A stretch of 64,000 nucleotides of DNA. Origin: Arcuatula senhousia. Taxonomy: Eukaryota > Mollusca > Bivalvia > Mytilida > Mytilidae. Below the pieces are notes generated by a model. That model did not search any database, had not been told where the DNA came from, and was given only the letters and a program-made list of their open reading frames with translations. Location: the NCBI GenBank assembly GCA_963971305.1, contig OZ020308.1:31339275-31403274 (forward strand), read 5' to 3'. A program made the translations under genes and the position numbers. Of the stretch, positions 1-64,000 are shown piece by piece; position 1 is the first letter of the stretch, and each line of letters starts with the position of its first letter.

Positions 1-2425
1 TTGTAATCGGCGTTAAGGTTAGCGCCGAACAACATGCATACAGAGTTAGGTTGAGGGTAAATAGAATACCTGTATACGGCCTTAGGGTAAGAGTTAACAT
101 AGAAAACATTCCTATGGCGTGAGGGTTGGGGATAACTTAGAAAAACTTATGTACGGCGTTAAGATTAGGGTTAATATAGAAAAACATGTATATGGTCTTG
201 GAGTTAGGGTTAGCATAGAAAAACATGTATAGAGCGTAAAGATTAGGGTTCACATAGAAAAACATGTATACGGCGTTGGGATTAGGGTTCACATAAAAAC
301 AAGTATACGGCCATGGGGTTAGGGTTAGCTTGGAAAACCTGCATACGTCGTGAGCGTTAGGGTAACTATAGGTTGCTAGGATTAGGCTTAACATAGAAAA
401 ACATGTTTACAGTTTTCGGGTCAGGGTAAGCAAAGAAAAAAGATGGATAAGGCGTACGGGTAAGGGTTAACATAGAAAAACACATGAATACGGCGTTAGG
501 GTTAGGTATAAACAGAAAACATACATACGGCATTAGGGTTGGAGTTAGCATAGAAAAACGTGCATTAAGCGTTAGGATAAGGGTAAGCATAGAAAAAACA
601 TGCATACGGCGTTTGGATTAGGGTTAACATAGTAAACTTTGTATACGGCGTTATGATTAGGGTTCACATAAAAAACATACATACGGCGTTAACATTCGAG
701 TTAGCATGGAAAACATGCTTACGATTTTTCAGTATTAAGGTAAACATAGAAAAACTTGTATACGGTTTTTGGGTAAGGGTAAGCATAGAAAAAACATGTA
801 TACGTCGTGCGGGTTAGGGTTAACTTAGAAAAACATGTGAATGGCGTTAGGGCTAACATAGAAAACGGGTGTATTTTATTACCCCCTTATAACAGATATT
901 CTGCGTTAAGGTTAGGGTTAGCAAACAAAAACATGTATAAGGCATTAGAGTTTTGTTTAACAAACAAAAACTTTTATATGGCGTTAGGGCTAGGGTTTAC
1001 ATAGAAAATAGAAAAACAGGCATACCACGTTAGGTTTAGGGTTAGCATAGAAAACATGCCAAAGCGTTAGGGTTAACAAGAAACATGCAAACGGCATTAT
1101 GGTTAGGGTTTACATAGAAAAGCTTGTAATCGGCGTTAAGGTTAGCGCTGAACAACATACATACAGCGTTAGGGTGAGGGTAAATAGAATACCTGTATAC
1201 GGCCTTAGGGTGAGAGTTAATATAGAAAACATGCCTATGGCGTGAGGGTTTGGGATAACTTAGAAAAACTTATGTACGGCGTTAAGATTATGGTTAACAT
1301 AGAAAAAACATGTATATGGTCTTGGGGTTAGGGTTAGAATAGAAAAACATGTATACAGCGTAAAGATTAGAGTTCACATAGAAAAACATGTATACGGCGT
1401 TAGGATAAGGGTTCACATAAAAACAAATATACGGCCGTGGGGTTAGGGTTAGCATAGAAAAACATGCATACGTCGTTAGCATTAGGGTAACTATAGGTCC
1501 TAGGATTAGGCTTAACATAGAAAAACATGTTTACAATTTTCGGGTCAGAGTTAGCATAGAAATAAACATGGATAAGGCGTACGGGTAAGGATTAACATAG
1601 AAAAAAAAACATGCATACGGCGTTAGGGTTAGGTATTAACAGAAAACATACATACGGCATTAGGGTTAGAGTAAGTATAGAAAAACGTGCATTAGGCGTT
1701 AGGATAAGGGTAAGCATAGAAAAACATCCATACGGCGTTTGAATTATGGTTAACATAGTAACATTTGTATACGGCGTTAGTGTTAGGGTTCACATAGAAA
1801 AACATGCATACGGCGCTAACGTTCGAGTTCACATAGAAAAACATGTATACGGCGTTAGGATTAGGGTTCACATAAAAAACAAATATACGGCCGTGGGGTT
1901 AGGGTTAGCATAGAAAAACATGCATACGTCGTTAGCGTTAGGGTAACTATAGGTCGTTATGATTAGGCTTAACATAGAAAAAACATGTTTACAATTTTCG
2001 GGTCAGGGTTAGCATAGAAAAAACATGGATAAGGCGTTCGGGTAAGGGTAAATATAGAAAAAAAAACATGCATACAGCGTTAGGGTTAGGTACTAACAGA
2101 AAACATACATACGGCATTAGGGTTAGAGTAAGCATAGAAAAACGTGCATTAGGCGTTAGGATAAGGGTTAGCATAGAAAAACATCCATACGGCGTTTGAA
2201 TTATGGTTAACATCGTAAAATTTGTATACGGCGTTAGTGTAAGGGTTCACATGGAAAAATATGCATATGGCGCTAACGTTCGAGTAAGCATAGAAAAACA
2301 TGCATACGGTGTTTCAGTATTAGGGTAAACATAGAAAAACATGTATACGGTTTTGGGGTTAGACGTTAGCATAAAAAAACATATATATGGCGTTAGGGTT
2401 AACATAGTTAAACATGCATACGGCG
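1..2425. repeat. TTAGGG-bearing satellite array
   Basis: Tandem units of about 35-45 bp. Each combines a spacer such as CATAGAAAAACATGTATACG with one or two telomere-like hexamers (GGCGTTAGGGTTAGGGTT). Units are diverged, and higher-order copies are visible: the block starting at 1 restarts near 1123, and the block near 1374 repeats near 1826 about 453 bp on. Minus-strand open frames here are only translations of the repeat (NPNPNAVYMFF and similar). The array is interstitial in this window. Whether it lies near a chromosome end cannot be told. Confidence 0.85.
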
Positions 2426-3122
2426 TTAGGGGTGGTGGACTAACAATGTTAATAGCAATATAGCTTAAGAGTAGATTTCTTTCCATGTATCTTTTTACAC
2501 ATTTAAAGTATCTTTCGTAGACTCTATAAGGTACATATTATGAGGCACCAACAATTAACAGTGAGCATGAAACGGAATTTGAATTTTCACAAATTTCATA
2601 TTTCAATCGTTTATCTTTAGTAAAGCTTATAATTAGAGATAGTAAGGTCACTAGCACTAAGAATTACCCATGATACATTCATATGACTAAAGAACTCTCT
2701 TGGGAATACAAGTTGACCTAAGCCGTTAGAGGATGCCATTATACATTCTGTAACGAGAAAGTGCGATTGCGAGAGGTCACAATAGGGTCATGGTTAAAGC
2801 TACAATTTTGAGACAGAAATAGCTAATAAAAAATCAATTATTTTATGTCGGGTTTTATTCGTGGTTGTAAATATATATGTGAATGTTAATCTTATAACTA
2901 ATCTTAAAAATATGAAATGAATATAGAGTGATTTGGTTTTTTTTTATATATGCTCAATAAAAAACTTTCGGAACAAATTCAATAATGTTCATGAAAGTGT
3001 GCCCAGTCGAGAGCATTAACATTAATAAAAAAAAAGATTATCATACTAGTTGACCGCGCCACTGTGATTAGGTTCTAGTTTTCTGTTTGTTTTTGTTTGC
3101 ATAACATGTAAAATAATTAATG
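2064..3122. repeat. Segmental tandem duplication, copy A
   Basis: This copy holds the end of the TTAGGG satellite followed by about 690 bp of non-satellite AT-rich sequence (from ~2425). The same order and sequence recur in the next 1.4 kb, including landmarks GTGGACTAACAATGT (2430 and 3810) and CATAACATGTAAAATAATTA (3100 and 4483). Copy A lacks the 294-bp insertion present in copy B, so it gives the empty site. No gene seen. Confidence 0.85.
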
Positions 3123-4502
3123 AAAACATGCATACGGCGTTAGGGTTAGGTATTAACAGAAAACATACATACGGCATTAGGGTTAGAGTGAGCATAAAAA
3201 AAACGTGCATTAGGCGTTAGGATAAGGGTTAGCATAGAAAAACATGCATACGACGTTTGGATTAGGGTTAACATAGTAAAATTTGTATACGGCGTTAGTG
3301 TTAGGGTTCACATAGAAAAACATGCATACGGCGTTAACGTTCGAGTAAGGCACGGACCATTTGATTTTCTGGGGGGGGGGCTGGGATTTTTTTGAAAAAA
3401 ATTTCCCCGCCCTGATTTTTGTAAAAAAAAATAACCTGGCCGGCACTTAGGTTGAAAAAAATAATCTGGTTTCAATCTTGCCAATTGAAAAAAAAAATAA
3501 TCTTGCCAACAAAATTTCCTTGCTTAATATGTGTGTGAAAAAAATAATCTGGCCCGCAAAGCGGGCGAAAAAAATTTCCCAGCTCAAGGTAAAATCCCAG
3601 GCCCCCCTCCCCCCCCCCCCAGAAAATCAAATGGTCCGTGCCTAAGCATAGAAAAGCATGCATACGGTGTTCCAGTATAAGGGTAAACATAGAAAAACAT
3701 GTATACGGTTTTGGGGTTCTGGTTAGCATAGAAAAACGTGTATATGGCGTTAGGGTTAACATAGTTAAACATGCATACGACGTTAGGGTTAGGGTCAACA
3801 GAGGAAGAGGTGGACTAACAATGTGAATAGCAATATAGCATAAGAGTAGATTTCTTTCCATGTATCTTTTTACACATTTAAAGTATCTTTCGTAGACTTT
3901 ATAAGGTACGTATTATGAGGCACCAAAAATTAACAGTGAGCATAAAACGGAATTTCAATTTTCACAAATTGCATATTTCAATCGTTTATCTTTAGTAAAG
4001 CTTATGATTAGAGATAGTAAGGTCACTAGCACTAAGAATTACCCATGATACATTCATATGACTAAAGAACCCTCTTGGGAATACAAGTTGACCTAAGCCG
4101 TTAGAGAATGCCATTATACATTCTGTAACGAGAAAGTGCGATTGCGAGAGGTTACAATAGGGTCATGGTTAAAGCTACAATTTTGAGACAGAAATTGCTA
4201 ATAAAAAATCAATTATTTTATGTCGGGTTTTATTCGTGGTTGTAAATATATATGTGAATGTTTATCTTATAACTAATCTTAAAAATATGAAATGAATATA
4301 GAGTGATTTGGGTTTTTTTTATATGCTCAATAAAAACTTTCGGAACAAATTTAATAATGTTCATTAAAGTGTGCCCAGTCGAGAGCATTAATATTAATAA
4401 AAAAAAAAAGATTATCATACTAGTTGACCGCGCAACTGTGATTAGGTTTTAGTTTTTTGTTTGTTTTTTTTTTTTTTGTTTGCATAACATGTAAAATAAT
4501 TA
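3123..4502. repeat. Segmental tandem duplication, copy B
   Basis: Near-identical second copy of the preceding ~1.06 kb, longer because it carries a MITE at 3349-3642 and a longer poly-T run near 4460. Small open frames at 3472-3861 and 4230-4418 are not supported: they cross the MITE or lie in AT-rich repeat. No gene seen. Confidence 0.85.
3349..3642. mobile_element. MITE with TAA target duplication (Harbinger-like)
   Basis: A 294-bp element with terminal inverted repeats: it begins GGCACGGACCATTTGATTTT and ends with the reverse complement. Each arm continues into a G- or C-homopolymer. TAA flanks both sides (3346-3348 and 3643-3645). The paralogous copy at 2281-2290 has the uninterrupted site GAGTAAGCATAG with a single TAA at 2285-2287. 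A 3-bp TWA duplication is typical of PIF/Harbinger elements. It has no coding capacity. Inner GAAAAAAAT-TTCCC / AATCTGG repeats make the whole element fold on itself. Confidence 0.85.
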
Positions 4503-5157
4503 ATATTTTTCTTGAATCTTTTTGTATTTAAATATGATATAAAAGTAAAAGACGGCTTGATTGGATTCGAAAACAAGATAATCAAATGAAACTTACAACA
4601 CTATTAAGTTAATATAATTGAAATTTTGTATCTGAGAAAATCATAGTTAATTAGCTCAGTTTGTATGTTGCACAATTGCAGTTCTTTTGCGCATAAACAT
4701 CGCGCATGGCTAACCGGATGCGAAACATTCAAAACACAGTGATAAACAATTTCTTACAGATATAATTTTGAGATTGATATCGTTTATTGGGACGAAATGA
4801 CAGTCTATCGATTTTTGTAAGTACTAATAAAAAATATTTGTATATCATCTATTAAACCTCAATGTAAAATTAGTTACACATTTTAGTAAAATAGTGTAAA
4901 GATATAATGTAATAATCATGTCTGTTTAAAAGGTAAGCTTAGCACAATGAAATATGGTGAAGCCGGTATTTGATTTCTAATTGATCTAAAGCTAAAGAAC
5001 CGTAACAAAGAGCCGCCTCGTTTTTTTTCCTGTGTTTCCTCATAAGTCTTAAGGTTCAGACTCTGAAAATGAAATACTAGTATATGTGTTGTTTTTTCAT
5101 ATATTTCTTAAACATGTTAAATTATAGTTTAAAACTATTTTTGTGTTAAAAAATACA
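4503..5157. other. AT-rich sequence, nothing recognised
   Basis: No coding, RNA or clear repeat signal. It lies between the duplicated satellite block and a Penelope-like fragment. Confidence 0.6.
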
Positions 5158-5578
5158 ACTTTTAAGACGCATATCATTACAAATTGGAGATTAAAGAGAC
5201 CACCGAATCAAATTGCTTCACGTCTTTCCTGGATTTGCACCTCGAATTTGACCCAGGTGGTCATCTCAGTAAAAAAAAATACGATAAAAGAGACGATTTT
5301 TAATTTTCAAATTATTAATTTTCCTAATCTATAGAGCAATATACCTACTTCCCCTGCATACGGTGTTTATATTTCACAACTTATTCGATATGCCAGAGCT
5401 TGCACACATTTCACAGATTTTTTTATCAGACACTGATTTCTTCGTGATCGACTTTTGGAACAGGGATATAAGAAAATACGTCTCATACGATCCCCAAAAA
5501 ATCTTTTTTCGTTATCAACCACTAGTAGGAAAGTTCAAAATTGATTTAAAAGATATGGTGGTTAATTGTTTTAATTAG
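5158..5578 (+). pseudogene. Penelope-like reverse transcriptase fragment (C-terminal part)
   Basis: Read across frames, the sequence gives FLDLHLEFDPGGHLS, YDKRDDF, SNIPTSPAYGVYISQL, IRYARACTHFTDF and LRDRLLEQGYKKIRLIR, then RYQPLVGKFKIDLKDMVV. This is the order found in the C-terminal half of the GIPMGTNCAPL-type reverse transcriptases of molluscan Penelope-like elements. There are several frameshifts, at poly-A (5273), poly-T (5300) and poly-A (5496), plus stops, so it is dead. The three short open frames in this stretch (5143-5334, 5363-5578 and part of the next) are fragments or shifted readings of this relic, not separate genes. Family assignment is from motif memory. Confidence 0.75.
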
Positions 5579-8239
5579 TGATTGACTGGTCTGCTGTACT
5601 AAGATGATCATCTCAATATCCCTATTATATCTCACAACTATTTTGTGTTCTATGGCCATTACCGGATCCTAAGATCGCAATGGATGTGGGAGATTTGGCG
5701 CCATAAAACCTGGTTTAACCCACCATTTCGTTTGAAATGCCTGTACCAAGTCAGGACTATTGCAATCCACCAATTCTCCGGTATGACTGAGTCTTATTTG
5801 TCATTTTCTCTGGACAATGAGATCGGTAGTTTTGTTATTACCTTTATCGTGTACATTCAACTAATATTATTTTTATTTGCACTTTGTTTAGTACGACACA
5901 ATAATTAAACATGCATAGATTTTAAAAAGAAAGAATATGGAATATGTGCCAGAAAGACACTAGTTGTGTTTGATTAATTGGCGTTTTTTATGTTAATTAC
6001 TTTTAATCCCTTCAATTTTCCCCATCGTTTATTAATTCTTTAACATCCATTTAGAAAACAAAATATTAATCCGTCATAATGAATTGTTTATATACTGAAG
6101 AGACAAAAATTAAGGTGCAAATAGTGCTAAATGTACAAAATGATTATGTTACAACTTAATTGAATAAACCATCATAATTCAGCTTGATTTTAAGTCCTGA
6201 AGATAGGCAGAATACAAATTAGAGGACAAATTAAGGGACAGATATTTTTTTTTTATTTACATGGGTTACTAATCAAAATATCCATGCAGTTGGCAATCAG
6301 CTTAAAATATTTATTTGCGAAATCATTTATTTTTTGTCTACAACAATAAAATCTGAATGCAAAATACTTGTTAGAAAAGGAGATAAGTTTATATTTTTAA
6401 GAAATACAGTTGTAGACAAAATTGTGGTACAGTATCTGGTATAAATCATATATTGTATCTAGTATCATTTATATGGTATCTCGTTTCTCCGTTTTAGAAA
6501 AACTATTAAGGTGTTTCGGGGTATGAGAAAAACCATTAGATTTTTTAAACAAAATTGCAGAATTAAACTTCATTAAGGAACATTGAAAAAATTGGAAAAA
6601 TGGGGGTGACGACCTTATAGAGTTTTATCACCTTGCGAAATCAATGACCTTTAACTTTGTTTTGCAATAGATTATAATGGGAAAATTATTAAGCGTCATT
6701 GTGAGCTAGAAACCCATCAGATTTTAGTTTCAAAAGTAAAAGCAAATACATTATGTCACAGTCATTTTTCTAGATATTTGAGAAAATCATTTTTCCTCCA
6801 CAATTCTATATAAAAATTTGTCACGCATTTTCCCGCCAATTATCTACCCTGTAAATGTAACTTTTCAGAAAAAGCTTATTTGCTTTATAAATATTAACAT
6901 TATAATAATCTCATTAATAAAATAAAATAAAGAATTACATTTTGCATCTCTTGTGTAATTTATAGCATTTAATCTTAAATAAAATGCAGACTTAAAATTT
7001 GCTAGATGTCCGAAAAAGATCTTCAATCATTATACTCCCTCACCGAAAAAGAATACATGAACGGATGATTGCCCGCCATTATAATTACTTAATTACAAAC
7101 ATGTAAATAAGTGAAAAAAGAAAAAAACAGCTTATACATGTTTATTTTTCCCCATAAATAGATTGCCTCAACAATCCTCAAAGGTGATAATTCTACTATT
7201 TTACGTATTTCAATTGTGATGTACATTTGAGAATTATCATGGGATTTGATTGAGGGTCTGTTGCTTTGGCGTAGTTAATATTTGTTTGGTCATGCATCGT
7301 TATATTTGAAGGGCAGTGTTGTAATTCTGGTCATTAGAGGATATATGAACAATTTTAGCTGATTTAAAAAGTGCTAGTTTTATTTATTTAAAATTGACTT
7401 TGAAGTTTAATATCCTCCTTCATGACATTTTAAAGAGATTTTCTATCTATTTGTAATACATGTAGCAGCTTATTTCTCAAATTGTCCAAATTTCCAATAT
7501 TCGATCTTTAAATGATACTACAGTTTAAGCAGAGATTATCTTGGCCATTAAATTTTCACAAACATAAAAATGCAATAAAAATCTCAAACACTGCCATGAG
7601 AGGTCAACCAGCAGGTCATGCCGCATGTTATTGACTGGCCGACTTCAGCCCGTGTCAAAACAATTTTATACCTTTCAAAGTTCCTTAGGATTGCGTAAAG
7701 ACAGAACAAAACACAATATAAATTATTCATAAATTACGGCGATTCATGGAAGCAACAAAACCACATACAAAAATATTATACTCTAGACCGGGACATTTTG
7801 CGCGGTATTTTTTTTTGGACACGTGACATTGCTAGTGCGAAAATTTAACGTTGCGAATGAACTTCATTTACTCCATATCTAATAAGTAAATTAATTGTTT
7901 AATGACCTAAAATTATTAACTTCAGCATTTATAAACATATTATAGTCCATTTGAGTTCTGTAAATCATTAAAAAAATGCTTGTGAAATTGTCTTGCAAAT
8001 ACTTTAACTATTTTAATGTCGTGTTTTTTTAAGGCATACGAACTTGCAAAATATTGTTTACGTCTGCTAATGTTGTATGTTTATCGCCTCCTGTATAAAT
8101 ACATGCAGCATTTTTTTAATGGTTAAACCATCATTTCTGCATCGCGTAATTTTCTTATCTTCCTACATTTAAACTTAAAAGTCGGTCTATTTAGAAGAGC
8201 GTTAAAATGTGTGAATGTGTCTTATTCGCGTGTCAATTA
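5579..8239. other. AT-rich sequence, nothing firmly recognised
   Basis: An open frame at 5645-5908 (87 codons) follows the Penelope-like fragment but matches nothing I know and lacks a supportable context. A short dispersed motif (GAATATGGAATATGTGCC) at 5932 recurs near 14668 and 15059. The rest is AT-rich with homopolymers and no repeat units I can define. Confidence 0.5.
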
Positions 8240-8461
8240 TAATAAATGTTTTATTTCCTAATCAGAGGGCCTTTTCAGGCATAGCAAATCACAACATCAA
8301 CATTCATACAACAAACTATACATAAAACGATACACATACAATCATTCATTCATCATTGTGTTTAATTGAACATGTAACATAAAAACAAAAAAAAATAATA
8401 ATAGTAACATTTAGGAAGTTTCTCTGGGAAGAGTCAGTCCACATGAACATGTGTTAAAATG

Positions 8462-8890
8462 TTAACATAAAAATATATTTATTTTTTTTATATTTGACCT
8501 CCGTACTGTATAGATTTTCTCAATGTATTCTATTAGTTTCTTATTGAACATAATATCTTCATTTGTCATTATCCATATGTGTAAGTTATTTAAATTAAGT
8601 GATTGAAGATTTTTGAAAGATGAAAATAAGTTATCAAGAAATGATTTTCGAACATCTTCATATAATTGACATTGTAATAAAAAATGCAATTCATCCTCTA
8701 TACAATCATTTGAACATTGCAGACAGACTCTTTCACTGCGGGGGAGAATTTCTAATTTCCCAGTGTTCTTATTTAGTCTTCTTTCATGTCTACCCGTTTC
8801 TATCCTGAGTAGATGATCACTGAGACGATATTTTGTCAAAGTTTTCCGTTTATCTTTATTATTAATATCTAAGTAACTTTCATATTCAAA
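8462..8890 (-). pseudogene. LINE ORF2 C-terminal zinc-binding segment
   Basis: Encodes SFEYESYLDINNKDKRKTL, then TKYRLSDHLLRIETGRHERR, then RSERVCLQCS and EDELHFLLQCQLYEDVR. These give the C-x2-C...H-x4-C pattern of the reverse-transcriptase zinc-binding domain. It is out of frame with the RT block: that frame ends at a TAA near 8934, reads on for about 16 codons (QGKLNTYFKF) and meets another stop. So at least one nonsense change and one frameshift separate it from the RT. Same element as the RT and endonuclease segments. Confidence 0.8.
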
Positions 8891-8933
8891 ACTTAAAATA
8901 AGTGTTTAGTTTGCCTTGTTCTTGATTATATGA

Positions 8934-11567
8934 TTATTTGAATTCTGACCACTGTTTTAAAAAGTTTTCTCTTATTTTTTTCTTGATTAATATTTTTAGT
9001 TTATCTTTACTATAGTTTTTGCAAATGTCCATTTTTATGCCTAATTTATCAAACAGGAAGATAATATAAGAATACCAAGTATTATCTTTTAACTTTCTGT
9101 TAATTTTATATTCACTATATGCAGATTTCAACAGCTCAGATGGTGAGTTTTCAAGTCTATGCCAATACATTATCATTTGGAGTGCAACATCACAGTAGAG
9201 GGGGAACCTCCCCAACTCTGATAAAACTGCTAAATTGGTGGTATTTTTTGATACACCTAAAATATATTTACAGAACTTAATGTTTAACTTTTCATGTTCC
9301 CATTCTTTGTAATTTTCGAATAAATTAGACTGTTTCCTCTTTTGAGTTATATTCATCATACCCCAGTTTTCACACCCATATAAAATAATTGGTTTGATCG
9401 TATGATCAAAGATGTGTAAAATAATTTTAATTGAAGGGGTTATGGCACGCATATCTCTAAATAGTTTAAAACTAGCTTTAAGAGCTTTGTCATAGAGTTT
9501 CTTCTTTGCTTCTGTGAAATTACCAGTATTTGTTAGTGTGATTCCCAAATATTTGTAATGTTTAACACATTCGATTGAATGATTACCAATTGTAAAATTT
9601 TCGTAGAAAACTTTACCTCTGATGTTAAAAATAACCACCTTGGTTTTATTCACATTAATATCCAAACACCACTCCTTACAGTAAGTATGTAAAATATTTA
9701 GTTTGTTTTGTAAATCAGTTTTTGAGTTTGACATCAGAACTAAGTCATCCGCATACAATAAACAAGGTATTGGTTTGTCATTTAATTTTACAGAGTTAGT
9801 TTTTTCTAATAGGAGTCCTGAAAGATCGTTTATGAAAAATTTAAACAAGTTAGGACTTAAAACATCTCCTTGCCTAACTCCCAACTCCGCAGCGAAAAAG
9901 TCTGTCATCTTGTTCTCTATTTTTACACAAAGTTGGTCGTTTGAGTACATACATTTTAATATTTTATAGAAAAAACCATTTATATTTCTTTCTAATAATT
10001 TTAACATAATACCAGCATGTATAACTTTATCAAATGCCTTGCGAAAATCCACGAAACATGCATAAAGTTTCTTTTCACCCTCTTTTAGATATTTATCGAT
10101 GATACATTTTAAAACGAAAATATGATCTGAAGTACGAGATTTTTTTGAAAATCCAATCTGGCTTTCATGAATTACATTGTTTTCAAGTAAGAAATTATCA
10201 AATCTGTTGCATAAAATAATATTGAACAATTTACCTATGCTGTTGTTAATTGCAATTCCCCTATAGTTTTCTGGTTTCTTAGGATTTTCGCTTTTAAAGA
10301 TAGGACATATAAAACTCTTAGACCACTTTTCAGGATACTCTCCTGACCTGAAAACAGCATTAAATAATTTTAGTAAACTGGGATTTATGTATGATTGGGC
10401 CGCCTTCAACATTTCATTGCTAATATTATCTAAACCTGGACTCTTACTGTTTTTCAATTTGGATATAGCCTTAGTTAATTCTTTAGGGGTAATTTCAAAA
10501 TCAAGAGGACAGAAATTGGTAACAGTACTTTCTAATATTTTCACCCTTTTTTCAATATCGTTTAATCTATACTTTATATTTTCAGGTATGGAGGATAGTT
10601 CAGAAAAATAATTAAACCATGTTTGACTATCAATATTACTTTCTGGGGTTTCTCTTGTGTCACTGCGAAGGGAGTTAACTAATGACCAGTATTCCTTAGG
10701 GTTATTTGATTGAAGATTATCAAGTTTATCTAAAATACTTTGTTTGAATTCGCTTTTCTTCTTTTTCCTCAGTTTGGAATATTTTTTGTTTAGTTTGAAA
10801 AAAGATCCCCTAACAATTGGGTCTTTAGGATATTTTGACATAATATATGCTTTTTCGTCCAGTTGTTTCTTCATGGACGTGAGGTCATTGTCATACCATT
10901 TTTCACTTTGATTTCTAATAACCTTTTTTGATTTTTTCTTCAATGATACTTTACAAACATTTTCTATGATATCGTGTATTTTGTTAGAAGCATCATTGAT
11001 ACTTTCCTTATTCAGTTCTATTTTCTTTTCCATAAAATGGTCTATTTCATTTTTTATGGCCGAATGTGCAAATGAGGTCTGAAATTGCTGAATACCTTTA
11101 TTATCCCAGATATATCGAATAGAAAAATCTTTTAGCCCTTCTTGTTTTGTTTCCCTATGAAAACTAGCCAAGAGCTTCATTGATACCTTGCAGTGACAGT
11201 CAGAGAACCTGGATTTAAAGTTTGCTACTTGTACATATAAGACCTGGGGAATTAAAGATTCTGATACTATTATATAATCCACCACACTACACCCATTGGG
11301 TTTGTAACATGTATATTTACCACTACTATTTCCTATAAATCTACCATTAAGTATACGTAATTGATTAGAAATACACAATTCAAGTAATTCTCTACCTCGA
11401 CCATCAGTTACAGTATCTTGACTGACTCTTCCCCGAGTGAACTGATCCGCATTATAATTTTCATCATATATTGGAATGTGGGCGTTGTCATCATGGGTAA
11501 TTACATCGTGCTCCGAGCCAGTTCTAGAATTAAAGTCACCTACTAGAGCTATATCTCCCTTATGACT
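8934..11567 (-). pseudogene. LINE ORF2 reverse transcriptase segment
   Basis: Over 800 codons are open. The frame really extends upstream of the first candidate start to about 11567, reading DIALVGDFNSRTGSEHDVIT (the end of the endonuclease domain, with the D-F-N motif) and then VVDYIIVSE. RT motifs are visible in order: NSKSPGLDNISNEMLKA, CPIFKSENPKKPENYRGIA, ACFVDFRKAFDKV (motif A), GVRQGDVLSPNLF (motif B) and LLYADDLVLMS (motif C, YADD). A coiled, Lys-rich linker precedes the RT. The endonuclease N-terminal half is in another frame because of a one-base loss in the T-run at 11570-11574. It copies element RNA at the target site in an active element; this copy is inactive. Confidence 0.9.
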
Positions 11568-11989
11568 AATTTTTCTGTGATATCACGCTCAATTACTTCA
11601 ATTAAATTTACAGTGCTTTTTGGGCCATAGTATACTAGGCAAAGATAAATGTCTTTTTTAAGATTAAAAAAATCTTTGCAAATTTTTAACCACTGGTATT
11701 CAGAGTTACCATGATTCATAAACTTAATTCCCTTTTTAACAGAGGTTTTAATCATAATTCCCAGTCCACCAAAATATCGATTATTTTTGGATATATCTCG
11801 GCAAAAGGGGTAGTAATTAAAATCTTTTATGGTGACATTACTCTCATATCCCAGATGGGTTTCTGTTAATAATACAACATCAAAATTCTCTATTTCCTTA
11901 ATAAATGCGGGATCAGTAGTTTTATTATAGTTTTCTGATATCAAGCCACCCACATTCCATGTACATATGTTTAAACAGTTTCCTATCAT
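11549..11989 (-). pseudogene. LINE ORF2 endonuclease N-terminal segment
   Basis: Starts at an ATG (11987-11989) and reads NICTWNVGGL, then VVLLTETHLGYES (E of the metal site), FGGLGIMIK and YLCLVYYGPKS: the exonuclease-endonuclease-phosphatase fold of LINE endonucleases. The frame runs off to a stop at 11549. The true continuation (ISHKGDIALVGDFNSRTG) is one base out of phase, with the shift lying in a five-base A run (T on the plus strand, 11570-11574). In an active element it would nick target DNA to prime reverse transcription. Confidence 0.85.
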
Positions 11990-11999
11990 GTTAAAATGT

Positions 12000-12265
12000 A
12001 ATAAAATCTATATGTACTTACAAACAACTTATATATATTTCAATTGTATAATTAGTGTATTGAAACCTTTCAATATAATATATGATAATAATGTGATAAA
12101 CTTTATGTACTTTCAAGTAACTTATATATATTTCAATTGTATAATTAGTGTATTGAATCCTTTCAATATAATATATGATAATAATGTGATAAATTTTATG
12201 TACTTCCAAGTATCTTATATATATTTCAATTGTATAATTAATGTATGAATCCTTTCAATAAAATA
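12000..12265 (-). repeat. ~93-bp tandem repeat inside the LINE spacer
   Basis: Nearly three copies of an AT-rich unit containing ATATATTTCAATTGTATAAT and GATAATAATGTGATAAA, between ORF1 and ORF2. Small open frames on both strands here are repeat translations. Confidence 0.85.
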
Positions 12266-12350
12266 TATGAAAAAATATATGGCAATGTCCTGAAAAAATT
12301 TCAGGAAGAAAATACAAATAATGATTTTCTTTAAAATGTAGAATAATAAA

Positions 12351-12900
12351 TCAATAATAAGGTCCACCACCACGGCCTCCTGCATATCTGCCCCGGAAAG
12401 GCCTTCTGGCTCTGTTTCCACGAACATAAGATCCCCTTGGCGGATATCGAATATTTGCTTTTCTTCTTGGTAGGTCAAGCACCCTATCTATTGAATCACG
12501 AATATTTGCGGCGAGTAGCGACACTCCATTTTGAGAAAGGTGTACACCATCTTGACTATCAAAATATTTTGCTAATGGTTCACCTTTGTATGCAAGGTTG
12601 CTATTGTCACACATATGGACATCAGGGCTGTCTTGAAATTTGTCTTTTAACATAGCACTTGCTATCATAGCATTATGATTTAATGTTTTCTTATCTGACC
12701 TCGGAGTAGGTAGGGAGATCACAATTTTTGTATTTACATATAGCTCCTGAGTCTGTTTAATGATGTCTTCCATTTTGCCAACGCACCACTGTGGAGATTG
12801 TGACTTTAAGTCATTTGTTAATGAGTGGAACACTATTACATTCGGGGTGTTTTCCAGACTTTGAATTGTTAGGAAAACAGCACCTGGTCGGGTCAGATCA
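12351..12900 (-). pseudogene. LINE ORF1, SGNH/GDSL esterase-like, 5'-truncated
   Basis: The frame is open from about 12900, reading AVFLTIQSLENTPNVIVFHS, and then through a GTG often taken as start at 12833. Further features are TKIVISLPTPR and the block DGVHLSQNGVSLLAANI, which carries the D-x2-H of the SGNH hydrolase catalytic block V. The C-terminus is basic and Gly-rich (RGNRARRPFRGRYAGGRGGG), an RGG-type RNA-binding tail ending PYY. Esterase domains occur in ORF1 of CR1-group LINEs. The N-terminal blocks with the catalytic Ser are missing, which fits 5' truncation. Just upstream the frame meets TGA. Confidence 0.75.
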
Positions 12901-12905
12901 GTGGG

Positions 12906-13809
12906 TCAGATGAGTACAGATTACTATAATGCTTTAACATGACCTACATTAGGCATGTTAAGCACATGGGGAATAAAATGTTTGAAAATAAGTCCACCTT
13001 AACAAATTAATTAACAAACAACGCATGTGTCATCCTGAGATCTTTGAACGCTTCTGTGTACTGTTTACCTTGCATTTCAATGACCATGAATAAGAAAAAG
13101 TTCAAAAGGTCAATCGTAATTCTAAATAAGCGAAAGAGAATTAAGCCTTTCTTCTAATAATTTTTGTAACTTGTTTAAAATAGTGCAAATTTAACTTACA
13201 TTTACAAAGATTGAACCATTGGTTCTATTCTGACGATAAAATTTATATTGGAGTGTGGTTTTAACATGATTTTCGGCTGAATAAGAGATTGTTAATCAGT
13301 TTTTACCAATCGAAAAGTGCTTGAATCACTTGAGCATTATAAAAACAGTAGTTCATCTCCATCGTGGTTTTTGAAGTTTATGAGATATCAACTACGGACA
13401 CGAGAGGTTGACAAGCGATGAATTTACGGACGCATACATAAATTTATGTAAAAAATTCCCAAGCAGGTGCAAAATATTCAAAGGATTTAAAAAAACTAGT
13501 ATAAAAATAAATTTATAAATAAATATTTTGCCAACTTAAAATATCTCATACCGTCAGTTTTTACCGAGAGACGTTAAAACATCAATTAAAATCAAGGGAA
13601 GCATAAAATAATTGAATGGTGTCTTTTTGGGTGTTTTCAAAGCTATGTGAAAAAAAAACATACAAATTTTAAGGCTTTGATTTTTTTACAGAACCCCACC
13701 GGGACATAGACAGTTTAACAGTTATTGATGGAAATTCAAACCTCAGTTCAATGGTAATTAATTAATAAAAAAGATCATAACAACATTTCCGAACTGGAAA
13801 TTTCAATTG
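12906..13809. other. AT-rich sequence, nothing recognised
   Basis: No coding or repeat signal that I can support, apart from short homopolymers. Confidence 0.5.
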
Positions 13810-14065
13810 TTATCTGGTTGTGTCAAAAAAGAAGAAGACATACATTGTAAACTAAAGAATTGAGGATCAGAATGGTGTTGCAGTGACATTCGAGTGTAAA
13901 AAGTCTGAAAGAGCAACGACAAAACCGGTAAACATGAAAAAGAACAGCAAGAGGAAACACAAAATCAACTGAACAGCAATCAACAGCCCAAACTCAAGTC
14001 GTAACAAGAGTGAGCTTGGGTGCTCCGGAAGAGTAAGCGGTTCCTGTCTGCTCGAGCACACCGGT
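13810..14065 (-). mobile_element. Penelope-like element 3' remnant
   Basis: Contains GGTGCTCCGGAAGAGTAAGC and GCTCGAGCACACCGGT, matching loci at 34262-34345 and 62378-62425. Its other half (minus strand ...TTGATTTTGTGTTTC... and CATGTTTACCGG) matches plus-strand sequence at 55690-55740, next to an RT fragment. The 65-codon minus frame here is not a gene. Confidence 0.6.
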
Positions 14066-14640
14066 ATACAAATACAAATTTTAAGAATTTTATAAAATTG
14101 TTTGTAAATTTATTTCGTTCACATTTTATTGAATTATAAACATGACCTTTAGGCACAGAACGAATAAAAAATATAATTTGCTAGAGCCATATATCTGTCT
14201 ATTCCTATTATATTTCTTTAATATTATGAAAATAGCATGTACTTGACACATTGGTACATTTTGGAAGAAGAGGAAGAAATGGTGCAATAGAACCAACTAA
14301 TTTCAACCTATTTTTTTCTTTAGTTGCTTTTGAAATACTTGTGTCTTATGTATAAGGTGTATAAAGTACAATCAGTACAATCAGTTCATTTTTTTTCAGT
14401 GAAAGACAAGAATAATGCTTAAAAACAGACGTTAATAAATTTAGAAGATGGCAAGAAGGATTTCGCCAGGAGTTTATTTATCATAACCATGATTCAAGTG
14501 CATGGGACTCTTTTTTAAAGTTCTCAACTCAACATTATACATTGAATCATCAAAGAGGTTCAGACTTATTGTTTGAAAATCCTTCATTTTGAATACAACA
14601 TATAATCCTAAAAAAACACACACACATTGCAAACTTCTAT
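14066..14640. other. No recognised feature
   Basis: AT-rich; a short minus frame at 14474-14683 runs into a dispersed repeat and is not supported. Confidence 0.5.
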
Positions 14641-15090
14641 TGACGTTATTATTAAAAACGAAAGAATATGGAATATGTGCCAAAAAGACACGATCCAGAT
14701 ATTGAAATGATTTTAATAAATGTACAAAAGCATAATTTTACTGCGTGTGAAGCGCTTTTCTGGATTAACCTTCATCAGACACACTAGGAGTAGAAAACTT
14801 GGAAAACCGGTAGAATATTAGATTTGATTACAAAAATGCCAAAAAATATTACAACAATGACCAAACAGATAAATTTATTATTTGAAAAAAAAAACAGCCA
14901 AACGTTGTCAATTTTTGGAAATATGAAAACTGTGTCTTTCGAACACATATTCCAGTACTCGAAAATATATAAAAGCATACAACTGAAGCACGGGGAAGCT
15001 TTCTACGACCTCCACACGGCACTAAAGCCAAACTCTGAAATAATATTAAAAACGAAAGAATATGGAATATGTGTCAAAAAGAGTTTAGTT
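14641..15090 (-). mobile_element. Possible retrozyme-like repeat with flanking direct repeats
   Basis: A roughly 40-bp sequence with AAAAACGAAAGAATATGGAA occurs at 14652 and again near 15044, about 394 bp apart in the same orientation. A hammerhead-like motif lies between them on the minus strand. This dimer-like arrangement resembles non-autonomous ribozyme retroelements. The plus-strand 93-codon frame at 14824-15105 lies wholly within it and ends in the second direct repeat, so I do not call a gene. Confidence 0.45.
14743..14784 (-). ncRNA. Candidate hammerhead ribozyme (degenerate)
   Basis: On the minus strand: stem I 5' arm GTGTGT, core CTGATGA, stem II AGG-loop-CCA, GAAA, a short stem III with a GCGC loop, TTC at the cleavage position, then the stem I 3' arm ACACGC. 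Stem I pairs over 6 bp with one wobble and stem III over 2 bp. The base next to the core in stem II would be an A/A mismatch where active ribozymes usually have G-C, so activity is doubtful. Confidence 0.5.
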
Positions 15091-15399
15091 CGTATCGTTA
15101 AGTAATTTGATTCATATCATTACTTTTTTCTATCATATAAATAGAAATAAATTAAACGCACAATTATGCACGAGTGTTTATTGTATAATTGTAAAATAGA
15201 TAAAAGTATAAAAGTATATTTGTATATTTTGTGATATTATTAATATGATTTATATGTTTATTTTATAATATAATCATCTTTAAAACGTGTTTTAAATACC
15301 AAATCTTCCAAATTCAAACCTATGCGAAAAATAATTGGTACCAAAAATATTCTTACGTTCCCTAAATATGCTAAAACGAATATGGATAGTCAGATGCTA

Positions 15400-15995
15400 A
15401 AAGGTCAGCAGAAATTTCTACTTTCTAATACTTCTCCAAAGTTCTCCAAACTATCTATTTCGGAATAAATGTTAATTTTGAGAGTTCTATAATTTATCGT
15501 TATCGGCAGACATTTCTGCTTTCTGGTGATGATTTTGAAAGTTCTATATAGATTATTATTTTCAGCAGAAATTTCTGCTTTCTGTAGATTATTTTAAAAA
15601 TTCTTTAGATTTTGATTTTCAACAAAAATTTCTGCTTTCTAGTGATGATTTTGAAAATTCTTTAGATTATCATTTTGAGCAGAAATTTCTGCTTTCTGGT
15701 GATGATTGTGAAAATTCTATAGATTATCGTTTTCAGCAGAAATTTCTGCTTTCTGGTAATGATTTTGAAAATTCTTTAAATATCATTTTCAGCAGAAATT
15801 TCTCTATTCCAGGCAAAATTTTGAAAATGTTATAAAATATTTTATTGGCAGAATTTTTTCTTTCCAGCGACTATTTTGAAATTAAAAAAAGCATCTTTAT
15901 CAGCAGAAATTTCTGCTTACAAGTCTCCTAATGATTATTTTAAAGTTCTCTAAACCATCTTTATCAGCAGAAATTTCTGCTTTCTATTTTAGCTT
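15400..15995. repeat. ~55-65 bp tandem repeat carrying a 16-bp palindrome
   Basis: About ten units, each with CAGCAGAAATTTCTGCTTTC or a variant. The inner AGCAGAAATTTCTGCT is a perfect 16-bp palindrome, kept better than the surrounding TGATTTTGAAAATTCTTTAG spacer. No open frame. Confidence 0.85.
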
Positions 15996-16757
15996 CCGTA
16001 AATCATCTGCCTTAAGAGAACGAATTTAAACTTTCAAAGATTCAATTTTAAATTTACTGTATAAAAATCATGATTTATATGCCCTGACAGAAAGAATTTT
16101 CGACAAATACACTTTTGAAGGCTTCAATTTCAAAATCAAGCTGGAAAACGGAAAAGTAAGATTTTCCTTTTTTATTTTGGACAGCGTTTTTGTTAGAATT
16201 AACAATAAAAATGTTAAGTTGATTTGACAGTATTTGTGTTTATATCCGACAAGCCAAGAACAAGTTTTGCAAATTAAGACTGCAACCCCACAAGTGAATC
16301 GCACCAGTGGTATTTCTTTCGTTAGGTCGTATAGTTATATGTTACGTATCAAAACATTGCTTACAAATATATTTCAGATTATCAATTGTGTTGAAACATT
16401 TGAACTCTTTGTTCATGTTGTGCATGGTTGCAGTTAACATATACGCGGCTTTCATATACAAGATCAAAATTTTGCACTTCCTGACTTTGTCAGTTAATTC
16501 TAGTTGGCCAAATTTCATGGAGTGAAATATCTGGGTTTTCAAGTGGCTGGTCACAGGAGAGGAAAATAATTTTCAGAACTATTTTTCTTAGTAAACTAAC
16601 TACAAATCACATTCCTTTGATATTTGGTATGCAGCATCAGCTTAATTGTGGGATTTGATGTAAGGTCTGTCACCCAACTATTTCTTGTTCAACAAAATCT
16701 GGCTATTTTTGTCTTGGACAGGGCTATTATTATTATAATTTTAATGTATTTTTGTAG
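15996..16757. other. Sequence upstream of first visible sacsin-like exon
   Basis: Ends in TATTTTTGTAG, the splice acceptor of the 16758 exon. I looked for the preceding sacsin exon (ubiquitin-like domain and the FGQ-x-LTxRL lead-in) and did not find it. The short frames at 16068-16554 overlap one another on both strands and match nothing. Confidence 0.5.
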
Positions 16758-16871
16758 GAATTAGTACAGAATGCTGAGGATGCAGGAGCTTGTAGGATGA
16801 AAATGTTGTTCTTGAGCAAACTTGAACAGGGGCCAGAAACAAAGACTACAGAGAGGAGCAAGTATTTTCAG
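16758..16871 (+). CDS. Sacsin-like gene, exon with N-box of first ATPase module
   Basis: 114 bp, 38 codons, flanked by TTTTGTAG acceptor and CAG/GTATTG donor, both phase 0. It begins ELVQNAEDAGACRMKMLF and ends ERSKYFQ. ELVQNAEDAGA is motif I of the Hsp90/histidine-kinase-type ATPase fold as found in sacsin internal repeats (E, N and D/A for Mg-ATP binding). The protein continues in the 29622 exon. In sacsin the lead-in (FGQ..., usually ~20 residues) lies just before this; it must be in an exon outside the visible set. Sacsin is a large cytosolic co-chaperone linked to intermediate filaments and mitochondria in vertebrates. The role here is inferred by family. Confidence 0.88.
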
Positions 16872-16925
16872 GTATTGTAATTTATAAACAGTTAAAATGC
16901 GTTTCTATTACTCAACTACTCTATT

Positions 16926-19535
16926 TTTAGCTAACATGTAGACCAAAGGTCCGTGCTATCTATTGCCATCACTTGGCATCTGTTGTCATCGGTGTCTGCT
17001 GTCTGTCGTCTGTTGTCTCTTAAAGATTTTTCAAAAATCCTCTCCTCTGAAACTACTCAACATAATTTAATGAGAGCTTAGTATGATTGATCCTTAGGGT
17101 GTCCTGCACAGAAGTTGTGTTTCAGCTGGAGTCAACCTACTGTTTTTGGCTTGTAAATCATAATGCATTAGAGGTAGAGAAAATCTGGTGCTCCTATCCT
17201 TCTTCAGCATATAAGCTCTACAAAAGTTTCCATTTGGTAGAGATTGTAAGATGACTCCTTGAAGGGGTTATGGCCCTTTAAAGGTAAAAAAAGTGGTTTT
17301 TTTTATGTTTTTGGCTTATAACATGTATAAAAACTATTGCAGATAGAAAAAATGCTACTGCTTGCTTATACCTTCTGCTCATGCAAAGTCTCTATTGGTT
17401 CAAAAGTGTCAGATGACCCCTTGTAGGGTCTATTGCCTGTTAAAGGTAAAAATAGCGTGTTTTGTTCACCAGACCTGAAGGGCCATGTGAGCTTTTGCCG
17501 TCTCTTTGTGTCTGTCCTACGTCTGTCCTTAAACTATTTAAAACAACAACTCTTCTGACACAATATTAGTTCATTCGCAACCCAACTTTCTATGTTTGTT
17601 CATTAGCATAAGATGCTTGAAACTGATGTGGAGATTTTTTTTGTCATAAAACATGGGGGCTGTGGCTAAAAATAGAACATAGGGGTAAATAGCAAACTTT
17701 AAAACGGCTACAGCATGTACAGATGGCGAAATTCTAGCACAGATAAAAGTGATCAACTTGTCAAGATTAACCTACCCTAAAACTAATGACCCATGTAGAT
17801 GTGATTGCCCTGTTTAGCTCATCTAAACGGAAGGGTCATGTGAGCTATTGCCATCACTTGGCGTCCATCATCCATCTGTTGTCCATCCCTCCGTTGTTCA
17901 TCAATCCATCGTCCATTAACTTTTTCAAATGTTTACTCCTCTGACACCATAATTCCAATTGCAACCAAACTTGGTACAGTTGTTTATTGGCAAGGGTGCT
18001 TAAAATTATTGTTTGGATTTTTGATTCATAAAAAAACATGGCCCAAACGGCTAAAAATAGAACATAAGGGCAAATTGCAATTTTTTGCAAATAACTCAAA
18101 AACGGTGACAGATATCAAAAAGGGTAAAAGTGAACAAGATCTCAAGATCGAACTGCCCATGAGAGAAATTTTAAAGAAGATTCAACGACCCATGTAGGAG
18201 TTATTGTCCTTTTTGTGGATTTTTTTCCAAATTTTGTGATTATGAGGCTCAATATCTTGAAAACCATTGAAAAGATAATTATTTGAGAAATTTAAATTGC
18301 ATATTGTTCATTACATAAAGATCTACAAAATATGTAACAGGGTTTAAGTTGTAGGATTGTTCATTTTAGGATTATTCCCCCTAGAACCTCAAAACTGACA
18401 ATTTTTACAGCTCATTATATTAGCATTGTTTACTCCTCTGACACGTTATGTTCAATAGCAATAAAACTTAACATGCTTAATACAGTTGCTTATTGGCATG
18501 GGTGCTTCAAAAGTATTGTTGTATTTTTGATTCATAAAAAACATGGCCACCGTGACTAAAAATAGAACATAGGGATAAATTGCAGTTTTTTTGCAAATAA
18601 CTTAAAAATGGTCAAGAGATATGAAAATTATTATGGGATGAAAAAGTGATCATCAATTCAAAATTAAAAATTTGAGAAAAATCTTGTACCCCAAGCAGGA
18701 GTTATTGTCCTTTTTCTTGATTTTTTTTCCAAACTTTGCACTTATAAGTTCAGTATCTTAAAAACTTGACAAGATATTTGAGAAATTTAAATTGCCTATT
18801 GTTAAGCACATTAAGACCTACAAATTATTTAAGAGTCATTATTTGTAGGACCATTGCTTTTTAGAGTTCTTCCTCTTAAGATGTCACAGGTGAACATTGT
18901 CTGTGCCATTCCCCATTGTTCTGTTGATTCATTTATTTTTTTGGGTACCAATTTTCATGGTTTGATGAGAAATGAATCAGTTTGTAAAATCTTAAATTCA
19001 TGGTTTTGAAGACTGTTGCATGCAGGTCAATGTTAAATTTCCTTTCATGGCCGGGGCGTTAATTTTTGTGGGTAAAGGCCACCCACGAAAACCAACAAAA
19101 TTGACAGCCCACGAATAATAATGAAACCACAGTATTACAAACTGCTAAAACTACAGAAAAGCTGCTAATTACAATATTGCTTAGTAAGTCAAGCCCTACT
19201 TTAAACTCAATATATTGGAGTTTTTAAATGACCCCTTATAGGAGATATGGTTCCTTGAATGAGGCAAAGAGGCACCAATGGGGCATTCCAGTGTCAACAG
19301 TCTGAATGTCAAAATAACTGTCTATAGCTTATCACTTGCAAAATGTGAAAAATAATAAATCACGTTTGATTGCCAAAGTATGTTAAGCTAATTGAACTCT
19401 ACACTTTAATCATGTAAATGTATTAAGTTAATTGATGTTGTCAGATGAGCCCTTATATTAAAGTTATTGCCCTTTAAATGTAAAAAAAAGTCATTTAAGT
19501 CAGGTGAGTGATTCGGGCTCCTGGGAGCCTTTTGT
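16926..19535 (+). repeat. Dispersed intronic repeat family (GTGAGCTATTGCCATCACTTGG), several units
   Basis: Units begin with AGCTCA...TGAGCTATTGCCATCACTT (17816 and 19537 are clear starts) and contain ACTCCTCTGACAC, ACATGGCC...CTAAAAATAGAACATA and ATCTTGAAAAC. They end in AGGCTCCTGGGAGCCT followed by CTTGTT or TTTGTT (19515-19535). The body is internally tandem: the segment starting 17934 repeats at 18429, about 495 bp on. The end of one unit (19535) abuts the start of the next (19537). Further copies lie at 23930-24972, 25959-25990, 27440-29165, 32620-32815 and 33470-34000. No proteins. Confidence 0.8.
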
Positions 19536-19835
19536 TAGCTCACGTCAAGGTGTGAGCTATTGCCATCACTTGGCATCCTTCATCCTATGTCTTTGTATGT
19601 CGTCTGTTAACAATTTTTTCAAAAATCTTCTCCTTTGAAACCCCTGAACAATATTAAATGAAACTAAGTATGATTGATCCTTAGGGTGTCCTGCACAAAA
19701 GTTGTGTTTTGTTTCTCCATTCGTCATAAAACATGGCCACTGTTGTTAAAGATAGACTAAGGGGGTCAGGCAACTTTTTTGGCCTGTAAATCAAAAAGTA
19801 TAAAAGAAAGTGAAAATCAGATGCAACCTTCTTTT

Positions 19836-20464
19836 TATACCCCCGCTTCGAAGAAGAGGGGGGTATACTGTTTTACCCTTGTCCGTCCGTCCGTTCGTCC
19901 GTTCGTCCGTCCGTAACAAAACTTCTGTCGCTGTTTTCTAAGTAACTACATGAGATAGAGGTCTGATATTTTGTATACAGCTTTATCTTATAGTGCCATA
20001 TGGTGTATACCGATTTTATGTTCCTAGGTAGTCTACTTCCTGTTTACCCAATACTTAGGTTTTTACACATAATGGACATAAATGCAAAATTTCCGTCAAA
20101 GTTTCCCAAGCAACTACATGAGATAAAGGTTTGATATTTTGTATACAGCTTTATCCTATAGTGCCATATGGTGTATACCGATTTTATGCTCCTAGGTAGT
20201 GTACTTCTTGTTAACCGAATACTTAGGTTTTTACACATAATGGACATAAATGTTAAATTTCCGTCACAATTTACCAAGCAACTACATGAGATAGAGGTCT
20301 GATATTTTGTATACAGCTTTATCCTATAGTCCTATATGGTGTATAACGATTTTATGTTCATAGGTCAACCACTTCCTGTTTACCAAGTATTTAAACTTGT
20401 ATGCGTGGCTTAGTTTGGGGAGCGGGGGTATCACTAGTGAGCATTAGCTCACAGATTTACTTGT
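19836..20464 (+). repeat. Hairpin-ended dispersed element with (GTCC)n and ~168-bp internal repeats
   Basis: Starts with a perfect 9-bp hairpin, TATACCCCC (19836-19844) pairing GGGGGTATA (19859-19867), with CTTCGAAG in the loop. Next comes a GTCCGTCCGTCCGTTCGTCC microsatellite and about three ~168-bp units (CTACATGAGATAGAGGTCTG, TGGTGTATACCGATTTTATG). Near the 3' end GCGGGGGTAT (20422-20431) is the inverse of the start. The end reads TTTACTTGTTT. The small minus frame at 20044-20277 is a repeat translation. Confidence 0.75.
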
Positions 20465-21149
20465 TTAAGCATGATCAAAAGCTCTTCAAAAGTCTCCGTT
20501 GGGTTGAAGCTGTCAGATTACTCCTTAAAGGGGTTATGGCCCTTTAAAGGTCATAAATAGCATTTTTTCATGTACGTATTTCCACTATAGAATAAAAAAG
20601 TATATCGCAGCTAAAAAAGCTATTGCTTGCTTAACTTTTCACAACTGAAATTCAGCTCAATAAAATTATTTATAAAAGGAAATGGAGTAAATTCAACATT
20701 GAGACCATAACACAAATATGTAAACTCCAACTGCAATTAGTTTTATGAGCTGTATGGCCATTTCAGAATTTTATTCCTCATCAGCAGCAATTATAAGGAC
20801 CCTTGACATTGGAAATCCACAATTCAAAACAACCCCAGCAAAATGAACAGTTACTTTTCATGAATGTTTCATAAAATCCAGAAAAGCACTTCACACGCAG
20901 TGAAATGTTGCTGTATTACTACTCATGGTTTCAAATTCAGTTCAGTTAATTTTAATACCAGTTTGAAATCTTAATTGTAAAAAAAAGTACATTATGCTCC
21001 AGGATAACAAGAAGAGGCAGAGCTAGGCTAAAGACATAACAATAATTCAGAAGTATGATTTGGAAGAAATGAAAATTAGAATTGTTAGCATAAAAAGAAT
21101 ATTACAATTGATAAACTCCATGACCTCCAGGAAACAAATTATAGATAAT
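20465..21149. other. Intron sequence with diverged retroelement scraps
   Basis: Holds fragments similar to 26670-26830 (ATAAAAGGAAATGGAGTAAA). Near 20875 there is a string, CCAGAAAAGCACTTCACACG, resembling the 3' half of the 14743 hammerhead, but the CTGATGA core is missing. No gene. Confidence 0.45.
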
Positions 21150-23510
21150 AGAAGAAAATGAGATTTGGAATAAGTGTACGCGACACAGCCTACAATATAA
21201 ACGTAAATTTACATGGAAAACAGCCAGCAGCCTCCCGTACGAGATTTTAAGGCGTAAGACGCCCGTATATTTGTTAAATCCTGGCGTATCATTGGCGTAT
21301 TTAAAAAAATACGCCCTAAATTTAGACGTACCCGTATTTTGGAACAAATTACGCCAGGATTCCTTTCAAGCGTATTTCAGAAATACGTCTGTTTCTTGGC
21401 GTATCCTGAGATACAGGCGTATTTTTCAACTTTTAACATTTTTACGGCCGTAATTTTCTTAAGACGTATTTTTTAAAAACAAGAGTCATCACTGAGCGTG
21501 CCCATACTTATATTTCCTGTAACCTTGAACATTTTGAATTTGACTTTGGAGCCAAAACAATGATTGTTTTTGTTGGAAGTTTAAAACTGCAATTCCAAGA
21601 AAAAAACCATAGCAAAACTTATGAATCATGAAGATTTGATTTGTTAGTACTTTTAATAACACTTTAATTCTATTAACATTGTTCAAATAAGATATGATTC
21701 TGATAAATTCATCATTTGATTAATTTTGAATCTAAAACTCAGATTATCCTGAGTATTATATATGATATGTAACTGTTTTGATTTCCTTGCATTTGATTTT
21801 GTGAATTTGAATTTTTATACTTTACCACACATATACTGTAATTCATAGTCATTAAATTTGAAATATATTAATTTATGCTTCAACTGCAATTTATTATGTC
21901 ACTTTAAATTAAAAGTGCAACACAATATTATTTAATAGTAATAATGCAAAGTTCCAATCTTATAATTGTTGTCTTAAGTTTTGAATAAGAGTTACATATA
22001 TATATAGGATTAAAGTCAATATATTTTAGATCAGAAAAAATACACAAAACAATTTTCTTGCTTGTGTTTGTTTATATCTTGTAACATGTACATTTACTGT
22101 AACCTTCTCATTCATTGTATGGATATTAATAAGAATACGCCCTAATTTTTGGGGCGTATTTTGTAAATTTATACGGCCGTACAAAAGCAAATATACGCCC
22201 GTATTTCCATAAGCGCATATAATTTCCCTTTAATAAAAATACGTCTGAACTCATTTAAATATTTCGCGCAAATATACGGGCGTCGTACGTCTAAGCTTAT
22301 GCTTGTGTCTATGGGAAATACGGACGTATTTCAAGAATATCCAGGCGTATATACAATTTTATACGCCCTGATAATTGCTTGAATATACGCCCGTAATTTA
22401 TAGAAAATACGCCAAGAAAATTTCGTACGGGCTTCAATGTGACCAGTGGTCGCTGCTCGCTGTTTTTCAATTGGCCCCTGGATTGAAAATAAATTACATA
22501 TGATTCAAGCCCAATCCTAAAGTGCAATGAAAGACCCTCTTCTTGACAAAAAACAATTAACATAAATTCGACTAAATACAAACATAAGCTTTGATAAAGA
22601 TTCCTGGCTAAGGACAGGCACATTGCAAATGTGACAGGGTTAAACTAGTTTTTTGGCGCCAACCTTCCCCCTATTGATAATCAATAACAAAGCACAAACT
22701 AACACACAGTAAAAATCAAATCGATAGAAGTTAAATTCAACAAGAGAGTATCTGAGACAAAAGGACAACAATTAATTAACAGGACGTAGAGATACTCTCT
22801 TGAGAACACTCGAAGTTACTGAAAGCTAGCTAAGAAGCATAAAGCTCCTTTTGGACCCTGGTCAATTTTAAAGCTCATCAAGCTGATGCTTCAATGTTTT
22901 CTTTTACAAGTCTAAACACATTTTTTTTAAAAATCTAACTCTGATCTTCGTTTCTTTCTTTTGTTTTCCCTCAAATTTTTTCAAACATGCAGCAATTGGT
23001 AAAATAGAAAATAATGAGATGTGGAATAAGTGTACGCGACACAGTCAACAATCAAGCAGCAATTCAGAAAAACCAAAATGGACAACCGCCAGTAGCCTCT
23101 AATGAGACCAGAAGGCGCTGCTGAAATTGGCCTATGGTCTATTTAAAATGCATATGATTCAAATCAAGCCCTGAAATAGTCACAGATAGGCCCCCTTCTT
23201 AGAAAAGGAACAGAAAACATCAAATAGACAAGTACAAACAAAAGCTTTATCAACAATTCCTGGCTTATGACAGGCACATATAATATGTGGCGGGGTTAGA
23301 CTAGTTTTATTGGCCCAACCTCCCCCTATCAATATTCCTAGACAACGCACAAAAACTAAACACACAATAAAAATCAAATTGATCAAAGTTCAATTCCACT
23401 AGAGAGAACCTTAGACAAAAGACAACAAGAACAAACAAAAGGATGGTAAAGGAACTCTCTATAGAACACTTGCTGTTACTGACAGCTAGCTGAGAATCAC
23501 CAATTGACTG
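21150..23510 (-). repeat. Duplicated mussel-type repeat, first copy split by a TIR element
   Basis: Two copies of a ~500-bp sequence: 21150-21233 plus 22432-22870, and 22990-23510. Shared landmarks are GGAATAAGTGTACGCGACAC, CATATGATTCAA...CAAGCCC, AGGCACAT...GGGTTA-ACTAG and GAACACT...GTTACTGA-AGCTAGCT. The second copy has an uninterrupted AGCCTCTAATGAGACC where the first has the insertion. It resembles a repeat common in mussel genomes; minus is its usual orientation. Minus-strand frames at 22309-22623 and 23180-23386 are translations of it. Confidence 0.7.
21234..22431. mobile_element. Non-autonomous TIR element with iterated GGCGTAT motifs
   Basis: 1198 bp. The left end CCCGTACGAGATTTTAAGGC mirrors the right end CTTGGCGT...CGTACGGG after reverse complementing. 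The first ~240 and last ~300 bp are crowded with GGCGTATTT / AATACGCC motifs in both orientations, while the ~650-bp centre is AT-rich and lacks them. No transposase. Target duplication unresolved (the flank may share CT). Confidence 0.7.
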
Positions 23511-23929
23511 ATTTTAAAAAAAAAACATATTGATTTTAAATCTGACACAACACTTCAGACAATAATTATTTGGTGGAGTGTCATCACTCATAACCCACAT
23601 GCTTGATCCCTATAATGCTTAAAAATGACAATTAGTAAAAAAAAAAGCTTATGGAAGTTTTAAAGTATCTAGTATCAAGTTATCAATATTTCTGCTAAAA
23701 CACTCAATTCAAAGATTTAACCAAAATATTTATTTCATATCCTTTGCCATAGATCTGTTTATAAATAATCTATTTAATATACAGGTCTATGCCTTTGCAT
23801 AATAAATTTTGAAGCAAATTTTTCATTTCCAATGGAATGTCTTTAAACTTGTGAGCTTTATAATAAAAAATAAAATAATACCAGAAAATTCAGGATGCTT
23901 TCACTATAATAAATCTACAAATCTATAAT
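23511..23929. other. AT-rich intron sequence, nothing recognised
   Basis: No coding or defined repeat signal. Confidence 0.5.
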
Positions 23930-24971
23930 AAAGGGGTAAATGGCAGTTTTTTGCAAATAACTCTAAAACGGGGACAGATTTTAAAATTTTGATTGGAACA
24001 AAAGTGATTAGCACCACAAGATCTACCAGCTCTGAAATTTTGAAGAAAATCCAACAACCCATGTAGGAGTTATTGTCGTTTTTGTGGATTTTTTACAAAT
24101 TTTGCACCTGTTTAGCTCAATATCTTGAAAACTATACAAGATATTTGAGAAATGTAAATTGCATATTGTTAAGCACATCATGATCTACAAAATATGAAAT
24201 AGATCAAGATTGTAATACTGTTCATTTTAGAGGTTATTCCTCTTAGAATGTTGAAGAAAAGGAAATTATTAAAACAATCATTACTACATTTTGTTAAACC
24301 ATATTGTCAGATGACCCCCTTATTAAACTTTTCAATGTCAAAGAAATTTTGCCTAATAACCTTTACTTCAGTCACCAGGCGAGCGATTCAGGCTCCTTGG
24401 AGCCTCTTGTTTCAGGCAGAAAACTTTTTGTAATGCTTGTGTGGACAATGAATTGCTTGAAAAGTATAAATATTGGGTATTCAGACACTTTTTGTGTTTA
24501 TATCAAGAAAGGGAAAGCTTAGGTAGTTGATCAAGATCTACAAAATATGTAATAGGGTACACGTTGTAGGACCTTTCCTTTGAGGAGTTATTGCCCTTAG
24601 AACGTCAAAATTGAGCATTTTAACAGCATTTCCTCATTACATTGAAAACGTTAACTCCTCTGACACTTTAAGTCCAATTGGAACCAAACTTGGTATTGTT
24701 GTTTATTAGCATTAGGTGTACAGAACTGATGTGGGAATTTTTGATTGGTTGTAAAACATGGCCGCTGTGGCTAAAAATAGAACAATAGGTTAAACTGCAT
24801 TTTTTTGCTAATAACTCAAAAAGGGTGACAGATTTTCAGATTTTGATTAAGAACAAAAGTGATCAGCACCTTAAGATTAAGATCCACCATATTGTCAGAT
24901 GACCCCCTTATTAATCGTATGACCCTTTCAACGTCAAATAGATTTTGCCTAATAACCTTTACTTCAGGCAC
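23930..24971 (+). repeat. Two partial copies of the intronic repeat family
   Basis: Contains GGGGTAAATGGCAGTTTTTT, ACCCATGTAGGAGTTATTGT, ATCTTGAAAACTATACAAGA and an end palindrome at 24386-24402 (AGGCTCCTTGGAGCCT then CTTGTT). A second body runs 24600-24970 and is cut by a LINE fragment. Small open frames at 24248-24522 are not genes. Confidence 0.75.
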
Positions 24972-25561
24972 ATATGAGTAAGTATAAGTATAATTTATTA
25001 CACGAAATCATGGGCCCTCGAAAGAGCATATATAAATACATAATTCGTACATGAAAAATAATAATCTGACAATAATAATGGAAATAAAATAAACAAATTA
25101 GAAAACAAACAATAATAACACATGCAGCATGACTCGTGACGATTCATAATCTACTAACAGTCTCTCGTATTTGAAAACATTTTTGGATATAAGATGCTAA
25201 CATATTGTATATATTCTCGTTTTCACAAGATAACAAACAGATAAATTTGTTAGTCACGTCTAAGTGTTGAAAGTTTGAGAAAAGTTTTTCTACTTCACTG
25301 AACAGATTTGCCCGCTCTACAGTGTACGAGGGACAGTGCATAAGAAAATGTATCTCGTTTTCGATTTCCTATGTATTACAAAGTTTGCAAAATCGATTAT
25401 TTTTGTTTATATTTAAATACCTGTCTTTCTCTATCGCTAATTTATGAGCACTTATTCTAAACTGTGTCAGACACTTCCTTGTAGAGAAAGATTTTTATAC
25501 AGTGCAAATAAGGTTCTCGTTTGAAAGATTCTTTGAATCGACAATACGTTCTTAATTTTCC

Positions 25562-25857
25562 GGCACCAACACTTTTGAGTTGGAGAAAACATCAAAGCTT
25601 TAAATTATCTGTCTGAATTTCAAAATTGTCTAAACCCTAAGGTTCTTCCTACCCCAGACATAGGTTGATTATCTTAGTAATAACTTTGTTCCCCAGTTCG
25701 GTATTTTTGGTTTTACTGTTTTATGCCCTTCATATTCATTAGTGTTTGGCATTTTCAATATTTTTGGTAGAGCGCCTCTGATAAGTCTTGAATAGACGAA
25801 ACGCGCGTCGGGCGTGGCAAAATTTACTGTCTGGAACTTTGTTGTAATTTGTTTTCC
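25562..25857 (+). mobile_element. Retrozyme fragment inserted in the LINE fragment
   Basis: Near-identical to the repeat split around 36086-36139 and 41390-41640: GGCACCAACACTTTTGAGTT, CTAAACCCTAAGGTTCTTCC, GTAGAGCGCCTCTGAT, then CTGTCTGGAACTTTGTTGT. TTTTCC occurs at both edges (25556-25561 and 25852-25857), a possible 6-bp target duplication, and LINE-coding sequence resumes on either side. The 5' part of the monomer is missing. Confidence 0.8.
25772..25815 (+). ncRNA. Hammerhead ribozyme copy with a core change
   Basis: Stem I GCGCCT / GGGCGT, core CTGATAA in place of CTGATGA, stem II GTC/GAC with loop TTGAATA, GAAA, two-base-pair stem III with GCGC loop, cleavage triplet GTC (C at 25809). 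The G8-to-A change hits an invariant catalytic base, so this copy should not cleave. Confidence 0.8.
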
Positions 25858-26035
25858 TTGTTTTTAATACCATTTTCAACTAATTGATCTTTCCAACGAC
25901 TTTTGAATCTGTTAATTAACAACAGACGTACTTTATCCACATTGCAATTATCTATATGTCAGGTGAGCGATTCAGGCTCCTGGGAGCCTCTTGTTCCGGT
26001 ATAAAACAGTTTTTATTATTTAAATCAGAAACATG

Positions 26036-26420
26036 TACCACTGCAGATCCGAGCATATCTCACTAACTGTGAAATGTAAACCCCTTATGACGGCGTTTGT
26101 GGAACATCTCCTTCAAGAAAAGGGAAATTTATAGTAGGGAAGGTAAAGTCTTCACTTTTATCTGTAATTTTTGGTCAATAATGCTTAAATCTAAATCCAA
26201 AAAAGGACATCTATCACCGATGACGTTAGATTTGTTCTAAGTTAATCTGGAAGGTTAGATTTCTGTAATAAAATTAGAAAAAATTGAGGATTGTTGAGTG
26301 CAAGAATGTTGTCTAAAGTATAATTAATAAAAGTTTCGATCAGGTTCTGTTTATTATTTAGCCATGAATTGTGATTCATAACAGTATAGGAAAAAGTCAG
26401 CTATAAAAAAACATTTCTTT
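26036..26420 (-). pseudogene. Penelope-like reverse transcriptase fragment (central to C-terminal)
   Basis: The minus strand reads IADFFLYCYESQFMAK, LDNILALNNPQFF (corresponding to the YIDD-V-LNNP region with the aspartates changed), FLDLDLSIIDQKLQIKV, DFTFPTINFPFLEGDVPQ and GVYISQLVRYARICSG. Motif order matches the GIPMGTNCAPL-type Penelope-like RTs of molluscs. Frameshifts and stops break it. It lies in sacsin-like intron 1, just after the retrozyme-bearing LINE fragment. Confidence 0.75.
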
Positions 26421-27440
26421 AAGCTCTCATCTGATCCAGATCCATGGTTGGTTCTTTATCTTCATCTTGAAAATTTGAAGAACTTTTTTAGAACTTATAA
26501 CTCAGTGTTAGAAGTGTATCTAAGGACAAACTTCAATGGAGGGAGTTAAACCTTTGTTTTAGAATTTTCATAAATTCAGATAATAGAAATAAACAAAGTG
26601 CACACATGTCAGAGATATACTCTCATGTACAAGTACACCATATAGATCTAAAAAAAAATACAGAGCATACATCTAAAACACGGGGAATTGTTCTACTTAC
26701 TCAACATGTCATTAAAGACAAACCCCCGTAATGAATTATTAATAAAAGGATATGGAGTAAATGAACTTGGGACCATAACATATAATTGTAACTCCAACTG
26801 CAATCAATTTTTATGAGCTTTATGGCCATTTCGTAAAGTCTCCATAGGTTGAAGTTGTCAGAAAACCCCTTATGCAAGGACCAGGCCAGTGCTTGTTTCC
26901 CTATAGAATGAAAACTTTTGCAGATGGAGAAAAGCTGTTGCTTGCTTAAACCTTCAGCTCATTGAGCTTTACAAAAGTCCCCAATTGGTCGAAGATGTCA
27001 AATGACCTGTTATAAGGGTTATGGCCCTTTGAAGGTTTAAAATAGATAGCCTTTTTGTCCTGTAGAATGAAAACTATTGCAGATATAGAAAAGTTGTTAC
27101 TTGCTGAAAATAAAACTTCAGCTCTACACAAGTTGCCATTAGGACAACAATTTCAGATGACCCTTCCCAGAAGAGCCCTAACAGATTAAGGGCCAGGTGA
27201 TTCAGTTTCCTGCAGGGAGCTTAATTCTCGTTTCATGTGTTTGCCCTATAATCTATTGCAGGTAAAGAAAAGTTTATGCTTGCTTAAACCTTCAGTTTAG
27301 TTAGCTCTACAAAAGTTATTATAGGATTGAAGCTGTCAGATGACCCCTTTTAGAAGTTATGGCCCATTAAGATAAAAAATAGTGTTTTTTGCTCAATGAT
27401 TTGCCATAGAAATGAAAACTATTGCAGAAAGAGAAAAGCT
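26421..27440. other. Intron sequence of mixed repeat scraps
   Basis: Several partial units with CCTTCAGCTCATTGAGCTTTACAAAAGTC, split here as CCTTCAGCTCATTGAGC and TACAAAAGTC, and CAGATGACCCC. They resemble other intron 1 segments near 17200, 20490 and 29220. A minus frame at 26946-27131 is a shadow of these. Confidence 0.55.
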
Positions 27441-29165
27441 GATTCAACAAAAAAACATGGTAACCATGGCTAAAAATAGAACATAGAGGTTATTTGCAGG
27501 TTTTTGCAAATTCCTCAAAAAAGGGAATAGATATAAAATTCTGGCATGGGTTAAAGTGATCAGCATATCAACAGTCAGGGGACCAACTTGTACAAGTCAG
27601 AATAGATCTTACTTGTACCAGTAAGATTCTATTTATGGTTTCTTACTCTGTAGAGTCAGATCCAATTCTGACTTCTATGGGTCAGAATGAATCTGACTTG
27701 TTAGAGTAAGAATTGTTTCTATTAAATTTGCTCCAATATTCAATGTTTTTGAAATAACATTTCTCAAAACCAATAAATCTTATTCAAATTGTTTCACAAG
27801 GTCAACAATGACATCCTGCATTTAGGATGAAAGAATCATTAGCAAATAGGAAACAGATTGACTGTAAAGTTTCAATTATCATCAAAGAATTTCATAGCTA
27901 ATTATCTAAGACTGTCATTTATATCCACGGTTTTGAACACCAATGTGGTTTATACTAGATTAATAATTGTTATTTAATGATTTAAGCATAATTAAAGAGC
28001 ATGGTGTTCACGACCGCCAAAGTAGAGAAATTTACTGCCAAAGGAGGGCAGTAAAATATTGATTCTGACTTGTACAAGTAAGAATGATATAAAAACAAAA
28101 AATCTAAATTACAAACCCATCACTATTTTGTAAGATTTATAAATAGATCTCAGTATATAGAAAAGGAATTTAAACATAGAGAATATCTCTGGATAAGAGA
28201 CTTTGATAAAAAGACATTCTAGTATATTCTACTCGTAGAAGTCAGATTGAAATTTCTAAAAATAAGGAGAAGATAACTCTAGTTTGTTTAATCTGACTTG
28301 TACAAGTAAGATTGAATCTGATCATTCTGACTTGTACAAGTTGGTCCCCTGACTGATCAAGATCTACCTTTCTTTGAGTTTTGAAGAAAATCCAACAATC
28401 TTTGTAGGGGTAATTGCCCATTTTTCTTGATTTTTTGTTCAAATTTTGATCTTTTTATAAACCAATATCTTGAAAACTATACAAGATGTTTGAAAAATAA
28501 AATTGCATATGGTTAAGCACATCAAAATCTACAAACTGTGTTACAGAGTCATAATTGGTAGACCATTCCTTCAGCAGTTATATCCCTCAGACCGTAAAAA
28601 TTGACCCTTTTCACAGCTTTTTGTTCAATTTTTCAAAAAATTTTCTACTCCAAAATCTCTTGACCAAATGTAGTCAAGTATGTTAGGATTGTTATATAGT
28701 ATGTTTTTATCAAAAAAAGCTGCCTTGGCTAATAGAAGAACATAGGGGTAAATAGCAGGGGTATAATTTGCAAACCACTCCAAAATTGTTACTGAAAATA
28801 ATATTCAGGTAAAAGCAAAAATGATCAACTACCAGATATGAAATTTTAAAGAAAATCCAACAACCCATGTAAGAGTTATTGCCCCTGATTTTAAAAATAG
28901 AATTTGCACTTATGTAGCAATGTGTAGCATCACAGGTACAAGATATTTGAAAATTTCAAATCACATGATGGTTAAGCACATAAAGGTCTACACATTTTGT
29001 AATGGGGTCAAAGTTGTAAGACTCTTATTGATAGGAGTTGTTCACCTTAAGACGTAAAATGATCTTAAGTTGAGCATTTCACAGACTAGCAGTCCTTTGT
29101 AAAAATATCCTGCTTATAACTATAATTGAATACAATGTGAGCGATTCAGGCTCCTGGGAGCTTCT
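27441..29165 (+). repeat. Intronic repeat family, two to three tandem bodies split by a TIR element
   Basis: Shares ACATGG...GGCTAAAAATAGAACATA, AATCCAACAA and ATATCTTGAAAACTATACAA with 17934-18900. It ends at 29143-29165 with the AGGCTCCTGGGAGCTTCTAG end palindrome. The TIR element at 27572-28355 sits inside the first body. Confidence 0.75.
27572..28355. mobile_element. Non-autonomous TIR element, ATCAA target duplication
   Basis: 784 bp with 32-bp perfect inverted ends (27572-27603 and 28324-28355), starting CAGTCAGGGGACCAACTTGT and containing the palindrome CTTGTACAAG. ATCAA flanks it at 27567-27571 and 28356-28360. Uninterrupted paralogues (for example near 24010, CACAAGATCTACC) show the pre-insertion context. 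Subterminal CTGACTTGTACAAGTAAGA motifs recur several times. No coding capacity. The 5-bp duplication and CAG-start ends are not enough to name a superfamily. Confidence 0.85.
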
Positions 29166-29621
29166 AGTTTCATTTTTTTGCCCTATAGAATGACAACTAT
29201 TGCAGATTGCTTGCTTAAACCCTAAGCTCATCAAATTCTACAAAAGTTTACTTTTGGTCGAAGCCGTCAGATGACCCTTTATAGGCTAGGGGTTATGATC
29301 CTTTAAAGCCAGGTCAAAAATAGTGAGTTTTTTTTCATGTTGTTGTCCCATAGAATGATAATTATTGCAGCCAGACAAAAGCTGTTGCTTGCTTAAACCT
29401 TCAGCTCATTAAGCTCTACAAAAGTCTCCAATGGGTTGAGGTTTTCTTTTGATTCCTTATAGAAGACCCTTATGGCTTAAGGACCGGGTGAGGGATTCAG
29501 GGAGCCTCTTGTACTGAATTTCAATAACAGTCGACGCCAAGTTTGCACTTTTTTTAGCATTTTAAATAAATGCAATAATAGTTTTCATGCATCAGTTATA
29601 TGAACAAAATTTTATTTGTAG
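29166..29621. other. Intron 1 end
   Basis: More CAGCTCATTAAGCTCTACAA-type repeat scraps up to 29520, then about 100 bp of unique AT-rich sequence and the acceptor TTTATTTGTAG. Confidence 0.55.
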
Positions 29622-29769
29622 CCTCCAGGAATATGTGTTTACAATGATGCTTTGTTCACAGAAGAAGACTGGGAAGGGATAGGAAAGATTTACAAGAGTA
29701 ATAAGAGAGACAAACCTCTACAAGTTGGCCGGTTTGGACTAGGATTTAAATCTGTTTTTCATATGACAG
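29622..29769 (+). CDS. Sacsin-like gene, exon with ATP-lid of first module
   Basis: 148 bp, entering at phase 0 and leaving one base into a codon (CAG/GTAAGA donor). Reads [20 protein letters not shown], then [23 protein letters not shown] supplies the N-box-side Asp region and GRFGLGF the glycine-rich lid motif of the Hsp90-type ATPase fold. Joining to the 16758 exon gives YFQ-PPG, and to 30792 gives HMT-D-NPVIISG; both are continuous with the sacsin repeat pattern. An open frame starting at 29652 and running past the donor is not the gene model. Confidence 0.9.
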
Positions 29770-30006
29770 GTAAGACAGAATTTGTGAATACTGAAATTTT
29801 TTTAGGATTTGCTTCTACCAATGCTATTTTGAAGAAGATCCAATAACCAATGAGGGTTTTATTGTCCCTTTTTCTGATATTTTTATGAATTTTGTACTTA
29901 ATTAGGTCGAAAACTATACAAGAAATTGGAGAAATTTAGATTGCATATTGTTTAAAGGATACATGTGCAAAATATTGTACATGGTCAAAGTTGTATGAGC
30001 ATCATT

Positions 30007-30745
30007 TTACGAGTTTTAAATCTCCTTAGAACTTGATCATCTTAATTAATGACTCTCCTCATTACAATGAATCTCCTTAGAACTTGACCATCTTAATCAA
30101 TGCCCTTTCCTCATTACAATGATTCTCTTGAGAACTTGACCATCTTAATCAATGCCTCTCCTCATTACAATGATTCTCCTGAGAACTTGACCATCTTAAT
30201 CAATGCCTCTCCTCATTACAATGATTCTCCTGAGAACTTGACCATCTTAATCAATGCCTCTCCTCATTACAATGATTCTCCTTAGAACTTGACCATCTTA
30301 ATCGATGCCTCTCCTCATTACAATGATTCTCCTTAGAACTTGATCATCTTAATTAATGACTCTCCTCATTACAATGAATCTCATTAGAACTTGACCATCT
30401 TAATCAATGCCCTTTCCTCATTACAATGATTCTCTTGAGAACTTGACCATCTTAATCAATGCCTCTCCTCATTACAATGATTCTCCTGAGAACTTGACCA
30501 TCTTAATCAATGCCTCTCCTCATTACAATGATTCTCCTGAGAACTTGACCATCTTAATCAATGCCTCTCCTCATTACAATGATTCTCCTTAGAACTTGAC
30601 CATCTTAATCGATGCCTCTCCTCATTACAATGATTCTCCTTAGAACTTGACCATCTTAATCAATGCCTCTCCTCATTACAATGATTCTCCTGAGAACTTG
30701 ACCATCTTAATCAATGCCTCTCCTCATTACAATGGAAACTTTTAA
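30007..30745 (+). repeat. 51-bp minisatellite in intron 2
   Basis: About 14 copies of a 51-bp unit with ACTTGACCATCTTAATCAAT and CTCCTCATTACAATGATTCT. The block 30061-30360 recurs 307 bp later, so a higher-order duplication is present. Because 51 is a multiple of three, the array is open in frame (ASPHYNDSPENLTILIN repeated), but the flanking exons join perfectly without it. It ends about 45 bp before the acceptor at 30791. Confidence 0.9.
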
Positions 30746-30791
30746 GGCTATTGGCTCACATTTATATTAATCTTTCATATTATATTTTCAG

Positions 30792-32360
30792 ACAATCCAG
30801 TGATTATAAGTGGAGAGAAATTTATGGTGATAGATCCTTTTCATACAGTTAAAACTAAGAACCTGGTTGTTCTAAAAGAACTTAGATCTTTCAAATTAAA
30901 GAAAATACAGACAGAGGGAACTCGAGAATCCCAGGTTATTTCTGCTGCTATTGATGCATTTGGATTCGACCACAAATCATTCAAAGGAGACAAAGAATAC
31001 AAAGGAACCTTGTTTTGGTTTTCCCTTAGACAGAGGGAAAGTGAATTATCAAAAACGATATATTCAGAAGAAAGAGTAGAGATGTTATTTAAATCTTTTG
31101 TAAGAGATGGGCCTTACAGTCTACTATTCCTTAAGTCCTTGGAAAAAATAGAGCTATATGATGGAACAAGACATGAGCACTACAGCAGTATAGAAATGAA
31201 AGGGACTGATGCCAAGTACTATGAAGAAAGGAAAAAGTTTAGCATGGAATTGAAAGAGTTGAAGAATGATTTGCCCAGGGACACAATTACATCAAGATAT
31301 GAAGCAGTTATCTCAGTAAATGGCACAAAAGAGACATTTTGGGTTGTAAATTCACTCTTTGGCAGGAATGCCCTTTCAGATGAGTTAGCTGCACTTATGA
31401 CGGGGACAGATGGCAAGACATCAAGAAGCCCATACACAGGAATGGCATATTGTTGTAACAGTGAAAGTGAACAGAAAAGACCTGGTCATGTGTTTGTTTT
31501 CCTGCCATTGCCAGTTACAGATCATAGTATGACTGGCCTCCCATTCCATGTCAATGGGTTTTTTGAACTGGAGCAGAATAGGAGACATTTAAAAGAAGCA
31601 GAATCAAGCAGTGAATCCAAAGATGAGGCCATATCATGGAATGAAGGAATGATTCAAGAACTGTTGTCTGAAACTTTTCGTCACTTAATGCACAATTTAA
31701 AGGAAGAATCTATTGAGGCTGATTACCCTACTCGAATGGTTCAAAATGTGTACGATGCTATTCCTGTCCCTGATCAAGTTTTGTCTTGCTGGAAACTGAT
31801 GCTGCAAAGAATCTACAAAATTTTCTTAGAAGGTGATTTTTTCTTTACAAATCAAGATGGAGGAAAATGGATAACTTTTGATCAATCATTGTTAGCTGTT
31901 TTTGATGATGAAGAAACTTCAAAAGATGTACAAACAACAGTTAAGGAATTTCTATTAGATGTTGGAACAAGCTTGGTGGAGGTACCTGAAAACATTTTGA
32001 AGATTTTAAAGTTTATGGAACATAAACCGGAAGCAATTTCTCCCAACAGGATCATAGAGAAATTAAAATGTTCCAACTGCTGGATAGATTACCCAATAGA
32101 TAAAAAGCTTCATTTGCTAGAATTCATTTAACATCATGACAACTTGGCAGAGTTGAAGAACATTAAACTGTTGCCTTTGAAAAATGGATTGTTTACATCA
32201 TTTAATGAGCACGAAAGTCACATTATGGATCAGGAAGACATGGTTTTCATTATAGAGGACAAACTATCTAATTTGTTACCAGGATTAGAATCCAAGTTCG
32301 TTTCCAAGCTGAAGTTGCCACAGATGGTGTATGACAGACTAGAGATGATGGCACATGAAG
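30792..32360 (+). CDS. Sacsin-like gene, exon 3 (rest of first module), in-frame TAA
   Basis: The acceptor TATTTTCAG at 30783-30791 completes a Gly-to-Asp joined codon. The reading NPVIISGEKFMVIDPFHTVK is followed by LFWFSLRQRESEL, HVFVFLPLPVTDHS and LPFHVNGFFELEQNRRHL. FLPLP and H-V-N-G-F-F are conserved in sacsin internal repeats. Near the end LLEFI is followed by TAA (32129-32131), then the same frame continues HHDNLAELKNIKLLPLKNGL to LEMMAHEG, ending at donor AAG/GTTAGT (phase 1). So one codon (probably Leu TTA) has become a stop without any shift. Either the allele is null or the base is wrong. Expected length without the stop is 523 codons. Confidence 0.88.
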
Positions 32361-32619
32361 GTTAGTACATAAAGGTTGAGGAAGCAAGTTTTGGCTGGAT
32401 TTTACAAGATGAAAATCTGGGTTTCAAATTTGAATATGTTGGACAGCCCTTGGACATGTTGGACAAACTTGTATTATGTTTTCTGCAAAAACTAATCATA
32501 GCCATTTATATTTGGTATGCAACATGGGGAATCATATCATGGTAGTTGATTTCAAGCCTGTCCTCTACTTTTTGTTTAAAGAAAACAAGCCACTTCTTTT
32601 TTGGCCCATTTTTAGCTTA

Positions 32620-32815
32620 AGGTCCATTTGAGCTATTGCCATTACTTGGCATCCATCTTCATCTTTATTATGTTAACAATTTTTGTTCAAAGATTTTCTT
32701 GTCTAAAACTACTGACCAGAATTTAATGAAACTTGATATGATTGATCCATAGGGTGTCATTATAGGTTATAGACCAGGTGAACAGTTCAGGTTACTGGGA
32801 GCCTCTTTTTGATTT
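32620..32815 (+). repeat. Short copy of the intronic repeat family
   Basis: Starts TTTTTAGCTTAAGGTCCATTTGAGCTATTGCC (given in pieces: TTTTTAGCTTAAGG and TTTGAGCTATTGCC) and ends GGTTACTGGGAGCCTCTTTTT. The middle is mostly deleted. Confidence 0.7.
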
Positions 32816-33099
32816 GCTTTAATTAGAATAATTTAGAAAATTCCTGTTTGTGTTTTTCATCCAAAATTACAATATCTCTTATCTTTTTGAGAAAATAGTG
32901 GTCAAAAGGTGCCAAAAACACCATTGATAAGATTATGCCTGGACAAATGATATGACATGTATGATCCAAGAACTCTAGTTGAAGTGGGCCAACCAATATT
33001 TATAAAGTTTTAATTTGATCTTACTTGTTACTAAAAAGCTCCCTTTTGTATAGGTCTGGTTTGTGGTCACTACTATTTTAGAAAAAAAATGGACAAAGA

Positions 33100-33441
33100 G
33101 CCGGTGGTGTAGTGGTTAACGCGTCGGACTGCTAACATCGAGGTTCGTGGTTCGATCCTCGTTAGGGGTGAAAATTTTCATGAACCGATTTTCCGACTCT
33201 CTCTTGACACCATTTGCGAGGATGGTCTCAAGAAACGATGCTAGTCCTTCGGAAGGGACGATAAAAGGTTGTCCCGTGTATGGGGAGAGCAATACCCTGT
33301 GCACGTTAAAGACCCCTTTGTAGAGTTCGATAAGAGTAGGCTCAATGGGGGGCGTCTACAAAGGTCACACTCGCAAACTGCTAGCTGGAGAGGGATTTAT
33401 AGAAGCATTAAGCTTGTTTCCCAATCCAGGATAAATAAATA
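33100..33441 (+). mobile_element. tRNA-derived SINE (Meta-SINE-like)
   Basis: The tRNA-like head GCCGGTGGTGTAGTGGTTAA holds an A box, and GGTTCGATCC at 33149-33158 is a good B box for RNA polymerase III. The would-be anticodon loop reads ACTGCTAAC, but the acceptor ends do not pair, so it is not a tRNA gene. The body contains GGGACGATAAAAGG, GTGCACGTTAAAGACCCC and TAGGCTCAATGGGG, as in the widespread animal Meta-SINE-type elements (from memory). The tail is ATAAATAAAT. The minus open frame at 33116-33304 is spurious. Confidence 0.85.
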
Positions 33442-33469
33442 TGTTTAAACTAGAGATGGTGTGTCAAAA

Positions 33470-34000
33470 GTGGTATATAATGTTTATTTTTCTTCCTCTT
33501 ACACCATAAGTTCTATTGCAACAACATTTGGTCTGAGTGTTTCTGATGTTAAAGATTTTGATTTGGTAGGAAAACATGGTCACCATGACTTAACATTGAT
33601 CGTAGAATAAATTGCAGTTTTTTGCTAATAACTTTTAAAAAAGTCACATATATTAACATTCTGATGGCATACAAAAGTGATTAATATACTTAGAATACTC
33701 TGAAATTTTGAAGACAATCAAACAACATATTTGAGAGTTTGCCTTTTTTCTTGATTTTTCCAAAATTTGATCTTATCTCAGTTTCTTGAAATAAGATAAT
33801 TGAAAATTTAAATTGCACATTGTACAAAATGTTGTAAAGCGTATCATAATCAAGCGATACAGACTATGTAACAGTTTAAAAGTTGTAGGACAATTCACTC
33901 TACCAGTTATTCCGCTCTTAGAACCTAAAATTGACCATTTTCATGGCCTTTTCTCATTGCATTAAATCTTACTAAGATACTTCCAATGCATGTGCATTTC
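33470..34000 (+). repeat. Intronic repeat family, one body copy
   Basis: Diverged copy with CTTCCTCTTACACCATAAGT, GGAAAACATGGTCACC and AATTGCAGTTTTTTGCTAAT. No start hairpin or end palindrome. Confidence 0.65.
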
Positions 34001-34129
34001 AGAACAAGACAGAAAATAAATGAGATGCATTTTTTTCTGGCATATAGATATAGCAATGTTTCCTATAACATGATCATGATGATATAGTACTGTGCCACAA
34101 ATACACTAGCACTATAGGTGCACCAAAGG

Positions 34130-34850
34130 GGTAATCAGTATCATAAAACCGTCAGGACAAAGACAAAACCGGCAGACAAAAAATCATCACAACAAAACAA
34201 ACCACATAGCAACATAAAACACACACACATAACAACAAAACCGCATTCAGCAACGTGAACTCAAGATGAAACGAGAGTGAACTCAGGTGCTCCGGAAGTG
34301 TAAGCAGTTCCTGCTTGCTATAGCACACCCGTCACGTTGCCAAACATCGATTTAGTGTTGGTCAAATCCGGAAAGGATGCCAATACAAAACTCTATGTCA
34401 AACCAACATCCCTGCTCATCTGAGAGATAGAAATCCCGTATTTGTATACGAGCACATGATCATTTCCGTAAAGTTTCTTGAGTGATGACAACATTTTGGG
34501 AGCAACGTACCCCTGTGTTAACAATTTGCTTGTTAGCCGTGTAGCTCTATCAAGGAAGTCGTTCTCTGGAATAACGAATCAATTGATACGTAAACTCCAT
34601 ATGCTGGAGCGGACGGAATGTTGCTACACAGAAAGGGAAAGCTAACTATTGGAAAGTTGAAGTCATCACGTTTGTGATAGAGCTTTGTACAAAGCCTTCC
34701 TTGTGTGTCAATTTCGAGAAATGGATCCAAATATGAAGCGGACCTCCTAGTTATACTGGTGATGTTGATGAATAAAGTTAAATATGAATGAATGTTGATG
34801 AATAAACTTAAATATCTATGCAATTTTTGGATCAAACGTTTCAAGAAATG
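34130..34850 (-). pseudogene. Penelope-like element: RT C-terminus plus 3' region
   Basis: The minus strand reads SASYLDPFLEIDTQGRLCTK, LYHKRDDFNFPIVSFPFLCS, NIPSAPAYGVYVS, then in another frame NDFLDRATRLTSKLLTQGYV, KMLSSLKKLYGNDHVLVYKY and GISISQMSRDVGLT-stop. This is a close match to the C-terminal region of molluscan GIPMGTNCAPL-type RTs, with one frameshift after YGVYVS. The 3' region that follows (34130-34400, GGTGCTCCGGAAGTGTAAGC) is shared with 13985-14065 and 62339-62515, tying those remnants to this element. Confidence 0.85.
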
Positions 34851-34869
34851 AAAATAATACGAATTTTGA

Positions 34870-35225
34870 TACCTTAGACATTAGACATTATTTTATTTAG
34901 CCAATCAAGGACCTTTGCAGGCAATGACAATTAACATTTATGATTTAAAACAGTACATAACATACATTAGCATCTAATTGTTATACAAAATATATAATGC
35001 ATATGTGTGTGTTTGTGTGGAACAAGCATGGTTGACTATATGAAATTAAGAATAAGAATAGATGTACAGTATGTAAATGATATAGATATCCATGGAGATA
35101 TTCATCTCTCAGCTATGGACACCAAGGGACGGTGCTTAAGGAAACACTTTTATTTTTTAAAACAAATAGTGTTCCTCCTCGTGTCCAAAGCAGAAAACAC
35201 GAAAAGGAAAATTTAACATTGATCT
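34870..35225 (-). mobile_element. LINE 3'-end fragment
   Basis: TTATTTAGCCAATCAAGGAC and TTGCAGGCAATG resemble the 3' end of the 8240-12905 LINE. On the minus strand it ends in a short direct repeat AATGTCTAATGTCTAA, as many CR1/RTE-type LINEs do. The extent on the 35225 side is uncertain; no protein is readable. A 69-codon plus frame at 35007-35216 is not supported. Confidence 0.45.
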
Positions 35226-36756
35226 CAATGCTAAATACTTAAGAACCACGAATTTAAGAATCCACAAACCTATCAATTTTCATCAAACCACGAAATTGAT
35301 ACCCATGAAAATAAATGAATCCACAATATGTCTCCCAAACGAAGTTTAGAGACATGTTGTTTTTGCTCAGTTCTTATTATTCTTCTTCTTCTTATTATTT
35401 TTTTTGTCTCACCTGCGAGACTTAGGTATGGTGATTCCGGCGGCGGCGGGGCGGCATCCACAATTGTGAAAGTTTTTTGCTCAAGTCTGTTTTATGTGAA
35501 CATGTTATAGGACACCATTGATATTTGGCGTGCAGCTGCACTAGCATCAGTACAGATCAATTTCAAGAGGATTTGAGCTGTATGTCCCTGCAATCGTGGT
35601 CTACTGACTTTTAGATTTTACACTGTTTTTGCCATGTTAACCTTTTTTTTTTAAGTCTGTTTAACATGAAGCAGTTATAGTACACCATTAATATTTGGTG
35701 TGCAGTTGCATTAGCATCAGTACAGATCAATTCAAGAGGATTTAGGCTGTATGATCCTGCAGTTACGGTCTACTGACTTTGAGATTTTACACTGATTTGG
35801 CCAATGTTAACCTTTTTTCTTAAGTCTGTTTTACATGAAACAGTTATAGTATAACATTGATATTTGGTGTGCAGTTGCAGTAGCATCATTACAAATCAAT
35901 TCCAAGAGGATTTTAACTGTATGCTCCTGCAGTCAGGGTCTACTGACTTTGAGATTGTACACTGATTTTGCCATGTTAACCTTTTTTCGTAGCAAAATTG
36001 ATTGTCTGGAACTTTGTTGTCATTTGTATTTCGAACACACGTGAAGGTTAGCACTGCTGGTGGAGTTTAAATTCCCCGAGGTTAGCCCGCTCCGGCACCA
36101 ACACTTTTGAGTTGGAGAATACATCAAAGCTTTAAATTAGGTATCAGGACACTTCGGTACCTGGTCACCTCGGTACCTAGACACTTCGGTACTGGCTTAG
36201 ACATTTCGGTACTCGGTACTGGACAGTTCGGTACTAGGTATTGGACACTTCGGTACCGACAAAAAAAATGAATATTGCAACATTGGATAGTAATTTAATA
36301 ATAATGAGTGTTAAATTTACGATTTTTATTGGTATTTTAAGGGTAATGAATGGTAAATTGAAAACTAGCGACGTACACAAAGAAGTATGATATGTATGAC
36401 TATGATGGAAGTGAATATTTATGTTAGCTAGAATTAGTTTTTCAACTAGATTTTCTAGATCGGCTCATGTAAATATTTTTTTAATGATTGGTCGTTTATC
36501 TTTTTTTTTAATTCTGGTAACTAAATGAATATAATTCTGCTAATTGTGACCCCTATCATATGGCTTCTAATCTGAGACAATAATTAAATTAAATTTGAAA
36601 TTGGTCAATTTCCTGTTTTAACAGGACGCCCGCTGGCCGATAACTCTCGATAAGGAAATTTGTTTATTGTGACAAATATCAGTCTGTTCGCGTGGTGTTT
36701 GATTTTTTATTTTTCACCATCATTCAGATTTTATTAAATTACAAACAAAATAATAA

Positions 36757-38529
36757 ATAAAACGCTTCGAAAATGATACCAAACAATGTACGAGAAATAA
36801 TATATTCCATTGGTTAAGTAGTAAACGATTAGATATCATTTGTTTACAGGAAACTCACTGTACACAAAATGAAGAATTCCTCTGGGCGCGAGAATGGAAA
36901 GACGTAAATGGGGGATTAAGTATTTGGAACCCGGGTTCTAGTGAATCACGGGGTGTTGCAATTCTAATAAATAAAAACTTTAAACATGATATTGTAGAAA
37001 AACATCGTGATGACGATGGTCGACTACTGAATCTCGAATTATCATCATGCGATACCAAGATTTTGGTAAATGCGATTTACGCACCGAACAACGCAGAGCG
37101 TAGAATACAATTTTTTAAAGATATCAATTTAAGTGATAATGAAGCTGATATATTTAATTTGATTTTAGGCGATTTTAATTGTGCTTTGGACAGAAACCTA
37201 GACCGACATCCAATGCACAAAAGGGACGATCTGGGTTTGGTCGAAATCACTCGAATGATTATTAGTCAAGGACTATGTGACATTTGGCGTGATCTGCACC
37301 CAAACACAAATCGTTACACATTTAAAAGGAATAATTCAAAATCAAGAATTGATTACATCCTAGTAAGCAAATCGTTAAGTAGTAATGTATCTAAAGTCAA
37401 AATATTACACTTTCCATTTAGTGATCATGATCTAGTTACAGCCAATATTAAAATGAATAAAATTGAAAGAGGCCCAGGAGTCTGGGTAATGAATGAAAAC
37501 ACTATTAAAAGCGATGAATTCAAAAATAGTTTTAATATTTTATGGGCCAAAATGGTTAATAAAATAAACGAATATCCAAACCTTAGATTATGGTGGGATA
37601 TTACAAAAAGTAACATAAAAGCATTATGTATTGAAATCTCAACCATGCTCAATGTCAATAATAAACGTTTAAAAGAAATGGAAAACAAACTTGAGGATTT
37701 AAAATTAAAATCCGAAACACGGCCAAATGCTCAACTCATAACACATTTAGAAAATGAAATTAAAAACGTGTATGAAAAGAAGGCAGACGCTGCAAGATTA
37801 CGATCTAAAAGTAAATGGTTTGAAGAGGGAGAAAAATCTTCCAGTTACTTTTTTCAACTCGAAAAAAATAACGGTCAAGAAAAATTATGGAATAAAATTA
37901 AATGTGAAGATGGGTCCATAAAATCAGATATAGACTCTATTTTAAAGGAGCAAATATTTTTTTATGAGAATCTTTTTTCTTCAGAAGGTTGGGATGAAGA
38001 AAAAGGGAGGTCGTTATTATCACATGTCAATAATCATTTGGATGGGGATGACAAAATGATGTTGGAATCTGAAATAACGGACGAAGAAATCGAAAATTCG
38101 GTTAAAGTACTCAAACCAAATAAATCTCCAGGAGAGGATGGCATTATTTCCTCCTTTTATCAATTATATTGGGAGAAAATAAAATATCACTTCTCCTTAG
38201 TGGTCAAAGAAATATTTCAATCAAGTACCCTATGTGAAAGCCAAAATAGGGGAATTATTACACTTATTTACAAAGCAGGAGAAAGGGAATTACTAAAAAA
38301 TTGGAGACCCTTAACAGTACTAAATTGTGATTATAAAATAGTTGCTAAGATATTGTCTTGTCGATTAAAAGATGTTCTGCCGAAGATAATACATTCTGAC
38401 CAGAAAGGATTTGTCAAAGGTAGAAATATCTCCGAAGCGAATCGGCTGTTACAAGATATTATTAGTTATGTTGATAAGGAAGACGAAGAAGGTGTCATTG
38501 TTTTTTTAGATCAGCAAAAAAGCATTTGA
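36757..38529 (+). pseudogene. LINE endonuclease and RT N-terminal half
   Basis: The frame is open from 36757, before the first candidate start at 37063. It reads IFHWLSSKRLDIICLQETHC (Glu of the endonuclease metal site), GVAILINKNF, NAIYAPN, LILGDFNCALDR, RIDYILVS and FSDHDLV (Ser-Asp-His). A Lys-rich linker follows, then the RT start KPNKSPGEDGIISSFYQLYW, RPLTVLNCDYKIVAKILSCR, HSDQKGFVKGRNISE and VIVFLD. The frame breaks inside RT motif A: QQKSI-stop in place of Q-KAFDRMEW, caused by one extra A in the run at 38516-38521. L1/Tx1-type order. Confidence 0.9.
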
Positions 38530-38533
38530 TCGA

Positions 38534-40534
38534 ATGGAATGGGGGTGGTTAAACGAATTCATGAAAACATTTAACTTTGGGGAAAACTTTCGTGGGTGGA
38601 TTAACATGCTACTTAAAGAGGCAAAAACTTGTATTAAGACTAATGGCTATTTATCTAAGTATATTTCCATCACACGGTCGGCCCGACAGGGCTGTCCAAT
38701 AGCCCCTCTTTTGTACGTTTTACAAGCTGAGCCACTGGCTTGCTCGATACGAGCTTGTCCTGATATAGAAGGAATCAGATTGCCCGGAAATATTGAAACG
38801 AAACTTAGTTTATTCGCAGATGACACTCAACTTCTTGCGCGAAACGAGACATCCGTCAAAAAGGCCTTTGAAATATTGGAGACCTACGAAGGCGCGTCTG
38901 GCGCAAAAATAAATTATGACAAAACAAAAGGGTTGTTCATAGGTCGGCTTAAGGGTAGCAATCCAAGGTTTAAAACAATTAAATGGATAAAAACAAACGT
39001 AAAAACACTAGGAGTGCATCATGGCTATGAAATTAACGATGAACTCATTTGGAGACCAAAAATAAATAAAATTAAAAGCTGTTTGCAAATCTGGAAAACT
39101 AGAAATCTTACCCTAGAAGGGAAAACATTAATAATAAAAAACTTTATTGTTTCCCTAATAGGGTATGAAATTGAAATGCGTGGAATTCCAGATATCTATC
39201 TTAAAGAAATCAACCAACTAATATGGGGATTTATATGGGACAACAAAGTTCCACAATTAAGCAGACAAGTGTGCTGTATGAAATCAAAAGAAGGGGGGTT
39301 TAATATGATAAATATATATTCATTTGTTAAAAGTCGACAAATAAAATTTCTATACAAACTTATACACTCAGAACTCGAATCTTGGAATGCCTTGGGTAAA
39401 CATTGGTTAAAACAATATGACGAGATAAGCGGCCAAGAATTTTTCTTATGCATATGTTCCAACTTAAGTGCACTAAATATTGGACAAATCCCTTCATATT
39501 ACAAAGCCGCTTTAAACTCACTGTCCGAGCTCCGAGCAAAATATAAACCAACTAATATGAATGAAGTGCTAAATACAAATATATTTTGTAATAATGATAT
39601 TCAATTTGCTAATAGACCATTATTTTTTCGGTCCTTTCTTAGAAGCAATATATTTAAAATTAGGGATATTTGGAGCAGTATGGAAAATGATTTTAGGAAT
39701 TGTAATACGATCTATAACGCTTTAAACGATAAACGTAACTGCATAGCCGAGTTTTCTAAAATCAAAGCCGCTATACCCAAAGAATATATTCAAATACTTC
39801 GAGGCACAAATATAAATGTCCTTCGCTATAAGCCATTACCAATCAATCTGAAGGAATTAGAATTTTATGATAAATTAGAAAAAATGATAACGTTTGACAA
39901 ATTGAAATCAAAAGAAATTCAAATCTTATTTAACGAGAAAGCAAAACCAAATTGTGAAACTAAATGGGAAAGAAAATATGGAAATGGGATACCATGGCCT
40001 AACATCTGGGCAGTCATAAACAAAATAAAAATAAAAAATAAAATAAAAGAATTTCATTTTAAATCAGTACACAATATCGTTTTTACTGAATTCAGACTCA
40101 ATGAATTCGGAATGTCCCAAACGAATGGACTATGTCACTTTTGTAAACACCACCTTGAAACTCAGATCCATTTATTTTACAATTGTAAGAAGGTATATCC
40201 CGTTATACAATATCTACAAAGTCTTTTTACAGAAATTCTAGATTTGGCAGATATTACTCTTGTGGAACAAAATATTATTTTAGGACTCAACGGAAATTCC
40301 GAAATACAAGCCTATTTAGGTAATGCAATTATTATGATATCAAAGTGGATTATTTGGAAAACGAGAAACAAAATAAAATTCGAAAATAAAACTTTTTCAG
40401 CCATCTCAGTTATAAACCTTATTAAAATAGAATTAAAGGATAATTTTGATCTTTTGATAAATTGTCGTATTAAAATAAGCAGAGAAATAGAAATAGCTAT
40501 ACGCCGATTACTATCATCAAATTCAGCGCAATAA
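38534..40534 (+). pseudogene. LINE RT C-terminal half and zinc-binding domain
   Basis: Continues the element one base out of phase (its frame in fact includes KKAFDR just upstream). It reads SARQGCPIAPLLYVLQAEPL (motif B) and LSLFADDTQLLA (motif C, FADD), then KTLGVHHGYEIND, a long RT connection domain, and GLCHFCKHHLETQIHLFYNC with the C-x2-C...H-x4-C zinc-binding pattern. It ends SNSAQ-TAA. The whole 666-codon frame is clean, so the single A-run shift is the only coding lesion seen in this LINE. Minus frames at 39196-39551 are shadows. Confidence 0.9.
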
Positions 40535-40820
40535 TTTTTTTGTTACATGATTATTATCACACATGAACAAGTTGTAGTTTAATATATCTATATAACCATA
40601 GATATCTATGATATAACTATATCTATTATATAATATACTTACATTTCTATGATAATATATCCTTACATTAAAAATGAACATGAGTTAAGCACGTGCGCAC
40701 ACATGTATGATAAGGTTGAATGATTTTCAGATGTATTACATTATTTATTTTGAGGTTTATTATTGGACCATTTCTCTCCCGCTTATCCATGGGCGTGGCT
40801 GAGTTAGTGTAACACATGGC

Positions 40821-40852
40821 CCCTCAGTGCGCTTTCCCTGGGCCACTGAGGG
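40821..40852 (+). promoter_or_regulatory. LINE 3' UTR stem-loop
   Basis: CCCTCAGTG pairs perfectly with CACTGAGGG across a 14-nt loop, about 40 nt before the poly(A) tail. Stem-loops at this position are recognised by the RT in some LINEs; for this element that is an inference. Confidence 0.6.
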
Positions 40853-41553
40853 AAATGTAACAGGATGAAATAAAATAAATAATTGTATATTTAAAAAAAA
40901 AAAAAAAAAAAAAAAAGAAATTCAGCTATCTAAAGATACTTTTACATTTGAATTTGCTGTAGAAACACCAAAGTTTAATCGAGAGGATCCTAGATCTTCA
41001 TAAGAACGACACTGTTATTTTCAGCCATTTCATATGTTTTATAGGATGATTCGATTCTCTTCGTTATGATTTTCTCAGTTCTAATTGAGAAATAAAAATT
41101 ACAAGTGTTTAATGGGAGTAATTAATTGCATATTAAAAATCATCAAAAATAATTACAATTATCAAAGTAGCCGACAACCAACTTCCACTAAGTAATCAAA
41201 CTTATTATATTGAATTTTATGACTGAAAATATCATTTATTTATAAAAAATAATGAAATAAAAATTTTATTTTTCAAGTACCGAAATGACTAGTACCGAGT
41301 ACCGAGGTGACTAGTACCGAGTACCGAAGTGTCTTATTTAATCGGTACCGAGGTGACCAGGTACCGAGGTGACTAGGATTCTTAAATTATCCGTCTAAAT
41401 TTCAAAATTGTCTAAACCCTAAGGTTCTTCCTACCCCAGACATAGGTTGAATATCTTAGTAATAATTTGGGTCCCCAGTTTGGTATTTTTGGTTATACTG
41501 TTCTATGCTCTTCATATTCATACAGTGTTTGGCATTTTCAATATTTTGGTAGA

Positions 41554-41597
41554 GCGCCTCTGATGAGTCTTGAATAGACGAAACGCGCGTCAGGCGT
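41554..41597 (+). ncRNA. Type I hammerhead ribozyme, intact core
   Basis: Stem I GCGCCT (41554-41559) pairs AGGCGT (41592-41597); core CTGATGA 41560-41566; stem II GTC/GAC with loop TTGAATA; GAAA at 41580-41583; two-base-pair stem III closed by GCGC; cleavage triplet GTC with C at 41591. All invariant core positions are present. The very short stem III is typical of hammerheads in Penelope-like elements and retrozymes, where it processes multimeric RNA into monomers. Confidence 0.88.
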
Positions 41598-41935
41598 AGC
41601 AAAATTTATTGTCTGGAACTTTGTTGTCATTTGTATTCCTAAGTCTGTTTAACATGAAGCAGTAACAGTACACCATTGATATTTGATGTGCGGTTGTATT
41701 AGCATCACTACAAATCAATTCCAAGAGGATTTTATCTGTATGCTCCTGTAGTCACGGTCTACTGACTTTGAAATTATATTTTCATTTGGCGTAATGTGGA
41801 TGATGTAGAAATTTTTAACCATGGAAGTAAGATGTTTATATTACTTCTATGTTTTTAACATTGTGATCTTTAATTTTTTATTTTCTTTATATTGTGTCCA
41901 ATTGCAACAGGCGAGACATATCTCTGGGTTAACTG

Positions 41936-42289
41936 TTTATTCTTCTTTCCGGGCGCGTTTTTCTACATTTGTCTGTGGCGTTGCTCAGAAACCAATAGAC
42001 GGAATAGCTTGATATCATATGACTTGATAGGCCCATACTCCTAGATGATCCTCCCGGAAAAAAAATTAATATGTTGTTGGGAAGGAGGAAAAATATATTT
42101 TGGGGGTCTCAAAAAGGGCTGGGGTTTTGCAAAATTTAACTATAGAAGTCTATGGGAAAGTGATACATGTATAACTTGATAATGTGCCATCTAAAACTTG
42201 GAAATACTGTGTTACCTCAGATATTTAAGTTTTCATACCTGGCCACATTTAGTGGTGAGGTATTATGTAATACCATCTGCTTCATTGTC
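41936..42289. other. Intron sequence, nothing recognised
   Basis: Includes a run of A/T and G-rich sequence but no gene or clear repeat. Confidence 0.5.
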
Positions 42290-43370
42290 TAAAGGGGGGG
42301 TCATACCCCTGCCCCTCATATGACAAAATATTAAATATTCTGAAAACCATTGAGATCCCCACCCTATAACCATATATATTATTACTCCTTATGATAAGAC
42401 AAATCATTTAGTAGTATTGGGGGTCTGAGGGGGGGGTCATGCCCCACCCCCCTCAAATGACAAAATACTAAAATTCTAAAAACCATTGAGATCCTCACCC
42501 TATAACCATGCATAATTTTACTCCTTATGATAAGACAAATCATTTAGTAGTATTGGGGGTCTGAGGGGGGGGTCATGCCCCATCCCCCTCAAATGACAAA
42601 ATACTAAAATTCTGAAAACCATTGAGATCCTCACCCTATAACCATACATAATTTTACTCCTTATGATAAGACAAATCATTTGGTACCATAGGGGGTCTGA
42701 GGGGGGGGTCATGTTCCACCCTTTTAATGACAAAATACTAAATATTCTAAAAACTATTGAGATCCCCACCCTATAACCATATATATTTATACCCCTTATG
42801 ATAAGACGAATTATTTGGCACCATAGGGGGTCTGAGGGGGTGGTCATGTCCGACCGCCTCAAATGACAAAATACTAAATATCCTGAAAACCATTGAGATC
42901 CCCACCCTACAACCATATATATTATTACTCCTTATGATAAGACGAATCATTTGGTACCATAGGAGGTCTGAGCGGGGGGGTCATGCCTAACCCCCTATAA
43001 TGACAAAATACTAGATATTCTGAAAACCATTGAGATCCCCACCCTGTAACCATATATATTATTATTCCTTATGATAAGACCAATCATTTGGTATCAAAGG
43101 GGGTCTGAGAAGGTCACGCCCCACCCCCCTCAAATGACTAAGTACTTAATATTATGAAAACCATTGAGATCCCCACCCTTTATCCATATATATTATTACT
43201 CATTATGATAAGACAAATCATTTTGTACCATATGATGGTCTGAGGGGGGGGGGTCATGCCCCACCTCCTTAAATGACAAAATACTAAATATTCTGAAAAC
43301 CATTGAGATCCCCACCCTATAGTCATATATATTATTACTCCTTATGATAAGACGAATCATTTTTTTACCA
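42290..43370. repeat. ~136-bp tandem array before the giant exon
   Basis: About eight units with AACCATTGAGATCCCCACCC, TATAACCATATATATTATTA, CTTATGATAAGACAAATCAT and a GGGGGTCTGAGGGGGGGGTC G-run. Spacing between AACCATTGAG copies is 133-137 bp. Minus-strand frames at 42518-42916 and 43196-43417 are repeat translations. The array ends about 420 bp before the acceptor. Confidence 0.9.
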
Positions 43371-43787
43371 TATGAGGGAGGTAAATAACTTGTGTTTATA
43401 GGGGAACCCTTGCCCAAATTTTTCCATGAGATTAATGAGGCTTCGTTTAGAAGACATTCGAAACTGCATCCAGTTTCAATTACACCTTGTCATTGAAAAG
43501 GATTTGTCATTTTATATTTTGTGAATAAGTTCAGAGAAACAAATTTTACACATTTCTAAAAGTTTCTTAACATTTGAACAAATTTAAAAAATCCTGATCA
43601 AAGAATGATAAATTAAGTTGATTTATACGTATCAGAAGTTAACATTCATTTATAGTTTACCAATAGTATAGTGTTAATGTAACAGGATATAATAATTACA
43701 AAGACACGTCCAAAACCAAGCTGTACCCTCCACATGACAAGGGCTCAACTGATTGTCTGTTTCTGATTTTAAGTCTTTTAATTGCAG
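43371..43787. other. Intron 3 end
   Basis: Unique AT-rich sequence and the acceptor, a pyrimidine tract CTTTTAATTGCAG. Confidence 0.6.
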
Positions 43788-46700
43788 GTATGTTTCAACT
43801 TACAATGATGGGACCACAATATCTTCCAACATTATTAAAAAACCTATTTCGAGCCAGTTTTACTGAAGTTGACGGCAATGGATTTGTTTCTGCTCATAAA
43901 GACCATGGTAAAGAGTGGATAGAAGCACTTTGGAAAGAGGTAGCAGATGGTGAATATCAAAACTTGTCTGAATTTGAAGAAGTTCCTCTCATTCCTTATA
44001 TCCCTCCTAATGGTGAGTCTGACAATGAACATTTGCATTTCTTTAAATTGAAAGGAAATTATATGTTAGCTCACACAGAAGACAATGAATTGAACCTTCC
44101 TGGATGTATTAGCTTTATTCTTAAGCTAATTGATGTACGCCTATTTTTTCCACATCAAATCAAATTTCCTGATGGTCTTGTCATAGGAAAGTACATACTT
44201 AGACCCACACCAGTCAATGTTTTCAGCTTATTGAAGGAAGCCTTTTTGTCTGTAGATGTTGAGGAGCTTGCTGAAAGGATAGAAGAAGAGTGTACGCCTG
44301 ATGAGATGATTTCCATAGGGCAATACTTTTTAGAGCATTTGATTGACATTCCAAGCGAAATCCATAAACTTTTATGGCATTTGAAAATCTTCCAACAGTC
44401 AAGAGATCAGATAGTATCTGAATTGGTGTCTTTAGCTGAAAACCAGAATATGGTTGATCACTTTGCTTTTCCAAAGACCATTAGGTACCCACAAAAGTTT
44501 CTAAAGCATAAATTTGTTGATCTGGCAAAACTGTTGGGCGCAACACTGATAGGAGAAAGCAAGTGCGTCGAGGATACTCTAAGGCTGATGAACGACGAAG
44601 AAAACGATTATTCAGAAGACGAAAAGGTACAGATGATGAAGTACCTACAAGAAAAATCTTATGTTACCAAAGAGGACACAATACTTAACCTAGCACGATC
44701 TGTGTTGTTCATACCATCATCTGATAGGAATGTACATCATGCTGGTCATCTGTTCAACCCAAGATCAAAGACACTGACTGATATGTTTGATGGACAAACT
44801 GGTATATTTCCAGATGAAAAGTTTCTTATAAACAATGGTTTTGATATAGCGTTTCTAGAAAAGCTCGGACTTAAAGGTGAAGATGAACTTTGTGCTGATG
44901 ATATGATCAATATTGCAAAGCATATACATAATGCACAAACAAGTGAAGGAGGAGAAATACAATGCCTTAGAAAAGTCAATGCCTTCATTACTTTTATGAA
45001 AAGTCATACAGAGGTAATTTGTGATAGAGCTCTAGAAGAGATATCAGAGTTAAATTGGGTTCTTAGCAGTGAAAGCAGACCAGATGGATACCCAGAGAAC
45101 CTCAAGTGGTGGAAAAGAGATCGATTGTTTACTCCGAACGAGGTGAAAAGTATTGAACTCAAACATCTGATTGGATCCGTCAGTCCATTAGTTGATTCCG
45201 ACCTGTATGCAGATAAGGTTAAGGCGTATTTTAAATGGAATGACATTTCAGATGAGAAACAGATTCTAGAGCACTTCCAAAATGTTATAGACTCTTTTCA
45301 ACCAAGTCAAAATGCTGAATACATGCTAATCGTCAGAGATATCTTAAAGTTTTGCCACAAGAGAGACAAAAGAAATGACCATGATCAGTTGTTTGAATGC
45401 TTGAAAACTATGTGCTGCATCCCAACAAACAAAAATAAGCTGGAATATCCTGAGAAAGTTGTTAAGCAAATCGATCCAAGTCAAATAAATTATAACCTTG
45501 AACCATACATATATGAAATGGCTACAGAAGTCTTACCATTTTCCTTAACATTGATTGACCTTGGTATGAAGGAGAAAATCAACTTTGACATTCTTAAAGA
45601 TCTCCTCAAAAGAATCAAAGAGAAGTATGAAGCAGAAGAGGAGGAAGATCAAGGCTCCAGAGATGTTGCTTCAGACAGAAAAACTGTTGCAAATGTATTG
45701 CGAACAATTGTAGAAATGAAGCTAGACAAAACGCTTTTGACAGATATGCTTGTACCTATCATGTCAGAAAACAAAGATAGAATAGAATTTGAAATTGTAG
45801 AGAAGTGTACATATGCGCCAGGAAAGAGTGATTTGTCCTTTACATTAGCCATTCAAGATGATGACCAAAGTGAGAGTGATAAAATCGTTTACATTCATAA
45901 CACTATAAAAGACATTGCACAAGAGCTTGGAGTTGCATCGATTACAAAACGTTTTATGATGGATCAAAACACAAAACCAATGGCTTGGGGCCAAGAAGAA
46001 AAGCTAACTTTAAGAATATCTGGTCTACTAGACAGCTACACAGATGGACTTGCAGTTCCAAAAGAGCTCATTCAGAATGCTGACGATGCAGGTGCTTCAA
46101 AGGTGTGTTTTCTTTATGACGAAAGAGACAATTTTGATGCAAGAGACAATTTATTTGACCCTGGTATGGCAGAATGCCAAGGACCTGCTTTATGGGTGTA
46201 CAATGACGCAGTTTTTGAAGAAAAAGATTTTAAAAACATTATTGCACTTGGTGGAAAAACAAAACTTGAAGACACTTCTAAGATTGGAAAATTTGTTCTA
46301 GGTTTTTGCTCAGTGTACAACCTTACAGATGTTCCTAGCTTTATAAGCAAAAACACACTAGTGATACTTGACCCACACCTCGATCATCTTGGAGAAGCCG
46401 CTATTGGCACAAATCCAGGCCTACGGGTACCTCTAACAAGTAGCTGTAAAAAGAAGTTTTCCGATCAATTTAAACCCTTTAATAATGTGTTTGGATGCAA
46501 TCTAAGTCAGAAGGATGAATATCGGGCCACGTTGTTTAGACTTCCACTGAGGACAAGCAAACAGACGGGTAGAAGTGAAATTAAATCTCTCCATTACACC
46601 AAAAGGGAAGTAGTGGAGTTATTACAGAAGTTTATCGAAGCAGCTGGAAATCTTTTGCTTTTCACACAGAGTGTTACAGAAGTTAGTATTTACCATCTTG

Positions 46701-49042
46701 ATTCTAGAGGCCAAAACCCTGATAAAGACATGGAGCTCATTTATAAAGTGGTAAAGGAAGTTACAAATGGTTCAAAAAGTGACACTTATGTTCTGAGAAA
46801 AGTTGCTGAGACTGTTAAATCCAGTGATCAGGTTACACGAAATGAAGTCCCTCTTCCAATTCAGAATGTAAAGATACAACTTGAGCTATTTTCACCTGCT
46901 GAAAATTTATTCAAGGAGATAAAAGCTTTACCCATATTCCAGAATGTAACAGATTGGCTTGTTTCATGGGGAACTGGTAGAGAGACATTTGAATTGGCTC
47001 AGAAGTTGAAGTCTCAAGGAGCAATACCAGTAGGCACAGTGGCTGCACCAGTACAACTTCGTGGTACTGAATTGATAGATTTCTTAAAACTGGAAGACTT
47101 ACCATTAGGATTCTATAAGGAAAGTAGAATCTTCTGTTTCTTGCCACTGCCGATGAAAACTAGAATACTTAATGTTCATATTAACGGTTGCTTCATGGTT
47201 GAGCAGGACCGTAAGAGCATTATTAGATATAATCAAGATAGCAAATCAAATGATGGTCATCTTTGGAACAGTAGGATGTTAACCGACGTGATACAAAGTG
47301 CTTTTCTGAACTTGATGACGTACATTGCTGGAAAGAATGGGGACCAGATATGTAGAACTGAGTATTGGAAACTTTGGCCATTATTCATTGACCAGGATGA
47401 AATATTTCCTCTTTCAGAATCTTTCTACAAAAGAGTTATGACAGAGAATGATACTCTATTATATCGCCATAATCCATTTGAAAACAAATCAGAAGCAAGT
47501 TCATTTAAAGGTTCAGTCTTTCTAGACCCTAGATTTAGACATTCTAATGCATGTGGGAGTGTAGCATTCGACTGTCTACTTTATTTTCACAACAAAGACC
47601 AGTCATTAGGTGGAGATGGTAGAAAACTTATGGATATGCCTTTAGACAAATATACCACATTTCTGGAGATTGACGAGGAGCTTATGGCAAGACAGGTGAT
47701 TTCAAAGAAGACATTTTTCAAAGATTACTTTTTTCCAAGACAAGATGATGAGTATTGGAAGCAATCTGATGCTACTACAAAGATGTACGCTCTGCTTGAA
47801 GAAGCATTGGAGGATGAACAGCTACACACATTGGTATCGGAGAACCATTGCATGCCAGTTAAAGTTTCAAAACAACTACGAAAACCTTGCGAATTGGTAA
47901 GAGAAGGTGGAGATGTTAGTACATTGTTTAATGAAGAAGATGGTAGATTTCTGGATCCAAGATTCATCAAGTATGAACATAAACTTTTAAATATGGGCAT
48001 GATGGACAAAATTATAGCGTCAGGTATGCTATTAGAGAGAGCAGCCTCTATCAATACTCTAAGTGCTGAATATGGCATGATAAGATCAAGAGCCATCATA
48101 TCTTACTTGAATGAAAACATTTGTATACACGCTGACGTTGCTTCATCTTTGACCGATATTACCTTTCTACCAGTAATGCAGAGACATCCTGATTGGCCAC
48201 TCACTTGGAAAGGAGAAGAACTTCCATCAAAGTTTTTAGAACCTAAATGCTTGTTTTCCTGTGAAACCAAAAACATTGTTGGGTCAGTTGCATATGTAGT
48301 AGATGCACAATTGACAGACGAAGTGACTAAATGTATTAGGCTAAAAACTGTTACGACAGAAATCCTTGTGGAACAGATGGAAGCAATTGCTAAAGCTAAT
48401 CTGGATTCATCGGGTGGCTTGAAAGGCATTTGTGAACAGTTATACGAGAAATTAAACTGCTGTTTGAGCAACGCCACATACAGTACTAATACAAAATCTC
48501 GGCTAAGCAAGCTTGTTGACTGCAAAGTGGTAATGATAGACAAAATAATGGCAAAGCCCTGTCAGGTTTCCTTTCATCTAAACGGGACATGCAGTCCTTA
48601 TTTATTTCGTTTACCAACGGAGCTGATACAGTACAACTACTTATGGAACTATACAGGAATCCACGCCACTTTTCCAGGCAAAACATTCTACGAGGTCATA
48701 CAGAAAATTGAAAAAGATAAAAGAAAGTTGGTTTTAGAGGAAAATGAAATTCAAAGTTTCATCAACATATTGACAAATTTGTCTAGATGTGACATTGATG
48801 AGGATATAAAGGCTAATCTTTTTGTCCCAGACAACAAAGGTGTGCTACAACACATTGACAGTGTTTGCTATGATGATCCTGATTTCCAATATAATGATGA
48901 TGACGTTTTCATAACACATGGACAAGTTACTATGGGATTGATTGAAAAACTTGGCATCAAATCTAAAAAGCATCTCTATCTCTCTAGATTTTCTGATTCA
49001 ATTCCCTTTGGGCAAAAAGAGAAACTGGTGACAAGATTGAAA
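43788..49042 (+). CDS. Sacsin-like gene, giant exon part 1 (end of module 1, module 2, start of module 3)
   Basis: Acceptor GCAG at 43784-43787; GT completes the Gly codon from 32360 and the frame is open for 1751 codons. Residues 1-730 finish module 1. Module 2 begins AWGQEEKLTLRISGLLDSYT (45986) and KELIQNADDAGASKVCFLYD (46061), then GPALWVYNDAVFEEKDF, SKIGKFVLGFCSVYNLTDVP, FLPLPMKTRILNVHINGCF and EQDRKSI. The lid reads GKFVLGF where modules 1 and 3 have a Gly before the second hydrophobic residue. Module 3 starts IPFGQKEKLVTRLK (49003). There the frame breaks: AAA-GTG in place of a Ser-containing VLDAYP run, one A short at 49040-49042. No introns are seen, like the huge terminal exon of vertebrate SACS. 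Confidence 0.93.
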
Positions 49043-52000
49043 GTGTATTGGATGCTTACCCAAAAGACCATTCTGTTTTAAATGAACTTCTACAAAATGC
49101 AGACGATGCTGGCGCAACTGAAGTTCACTTTGTTTTGGATCTTAGACAGCTGGAAACAAAACAAATTTTTGACAAGAAATGGGCACCTCTCCAAGGACCT
49201 TCTTTATGCATTTTCAATGACGCTTGCTTTACAGAGCAGGATCTGAAAGGTATTCAGAATTTAGGAGAAGGAAGTAAGTCAAAAGATCCTACAAAAACCG
49301 GACAATTTGGGGTTGGATTCAATGCTGTTTACCATTTGACTGATGCACCATCGTTCATGACGATAGGAGAGGAGTGTCCAGGCGGTGGCACTTTTTGTGC
49401 ATTTGATCCACATTGTTCATTTTTATCAGTTGCACAACCAAATGCACCTGGGATGAGACTCAATCTTGAGATATTAAAGGCCAAGTACGGTCAAGTGTAT
49501 GATGGATACTTGCAAGATATCATTCCGTCAGAGAAAGGCACATGGTTTCGACTCCCTCTGAGAACAGAAGAACTGGCTAAGAAGTCAGAAATAAGCAAAT
49601 CAGTTTGTGATGAAATTGTTGTTCAGAAATTGCTAGATGAAATGAAAAACCAGATGCAAACTAGCTTGTTGTTTATCTCTAATGTTAGACAAATAAGCAT
49701 ATCTTCTGTACCGCAAGGATCAAACACGTTGTCGAAAACGTATAGTGTCACACGTTCGATCCCAGATGAGTGGGCTTCAAATTACGAGAATTTTTCAAAA
49801 TCAGTTGCTTTACAATTGAAAAAAATGAAAAATGAGGGGGCAAAATTAGATGAATTGAATTTTAATGAGACAAGGTATGTTGCAGTGATAGATGATAATT
49901 ATGGCAAAAAAGACTATTGGGCAATCGTCAAGGGCTTTGGCTTCAGTCAAACAGAACAAATACCACCTATTATAATAGATCAAGCATCTAGAAAAGAAAT
50001 AGGGTTTCAACCAACTGCAGGAACTGCAATGCATATTCTGTCAAAAGGGGACCATCAGACAGAACACAATACACATATGGGAAAAGGAAATGAAAACACC
50101 GTAAATGAAAAACGCATTGAACATGGTGGACTTGCACCCTTCCAGACTAAGGCTAGAATGGAGCAACGTGAAACTGCAACCTACGAGTTGGAGCATGGCA
50201 CAAGAATTGGGCTTAGTTCAAGATCAAATTTCAAGACCGACAATAAAAGAAGCATAGGATATAGTGGAAATGCTTTTTGCTTCTTACCATTACCTATCAA
50301 GACCGGCCTTCCAGTTCATATCAACGGTCACTTTTCTGTATTTGCCAATCGGAATGCTCTCTTCAGTGAGAATATAGGAACAGATATTCGTGCTGTATGG
50401 AACAATACTTTATTACAAGATACAGTCGCACACACATATGCTAGCTGTATAGAGTATTCAAAGGAAGTCATTGTGAAGATTTGTAAACCAATTGGTAAAC
50501 TTTCAAAGCTTGACAAATATTTTGAAAAATTTCCAGATTTCACAAAAGTCAACGGTGAATATTATAGAAAGTTGGTAAAGGCAGTGTACTGGCAACTTTA
50601 TGACAGACAACTAGCCGTTTTCCCTATATGTCCAGAATTCTCTCAAAGAACACATGATTGGAAAAATGTTCATCATCAATCTAACTTAGAAAACACAATA
50701 GTGTGGCAACCTTTGAAATCCGCATCAAGTAGATTTGACGTGTGCTTTGACAAGTTGTCATCATGGTATGACGATGACGATGGTCTTACTACCCTTGGAC
50801 TTTCAACAGAATCAAGGCTCGCTAAATTGAAGCGCCGTAAAGAAGAGGAAAATACATTAAGGCACATTTTAGTAGCTATAGGAATAAAGCTGACTTGTGC
50901 TCCGATGTGGATATTTGACAGCCTTTGTTTGACCTGGCCGTCTAAACAAAGCTCGTCATCTCTCCAATGTTCTAATGATACTGGAATTTTGCAGTGTACA
51001 ACAAGCCTGGCCACTATCCTTTCCTATGGCATTAGACACGAATTGTCAGATTTCATATTTGGCTTTTTGAAGTCTTGGAATGAACAAATTGAAGATGGAT
51101 GCCTTATCAGGGAAATTGATGTACCTATTGAAAAGTCGCTTTTCAAATCAATAAGCAACCTATCAACATTTTTAAAGTTTTGCATGACTCTATCAACAGA
51201 ATCATCACATTATGAATCTCTCCCAATCTTGGTCGACAATTTAAATCAACTGAAATGTTTTACATCAACATTTATACTGTCTCCTTATTGCAGTTTGTTA
51301 AAAAAGTCCGGAGACAAGTTTGTTCATGAGCAGCTGGTGGAAAACTTACATAGATTTAAAAAATACTTTGACCATTTGTCCATATCCAAATTTTGTAGTC
51401 TTTTGCCAAGTACTGTTAATGAGTCAATGATGAAGATCGATGGTCCAGTGGAATTAAATAAAGATGCACCCAGTCGCTTATGGTTTATCCAGTTATGGTC
51501 ATACCTTGAGACTGTGGATATTGATTCAGAGATTGAGAAATGGTGTTTCTTTCCCATTGCATCAAAAGATAAATTGGAGCTGGTTTCTTTCGACAAGGCA
51601 TATATAGCAGTTGACTACACTAGTTTTGATATTAATCAGCCAGGTGATAAAGAAATAGTGGCGGTACTAACGAAGATTAAAATTCCAGCACCAGCCAAGA
51701 ACATAGTTGGACTTTCAAAACATATATGTCAGTATGCCTCCACGAAAAAACGTCCAGATAGATTAGCTAGATGTTTGAAATACCACGAACAGCTATTGAA
51801 TGCCTGCGAATTGTCCGAAAAGGAGTGTAACGCATTGTTGACGTATTTCTCGACCTGGATAGAAGAAACAGAAAATGTTAGCGACATTTGTGATCCATTG
51901 AAGCAAGTAGAGATCTTTCCATCTGTATTTGGAGGTCGATCTGCATTGAATAACACTGATAACCATTTAGTTGTTGATGTAACGAACTGTAACTTTGAAC

Positions 52001-54882
52001 CAGCGGGTTTAAAAGAGGCATCGTTAGCTGCAAATTTGGTTCTTATTAAACATAATAGTTTCCATGTGGAGTTGTATAAACAGTTGCAGTTGCCAGTTTG
52101 TAAGGAACATGTGAACGAACACAAGCTATTGGAGTTGTATACTAACTTTGTACTACCAAGGTTTGCCCTTATTCCAAAAAAATGTCGAATCAACCATTTG
52201 CAGTTCATTAAAGATTATCTGTTGAGGAATGCTATAATCCATCAGAAATTAAAGGCTTGTCGTGTCATTCCCTCAGGGCAACATTTGAAAAAAGCAAATG
52301 AATTTTACAGCCCTCACATGAGAATTTTTAGGAGTATGTGTATGTCTTCAGAGATGCCACCTGCACCATTTAATAGCCTGTTCTGGAAAGAATTTATGGA
52401 AAAGGCTGGGATGATCTGCTCATTAAGTCAAGAAAAGTTCTTTCAATTTGCATTGCAAATAGAAGCTGAAGATGGAGATGAGGATCAGTCTATAGAATTA
52501 GTGAAATATCTCTTCAACGAAGATGACTGGCATAAAGATGATTCATTTTTACGTAGAGTAAGAGAAATCAAATTTGTTAGATGTTCTTCCATACTTTGTG
52601 AACTAGACTGCATTAGTCCACAATTTTTGAGAAATACATTGATTTCATTTCGAAACGCAATACCTTACAGTAAGCATCAACTTGCTTGGACAATGGCGCC
52701 TATTTTACCAAAATATGCATCTCCAGGCAAAACAAGTCTCAGTGAAAAGCTTGGAGTACAGCAAGAGCCTAATCTTACAACTTTTATCTCGCATGTTCAC
52801 AAAGTGTGCCACTCTCTCCAGCACCATCCAAATATGCATTTGGAATGTTTGTATGATCTTCTGAAAACTTTCTACAATTATATGAATGAAAATGGACGTG
52901 ACTTGGAACAACTACGAGTAAGACTTGCTGAGACACCGTTCATATACGTAGAAAAACACAGATTGTTTTGCAAACCAAGTGATGTAGTAATTCAGGCCCA
53001 AGACTACGATTTGATAGAACCATATTTTGTAAAATGTTCGGAAAAGTACGGTTTTTACTTCGACCTATTCAGGTCGCTTGGCGTTAAAGATGGACCTGAT
53101 ATTGACAATTACCTAGGAGTCCTGTTAAAGATAAAAGAAATAGTTGGATCAAGAAGTCTTAAGCCAGAATATTTAACGACAGTTGAAAAGACAGTACAGA
53201 AAGTCCTTTTTCTTTTACAATACATGTCAGAAAAAGCACAGCCAGTTCTCCGAGAATTTTATCTGTTGTCTGATGATTCGAAGCTTTACCTGTCCTCAGA
53301 TTTGGTTTTGAGAGATCGTGTTAAATTTGAAAGGAGACTGGAGAATCAACAGGCGATTAAGTTTGTGGCCGATATGTCTCAGTTTGTTGAAAAGGGCATT
53401 GATGTACAACGCTGTTTAAAACAACTTCCAAATGAGATGCAGCCTAATTATCTTAGCCATCTTGTATCCGAACAACTTTATGAAAGTAATAACTACTTGC
53501 AAACAGATGATTTTAATCAGTTGAACTCGTTTTTATGTAGCGATTTGTTCATTACTGCAATGCTAAGAATTGGTCAAACTTGTTTTGAAAATGATGAAAG
53601 AAATCAGTCATCTTTAAATATGATAGAAACTAGTTTAAGAACATTTAAAACACAACCCGTTGAGCTACTACAGACAATCTTGGTATGTAAGAACATCCCA
53701 GTACAGTCCAGCATCAGAAGTCAAATCTATTTCCTTCATCTAGAAGAAGGAAGGGCAACGTTATTTTTAGCCTATGATTCAACAGACTTTTCTTCCTGGC
53801 TTAAAAAACGGATTTATGCAATTGCTCATAGCATAGTTAGCCTATGTCCACGTTCTATGAGAAAAATGAAGGATACAGTTCAAATCCTAATCTCCCTTTA
53901 CACAAGCACTGAAGATGAAATTAATGAACTTTTGAATAATCTCGAGATAGTTGAAATGGATTACAAGCCAGCATCATCCTCTTGGGTTCCCCTTCCAGGC
54001 ACCCCAGTGCCACAAGATCTGCTTGATCTTTTATGTCAGGATATTATTGAATTTAAAGCAGGCGATTATGCCGTGTATGAGGTATTTGATAGTGCTAATG
54101 AAGCGATACTTCGAGATCGACCTGATTCTAGAATGTACATTTATGTTCAGATTAAAAAGAAGTGCGATAATACCTTCTTTCCAACCTATGAGGTTGATGT
54201 TGGAGATGGGCAAAAGAAAGTGGTTCTGTCGTTTGATCTCTACCAAGTTGTCCATCAAGAATATGTACACACTGATGTGGAAACATACACCGACGGTCAT
54301 GCGGGATTCAATGTTGGAAAAAGAAACGCCATTATAAAAGGAATGGAAGAATCCCTTATTCGTTCTTACCGGATGGGAGAGAAGCCGTTTCGTAAGGTGT
54401 ATAAACGAATGCTTCTGAAGTGGCATCCCGACAAAAACCCAGAAAATCTTGCTTTTGCTACAGAATTAACACAACACATTGTTAGTTTTGCTCGGAAACT
54501 TCTTAATGGGGAAATAAAAATTGATGACATCCCTGAATATCGACAGTGGTACAGAAATTCGAATCAAGCTTATAATGCATGGGATGAACACATAAATCGT
54601 GGAAGTGCACACAATCAATCGTTCACTTTTGATGCCAACGGGTTTGCAGATGAACTTGGAAGACGACGAGCCGGAAGGAGTGGCGGCTATAGTCAGGAAT
54701 ACAGTGGCTATGGTCAGGAACATTATAATTATTATAGACAGGAACAATACCAACCTAACCCTCAGCCGCAAATGGGACGAATTTGGTTAAAACAGGCTAA
54801 AAGCGATATCATTGCTGCAGGATCTTTACTGAATATTGCAGACCAGCATTCCTTCAATTGGGTGTGTGTTCTTAGTCAGCAA
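49043..54882 (+). CDS. Sacsin-like gene, giant exon part 2 (module 3, J domain, start of HEPN)
   Basis: After the shift the frame reads VLDAYPKDHSVLNELLQNAD, DAGATEVHFVL, GPSLCIFNDACFTEQDLKGI, KTGQFGVGFNAVYHLTDAPS, AFCFLPLPIKTGLPVHINGH and FSVFANRNALF: a full third ATPase module. A long helical region follows. The J domain carries RKVYKRMLLKWHPDKNP with HPD at 54424-54432 (Hsp70-stimulating). A Gly/Tyr/Gln-rich linker (~54655-54770) leads to GRIWLKQAKSDIIAAGSLLN and FNWVCVLSQQ, the first helices of a HEPN domain. A donor CAA/GTATGT at 54883 is chosen because the open frame beyond it (to 55026) loses HEPN character. Minus-strand open frames are shadows. Confidence 0.93.
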
Positions 54883-55435
54883 GTATGTATACTTTTTTCA
54901 ATTTTGAATGATTGTTTGCCCTGTCTACAAAAGTTTCCTCAAAAGGAACAAACGGGTGTTTTAACAAAACTGCTGTTAAACCTTTATTTTATTCGACATT
55001 TGTCATCCTTTCTTTTGTATTTCTAAATAATTTCAAGAAGCAAAGAGGCACCAATGGGGCATTCAAAATCTGCTCAAGCCAAAGAAAAATCTGTTAGCTC
55101 AACAGGACCGATCGAAAATCCATGTGAGTTTATATCATTACTTGGCGTTCGTCGTCGTCATTTGTTAACATAATATCGAAAATCTTCACTGTAACATGTG
55201 AAACTGCGCAGAATTAAATCCTTGGGGTGTCCTGCACACGTGTTTCGATTTTTGTTTGGTCCGTCAAAAGCATGACCGCCGTTCCCAAGGGATATGACTA
55301 CTGTTTTTGGCTAGTAAATCAAGTGACAGAGAAAGTCTGATCCATCCTTTCGTCTTCAGCATCATAGGCCGTGCAAAAGTCTCCATATAGTCGAAGTTGT
55401 CAGATGACAAAGACCTCTTCTTCATAATCTAATTA
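54883..55435. other. Presumed intron or 3' flank of the sacsin-like gene
   Basis: No HEPN continuation found. It contains a scrap GCAAAGAGGCACCAATGGGG, also at 19266 and inverted at 55770, and pieces of the intronic repeat family (TGGGGTGTCCTGCACACG). Confidence 0.55.
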
Positions 55436-55860
55436 AAAAGAAATTTGAATATTTAGTTAAATGGTGCTTTGCTAAATCTTAAACCCATAAAGGCTATGAT
55501 AATTGGACTGACGTAGAAATGATTACTGCACTTAACTTTCTTTAGAAAATATTTACATACGTGTTGGAAAACAAATATATCGCCAAGTTATTGGTATTCC
55601 TATGGGAACCAATTGCGCCCCACTTATAGCAGATCTTTTTTTTATATTGTTATGAATCACAACAATTAGTTTGCGTTGTTGATTACCGTTCAGTTGATTT
55701 TGTGTTTCTTCGTGCTGTTTTTGTTCGTGTTTACCGGTTTCATCGTTGCCCTTTCGGACTTTTGACAATAGAATGTCCCATTGGTGCCTATTTGCTTCCT
55801 TCATTGGGTCCAAAGTGTCAGATGACCCCATATAGGAATTAATTATGACCCTTTAAAGGT
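55436..55860 (+). pseudogene. Penelope-like RT fragment (GIPMGTNCAPL motif) joined to element 3' region
   Basis: Reads EYLVKWCFAKS, YDNWTDVEMITALNFL, then in a second frame LENIYIRVGKQIYRQVIGIP, MGTNCAPLIADLF and, shifted again, LYCYESQQ. This is the central RT block of molluscan Penelope-like elements. Frameshifts lie at CTTTAGAA (one T short) and in the T-run near 55628 (one T long). It then jumps to sequence matching the inverted 13870-13975 region, so the middle of the element is deleted. A minus frame at 55553-55831 is a shadow. Confidence 0.85.
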
Positions 55861-56024
55861 AAAACAAAAGCATTTCCCCCAAGGTTTATGGCCTACAGAA
55901 GTCTGAATGATAACTATTGTAGATTGAGGGAAGCTGTGGCTTGTTTAAACCTTAAGCTCATTTAAATATACAAAAGTCTTCAATGGGTTAATGGTTCCAG
56001 ATGACCCATTATAGGGAATATGGT

Positions 56025-57945
56025 TATAGCGAAGCGGAGCGAGACATAGGTATTACTTAACCAGCGACGGCGTTAAAGGACAAGGTATGATAAGGGCTAT
56101 TTTTGGCCCCTTTTTCAAAAATGAAATTTTATGCTAAAATGTTGATTTATATGATATTAAGTAATGAAAGTTCATAAATTTAATTGTTTTAAACAAATAA
56201 AAGATCAAAACCTGATTGTTGCATTTGATCAAACTTGAAGGAAAAGGGGCTTTTTCTAAAAATTACTAAAAATTCGGTAGATTTTTATAAGTTTTTGGCT
56301 AAAATAACTATGAGCGGACAAGCGGCCCACAAAAATATTTTAACTGTGGATTTGGCATACGAAAACTATTGTTTTCAGAAATTATCTTTGTGGGCCGCAG
56401 GTCCGCTCATATTTAGATCTCATAAAAACTGTTGTAATTTTAACAGTTTTAAGCCAATTTTGCTACATTTCATAGTTCTGTGAGGGGGGTCAAGGGGGTG
56501 TCCAATAACACCTTAACAGGGAATTGATTTTCCCAATAACAGATAACAGAGAATTGATATCCTCAATAACAGATAACAGCATTTAAAAAGCCAAAAACAG
56601 TATAATATGTAAGTATTAAAACCAATAACAGCTAAAAACTATGTCAACTTTGTTGACACTTTCACAGTTCTACCACTTTTAGTTGTCACAGCTCTCATAA
56701 AGTCTATTTTTGGACTGACCATTTCAATTTAGCTAACATACTATTTTTAATAACAGATAACATTAAATTATATTATTCAATAACAGGTAACAGTAAACTG
56801 AATTTCTTCAATAACAGTTAACACAGAACTGGTCAATAACAGTTAACATTAAATCTGATATCTGCAATAACAGCTAACAGAGAACCAATTTAAGCCAATA
56901 ACACAGGAACAGCTAACCCCCTTGCCCCCCCCCCCCCTTCTGTCATTTTGTGTGTATGCGTAATTATGCAATATGTCAAATTTCCAATAAAATTTTGCCT
57001 GTTCCAAAAAATATATCATCTGAATCACAAAATCACACAGTTATAATTCAATATTCCAATTTTGGAAAAATTGTCCAATTTAGGGGGCCAATTTGTGCTC
57101 TTATCCTATCTTGTCCTTTCAATGTTAAGGTTTTATGAGCACCTCCATATCTCAAGAACTATATGTCCTAGGTTGATGAAACTTTATATGCCCCAGCAGA
57201 AGCTTAGCACATTTGCATTCCATCCTTTGACCTTGACCTAGATTCCCGGTTGAATGCTTCGACTACTTTGAATGCATATAATAGCAATGTTTAGGTTTTG
57301 CGAGCATCTCCATATCTGAAGAACTATAAGTCTTAGGTTGATGAAACTTGGTATGCATATGCCCAAATAGTAGCTTAGAATATTTGCATCCGAATCTTAT
57401 GACCTTGACCTTAATTTTCCAGTTGATTGACTGATCTTCAATACATATGATAGCAGTGTTAGGGTTTTTCGAGCACCTCCATATCTCAAGGATTATAAAT
57501 CCTAGGTTTGTGAAACTTGGTATGTGAATGCCGCCCCAGTAGCAGCTTAACACAGCTGCATTCCCATCTGTTGACAATGACATTGACCTTGATTTTCTGG
57601 TTGAGTGACTTGAACAATTCTCAATACATAACAAAATTATAGTAGTGTAAAGTTTTTGGGGAATAGCTATATGTCATAGGTTAATAGACCTTAATATTAT
57701 TATTACTTTATGTTAGTCATCTTCATCTTTCGACCTTGACTTTGTTTACAGTTGAAAGTCTGAGTTATAGTTTTATTGCTATCTTGGGCGTATCAAAGTT
57801 TTTCATTGGTATTTTAGGCTATGTGATTGAAGGTTGTTTTTTCTCAAAAATAAGTAAATATTTAATAAATGTACAGTGTAATAACTAAGTGTTCTGATGG
57901 TGCCGGCAGGCGAGACATACCTAAGTGTGAACTCTTGTTGTATGT
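56025..57945 (+). repeat. Hairpin-family repeat with ~174-bp units, split by a TIR element
   Basis: Start GCGAAGCGGAGCGAGACATA and end GCCGGCAGGCGAGACATACC plus GAACTCTTGTT, the same pair as at 62977-63888. From 57123 there are about three units with CACCTCCATATCTCAAGAAC, GATGAAACTTGGTATGC and CCTTGACCT-GATT-CCGGTTGA spaced 174-178 bp. The minus frame at 57263-57634 is a repeat translation. Confidence 0.75.
56075..57119. mobile_element. Non-autonomous TIR element with AATAACAG array
   Basis: 1045 bp. The left end AAAGGACAAGGTATGATAAG and right end CTTATCCTATCTTGTCCTTT are inverted with a few mismatches, and GGCCCC lies subterminally on both sides. Inside are a foldback (56309-56334 with 56386-56411; TATGAGCGGAC...GGCCCACAAA) and a ~430-bp stretch of repeated CAATAACAGATAACAG (56500-56930) ending in a C-homopolymer. 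Open frames at 56235-56483 and 56950-57138 are not supported. Confidence 0.65.
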
Positions 57946-58530
57946 TTTTGCTGATATAGACAGCTGTTGCTTGCTTAAACCAATTTATTCAGCTCTACAA
58001 AAGTCTCCTTTTGGGTCAAAGTGGTCAAATTATCCTTTATAGAAATAATAGCTCATTGAAGAGACTGATCCTTGTAGCTTAAGGACCTAGGTAAGCGATT
58101 CAGGCTCCTGATTTTCGGTCGAATTTTATAGAGTAAAAAGCACGGGTTATGAAAAAGTGAATGGCGTGCCGGCGGGGACAATTTTCCGAACAGTTTTCTC
58201 AGCAAATTCTTATCACAGCCCTTGATATTTGGTATACAGCATCAGCATTATTCGTCGGAAGCTCACCTAGTGCCTGATTAAGGATGGCCACTCCAGAACT
58301 TTTTTATATGAAAGATTTTATTATTTGTGAAAGAAATGATAGATAATGGTCCACTAAATCAAATGAAAAAAAGAAACATATTGGTATGTGTGCTCGTTTC
58401 CAAAATATATGACGTTAATAATTTGTCGGAAAATCAGACGCCTCTAGATTTTACATAATTTTAACATTGTAACGTTTTGGGCCTTGAAATTTATATCAAG
58501 AATTTCAAGAAATTGTAAACAGTTAGTTTT
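57946..58530. other. Intronic repeat scraps downstream of the gene
   Basis: TTGCTTAAACC...TTCAGCTCTACAAAAGTCTC and an end sequence GTAAGCGATTCAGGCTCC at ~58093, then unique AT-rich sequence. Confidence 0.5.
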
Positions 58531-58614
58531 TAACCTGCGTCGCCAAAGGCGAAAGCAGGTCTGGTAGTCGGGTCACTCCGTCCGTCCGTCTGTCCGTCCG
58601 TTGCCCTATGGGGT
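58531..58614 (+). repeat. Hairpin start of another dispersed repeat, with (GTCC)n
   Basis: ACCTGC/GCAGGT (58533-58538, 58555-58560) and TCGCC/GGCGA (58540-58544, 58548-58552) form a two-step hairpin, followed by CCGTCCGTCCGTCTGTCCGT. Its far end was not identified. Confidence 0.6.
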
Positions 58615-58716
58615 GCCTGTCGTGTGTAATCTAAATCTCAAAAACCAAACACTAGATCTTTCTAATTTTTTTTACAGTGATTACAGATATATTGAAGATG
58701 TGCACCTCCCCTTTTG

Positions 58717-59000
58717 GGATCTTTTCAATCTGATTAAAATCGGATCTATCAAGTGTTCCTTCTGTCACTGCAAGGTAGATCTGAAGACATCCCATTCTAC
58801 TTTCTGTTCTGATGACCTTTTTCGAAATCCTTTTGATTTATCATAAGAAATTATGCTTCCAAATCTTAAAAGCTGTGATTTGATTGGCTAATTAAAAAGG
58901 TCATCAGAACAGAAAGTAGAATGGGATGTTTTCAGATCTACCATGCAGTGACAGTCGAAAACAACTGAAAGAACTGATTTAAATCAGATTAGATAATTTT
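58717..59000. repeat. Foldback element
   Basis: Arms 58764-58822 and 58894-58952 are inverted over 59 bp with few mismatches (GTCACTGCAAGGTAGATCTG; CATCCCATTCTACTTTCTGT). Weaker inverted similarity extends about 40 bp outward on both sides. The plus frame at 58601-58846 runs through one arm and is rejected. Confidence 0.8.
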
Positions 59001-59009
59001 ATATTTTCG

Positions 59010-60034
59010 TTTAGAAATGAAGGGCTCAAAAGGGGCCAAAAAGCGACTGTTTTTATTAGTTTCCACAATAACTTTGTTTTTGGTTGACCAAATGCTATGA
59101 AACTTTACAGTATTGTAACTTAACATCTGGTTTCCGTGTGATAACTTGAGTATTTATTGAACGACTGTTTTGAAATTTTGATATGATTTTTCTATTCACT
59201 AAAGGAAGGTTGATATTGCATTTGGGGTTTCAGGCCCCTACAGTTTTTAGAAAAAAGGCCAAAAAGGGCTAAAATGATTGTTGTGACAAAACTTCTGTAG
59301 AATGTTTATTTTTTTATCTGATTTTGATCATTCTTTTTTATTGAAATCCTCATTTAAGAAATTCTGTCAACTAAATGGGTCGTTGGTTTTGATATATATT
59401 CCACCGTTACGTTGCTACATGTGGTCAAAAAGGGGCCACACCGAAAAAATCAACTTTTTTATTTGTGGTCCGATTCTGATTTTTTTTCATTCGAATCCTT
59501 GTGAGAATCCTTGCCTGCTCTTTTCAATCAAATTTGCAATATCTCTTACCATTTCTGCGAAATTAGGGCTTGAAGAGGCAAACAACGCCATTTTCATTTT
59601 AAGTTTGTCCATGTAAATATATTAAGCTGTAGTGGACCAGCCAATTGTTGTGAAGTTTTAATAGGAAGGTTTTATCCACTAAAGGAAGGTTGATACTGTA
59701 TTTGGGGTTTGTGGCCCCTACCGTTTTAGAAAAAGGACCAAAAAGGGCTAAAATGTGTGCATTGACGAAACTGTTGTAGAATTTTTATTTATTCATTCGA
59801 TTTTGAAAATTCTTTTTTTGTTGTTGAATTGCTTATTGAACTCTGTCAACTTTATGTGTCAATGGTTTTAAAATATACTGCCTCTTTACATTGCTACAGA
59901 GGGCCAAAGAGATGCCACGCCCATAAAATCAACTTTTTATTTTTGGTCTGATTTAAAAAAAACAAAACAATTTTTGTTGGAACCCTTGTGAAAATCCCTG
60001 TTCGTGTTTTTCAATCAGATTTGCATTAATTCTT
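59010..60034 (+). repeat. ~480-bp tandem duplication
   Basis: AAAGGAAGGTTGATA-TG-ATTTGGGGTTT with GGCCCCTAC, AAAAGGGCTAAAATG and a CAACTTTTTATTT landmark occur at 59202-59460 and again 59681-59940. A third, partial copy resumes after the TIR element at ~60680. Non-coding. Confidence 0.75.
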
Positions 60035-60672
60035 CACTACAAACTACCAAAGCTCTGAATTGTATAGTATTTGTACTTAATCGCACTAAAATGTACTCGA
60101 CCATTCTGAACAATTCTGAAAACTACTTATATATATATATAATAATTGCACTCAACCAAAGTCTGAAAATTCTTAAAAAGACTTAAACGTACTTGACAAT
60201 TTCAAACGTACTATTGTCAGTCTTAAAGTTTTCGACCTAGTCTTAATTGTACTCGACAAAGTCTGAAATGTACTCAACCTTGTCTAAAACGTACTTTACT
60301 CATTAAATATAAATTAAGACTATCAAACATTAAAGATTTTATCTTATGTTACAAACGTGTGTTAATTATTGATTTCATTCGGTCGAGAATGTTTATTAAA
60401 GTTGAATACAATTCAGAATTTGTCGAATACATTTAAGAATTTACATTTTCTTCCTTATTTATCCGATAGTTAACTTTAATTAAAGTCGATTAAAACTAAG
60501 TACTTTTCAGATTTATTAAAACGACCAAGTACATGTCAGACTTTTTACCCCAAAAAATCAGACTTTGGTCGAATATAATTGAGCCCTATTCAGACTTTTT
60601 CAGACTGGTCGAGTACTTTTCAGTACAGTTAAGTACAAATGCTATACCATTCAGACTTTTGGTAGTTTGTAG
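60035..60672. mobile_element. Non-autonomous TIR element made of GTACTCGAC / TCTGAAAA motifs
   Basis: About 638 bp with ~68-bp inverted ends: left CTACAAACTACCAAAGCTCT, right the inverse (AGACTTTTGGTAGTTTGTAG). TTCTT occurs on both sides (60030-60034 and 60673-60677), a possible 5-bp duplication. The body is an array of diverged GTACTCGACCA-AGTCTGAAAA motifs, in opposite orientation in the two halves. The 60-codon frame at 60004-60186 is not a gene. Confidence 0.75.
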
Positions 60673-60677
60673 TTCTT

Positions 60678-61109
60678 ACTGTTTTTGATGAAATAGGGGT
60701 CAAAAAGGACCAAATATGTCAATTGAAATAAGAGTTTTTTCTATTACATGTTGGTGTAAATATATATGTGTCAAATATGCATTTCAAAGTCCACCACAGG
60801 GTGCATGTGTCAGTAAGCTTTGTAAGTCCACCATGGGCTGCATGTGACCAAAGCAATTGTCTATCCATATTTGGCCTCCAACGTACAGGGCTCAACATGT
60901 TGCTCGGCGTAGCTTTTTATTTCATTTAGAAATAAGGGACCCCAAAAGGACCAAATTTGTTTTCCTTCTTTAGTTCTTGTTGACAGATTGCTATAAAGTT
61001 TTCCAATATTGTTCCTTACCATTAAATGATTGATTTGAATGGTTTATGGGGTATCTCTTTTTTGTTGTTGAAAAATGAGGGCCCTAAAAGGGGAAAATGC
61101 AACCTTTTT
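60678..61109. other. Repeat remnant, no gene
   Basis: Diverged continuation of the ~480-bp units (AAATAGGGGTCAAAAAGGAC) and unique sequence. The frame at 61026-61436 runs into the next repeat and is not supported. Confidence 0.5.
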
Positions 61110-61362
61110 TATGTCGCCTGCAACGTGTTGCAGAAGCAACATATAGGGGTTACTTTGGCACCATCCGTCGTCTTGCGTCATCGTCCTGCGTCCTGCGGCG
61201 TCACTGAAATTTCCGTCGCAGTGTTCCGGGAAACTACAAATCTCAACCTCTTGATATTTGGTATGTGGCTTCCTCCTTTGTTACTATGTAATGTAAAGCG
61301 ATTTTACACCCTTATCTCATATACTTCCTGTTTATTGAATATTTTAAGACGCAGGCGACATA
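61110..61362 (+). repeat. Short hairpin-ended element with 12-bp inverted termini
   Basis: TATGTCGCCTGC (61110-61121) is perfectly inverted at 61351-61362. The left end also forms a local hairpin (TATGT/ACATA and GCAAC/GTTGC, 61110-61143). GTCGTCTTGCGTCATCGTCC follows, as do other CpG-rich starts in this window. 253 bp, non-coding. Confidence 0.7.
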
Positions 61363-61469
61363 CGTCTCCCATGGAAGACAGCCATTCTAGCTTAATTATG
61401 GTCCGATTAAGAAAAAAAAAACAAATTGTAAGTTAATTTTTGTTATGTATTGGATACAAAATGGAGTAT

Positions 61470-61860
61470 AATTTTTAGTTAGCCATCACTTGGGGTCCGT
61501 CGTTGTCGTTAATTTTTCTTTAATAATCTTCTCCTCTGAAACTTCTTAAGGCCACAGGTAGTAATGTGTCATATCGTACAATGTTTGGTAAAGGGATTTT
61601 GTCATGGTATGGTAAAGGGAGGTCATGGTTTGTACAAGGGATTTTTTTCTAAAATATGTAAAAATACCTTTATTTTAGCATCAATTAGTGAGGAGAGCTG
61701 AAAGGAATTGAACATGACGATAAAGGTTAACTGTGTTAGCTTTAAATCTGCTTAGTTGTGCTTATTAACCAAATTCAAATTTTGTCATGGTTTGGTAAAG
61801 GGAACAGAAAATTGTCATGGTTTATACCATTTTGTCATGGTTTATCACATTTTCTAAACT
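61470..61860 (+). repeat. Intronic-family start followed by GTCATGGTTT motif array
   Basis: GCCATCACTTGGGGTCCGTC and CTTCTCCTCTGAAACTTCTT (61484-61550) are a truncated intronic-family unit. From ~61557 GTCATGGTTTGGTAAAGGGA and variants recur about five times. The same motif, inverted, appears at 63897-63960. Confidence 0.65.
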
Positions 61861-62338
61861 TAGGAGATCGGACAAATTATTAGGTATTTTCTGCTGTTTT
61901 ATTGTGTTTGACGACATATTGTGTTTCCGTGTTTCTTAATACGCATCTTTAACCCCCCAAAAAATCATTGGATCGTTTTTTGGAATTTATAAATCGTTAC
62001 CTTCAGTAATAGCATATAAAAGATATATATTTATATATATATAATTTAAATCTTTTTAATTGCTCTAGACCGTCACTAAGCCAACAACATATACTAACCA
62101 TCAGGATTACCATTGAACAATCAAATATGAATATGGTTATTGTACAATGTATAAGCTTCTTAAACAGTACAAGCTTCTCCTGAAATACTACGGATGAAGC
62201 AAACGTTTCTCTATTAGTAGTACTATAAGCACTGCTGTTGCACTGAATAATATTATCATGGATGAAGCAACATATTCCCTGAGATATGCAAGAAGCAGAT
62301 GTACATGTACCAATGGGGTATCCATAACTGAATGTCAA
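61861..62338. other. AT-rich sequence, nothing recognised
   Basis: A 111-codon minus frame (62003-62338) has no recognisable motif and abuts a Penelope-like remnant; not supported. Confidence 0.45.
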
Positions 62339-62520
62339 TCAACAACGCGAAATCCAGTCGAAACGAGAATGAACTCAGGTGCTCCGGAAGAGTAAGCAGT
62401 TCCTGCTTGCTATAGCACACCCGTCGCGTTACCAACAGTCAATTCAGTGCAGCAAATCCGGTAAAGGAAGACAAAACAAAACCCTATGACAAACCAACGT
62501 CTGCACTCATCTGATGCCCT
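62339..62520 (-). mobile_element. Penelope-like element 3' remnant
   Basis: GGTGCTCCGGAAGAGTAAGC, CTTGCTATAGCACACCCGTC and TGACAAACCAACGTCTG align in order with 34262-34420, the tail of the RT fragment there. Only the last ~180 bp remain. Confidence 0.7.
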
Positions 62521-62976
62521 TTGCAATAGTTCAGTTGTGTCCTTCTATTAATACTGAAAGGAAAAGCTTCATTGATAGGGAGTAGAGAGTGTATATATAT
62601 TAGCGGCAATAAGCAAAATCATGCATTAAACCTAATGCCTAGTCAGTGTTTTCCTGTATACCTTTGTATCTTTTTTTACTTTGACTTTCCATATTAAATC
62701 CTATATCATTTCTCGAGCGATGTTATTGTCTCAGCTTATGCCTACATCTAATATGGGAGTCTCGAAATGATATGGAACATGATATGGCAATTTCTGTATA
62801 ATAATAATTATCTCATTTATGAATGGCATACAAATTATACTGTTATAATTTTTTCCAGGAACGGTTGATATGTATATTTATAGTATGCATTATTTTGGTA
62901 ATATATATGACCAGTTTAAGGTTTAAAACATAATTGTTAGCTCATATGATTGAATAAGATTTAAAATATAATTTTT
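62521..62976. other. AT-rich sequence, nothing recognised
   Basis: No supported feature. Confidence 0.5.
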
Positions 62977-63888
62977 GTCTCGCCTGCGAAGCAGAGCGGG
63001 ACATAGGTGTTACTTTACCGGCGGCGGCGGCGGCGGCGACGGCGGCGTTAACTTTTTGGAAAAGTTTTATGAGCACCTCTATATCTCAAGAACTATAGGT
63101 CCTGGGTTGATGAAACTTGGTGTGCATATGCCCCAGTAGTAGCTTAGCACAGTTGCATCCCCATCTTTTGACCTTGACCTTGATTTTCCGGTTGAGTGAC
63201 TTTGACAATTTTCAATACATATAATAGCAATGGAAAAGTTTTGCGAGCACTTCCATATCTCAAGAACTATAAGTCCTAGGTTGATGAAACTTGGTATGCA
63301 TATGCCCCAGTAGTAGCTCAGCACAGTTGCATCCCCATCTTTTGACCTTGACCTTGATTTTCCGGTTGAGTGACTTTGACAATTTTCAATACATATAATA
63401 GCAATGAAAAAGTTTTGCGAGCAACTCCATATCTCAAGAACTATAGGTCCTAGGTTGATGAAACTTGGTATGGGTATGCCCCAGTAGTAGCTCAGTACAG
63501 TTGCATCCCCATCTTTTGACCTTGACCTTGATTTTCCGGTTGAGTGACTTTGACAATTTTCAATGCATATAATAGCAATGGAAAAGTTTTGCGAGCACCT
63601 CCATATCTCAAGAACTATAAGTCCTAGGTTGATGAAACTTGGTATGCATATGTGCCAGTAGTAGCTTAGCACAGTTACATCCTCATCTTTTGACCTTGAC
63701 CTTGATTTTCCGGTTGAGTGACTTTGATTATTTTTATTGCATATATTTGCAATGTTTAGGTTCTATAAACATCTTTTGATCTCAGAAACTGAAAATCCAT
63801 GTAAATTCAAAATATAGTGGAAGAAAGAAAGAATAATTGTTTCTGATGGTGCCGGCAGGCGAGACATACTTTAGTGTTAACTCTTGTT
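62977..63888 (+). repeat. Complete hairpin-family element with 174-bp tandem units
   Basis: Start GTCTCGCCTGCGAAGCAGAG; GTCTCGCCTGC (62977-62987) is perfectly inverted at 63855-63865 (GCAGGCGAGAC). A (GGC)n run follows at 63020-63046. Four units spaced exactly 174 bp (63187, 63361, 63535, 63709) contain CTCAAGAACTATA-GTCCT, GATGAAACTTGG and CCTTGACCTTGATTTTCCGG. It ends GTTAACTCTTGTTT. The 197-codon minus frame at 63079-63672 exists only because 174 is 58 codons. Confidence 0.85.
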
Positions 63889-64000
63889 TAAATATCCCTT
63901 GACCAAACCATGACCACCCTACACTAAACCATGACGTCCCTTGTACAAACCATGACAAGTAAAAATTTTATTTTTGCGATGCATGCTTTGTAAGCGTTTA
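63889..64000. repeat. Inverted GTCATGGTTT motif array, running off the window
   Basis: CCTTGACCAAACCATGACCA, AAACCATGACGTCCCTTGTA and AAACCATGACAAG are the inverse of the 61557-61860 motif, which may make this the opposite arm of one element. Confidence 0.55.

Follow-up and report, generated by a model that had tools for sequence, protein, structure and literature searches.

Metazoan non-LTR retrozymes are the closest described systems to the element considered here. For the mussel, self-cleavage and the presence of circular RNA in tissue have been reported (Cervera and de la Pena, 2020; PMC7229834), and the available text of a review describes metazoan retrozymes as lacking any conserved motif from which their helper could be identified (PMC7761336). 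These elements have a type I hammerhead ribozyme, a non-coding unit of about 170-400 nt with a GC content below about 45-50%, dimeric to multimeric tandem copies and no LTR, PBS or PPT, and their target duplications, when there are any, exceed 4 bp.

Penelope-like elements are known for their variable 5’ ends. The protein of one of them, Poseidon of Anolis, has been described as initiating reverse transcription in vitro at an internal site that lies downstream of the hammerhead (PMC11167929). In the available text of that study, the ribozyme cuts at ORF position +26 and reverse transcription begins mainly at 111-118, which by our own arithmetic is 85-92 nt past the cut; a second start lies 30-40 nt nearer the cut, and hammerhead mutants are still inserted in vitro (PMC11167929).

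The window is the whole stretch of DNA that was analysed, a 64-kb piece (C6:31339275-31403274), and the genome searched comprises 1.04 Gb. Positions in the retrozyme unit are numbered from u1 = 41592, the first base past the predicted cut of a hammerhead ribozyme. The features concerned are the following.

25559-25855, plus strand: second retrozyme copy, u107-u46, 5’ truncated, with a hammerhead at 25772-25815
35473-35987, plus strand: three ~170-bp satellite units flanking the retrozyme on the left
35988-36139, plus strand: left part of the retrozyme, u4-u155 by alignment to the unit, closing with the 8-bp target duplication TTAAATTA
35988-36030, plus strand: 43-bp direct repeat, copy 1 (u4-u46), 42/43 identical to 41595-41637
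36140-41389, no strand assigned: insertion within the retrozyme, 5,250 bp, with inverted GGTACCGA-rich ends, including the second target-duplication copy (41382-41389)
36757-40534, plus strand: LINE inside the insertion (PF03372, PF00078; zf-RVT under the cut-off)
41390-41637, plus strand: right part of the retrozyme, beginning at u156, spanning the ribozyme and running into the next lap as far as u46
41554-41597, plus strand: type I hammerhead ribozyme with an intact core (Rfam RF00163, Hammerhead_1, 36.5 bits)
41595-41637, plus strand: 43-bp direct repeat, copy 2, its right end being the usual 3’ end of the family
41638-41790, plus strand: one unit of the same ~170-bp satellite, right of the retrozyme

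The covariance search proposed as a check in the first-pass annotation gave a match to the type I hammerhead above the gathering threshold (36.5 bits against 34, E 1.6e-5), the only hammerhead above the cut-off in the window. CTGATGA, GAAA and GTC are all present, together with a 6-bp stem I (one G-U pair), stem II and a short stem III, which bears out the core bases and the three stems described there. Cleavage is predicted after 41591 (41591/41592 = u357/u1), from the usual place of the cut within a hammerhead. Minimum free energy folding of the isolated 44-nt hammerhead did not produce the hammerhead fold (z -0.46), a result that says little about a ribozyme with tertiary contacts. With two mismatches tolerated at most, the genome contains 24,495 matches to a 30-nt hammerhead pattern and none to its reversed control; the hammerhead occurs more often than expected by chance. 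In the second retrozyme copy of the window, CTGATAA replaces CTGATGA and the hammerhead (25772-25815) scores 27.1 bits, under the cut-off.

Without its insert, the retrozyme measures 400 nt, a full 357-nt monomer extended by 43 nt into a second lap (1.12 units). It had been described as dimeric, which is incorrect: it has a single ribozyme, with none upstream of the left end, so this copy would be unable to release a monomer by itself. The monomer length of ~357 nt given in the same annotation is exact, provided that 36140-41389 is left out. The 43-bp direct repeat said to flank the element exists, but its two copies are separated by 5,607 bp (~5.6 kb) across the insertion; the first copy does begin about 3 nt past the cut, the left end of the retrozyme being u4. 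The copies lie far apart because a 5,250-bp LINE-bearing element has split the retrozyme. This element was inserted later than the retrozyme and has an 8-bp target duplication, TTAAATTA, at 36132-36139 and 41382-41389. The endonuclease-RT open frames of the LINE (36757-38529 and 38510-40534) are in different reading frames, and a run of 24 A is found at 40893-40916; the RT frames in the split region belong to this LINE, which carries Exo_endo_phos. When joined, the satellite flanks of the retrozyme match an intact junction between units in the array, gapless at the join, which places the retrozyme in a T-run of the satellite, with no target duplication.

The unit has a GC content of 40.1% and lacks coding capacity (the longest stop-free run is 56 aa over two laps). 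The call of a retrozyme is upheld by the RF00163 match with its intact type I core, the non-coding 357-nt unit (40% GC), the tandem copies mostly spaced 357-359 nt apart and the presence of about 25,000 units in the genome by 30-mer count; the tandem copies are a property of the family, the window copy amounting to only 1.12 units. The window element belongs to a known kind, the metazoan non-LTR retrozyme, and has thousands of fellow copies. What the first-pass annotation observed is, in sum, partly confirmed, and its interpretation is partly supported.

Several other features were observed in the window. Tandem repeats of 39 bp with the telomere-like word GTTAGGGTTA extend over more than 2 kb at 71-2430, LINE RT and endonuclease frames lie on the minus strand at 8934-12007, and a 51-bp tandem repeat of 14 copies (30021-30734) directly precedes a sacsin-domain frame (30746-32131). 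Downstream of the satellite remnant is a 136-bp tandem repeat of about eight copies (42287-43362), followed by two overlapping very long frames at 43667-55026 with one Pfam sacsin domain apiece. A long palindrome at 58778-58938 scores 60.8 bits against MIR7504 (cut-off 83) and is perhaps a small inverted-repeat transposon.

The ends of retrozyme copies were compared in two samples. The first consists of the loci (L001-L057) holding 62 of the best 64 hammerhead hits, which favour intact ribozymes (C9:52744792 was unfetched and C10:2702133 lay outside its locus edge), of 11 pieces of 10 kb from one fixed coordinate on 11 contigs, and of the window; the unit was aligned to them. The second consists of 33 C1 loci taken in chromosome order by a tail 30-mer, which favours exact tails and short copies. 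They provided 74 5’ ends, 45 from the first sample and 29 from the second, once copies at locus edges (including L074, L079 and L111), first-sample copies with a 3’ end outside u43-u55 and duplicates of one insertion (L028, L056, L057, L040, L113) had been dropped; the 5’ end of the window copy was set by hand to u4, its alignment being split by the inserted element. The counts of 69 3’ ends and of 46 complete copies used below retain the duplicate L040, and that of 46 treats the right half of the window copy as whole.

Most copies end at the same place. Among the 69 3’ ends away from locus edges, 51 are at u43-u55, and 39 of these are at u46-u48 (6 at u46, 12 at u47 and 21 at u48); the other 18 are elsewhere, some of them being alignment breaks, including the split of the window copy itself. 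The sequences place the boundary shared by most sampled copies 46-48 nt downstream of the predicted ribozyme cut. The 5’ ends, by contrast, are scattered round the unit (n = 74; KS test against a uniform distribution, p 0.61), with none at u1-u3 and five no more than 8 nt from the cut, where 3.3 would be expected; the C1 tail-ordered sample taken by itself (n = 29) is non-uniform (KS p 0.03), with a tilt to short copies. Such variable 5’ ends argue against the presence of LTRs in the retrozyme. Insert lengths in the first sample range from 30 to 1,337 nt. Twenty of the 46 complete copies are longer than one unit and 43 are longer than 53 nt, and hence extend across the cut, which indicates that the template RNA was continuous at the predicted cleavage site, either joined or uncut. 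The sequences of the sampled copies show a 3’ end common to most of them, scattered 5’ ends and unbroken copying across the cut. Tandem spacings in the family are mostly 357-359 nt, with a few of 345-377 nt. Two long arrays with mostly 358-nt spacing were observed at C1:16295796-16301930 and C1:24850480-24859101, the first with 18 consecutive exact tails. A preference for AT-rich targets is unsupported, the flanks being 66.7% AT against 66.1% at a distance of 500 nt. Folding suggested a hairpin round the start point; it is broken in many of 34 variants, and its conservation was rejected.

Genome-wide counts of five 30-mer probes (up to two mismatches; reversed controls 0 in all five) reveal the same asymmetry. 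The count rises round the unit, from 13,229 at u49-78 to 16,286 at u171-200, 24,495 at u328-357 and 25,328 at u1-30, with a slight dip at the tail probe u19-48, a variable sequence (23,677), and it then falls by 44% at u48/49 (23,677 to 13,229). At the cut itself there is no jump, the count changing by +3.4% (24,495 to 25,328). The fall at u48/49, with no jump at the cut, argues for copying from a fixed point, through the cut, to a random stop.

Taken as a whole, the locus is probably a 5’-truncated copy of a non-LTR retrozyme, made from an internal start at about u48, most likely by a Penelope-like RT and on a circular template. Transcripts would be cut by the ribozyme and the monomer joined into a circle; the RT would start internally at about u48 and follow the circle over part of a lap, or over several laps, before stopping at random. 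In the window copy, the LINE-bearing element was inserted afterwards, splitting the retrozyme. The broader proposal that animal retrozymes parasitise Penelope-like elements, the hammerhead making the circle and the RT starting about 48 nt past the joined cut and rolling round, is put forward tentatively, its prospects being not quite even. If it is true, the sawtooth in the counts, with a fall at u48/49 and none at the cut, would be the footprint of rolling-circle reverse transcription of a ribozyme-made circular RNA.

A Penelope-like helper is our best guess, and is unproven. The genome contains at least 140 GIY-YIG matches, and the one frame examined in full has RT and GIY-YIG domains. Four Penelope-like families have a hammerhead-like motif according to a CTGANGA...GAAA pattern. 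Compared with one longer reference copy per family (references not counted), their copies stop matching 60-65 nt (3/4), 69-77 nt (3/4), 96-100 nt (2/3) and 64-69 nt (2/4) past the motif cut, i.e. 10 of 15 stop at 60-100 nt and the other five run on to 149-197 nt. The retrozyme 3’ ends at +46 to +48 resemble these ends, which likewise lie tens of nucleotides past a hammerhead cut. One family (L102, L106-L109) has a hammerhead-like motif with a short stem III; two of its copies stop 64-69 nt past the cut and the others reach 174-178 nt or more. Rfam searches at E values up to 10 gave no hammerhead in 14 Penelope-like stretches, which fits the minimal hammerhead variants in print and is no confirmation of the motifs. 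The CTGANGA...GAAA pattern was absent from L100, L101, L123, L124, L125, L127 and L128, with one unconvincing match in L126, and the retrozyme tail had no match in 20 Penelope-like 3’ stretches.

Penelope-like elements also have a characteristic arrangement. Among 133 of the 140 GIY-YIG hits (seven on small contigs were left out), 33 pairs of neighbours lie within 6 kb, 20 of them head-to-head, 13 on the same strand and none tail-to-tail; the head-to-head pairs look like the result of priming on both target strands. Retrozyme pairs within 6 kb, counted by eye among the first 100 hammerheads listed, were head-to-head in two cases and tail-to-tail in one, and the fetched loci contain four and three such pairs, respectively, with no clear bias. 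The very short copies in L073, L087, L032, L048 and L052 have left flanks that by eye bear no relation to one another, and these five thus give no sign of an autonomous element bearing the retrozyme tail.

A LINE could instead be the helper, with target-primed reverse transcription from its endonuclease, and we consider this rather unlikely. It would account for the 5’ truncation, LINEs occur in the window, and 15-bp duplications have been described for Nematostella repeats (PMC4918200). Target duplications of about 22 bp are found in two of the 46 complete copies (L001 and L020, the latter among local repeats), and the mean duplication score is 3.96, against 3.32 in permutations (sd 0.21), falling to about 3.55 without these two. 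However, only these 2 of 46 copies reach a score of 9 (permutation mean 0.15), and among 15 C1 copies, which are 90-98% identical to the unit, there is no clear duplication: none reaches 9 and the mean is 3.87 against 3.63 (sd 0.31). The junctions inspected display no A-rich or repeat tail, and the tail count (23,677) does not exceed that of u1-30 (25,328), which argues against a large class of tail-only copies.

The same ends could be produced from an uncut transcript of a multimeric array, if the helper started at u48 or the transcript ended there; this explanation is unlikely. Arrays of many units exist, such as that with 18 consecutive exact tails at C1:16295796-16301930, and a Penelope-like protein accepts unprocessed RNA in vitro (PMC11167929). 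The laps of single insertions offer evidence on both sides. In 34 insertions near the commonest family sequence, laps differ by 2.6% within one insertion and by 6.6% between insertions, and differences at shared variants make up 160/761 (21%) within inserts against 1,768/3,637 (49%) between them. This likeness fits the repeated copying of one monomer and counts against an array template, although a homogenised source array could look alike; 167/686 within-insert differences are on shared variants, against 9.5% expected for random bases, as an array template would lead one to expect. In the mussel, retrozyme RNA has been reported to be mostly circular (PMC7229834), which speaks against an uncut template and helps the circular template that we infer.

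The ribozyme is less divergent than the body of the unit. Among the copies that were sampled without regard to hammerhead score, namely those of the window, of the fixed-coordinate pieces and of the C1 loci selected by tail, 44 of 1,875 ribozyme sites are changed, against 282 of 5,557 in the body (p 1.5e-7, an optimistic value since the sites are non-independent). This points to selection on the ribozyme in source copies.

The reading of the first-pass annotation was that the insert was a ribozyme-cut monomer whose two ends were set by the cleavage site, the repeat marking the junction of the circle. The start of the window copy at u4, 3 nt past the cut, is in its favour, but it is highly improbable. 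None of the 74 5’ ends is at u1-u3, there is no significant excess near the cut and the shared 3’ end is at u46-u48, so insertion of a cut monomer is not supported as the origin of the ends, and the 43-bp repeat was rejected as a mark of the cleavage junction; the u4 start looks like one random 5’ truncation. A linear u1-u357 monomer primed at u48 would yield at most 48 nt, whereas 43 of 46 copies are longer than 53 nt, and linear templates would run off at u1, with a pile-up of 5’ ends there that is absent. Of the circularised intermediate proposed in that reading, a template joined or uncut at the cut, which 43 of 46 copies cross, stands, and the placing of the ends at the cleavage site falls. 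That the family is a plain satellite spreading at the DNA level by unequal crossing-over or rolling-circle DNA insertion, with an incidental hammerhead, would suit the long tandem arrays of ~358-nt units and is hardly credible given the dispersal of short copies in which one end is usual and the other random, the conservation of the hammerhead above the body and the clean insertion in another satellite.

The interest lies in the anatomy of the family as a whole rather than in the single element of the window. A usual start located 46-48 nt beyond the cut, combined with copying across it, provides a precise test of the identity of the helper RT, and an equally precise one of the circle as template. 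Such a start is not stated in the openly accessible text of PMC7229834, PMC7761336 and PMC4918200, to which this comparison is confined, and a 15-nt piece of the ribozyme had no match in print.

The family is not a plant LTR retrozyme: those have type III hammerheads, LTRs of about 350 bp and 4-bp target duplications, whereas the hammerhead here is of type I, the 5’ ends are variable and there is no such duplication at the window locus. SINEs, like this retrozyme, are short, non-coding and non-autonomous, with a fixed 3’ end and a high copy number; they differ in having no hammerhead, no multi-lap insertions and an A-rich tail. Penelope-like elements encode an RT and a GIY-YIG endonuclease, whereas the retrozyme unit encodes nothing; the retrozyme has an insertion end tens of nucleotides past a hammerhead cut, as they do, and would thus work like them without being a member of the group.

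The family is presumed to be like the mussel retrozymes. In Mytilus, metazoan non-LTR retrozymes form repeats of about 350-390 bp, likewise with a type I hammerhead (Cervera and de la Pena, 2020; PMC7229834). The elements described there share with this family a non-coding, low-GC unit of about 350 nt, thousands of dispersed and tandem copies and the presence of Penelope-like elements in the same genome (PMC7229834). The window copy differs from them in having one ribozyme and in being split, and the family departs from their description, in the available text, in having 3’ ends that are fixed 48 nt beyond the cut and in being apparently copied across it (PMC7229834).
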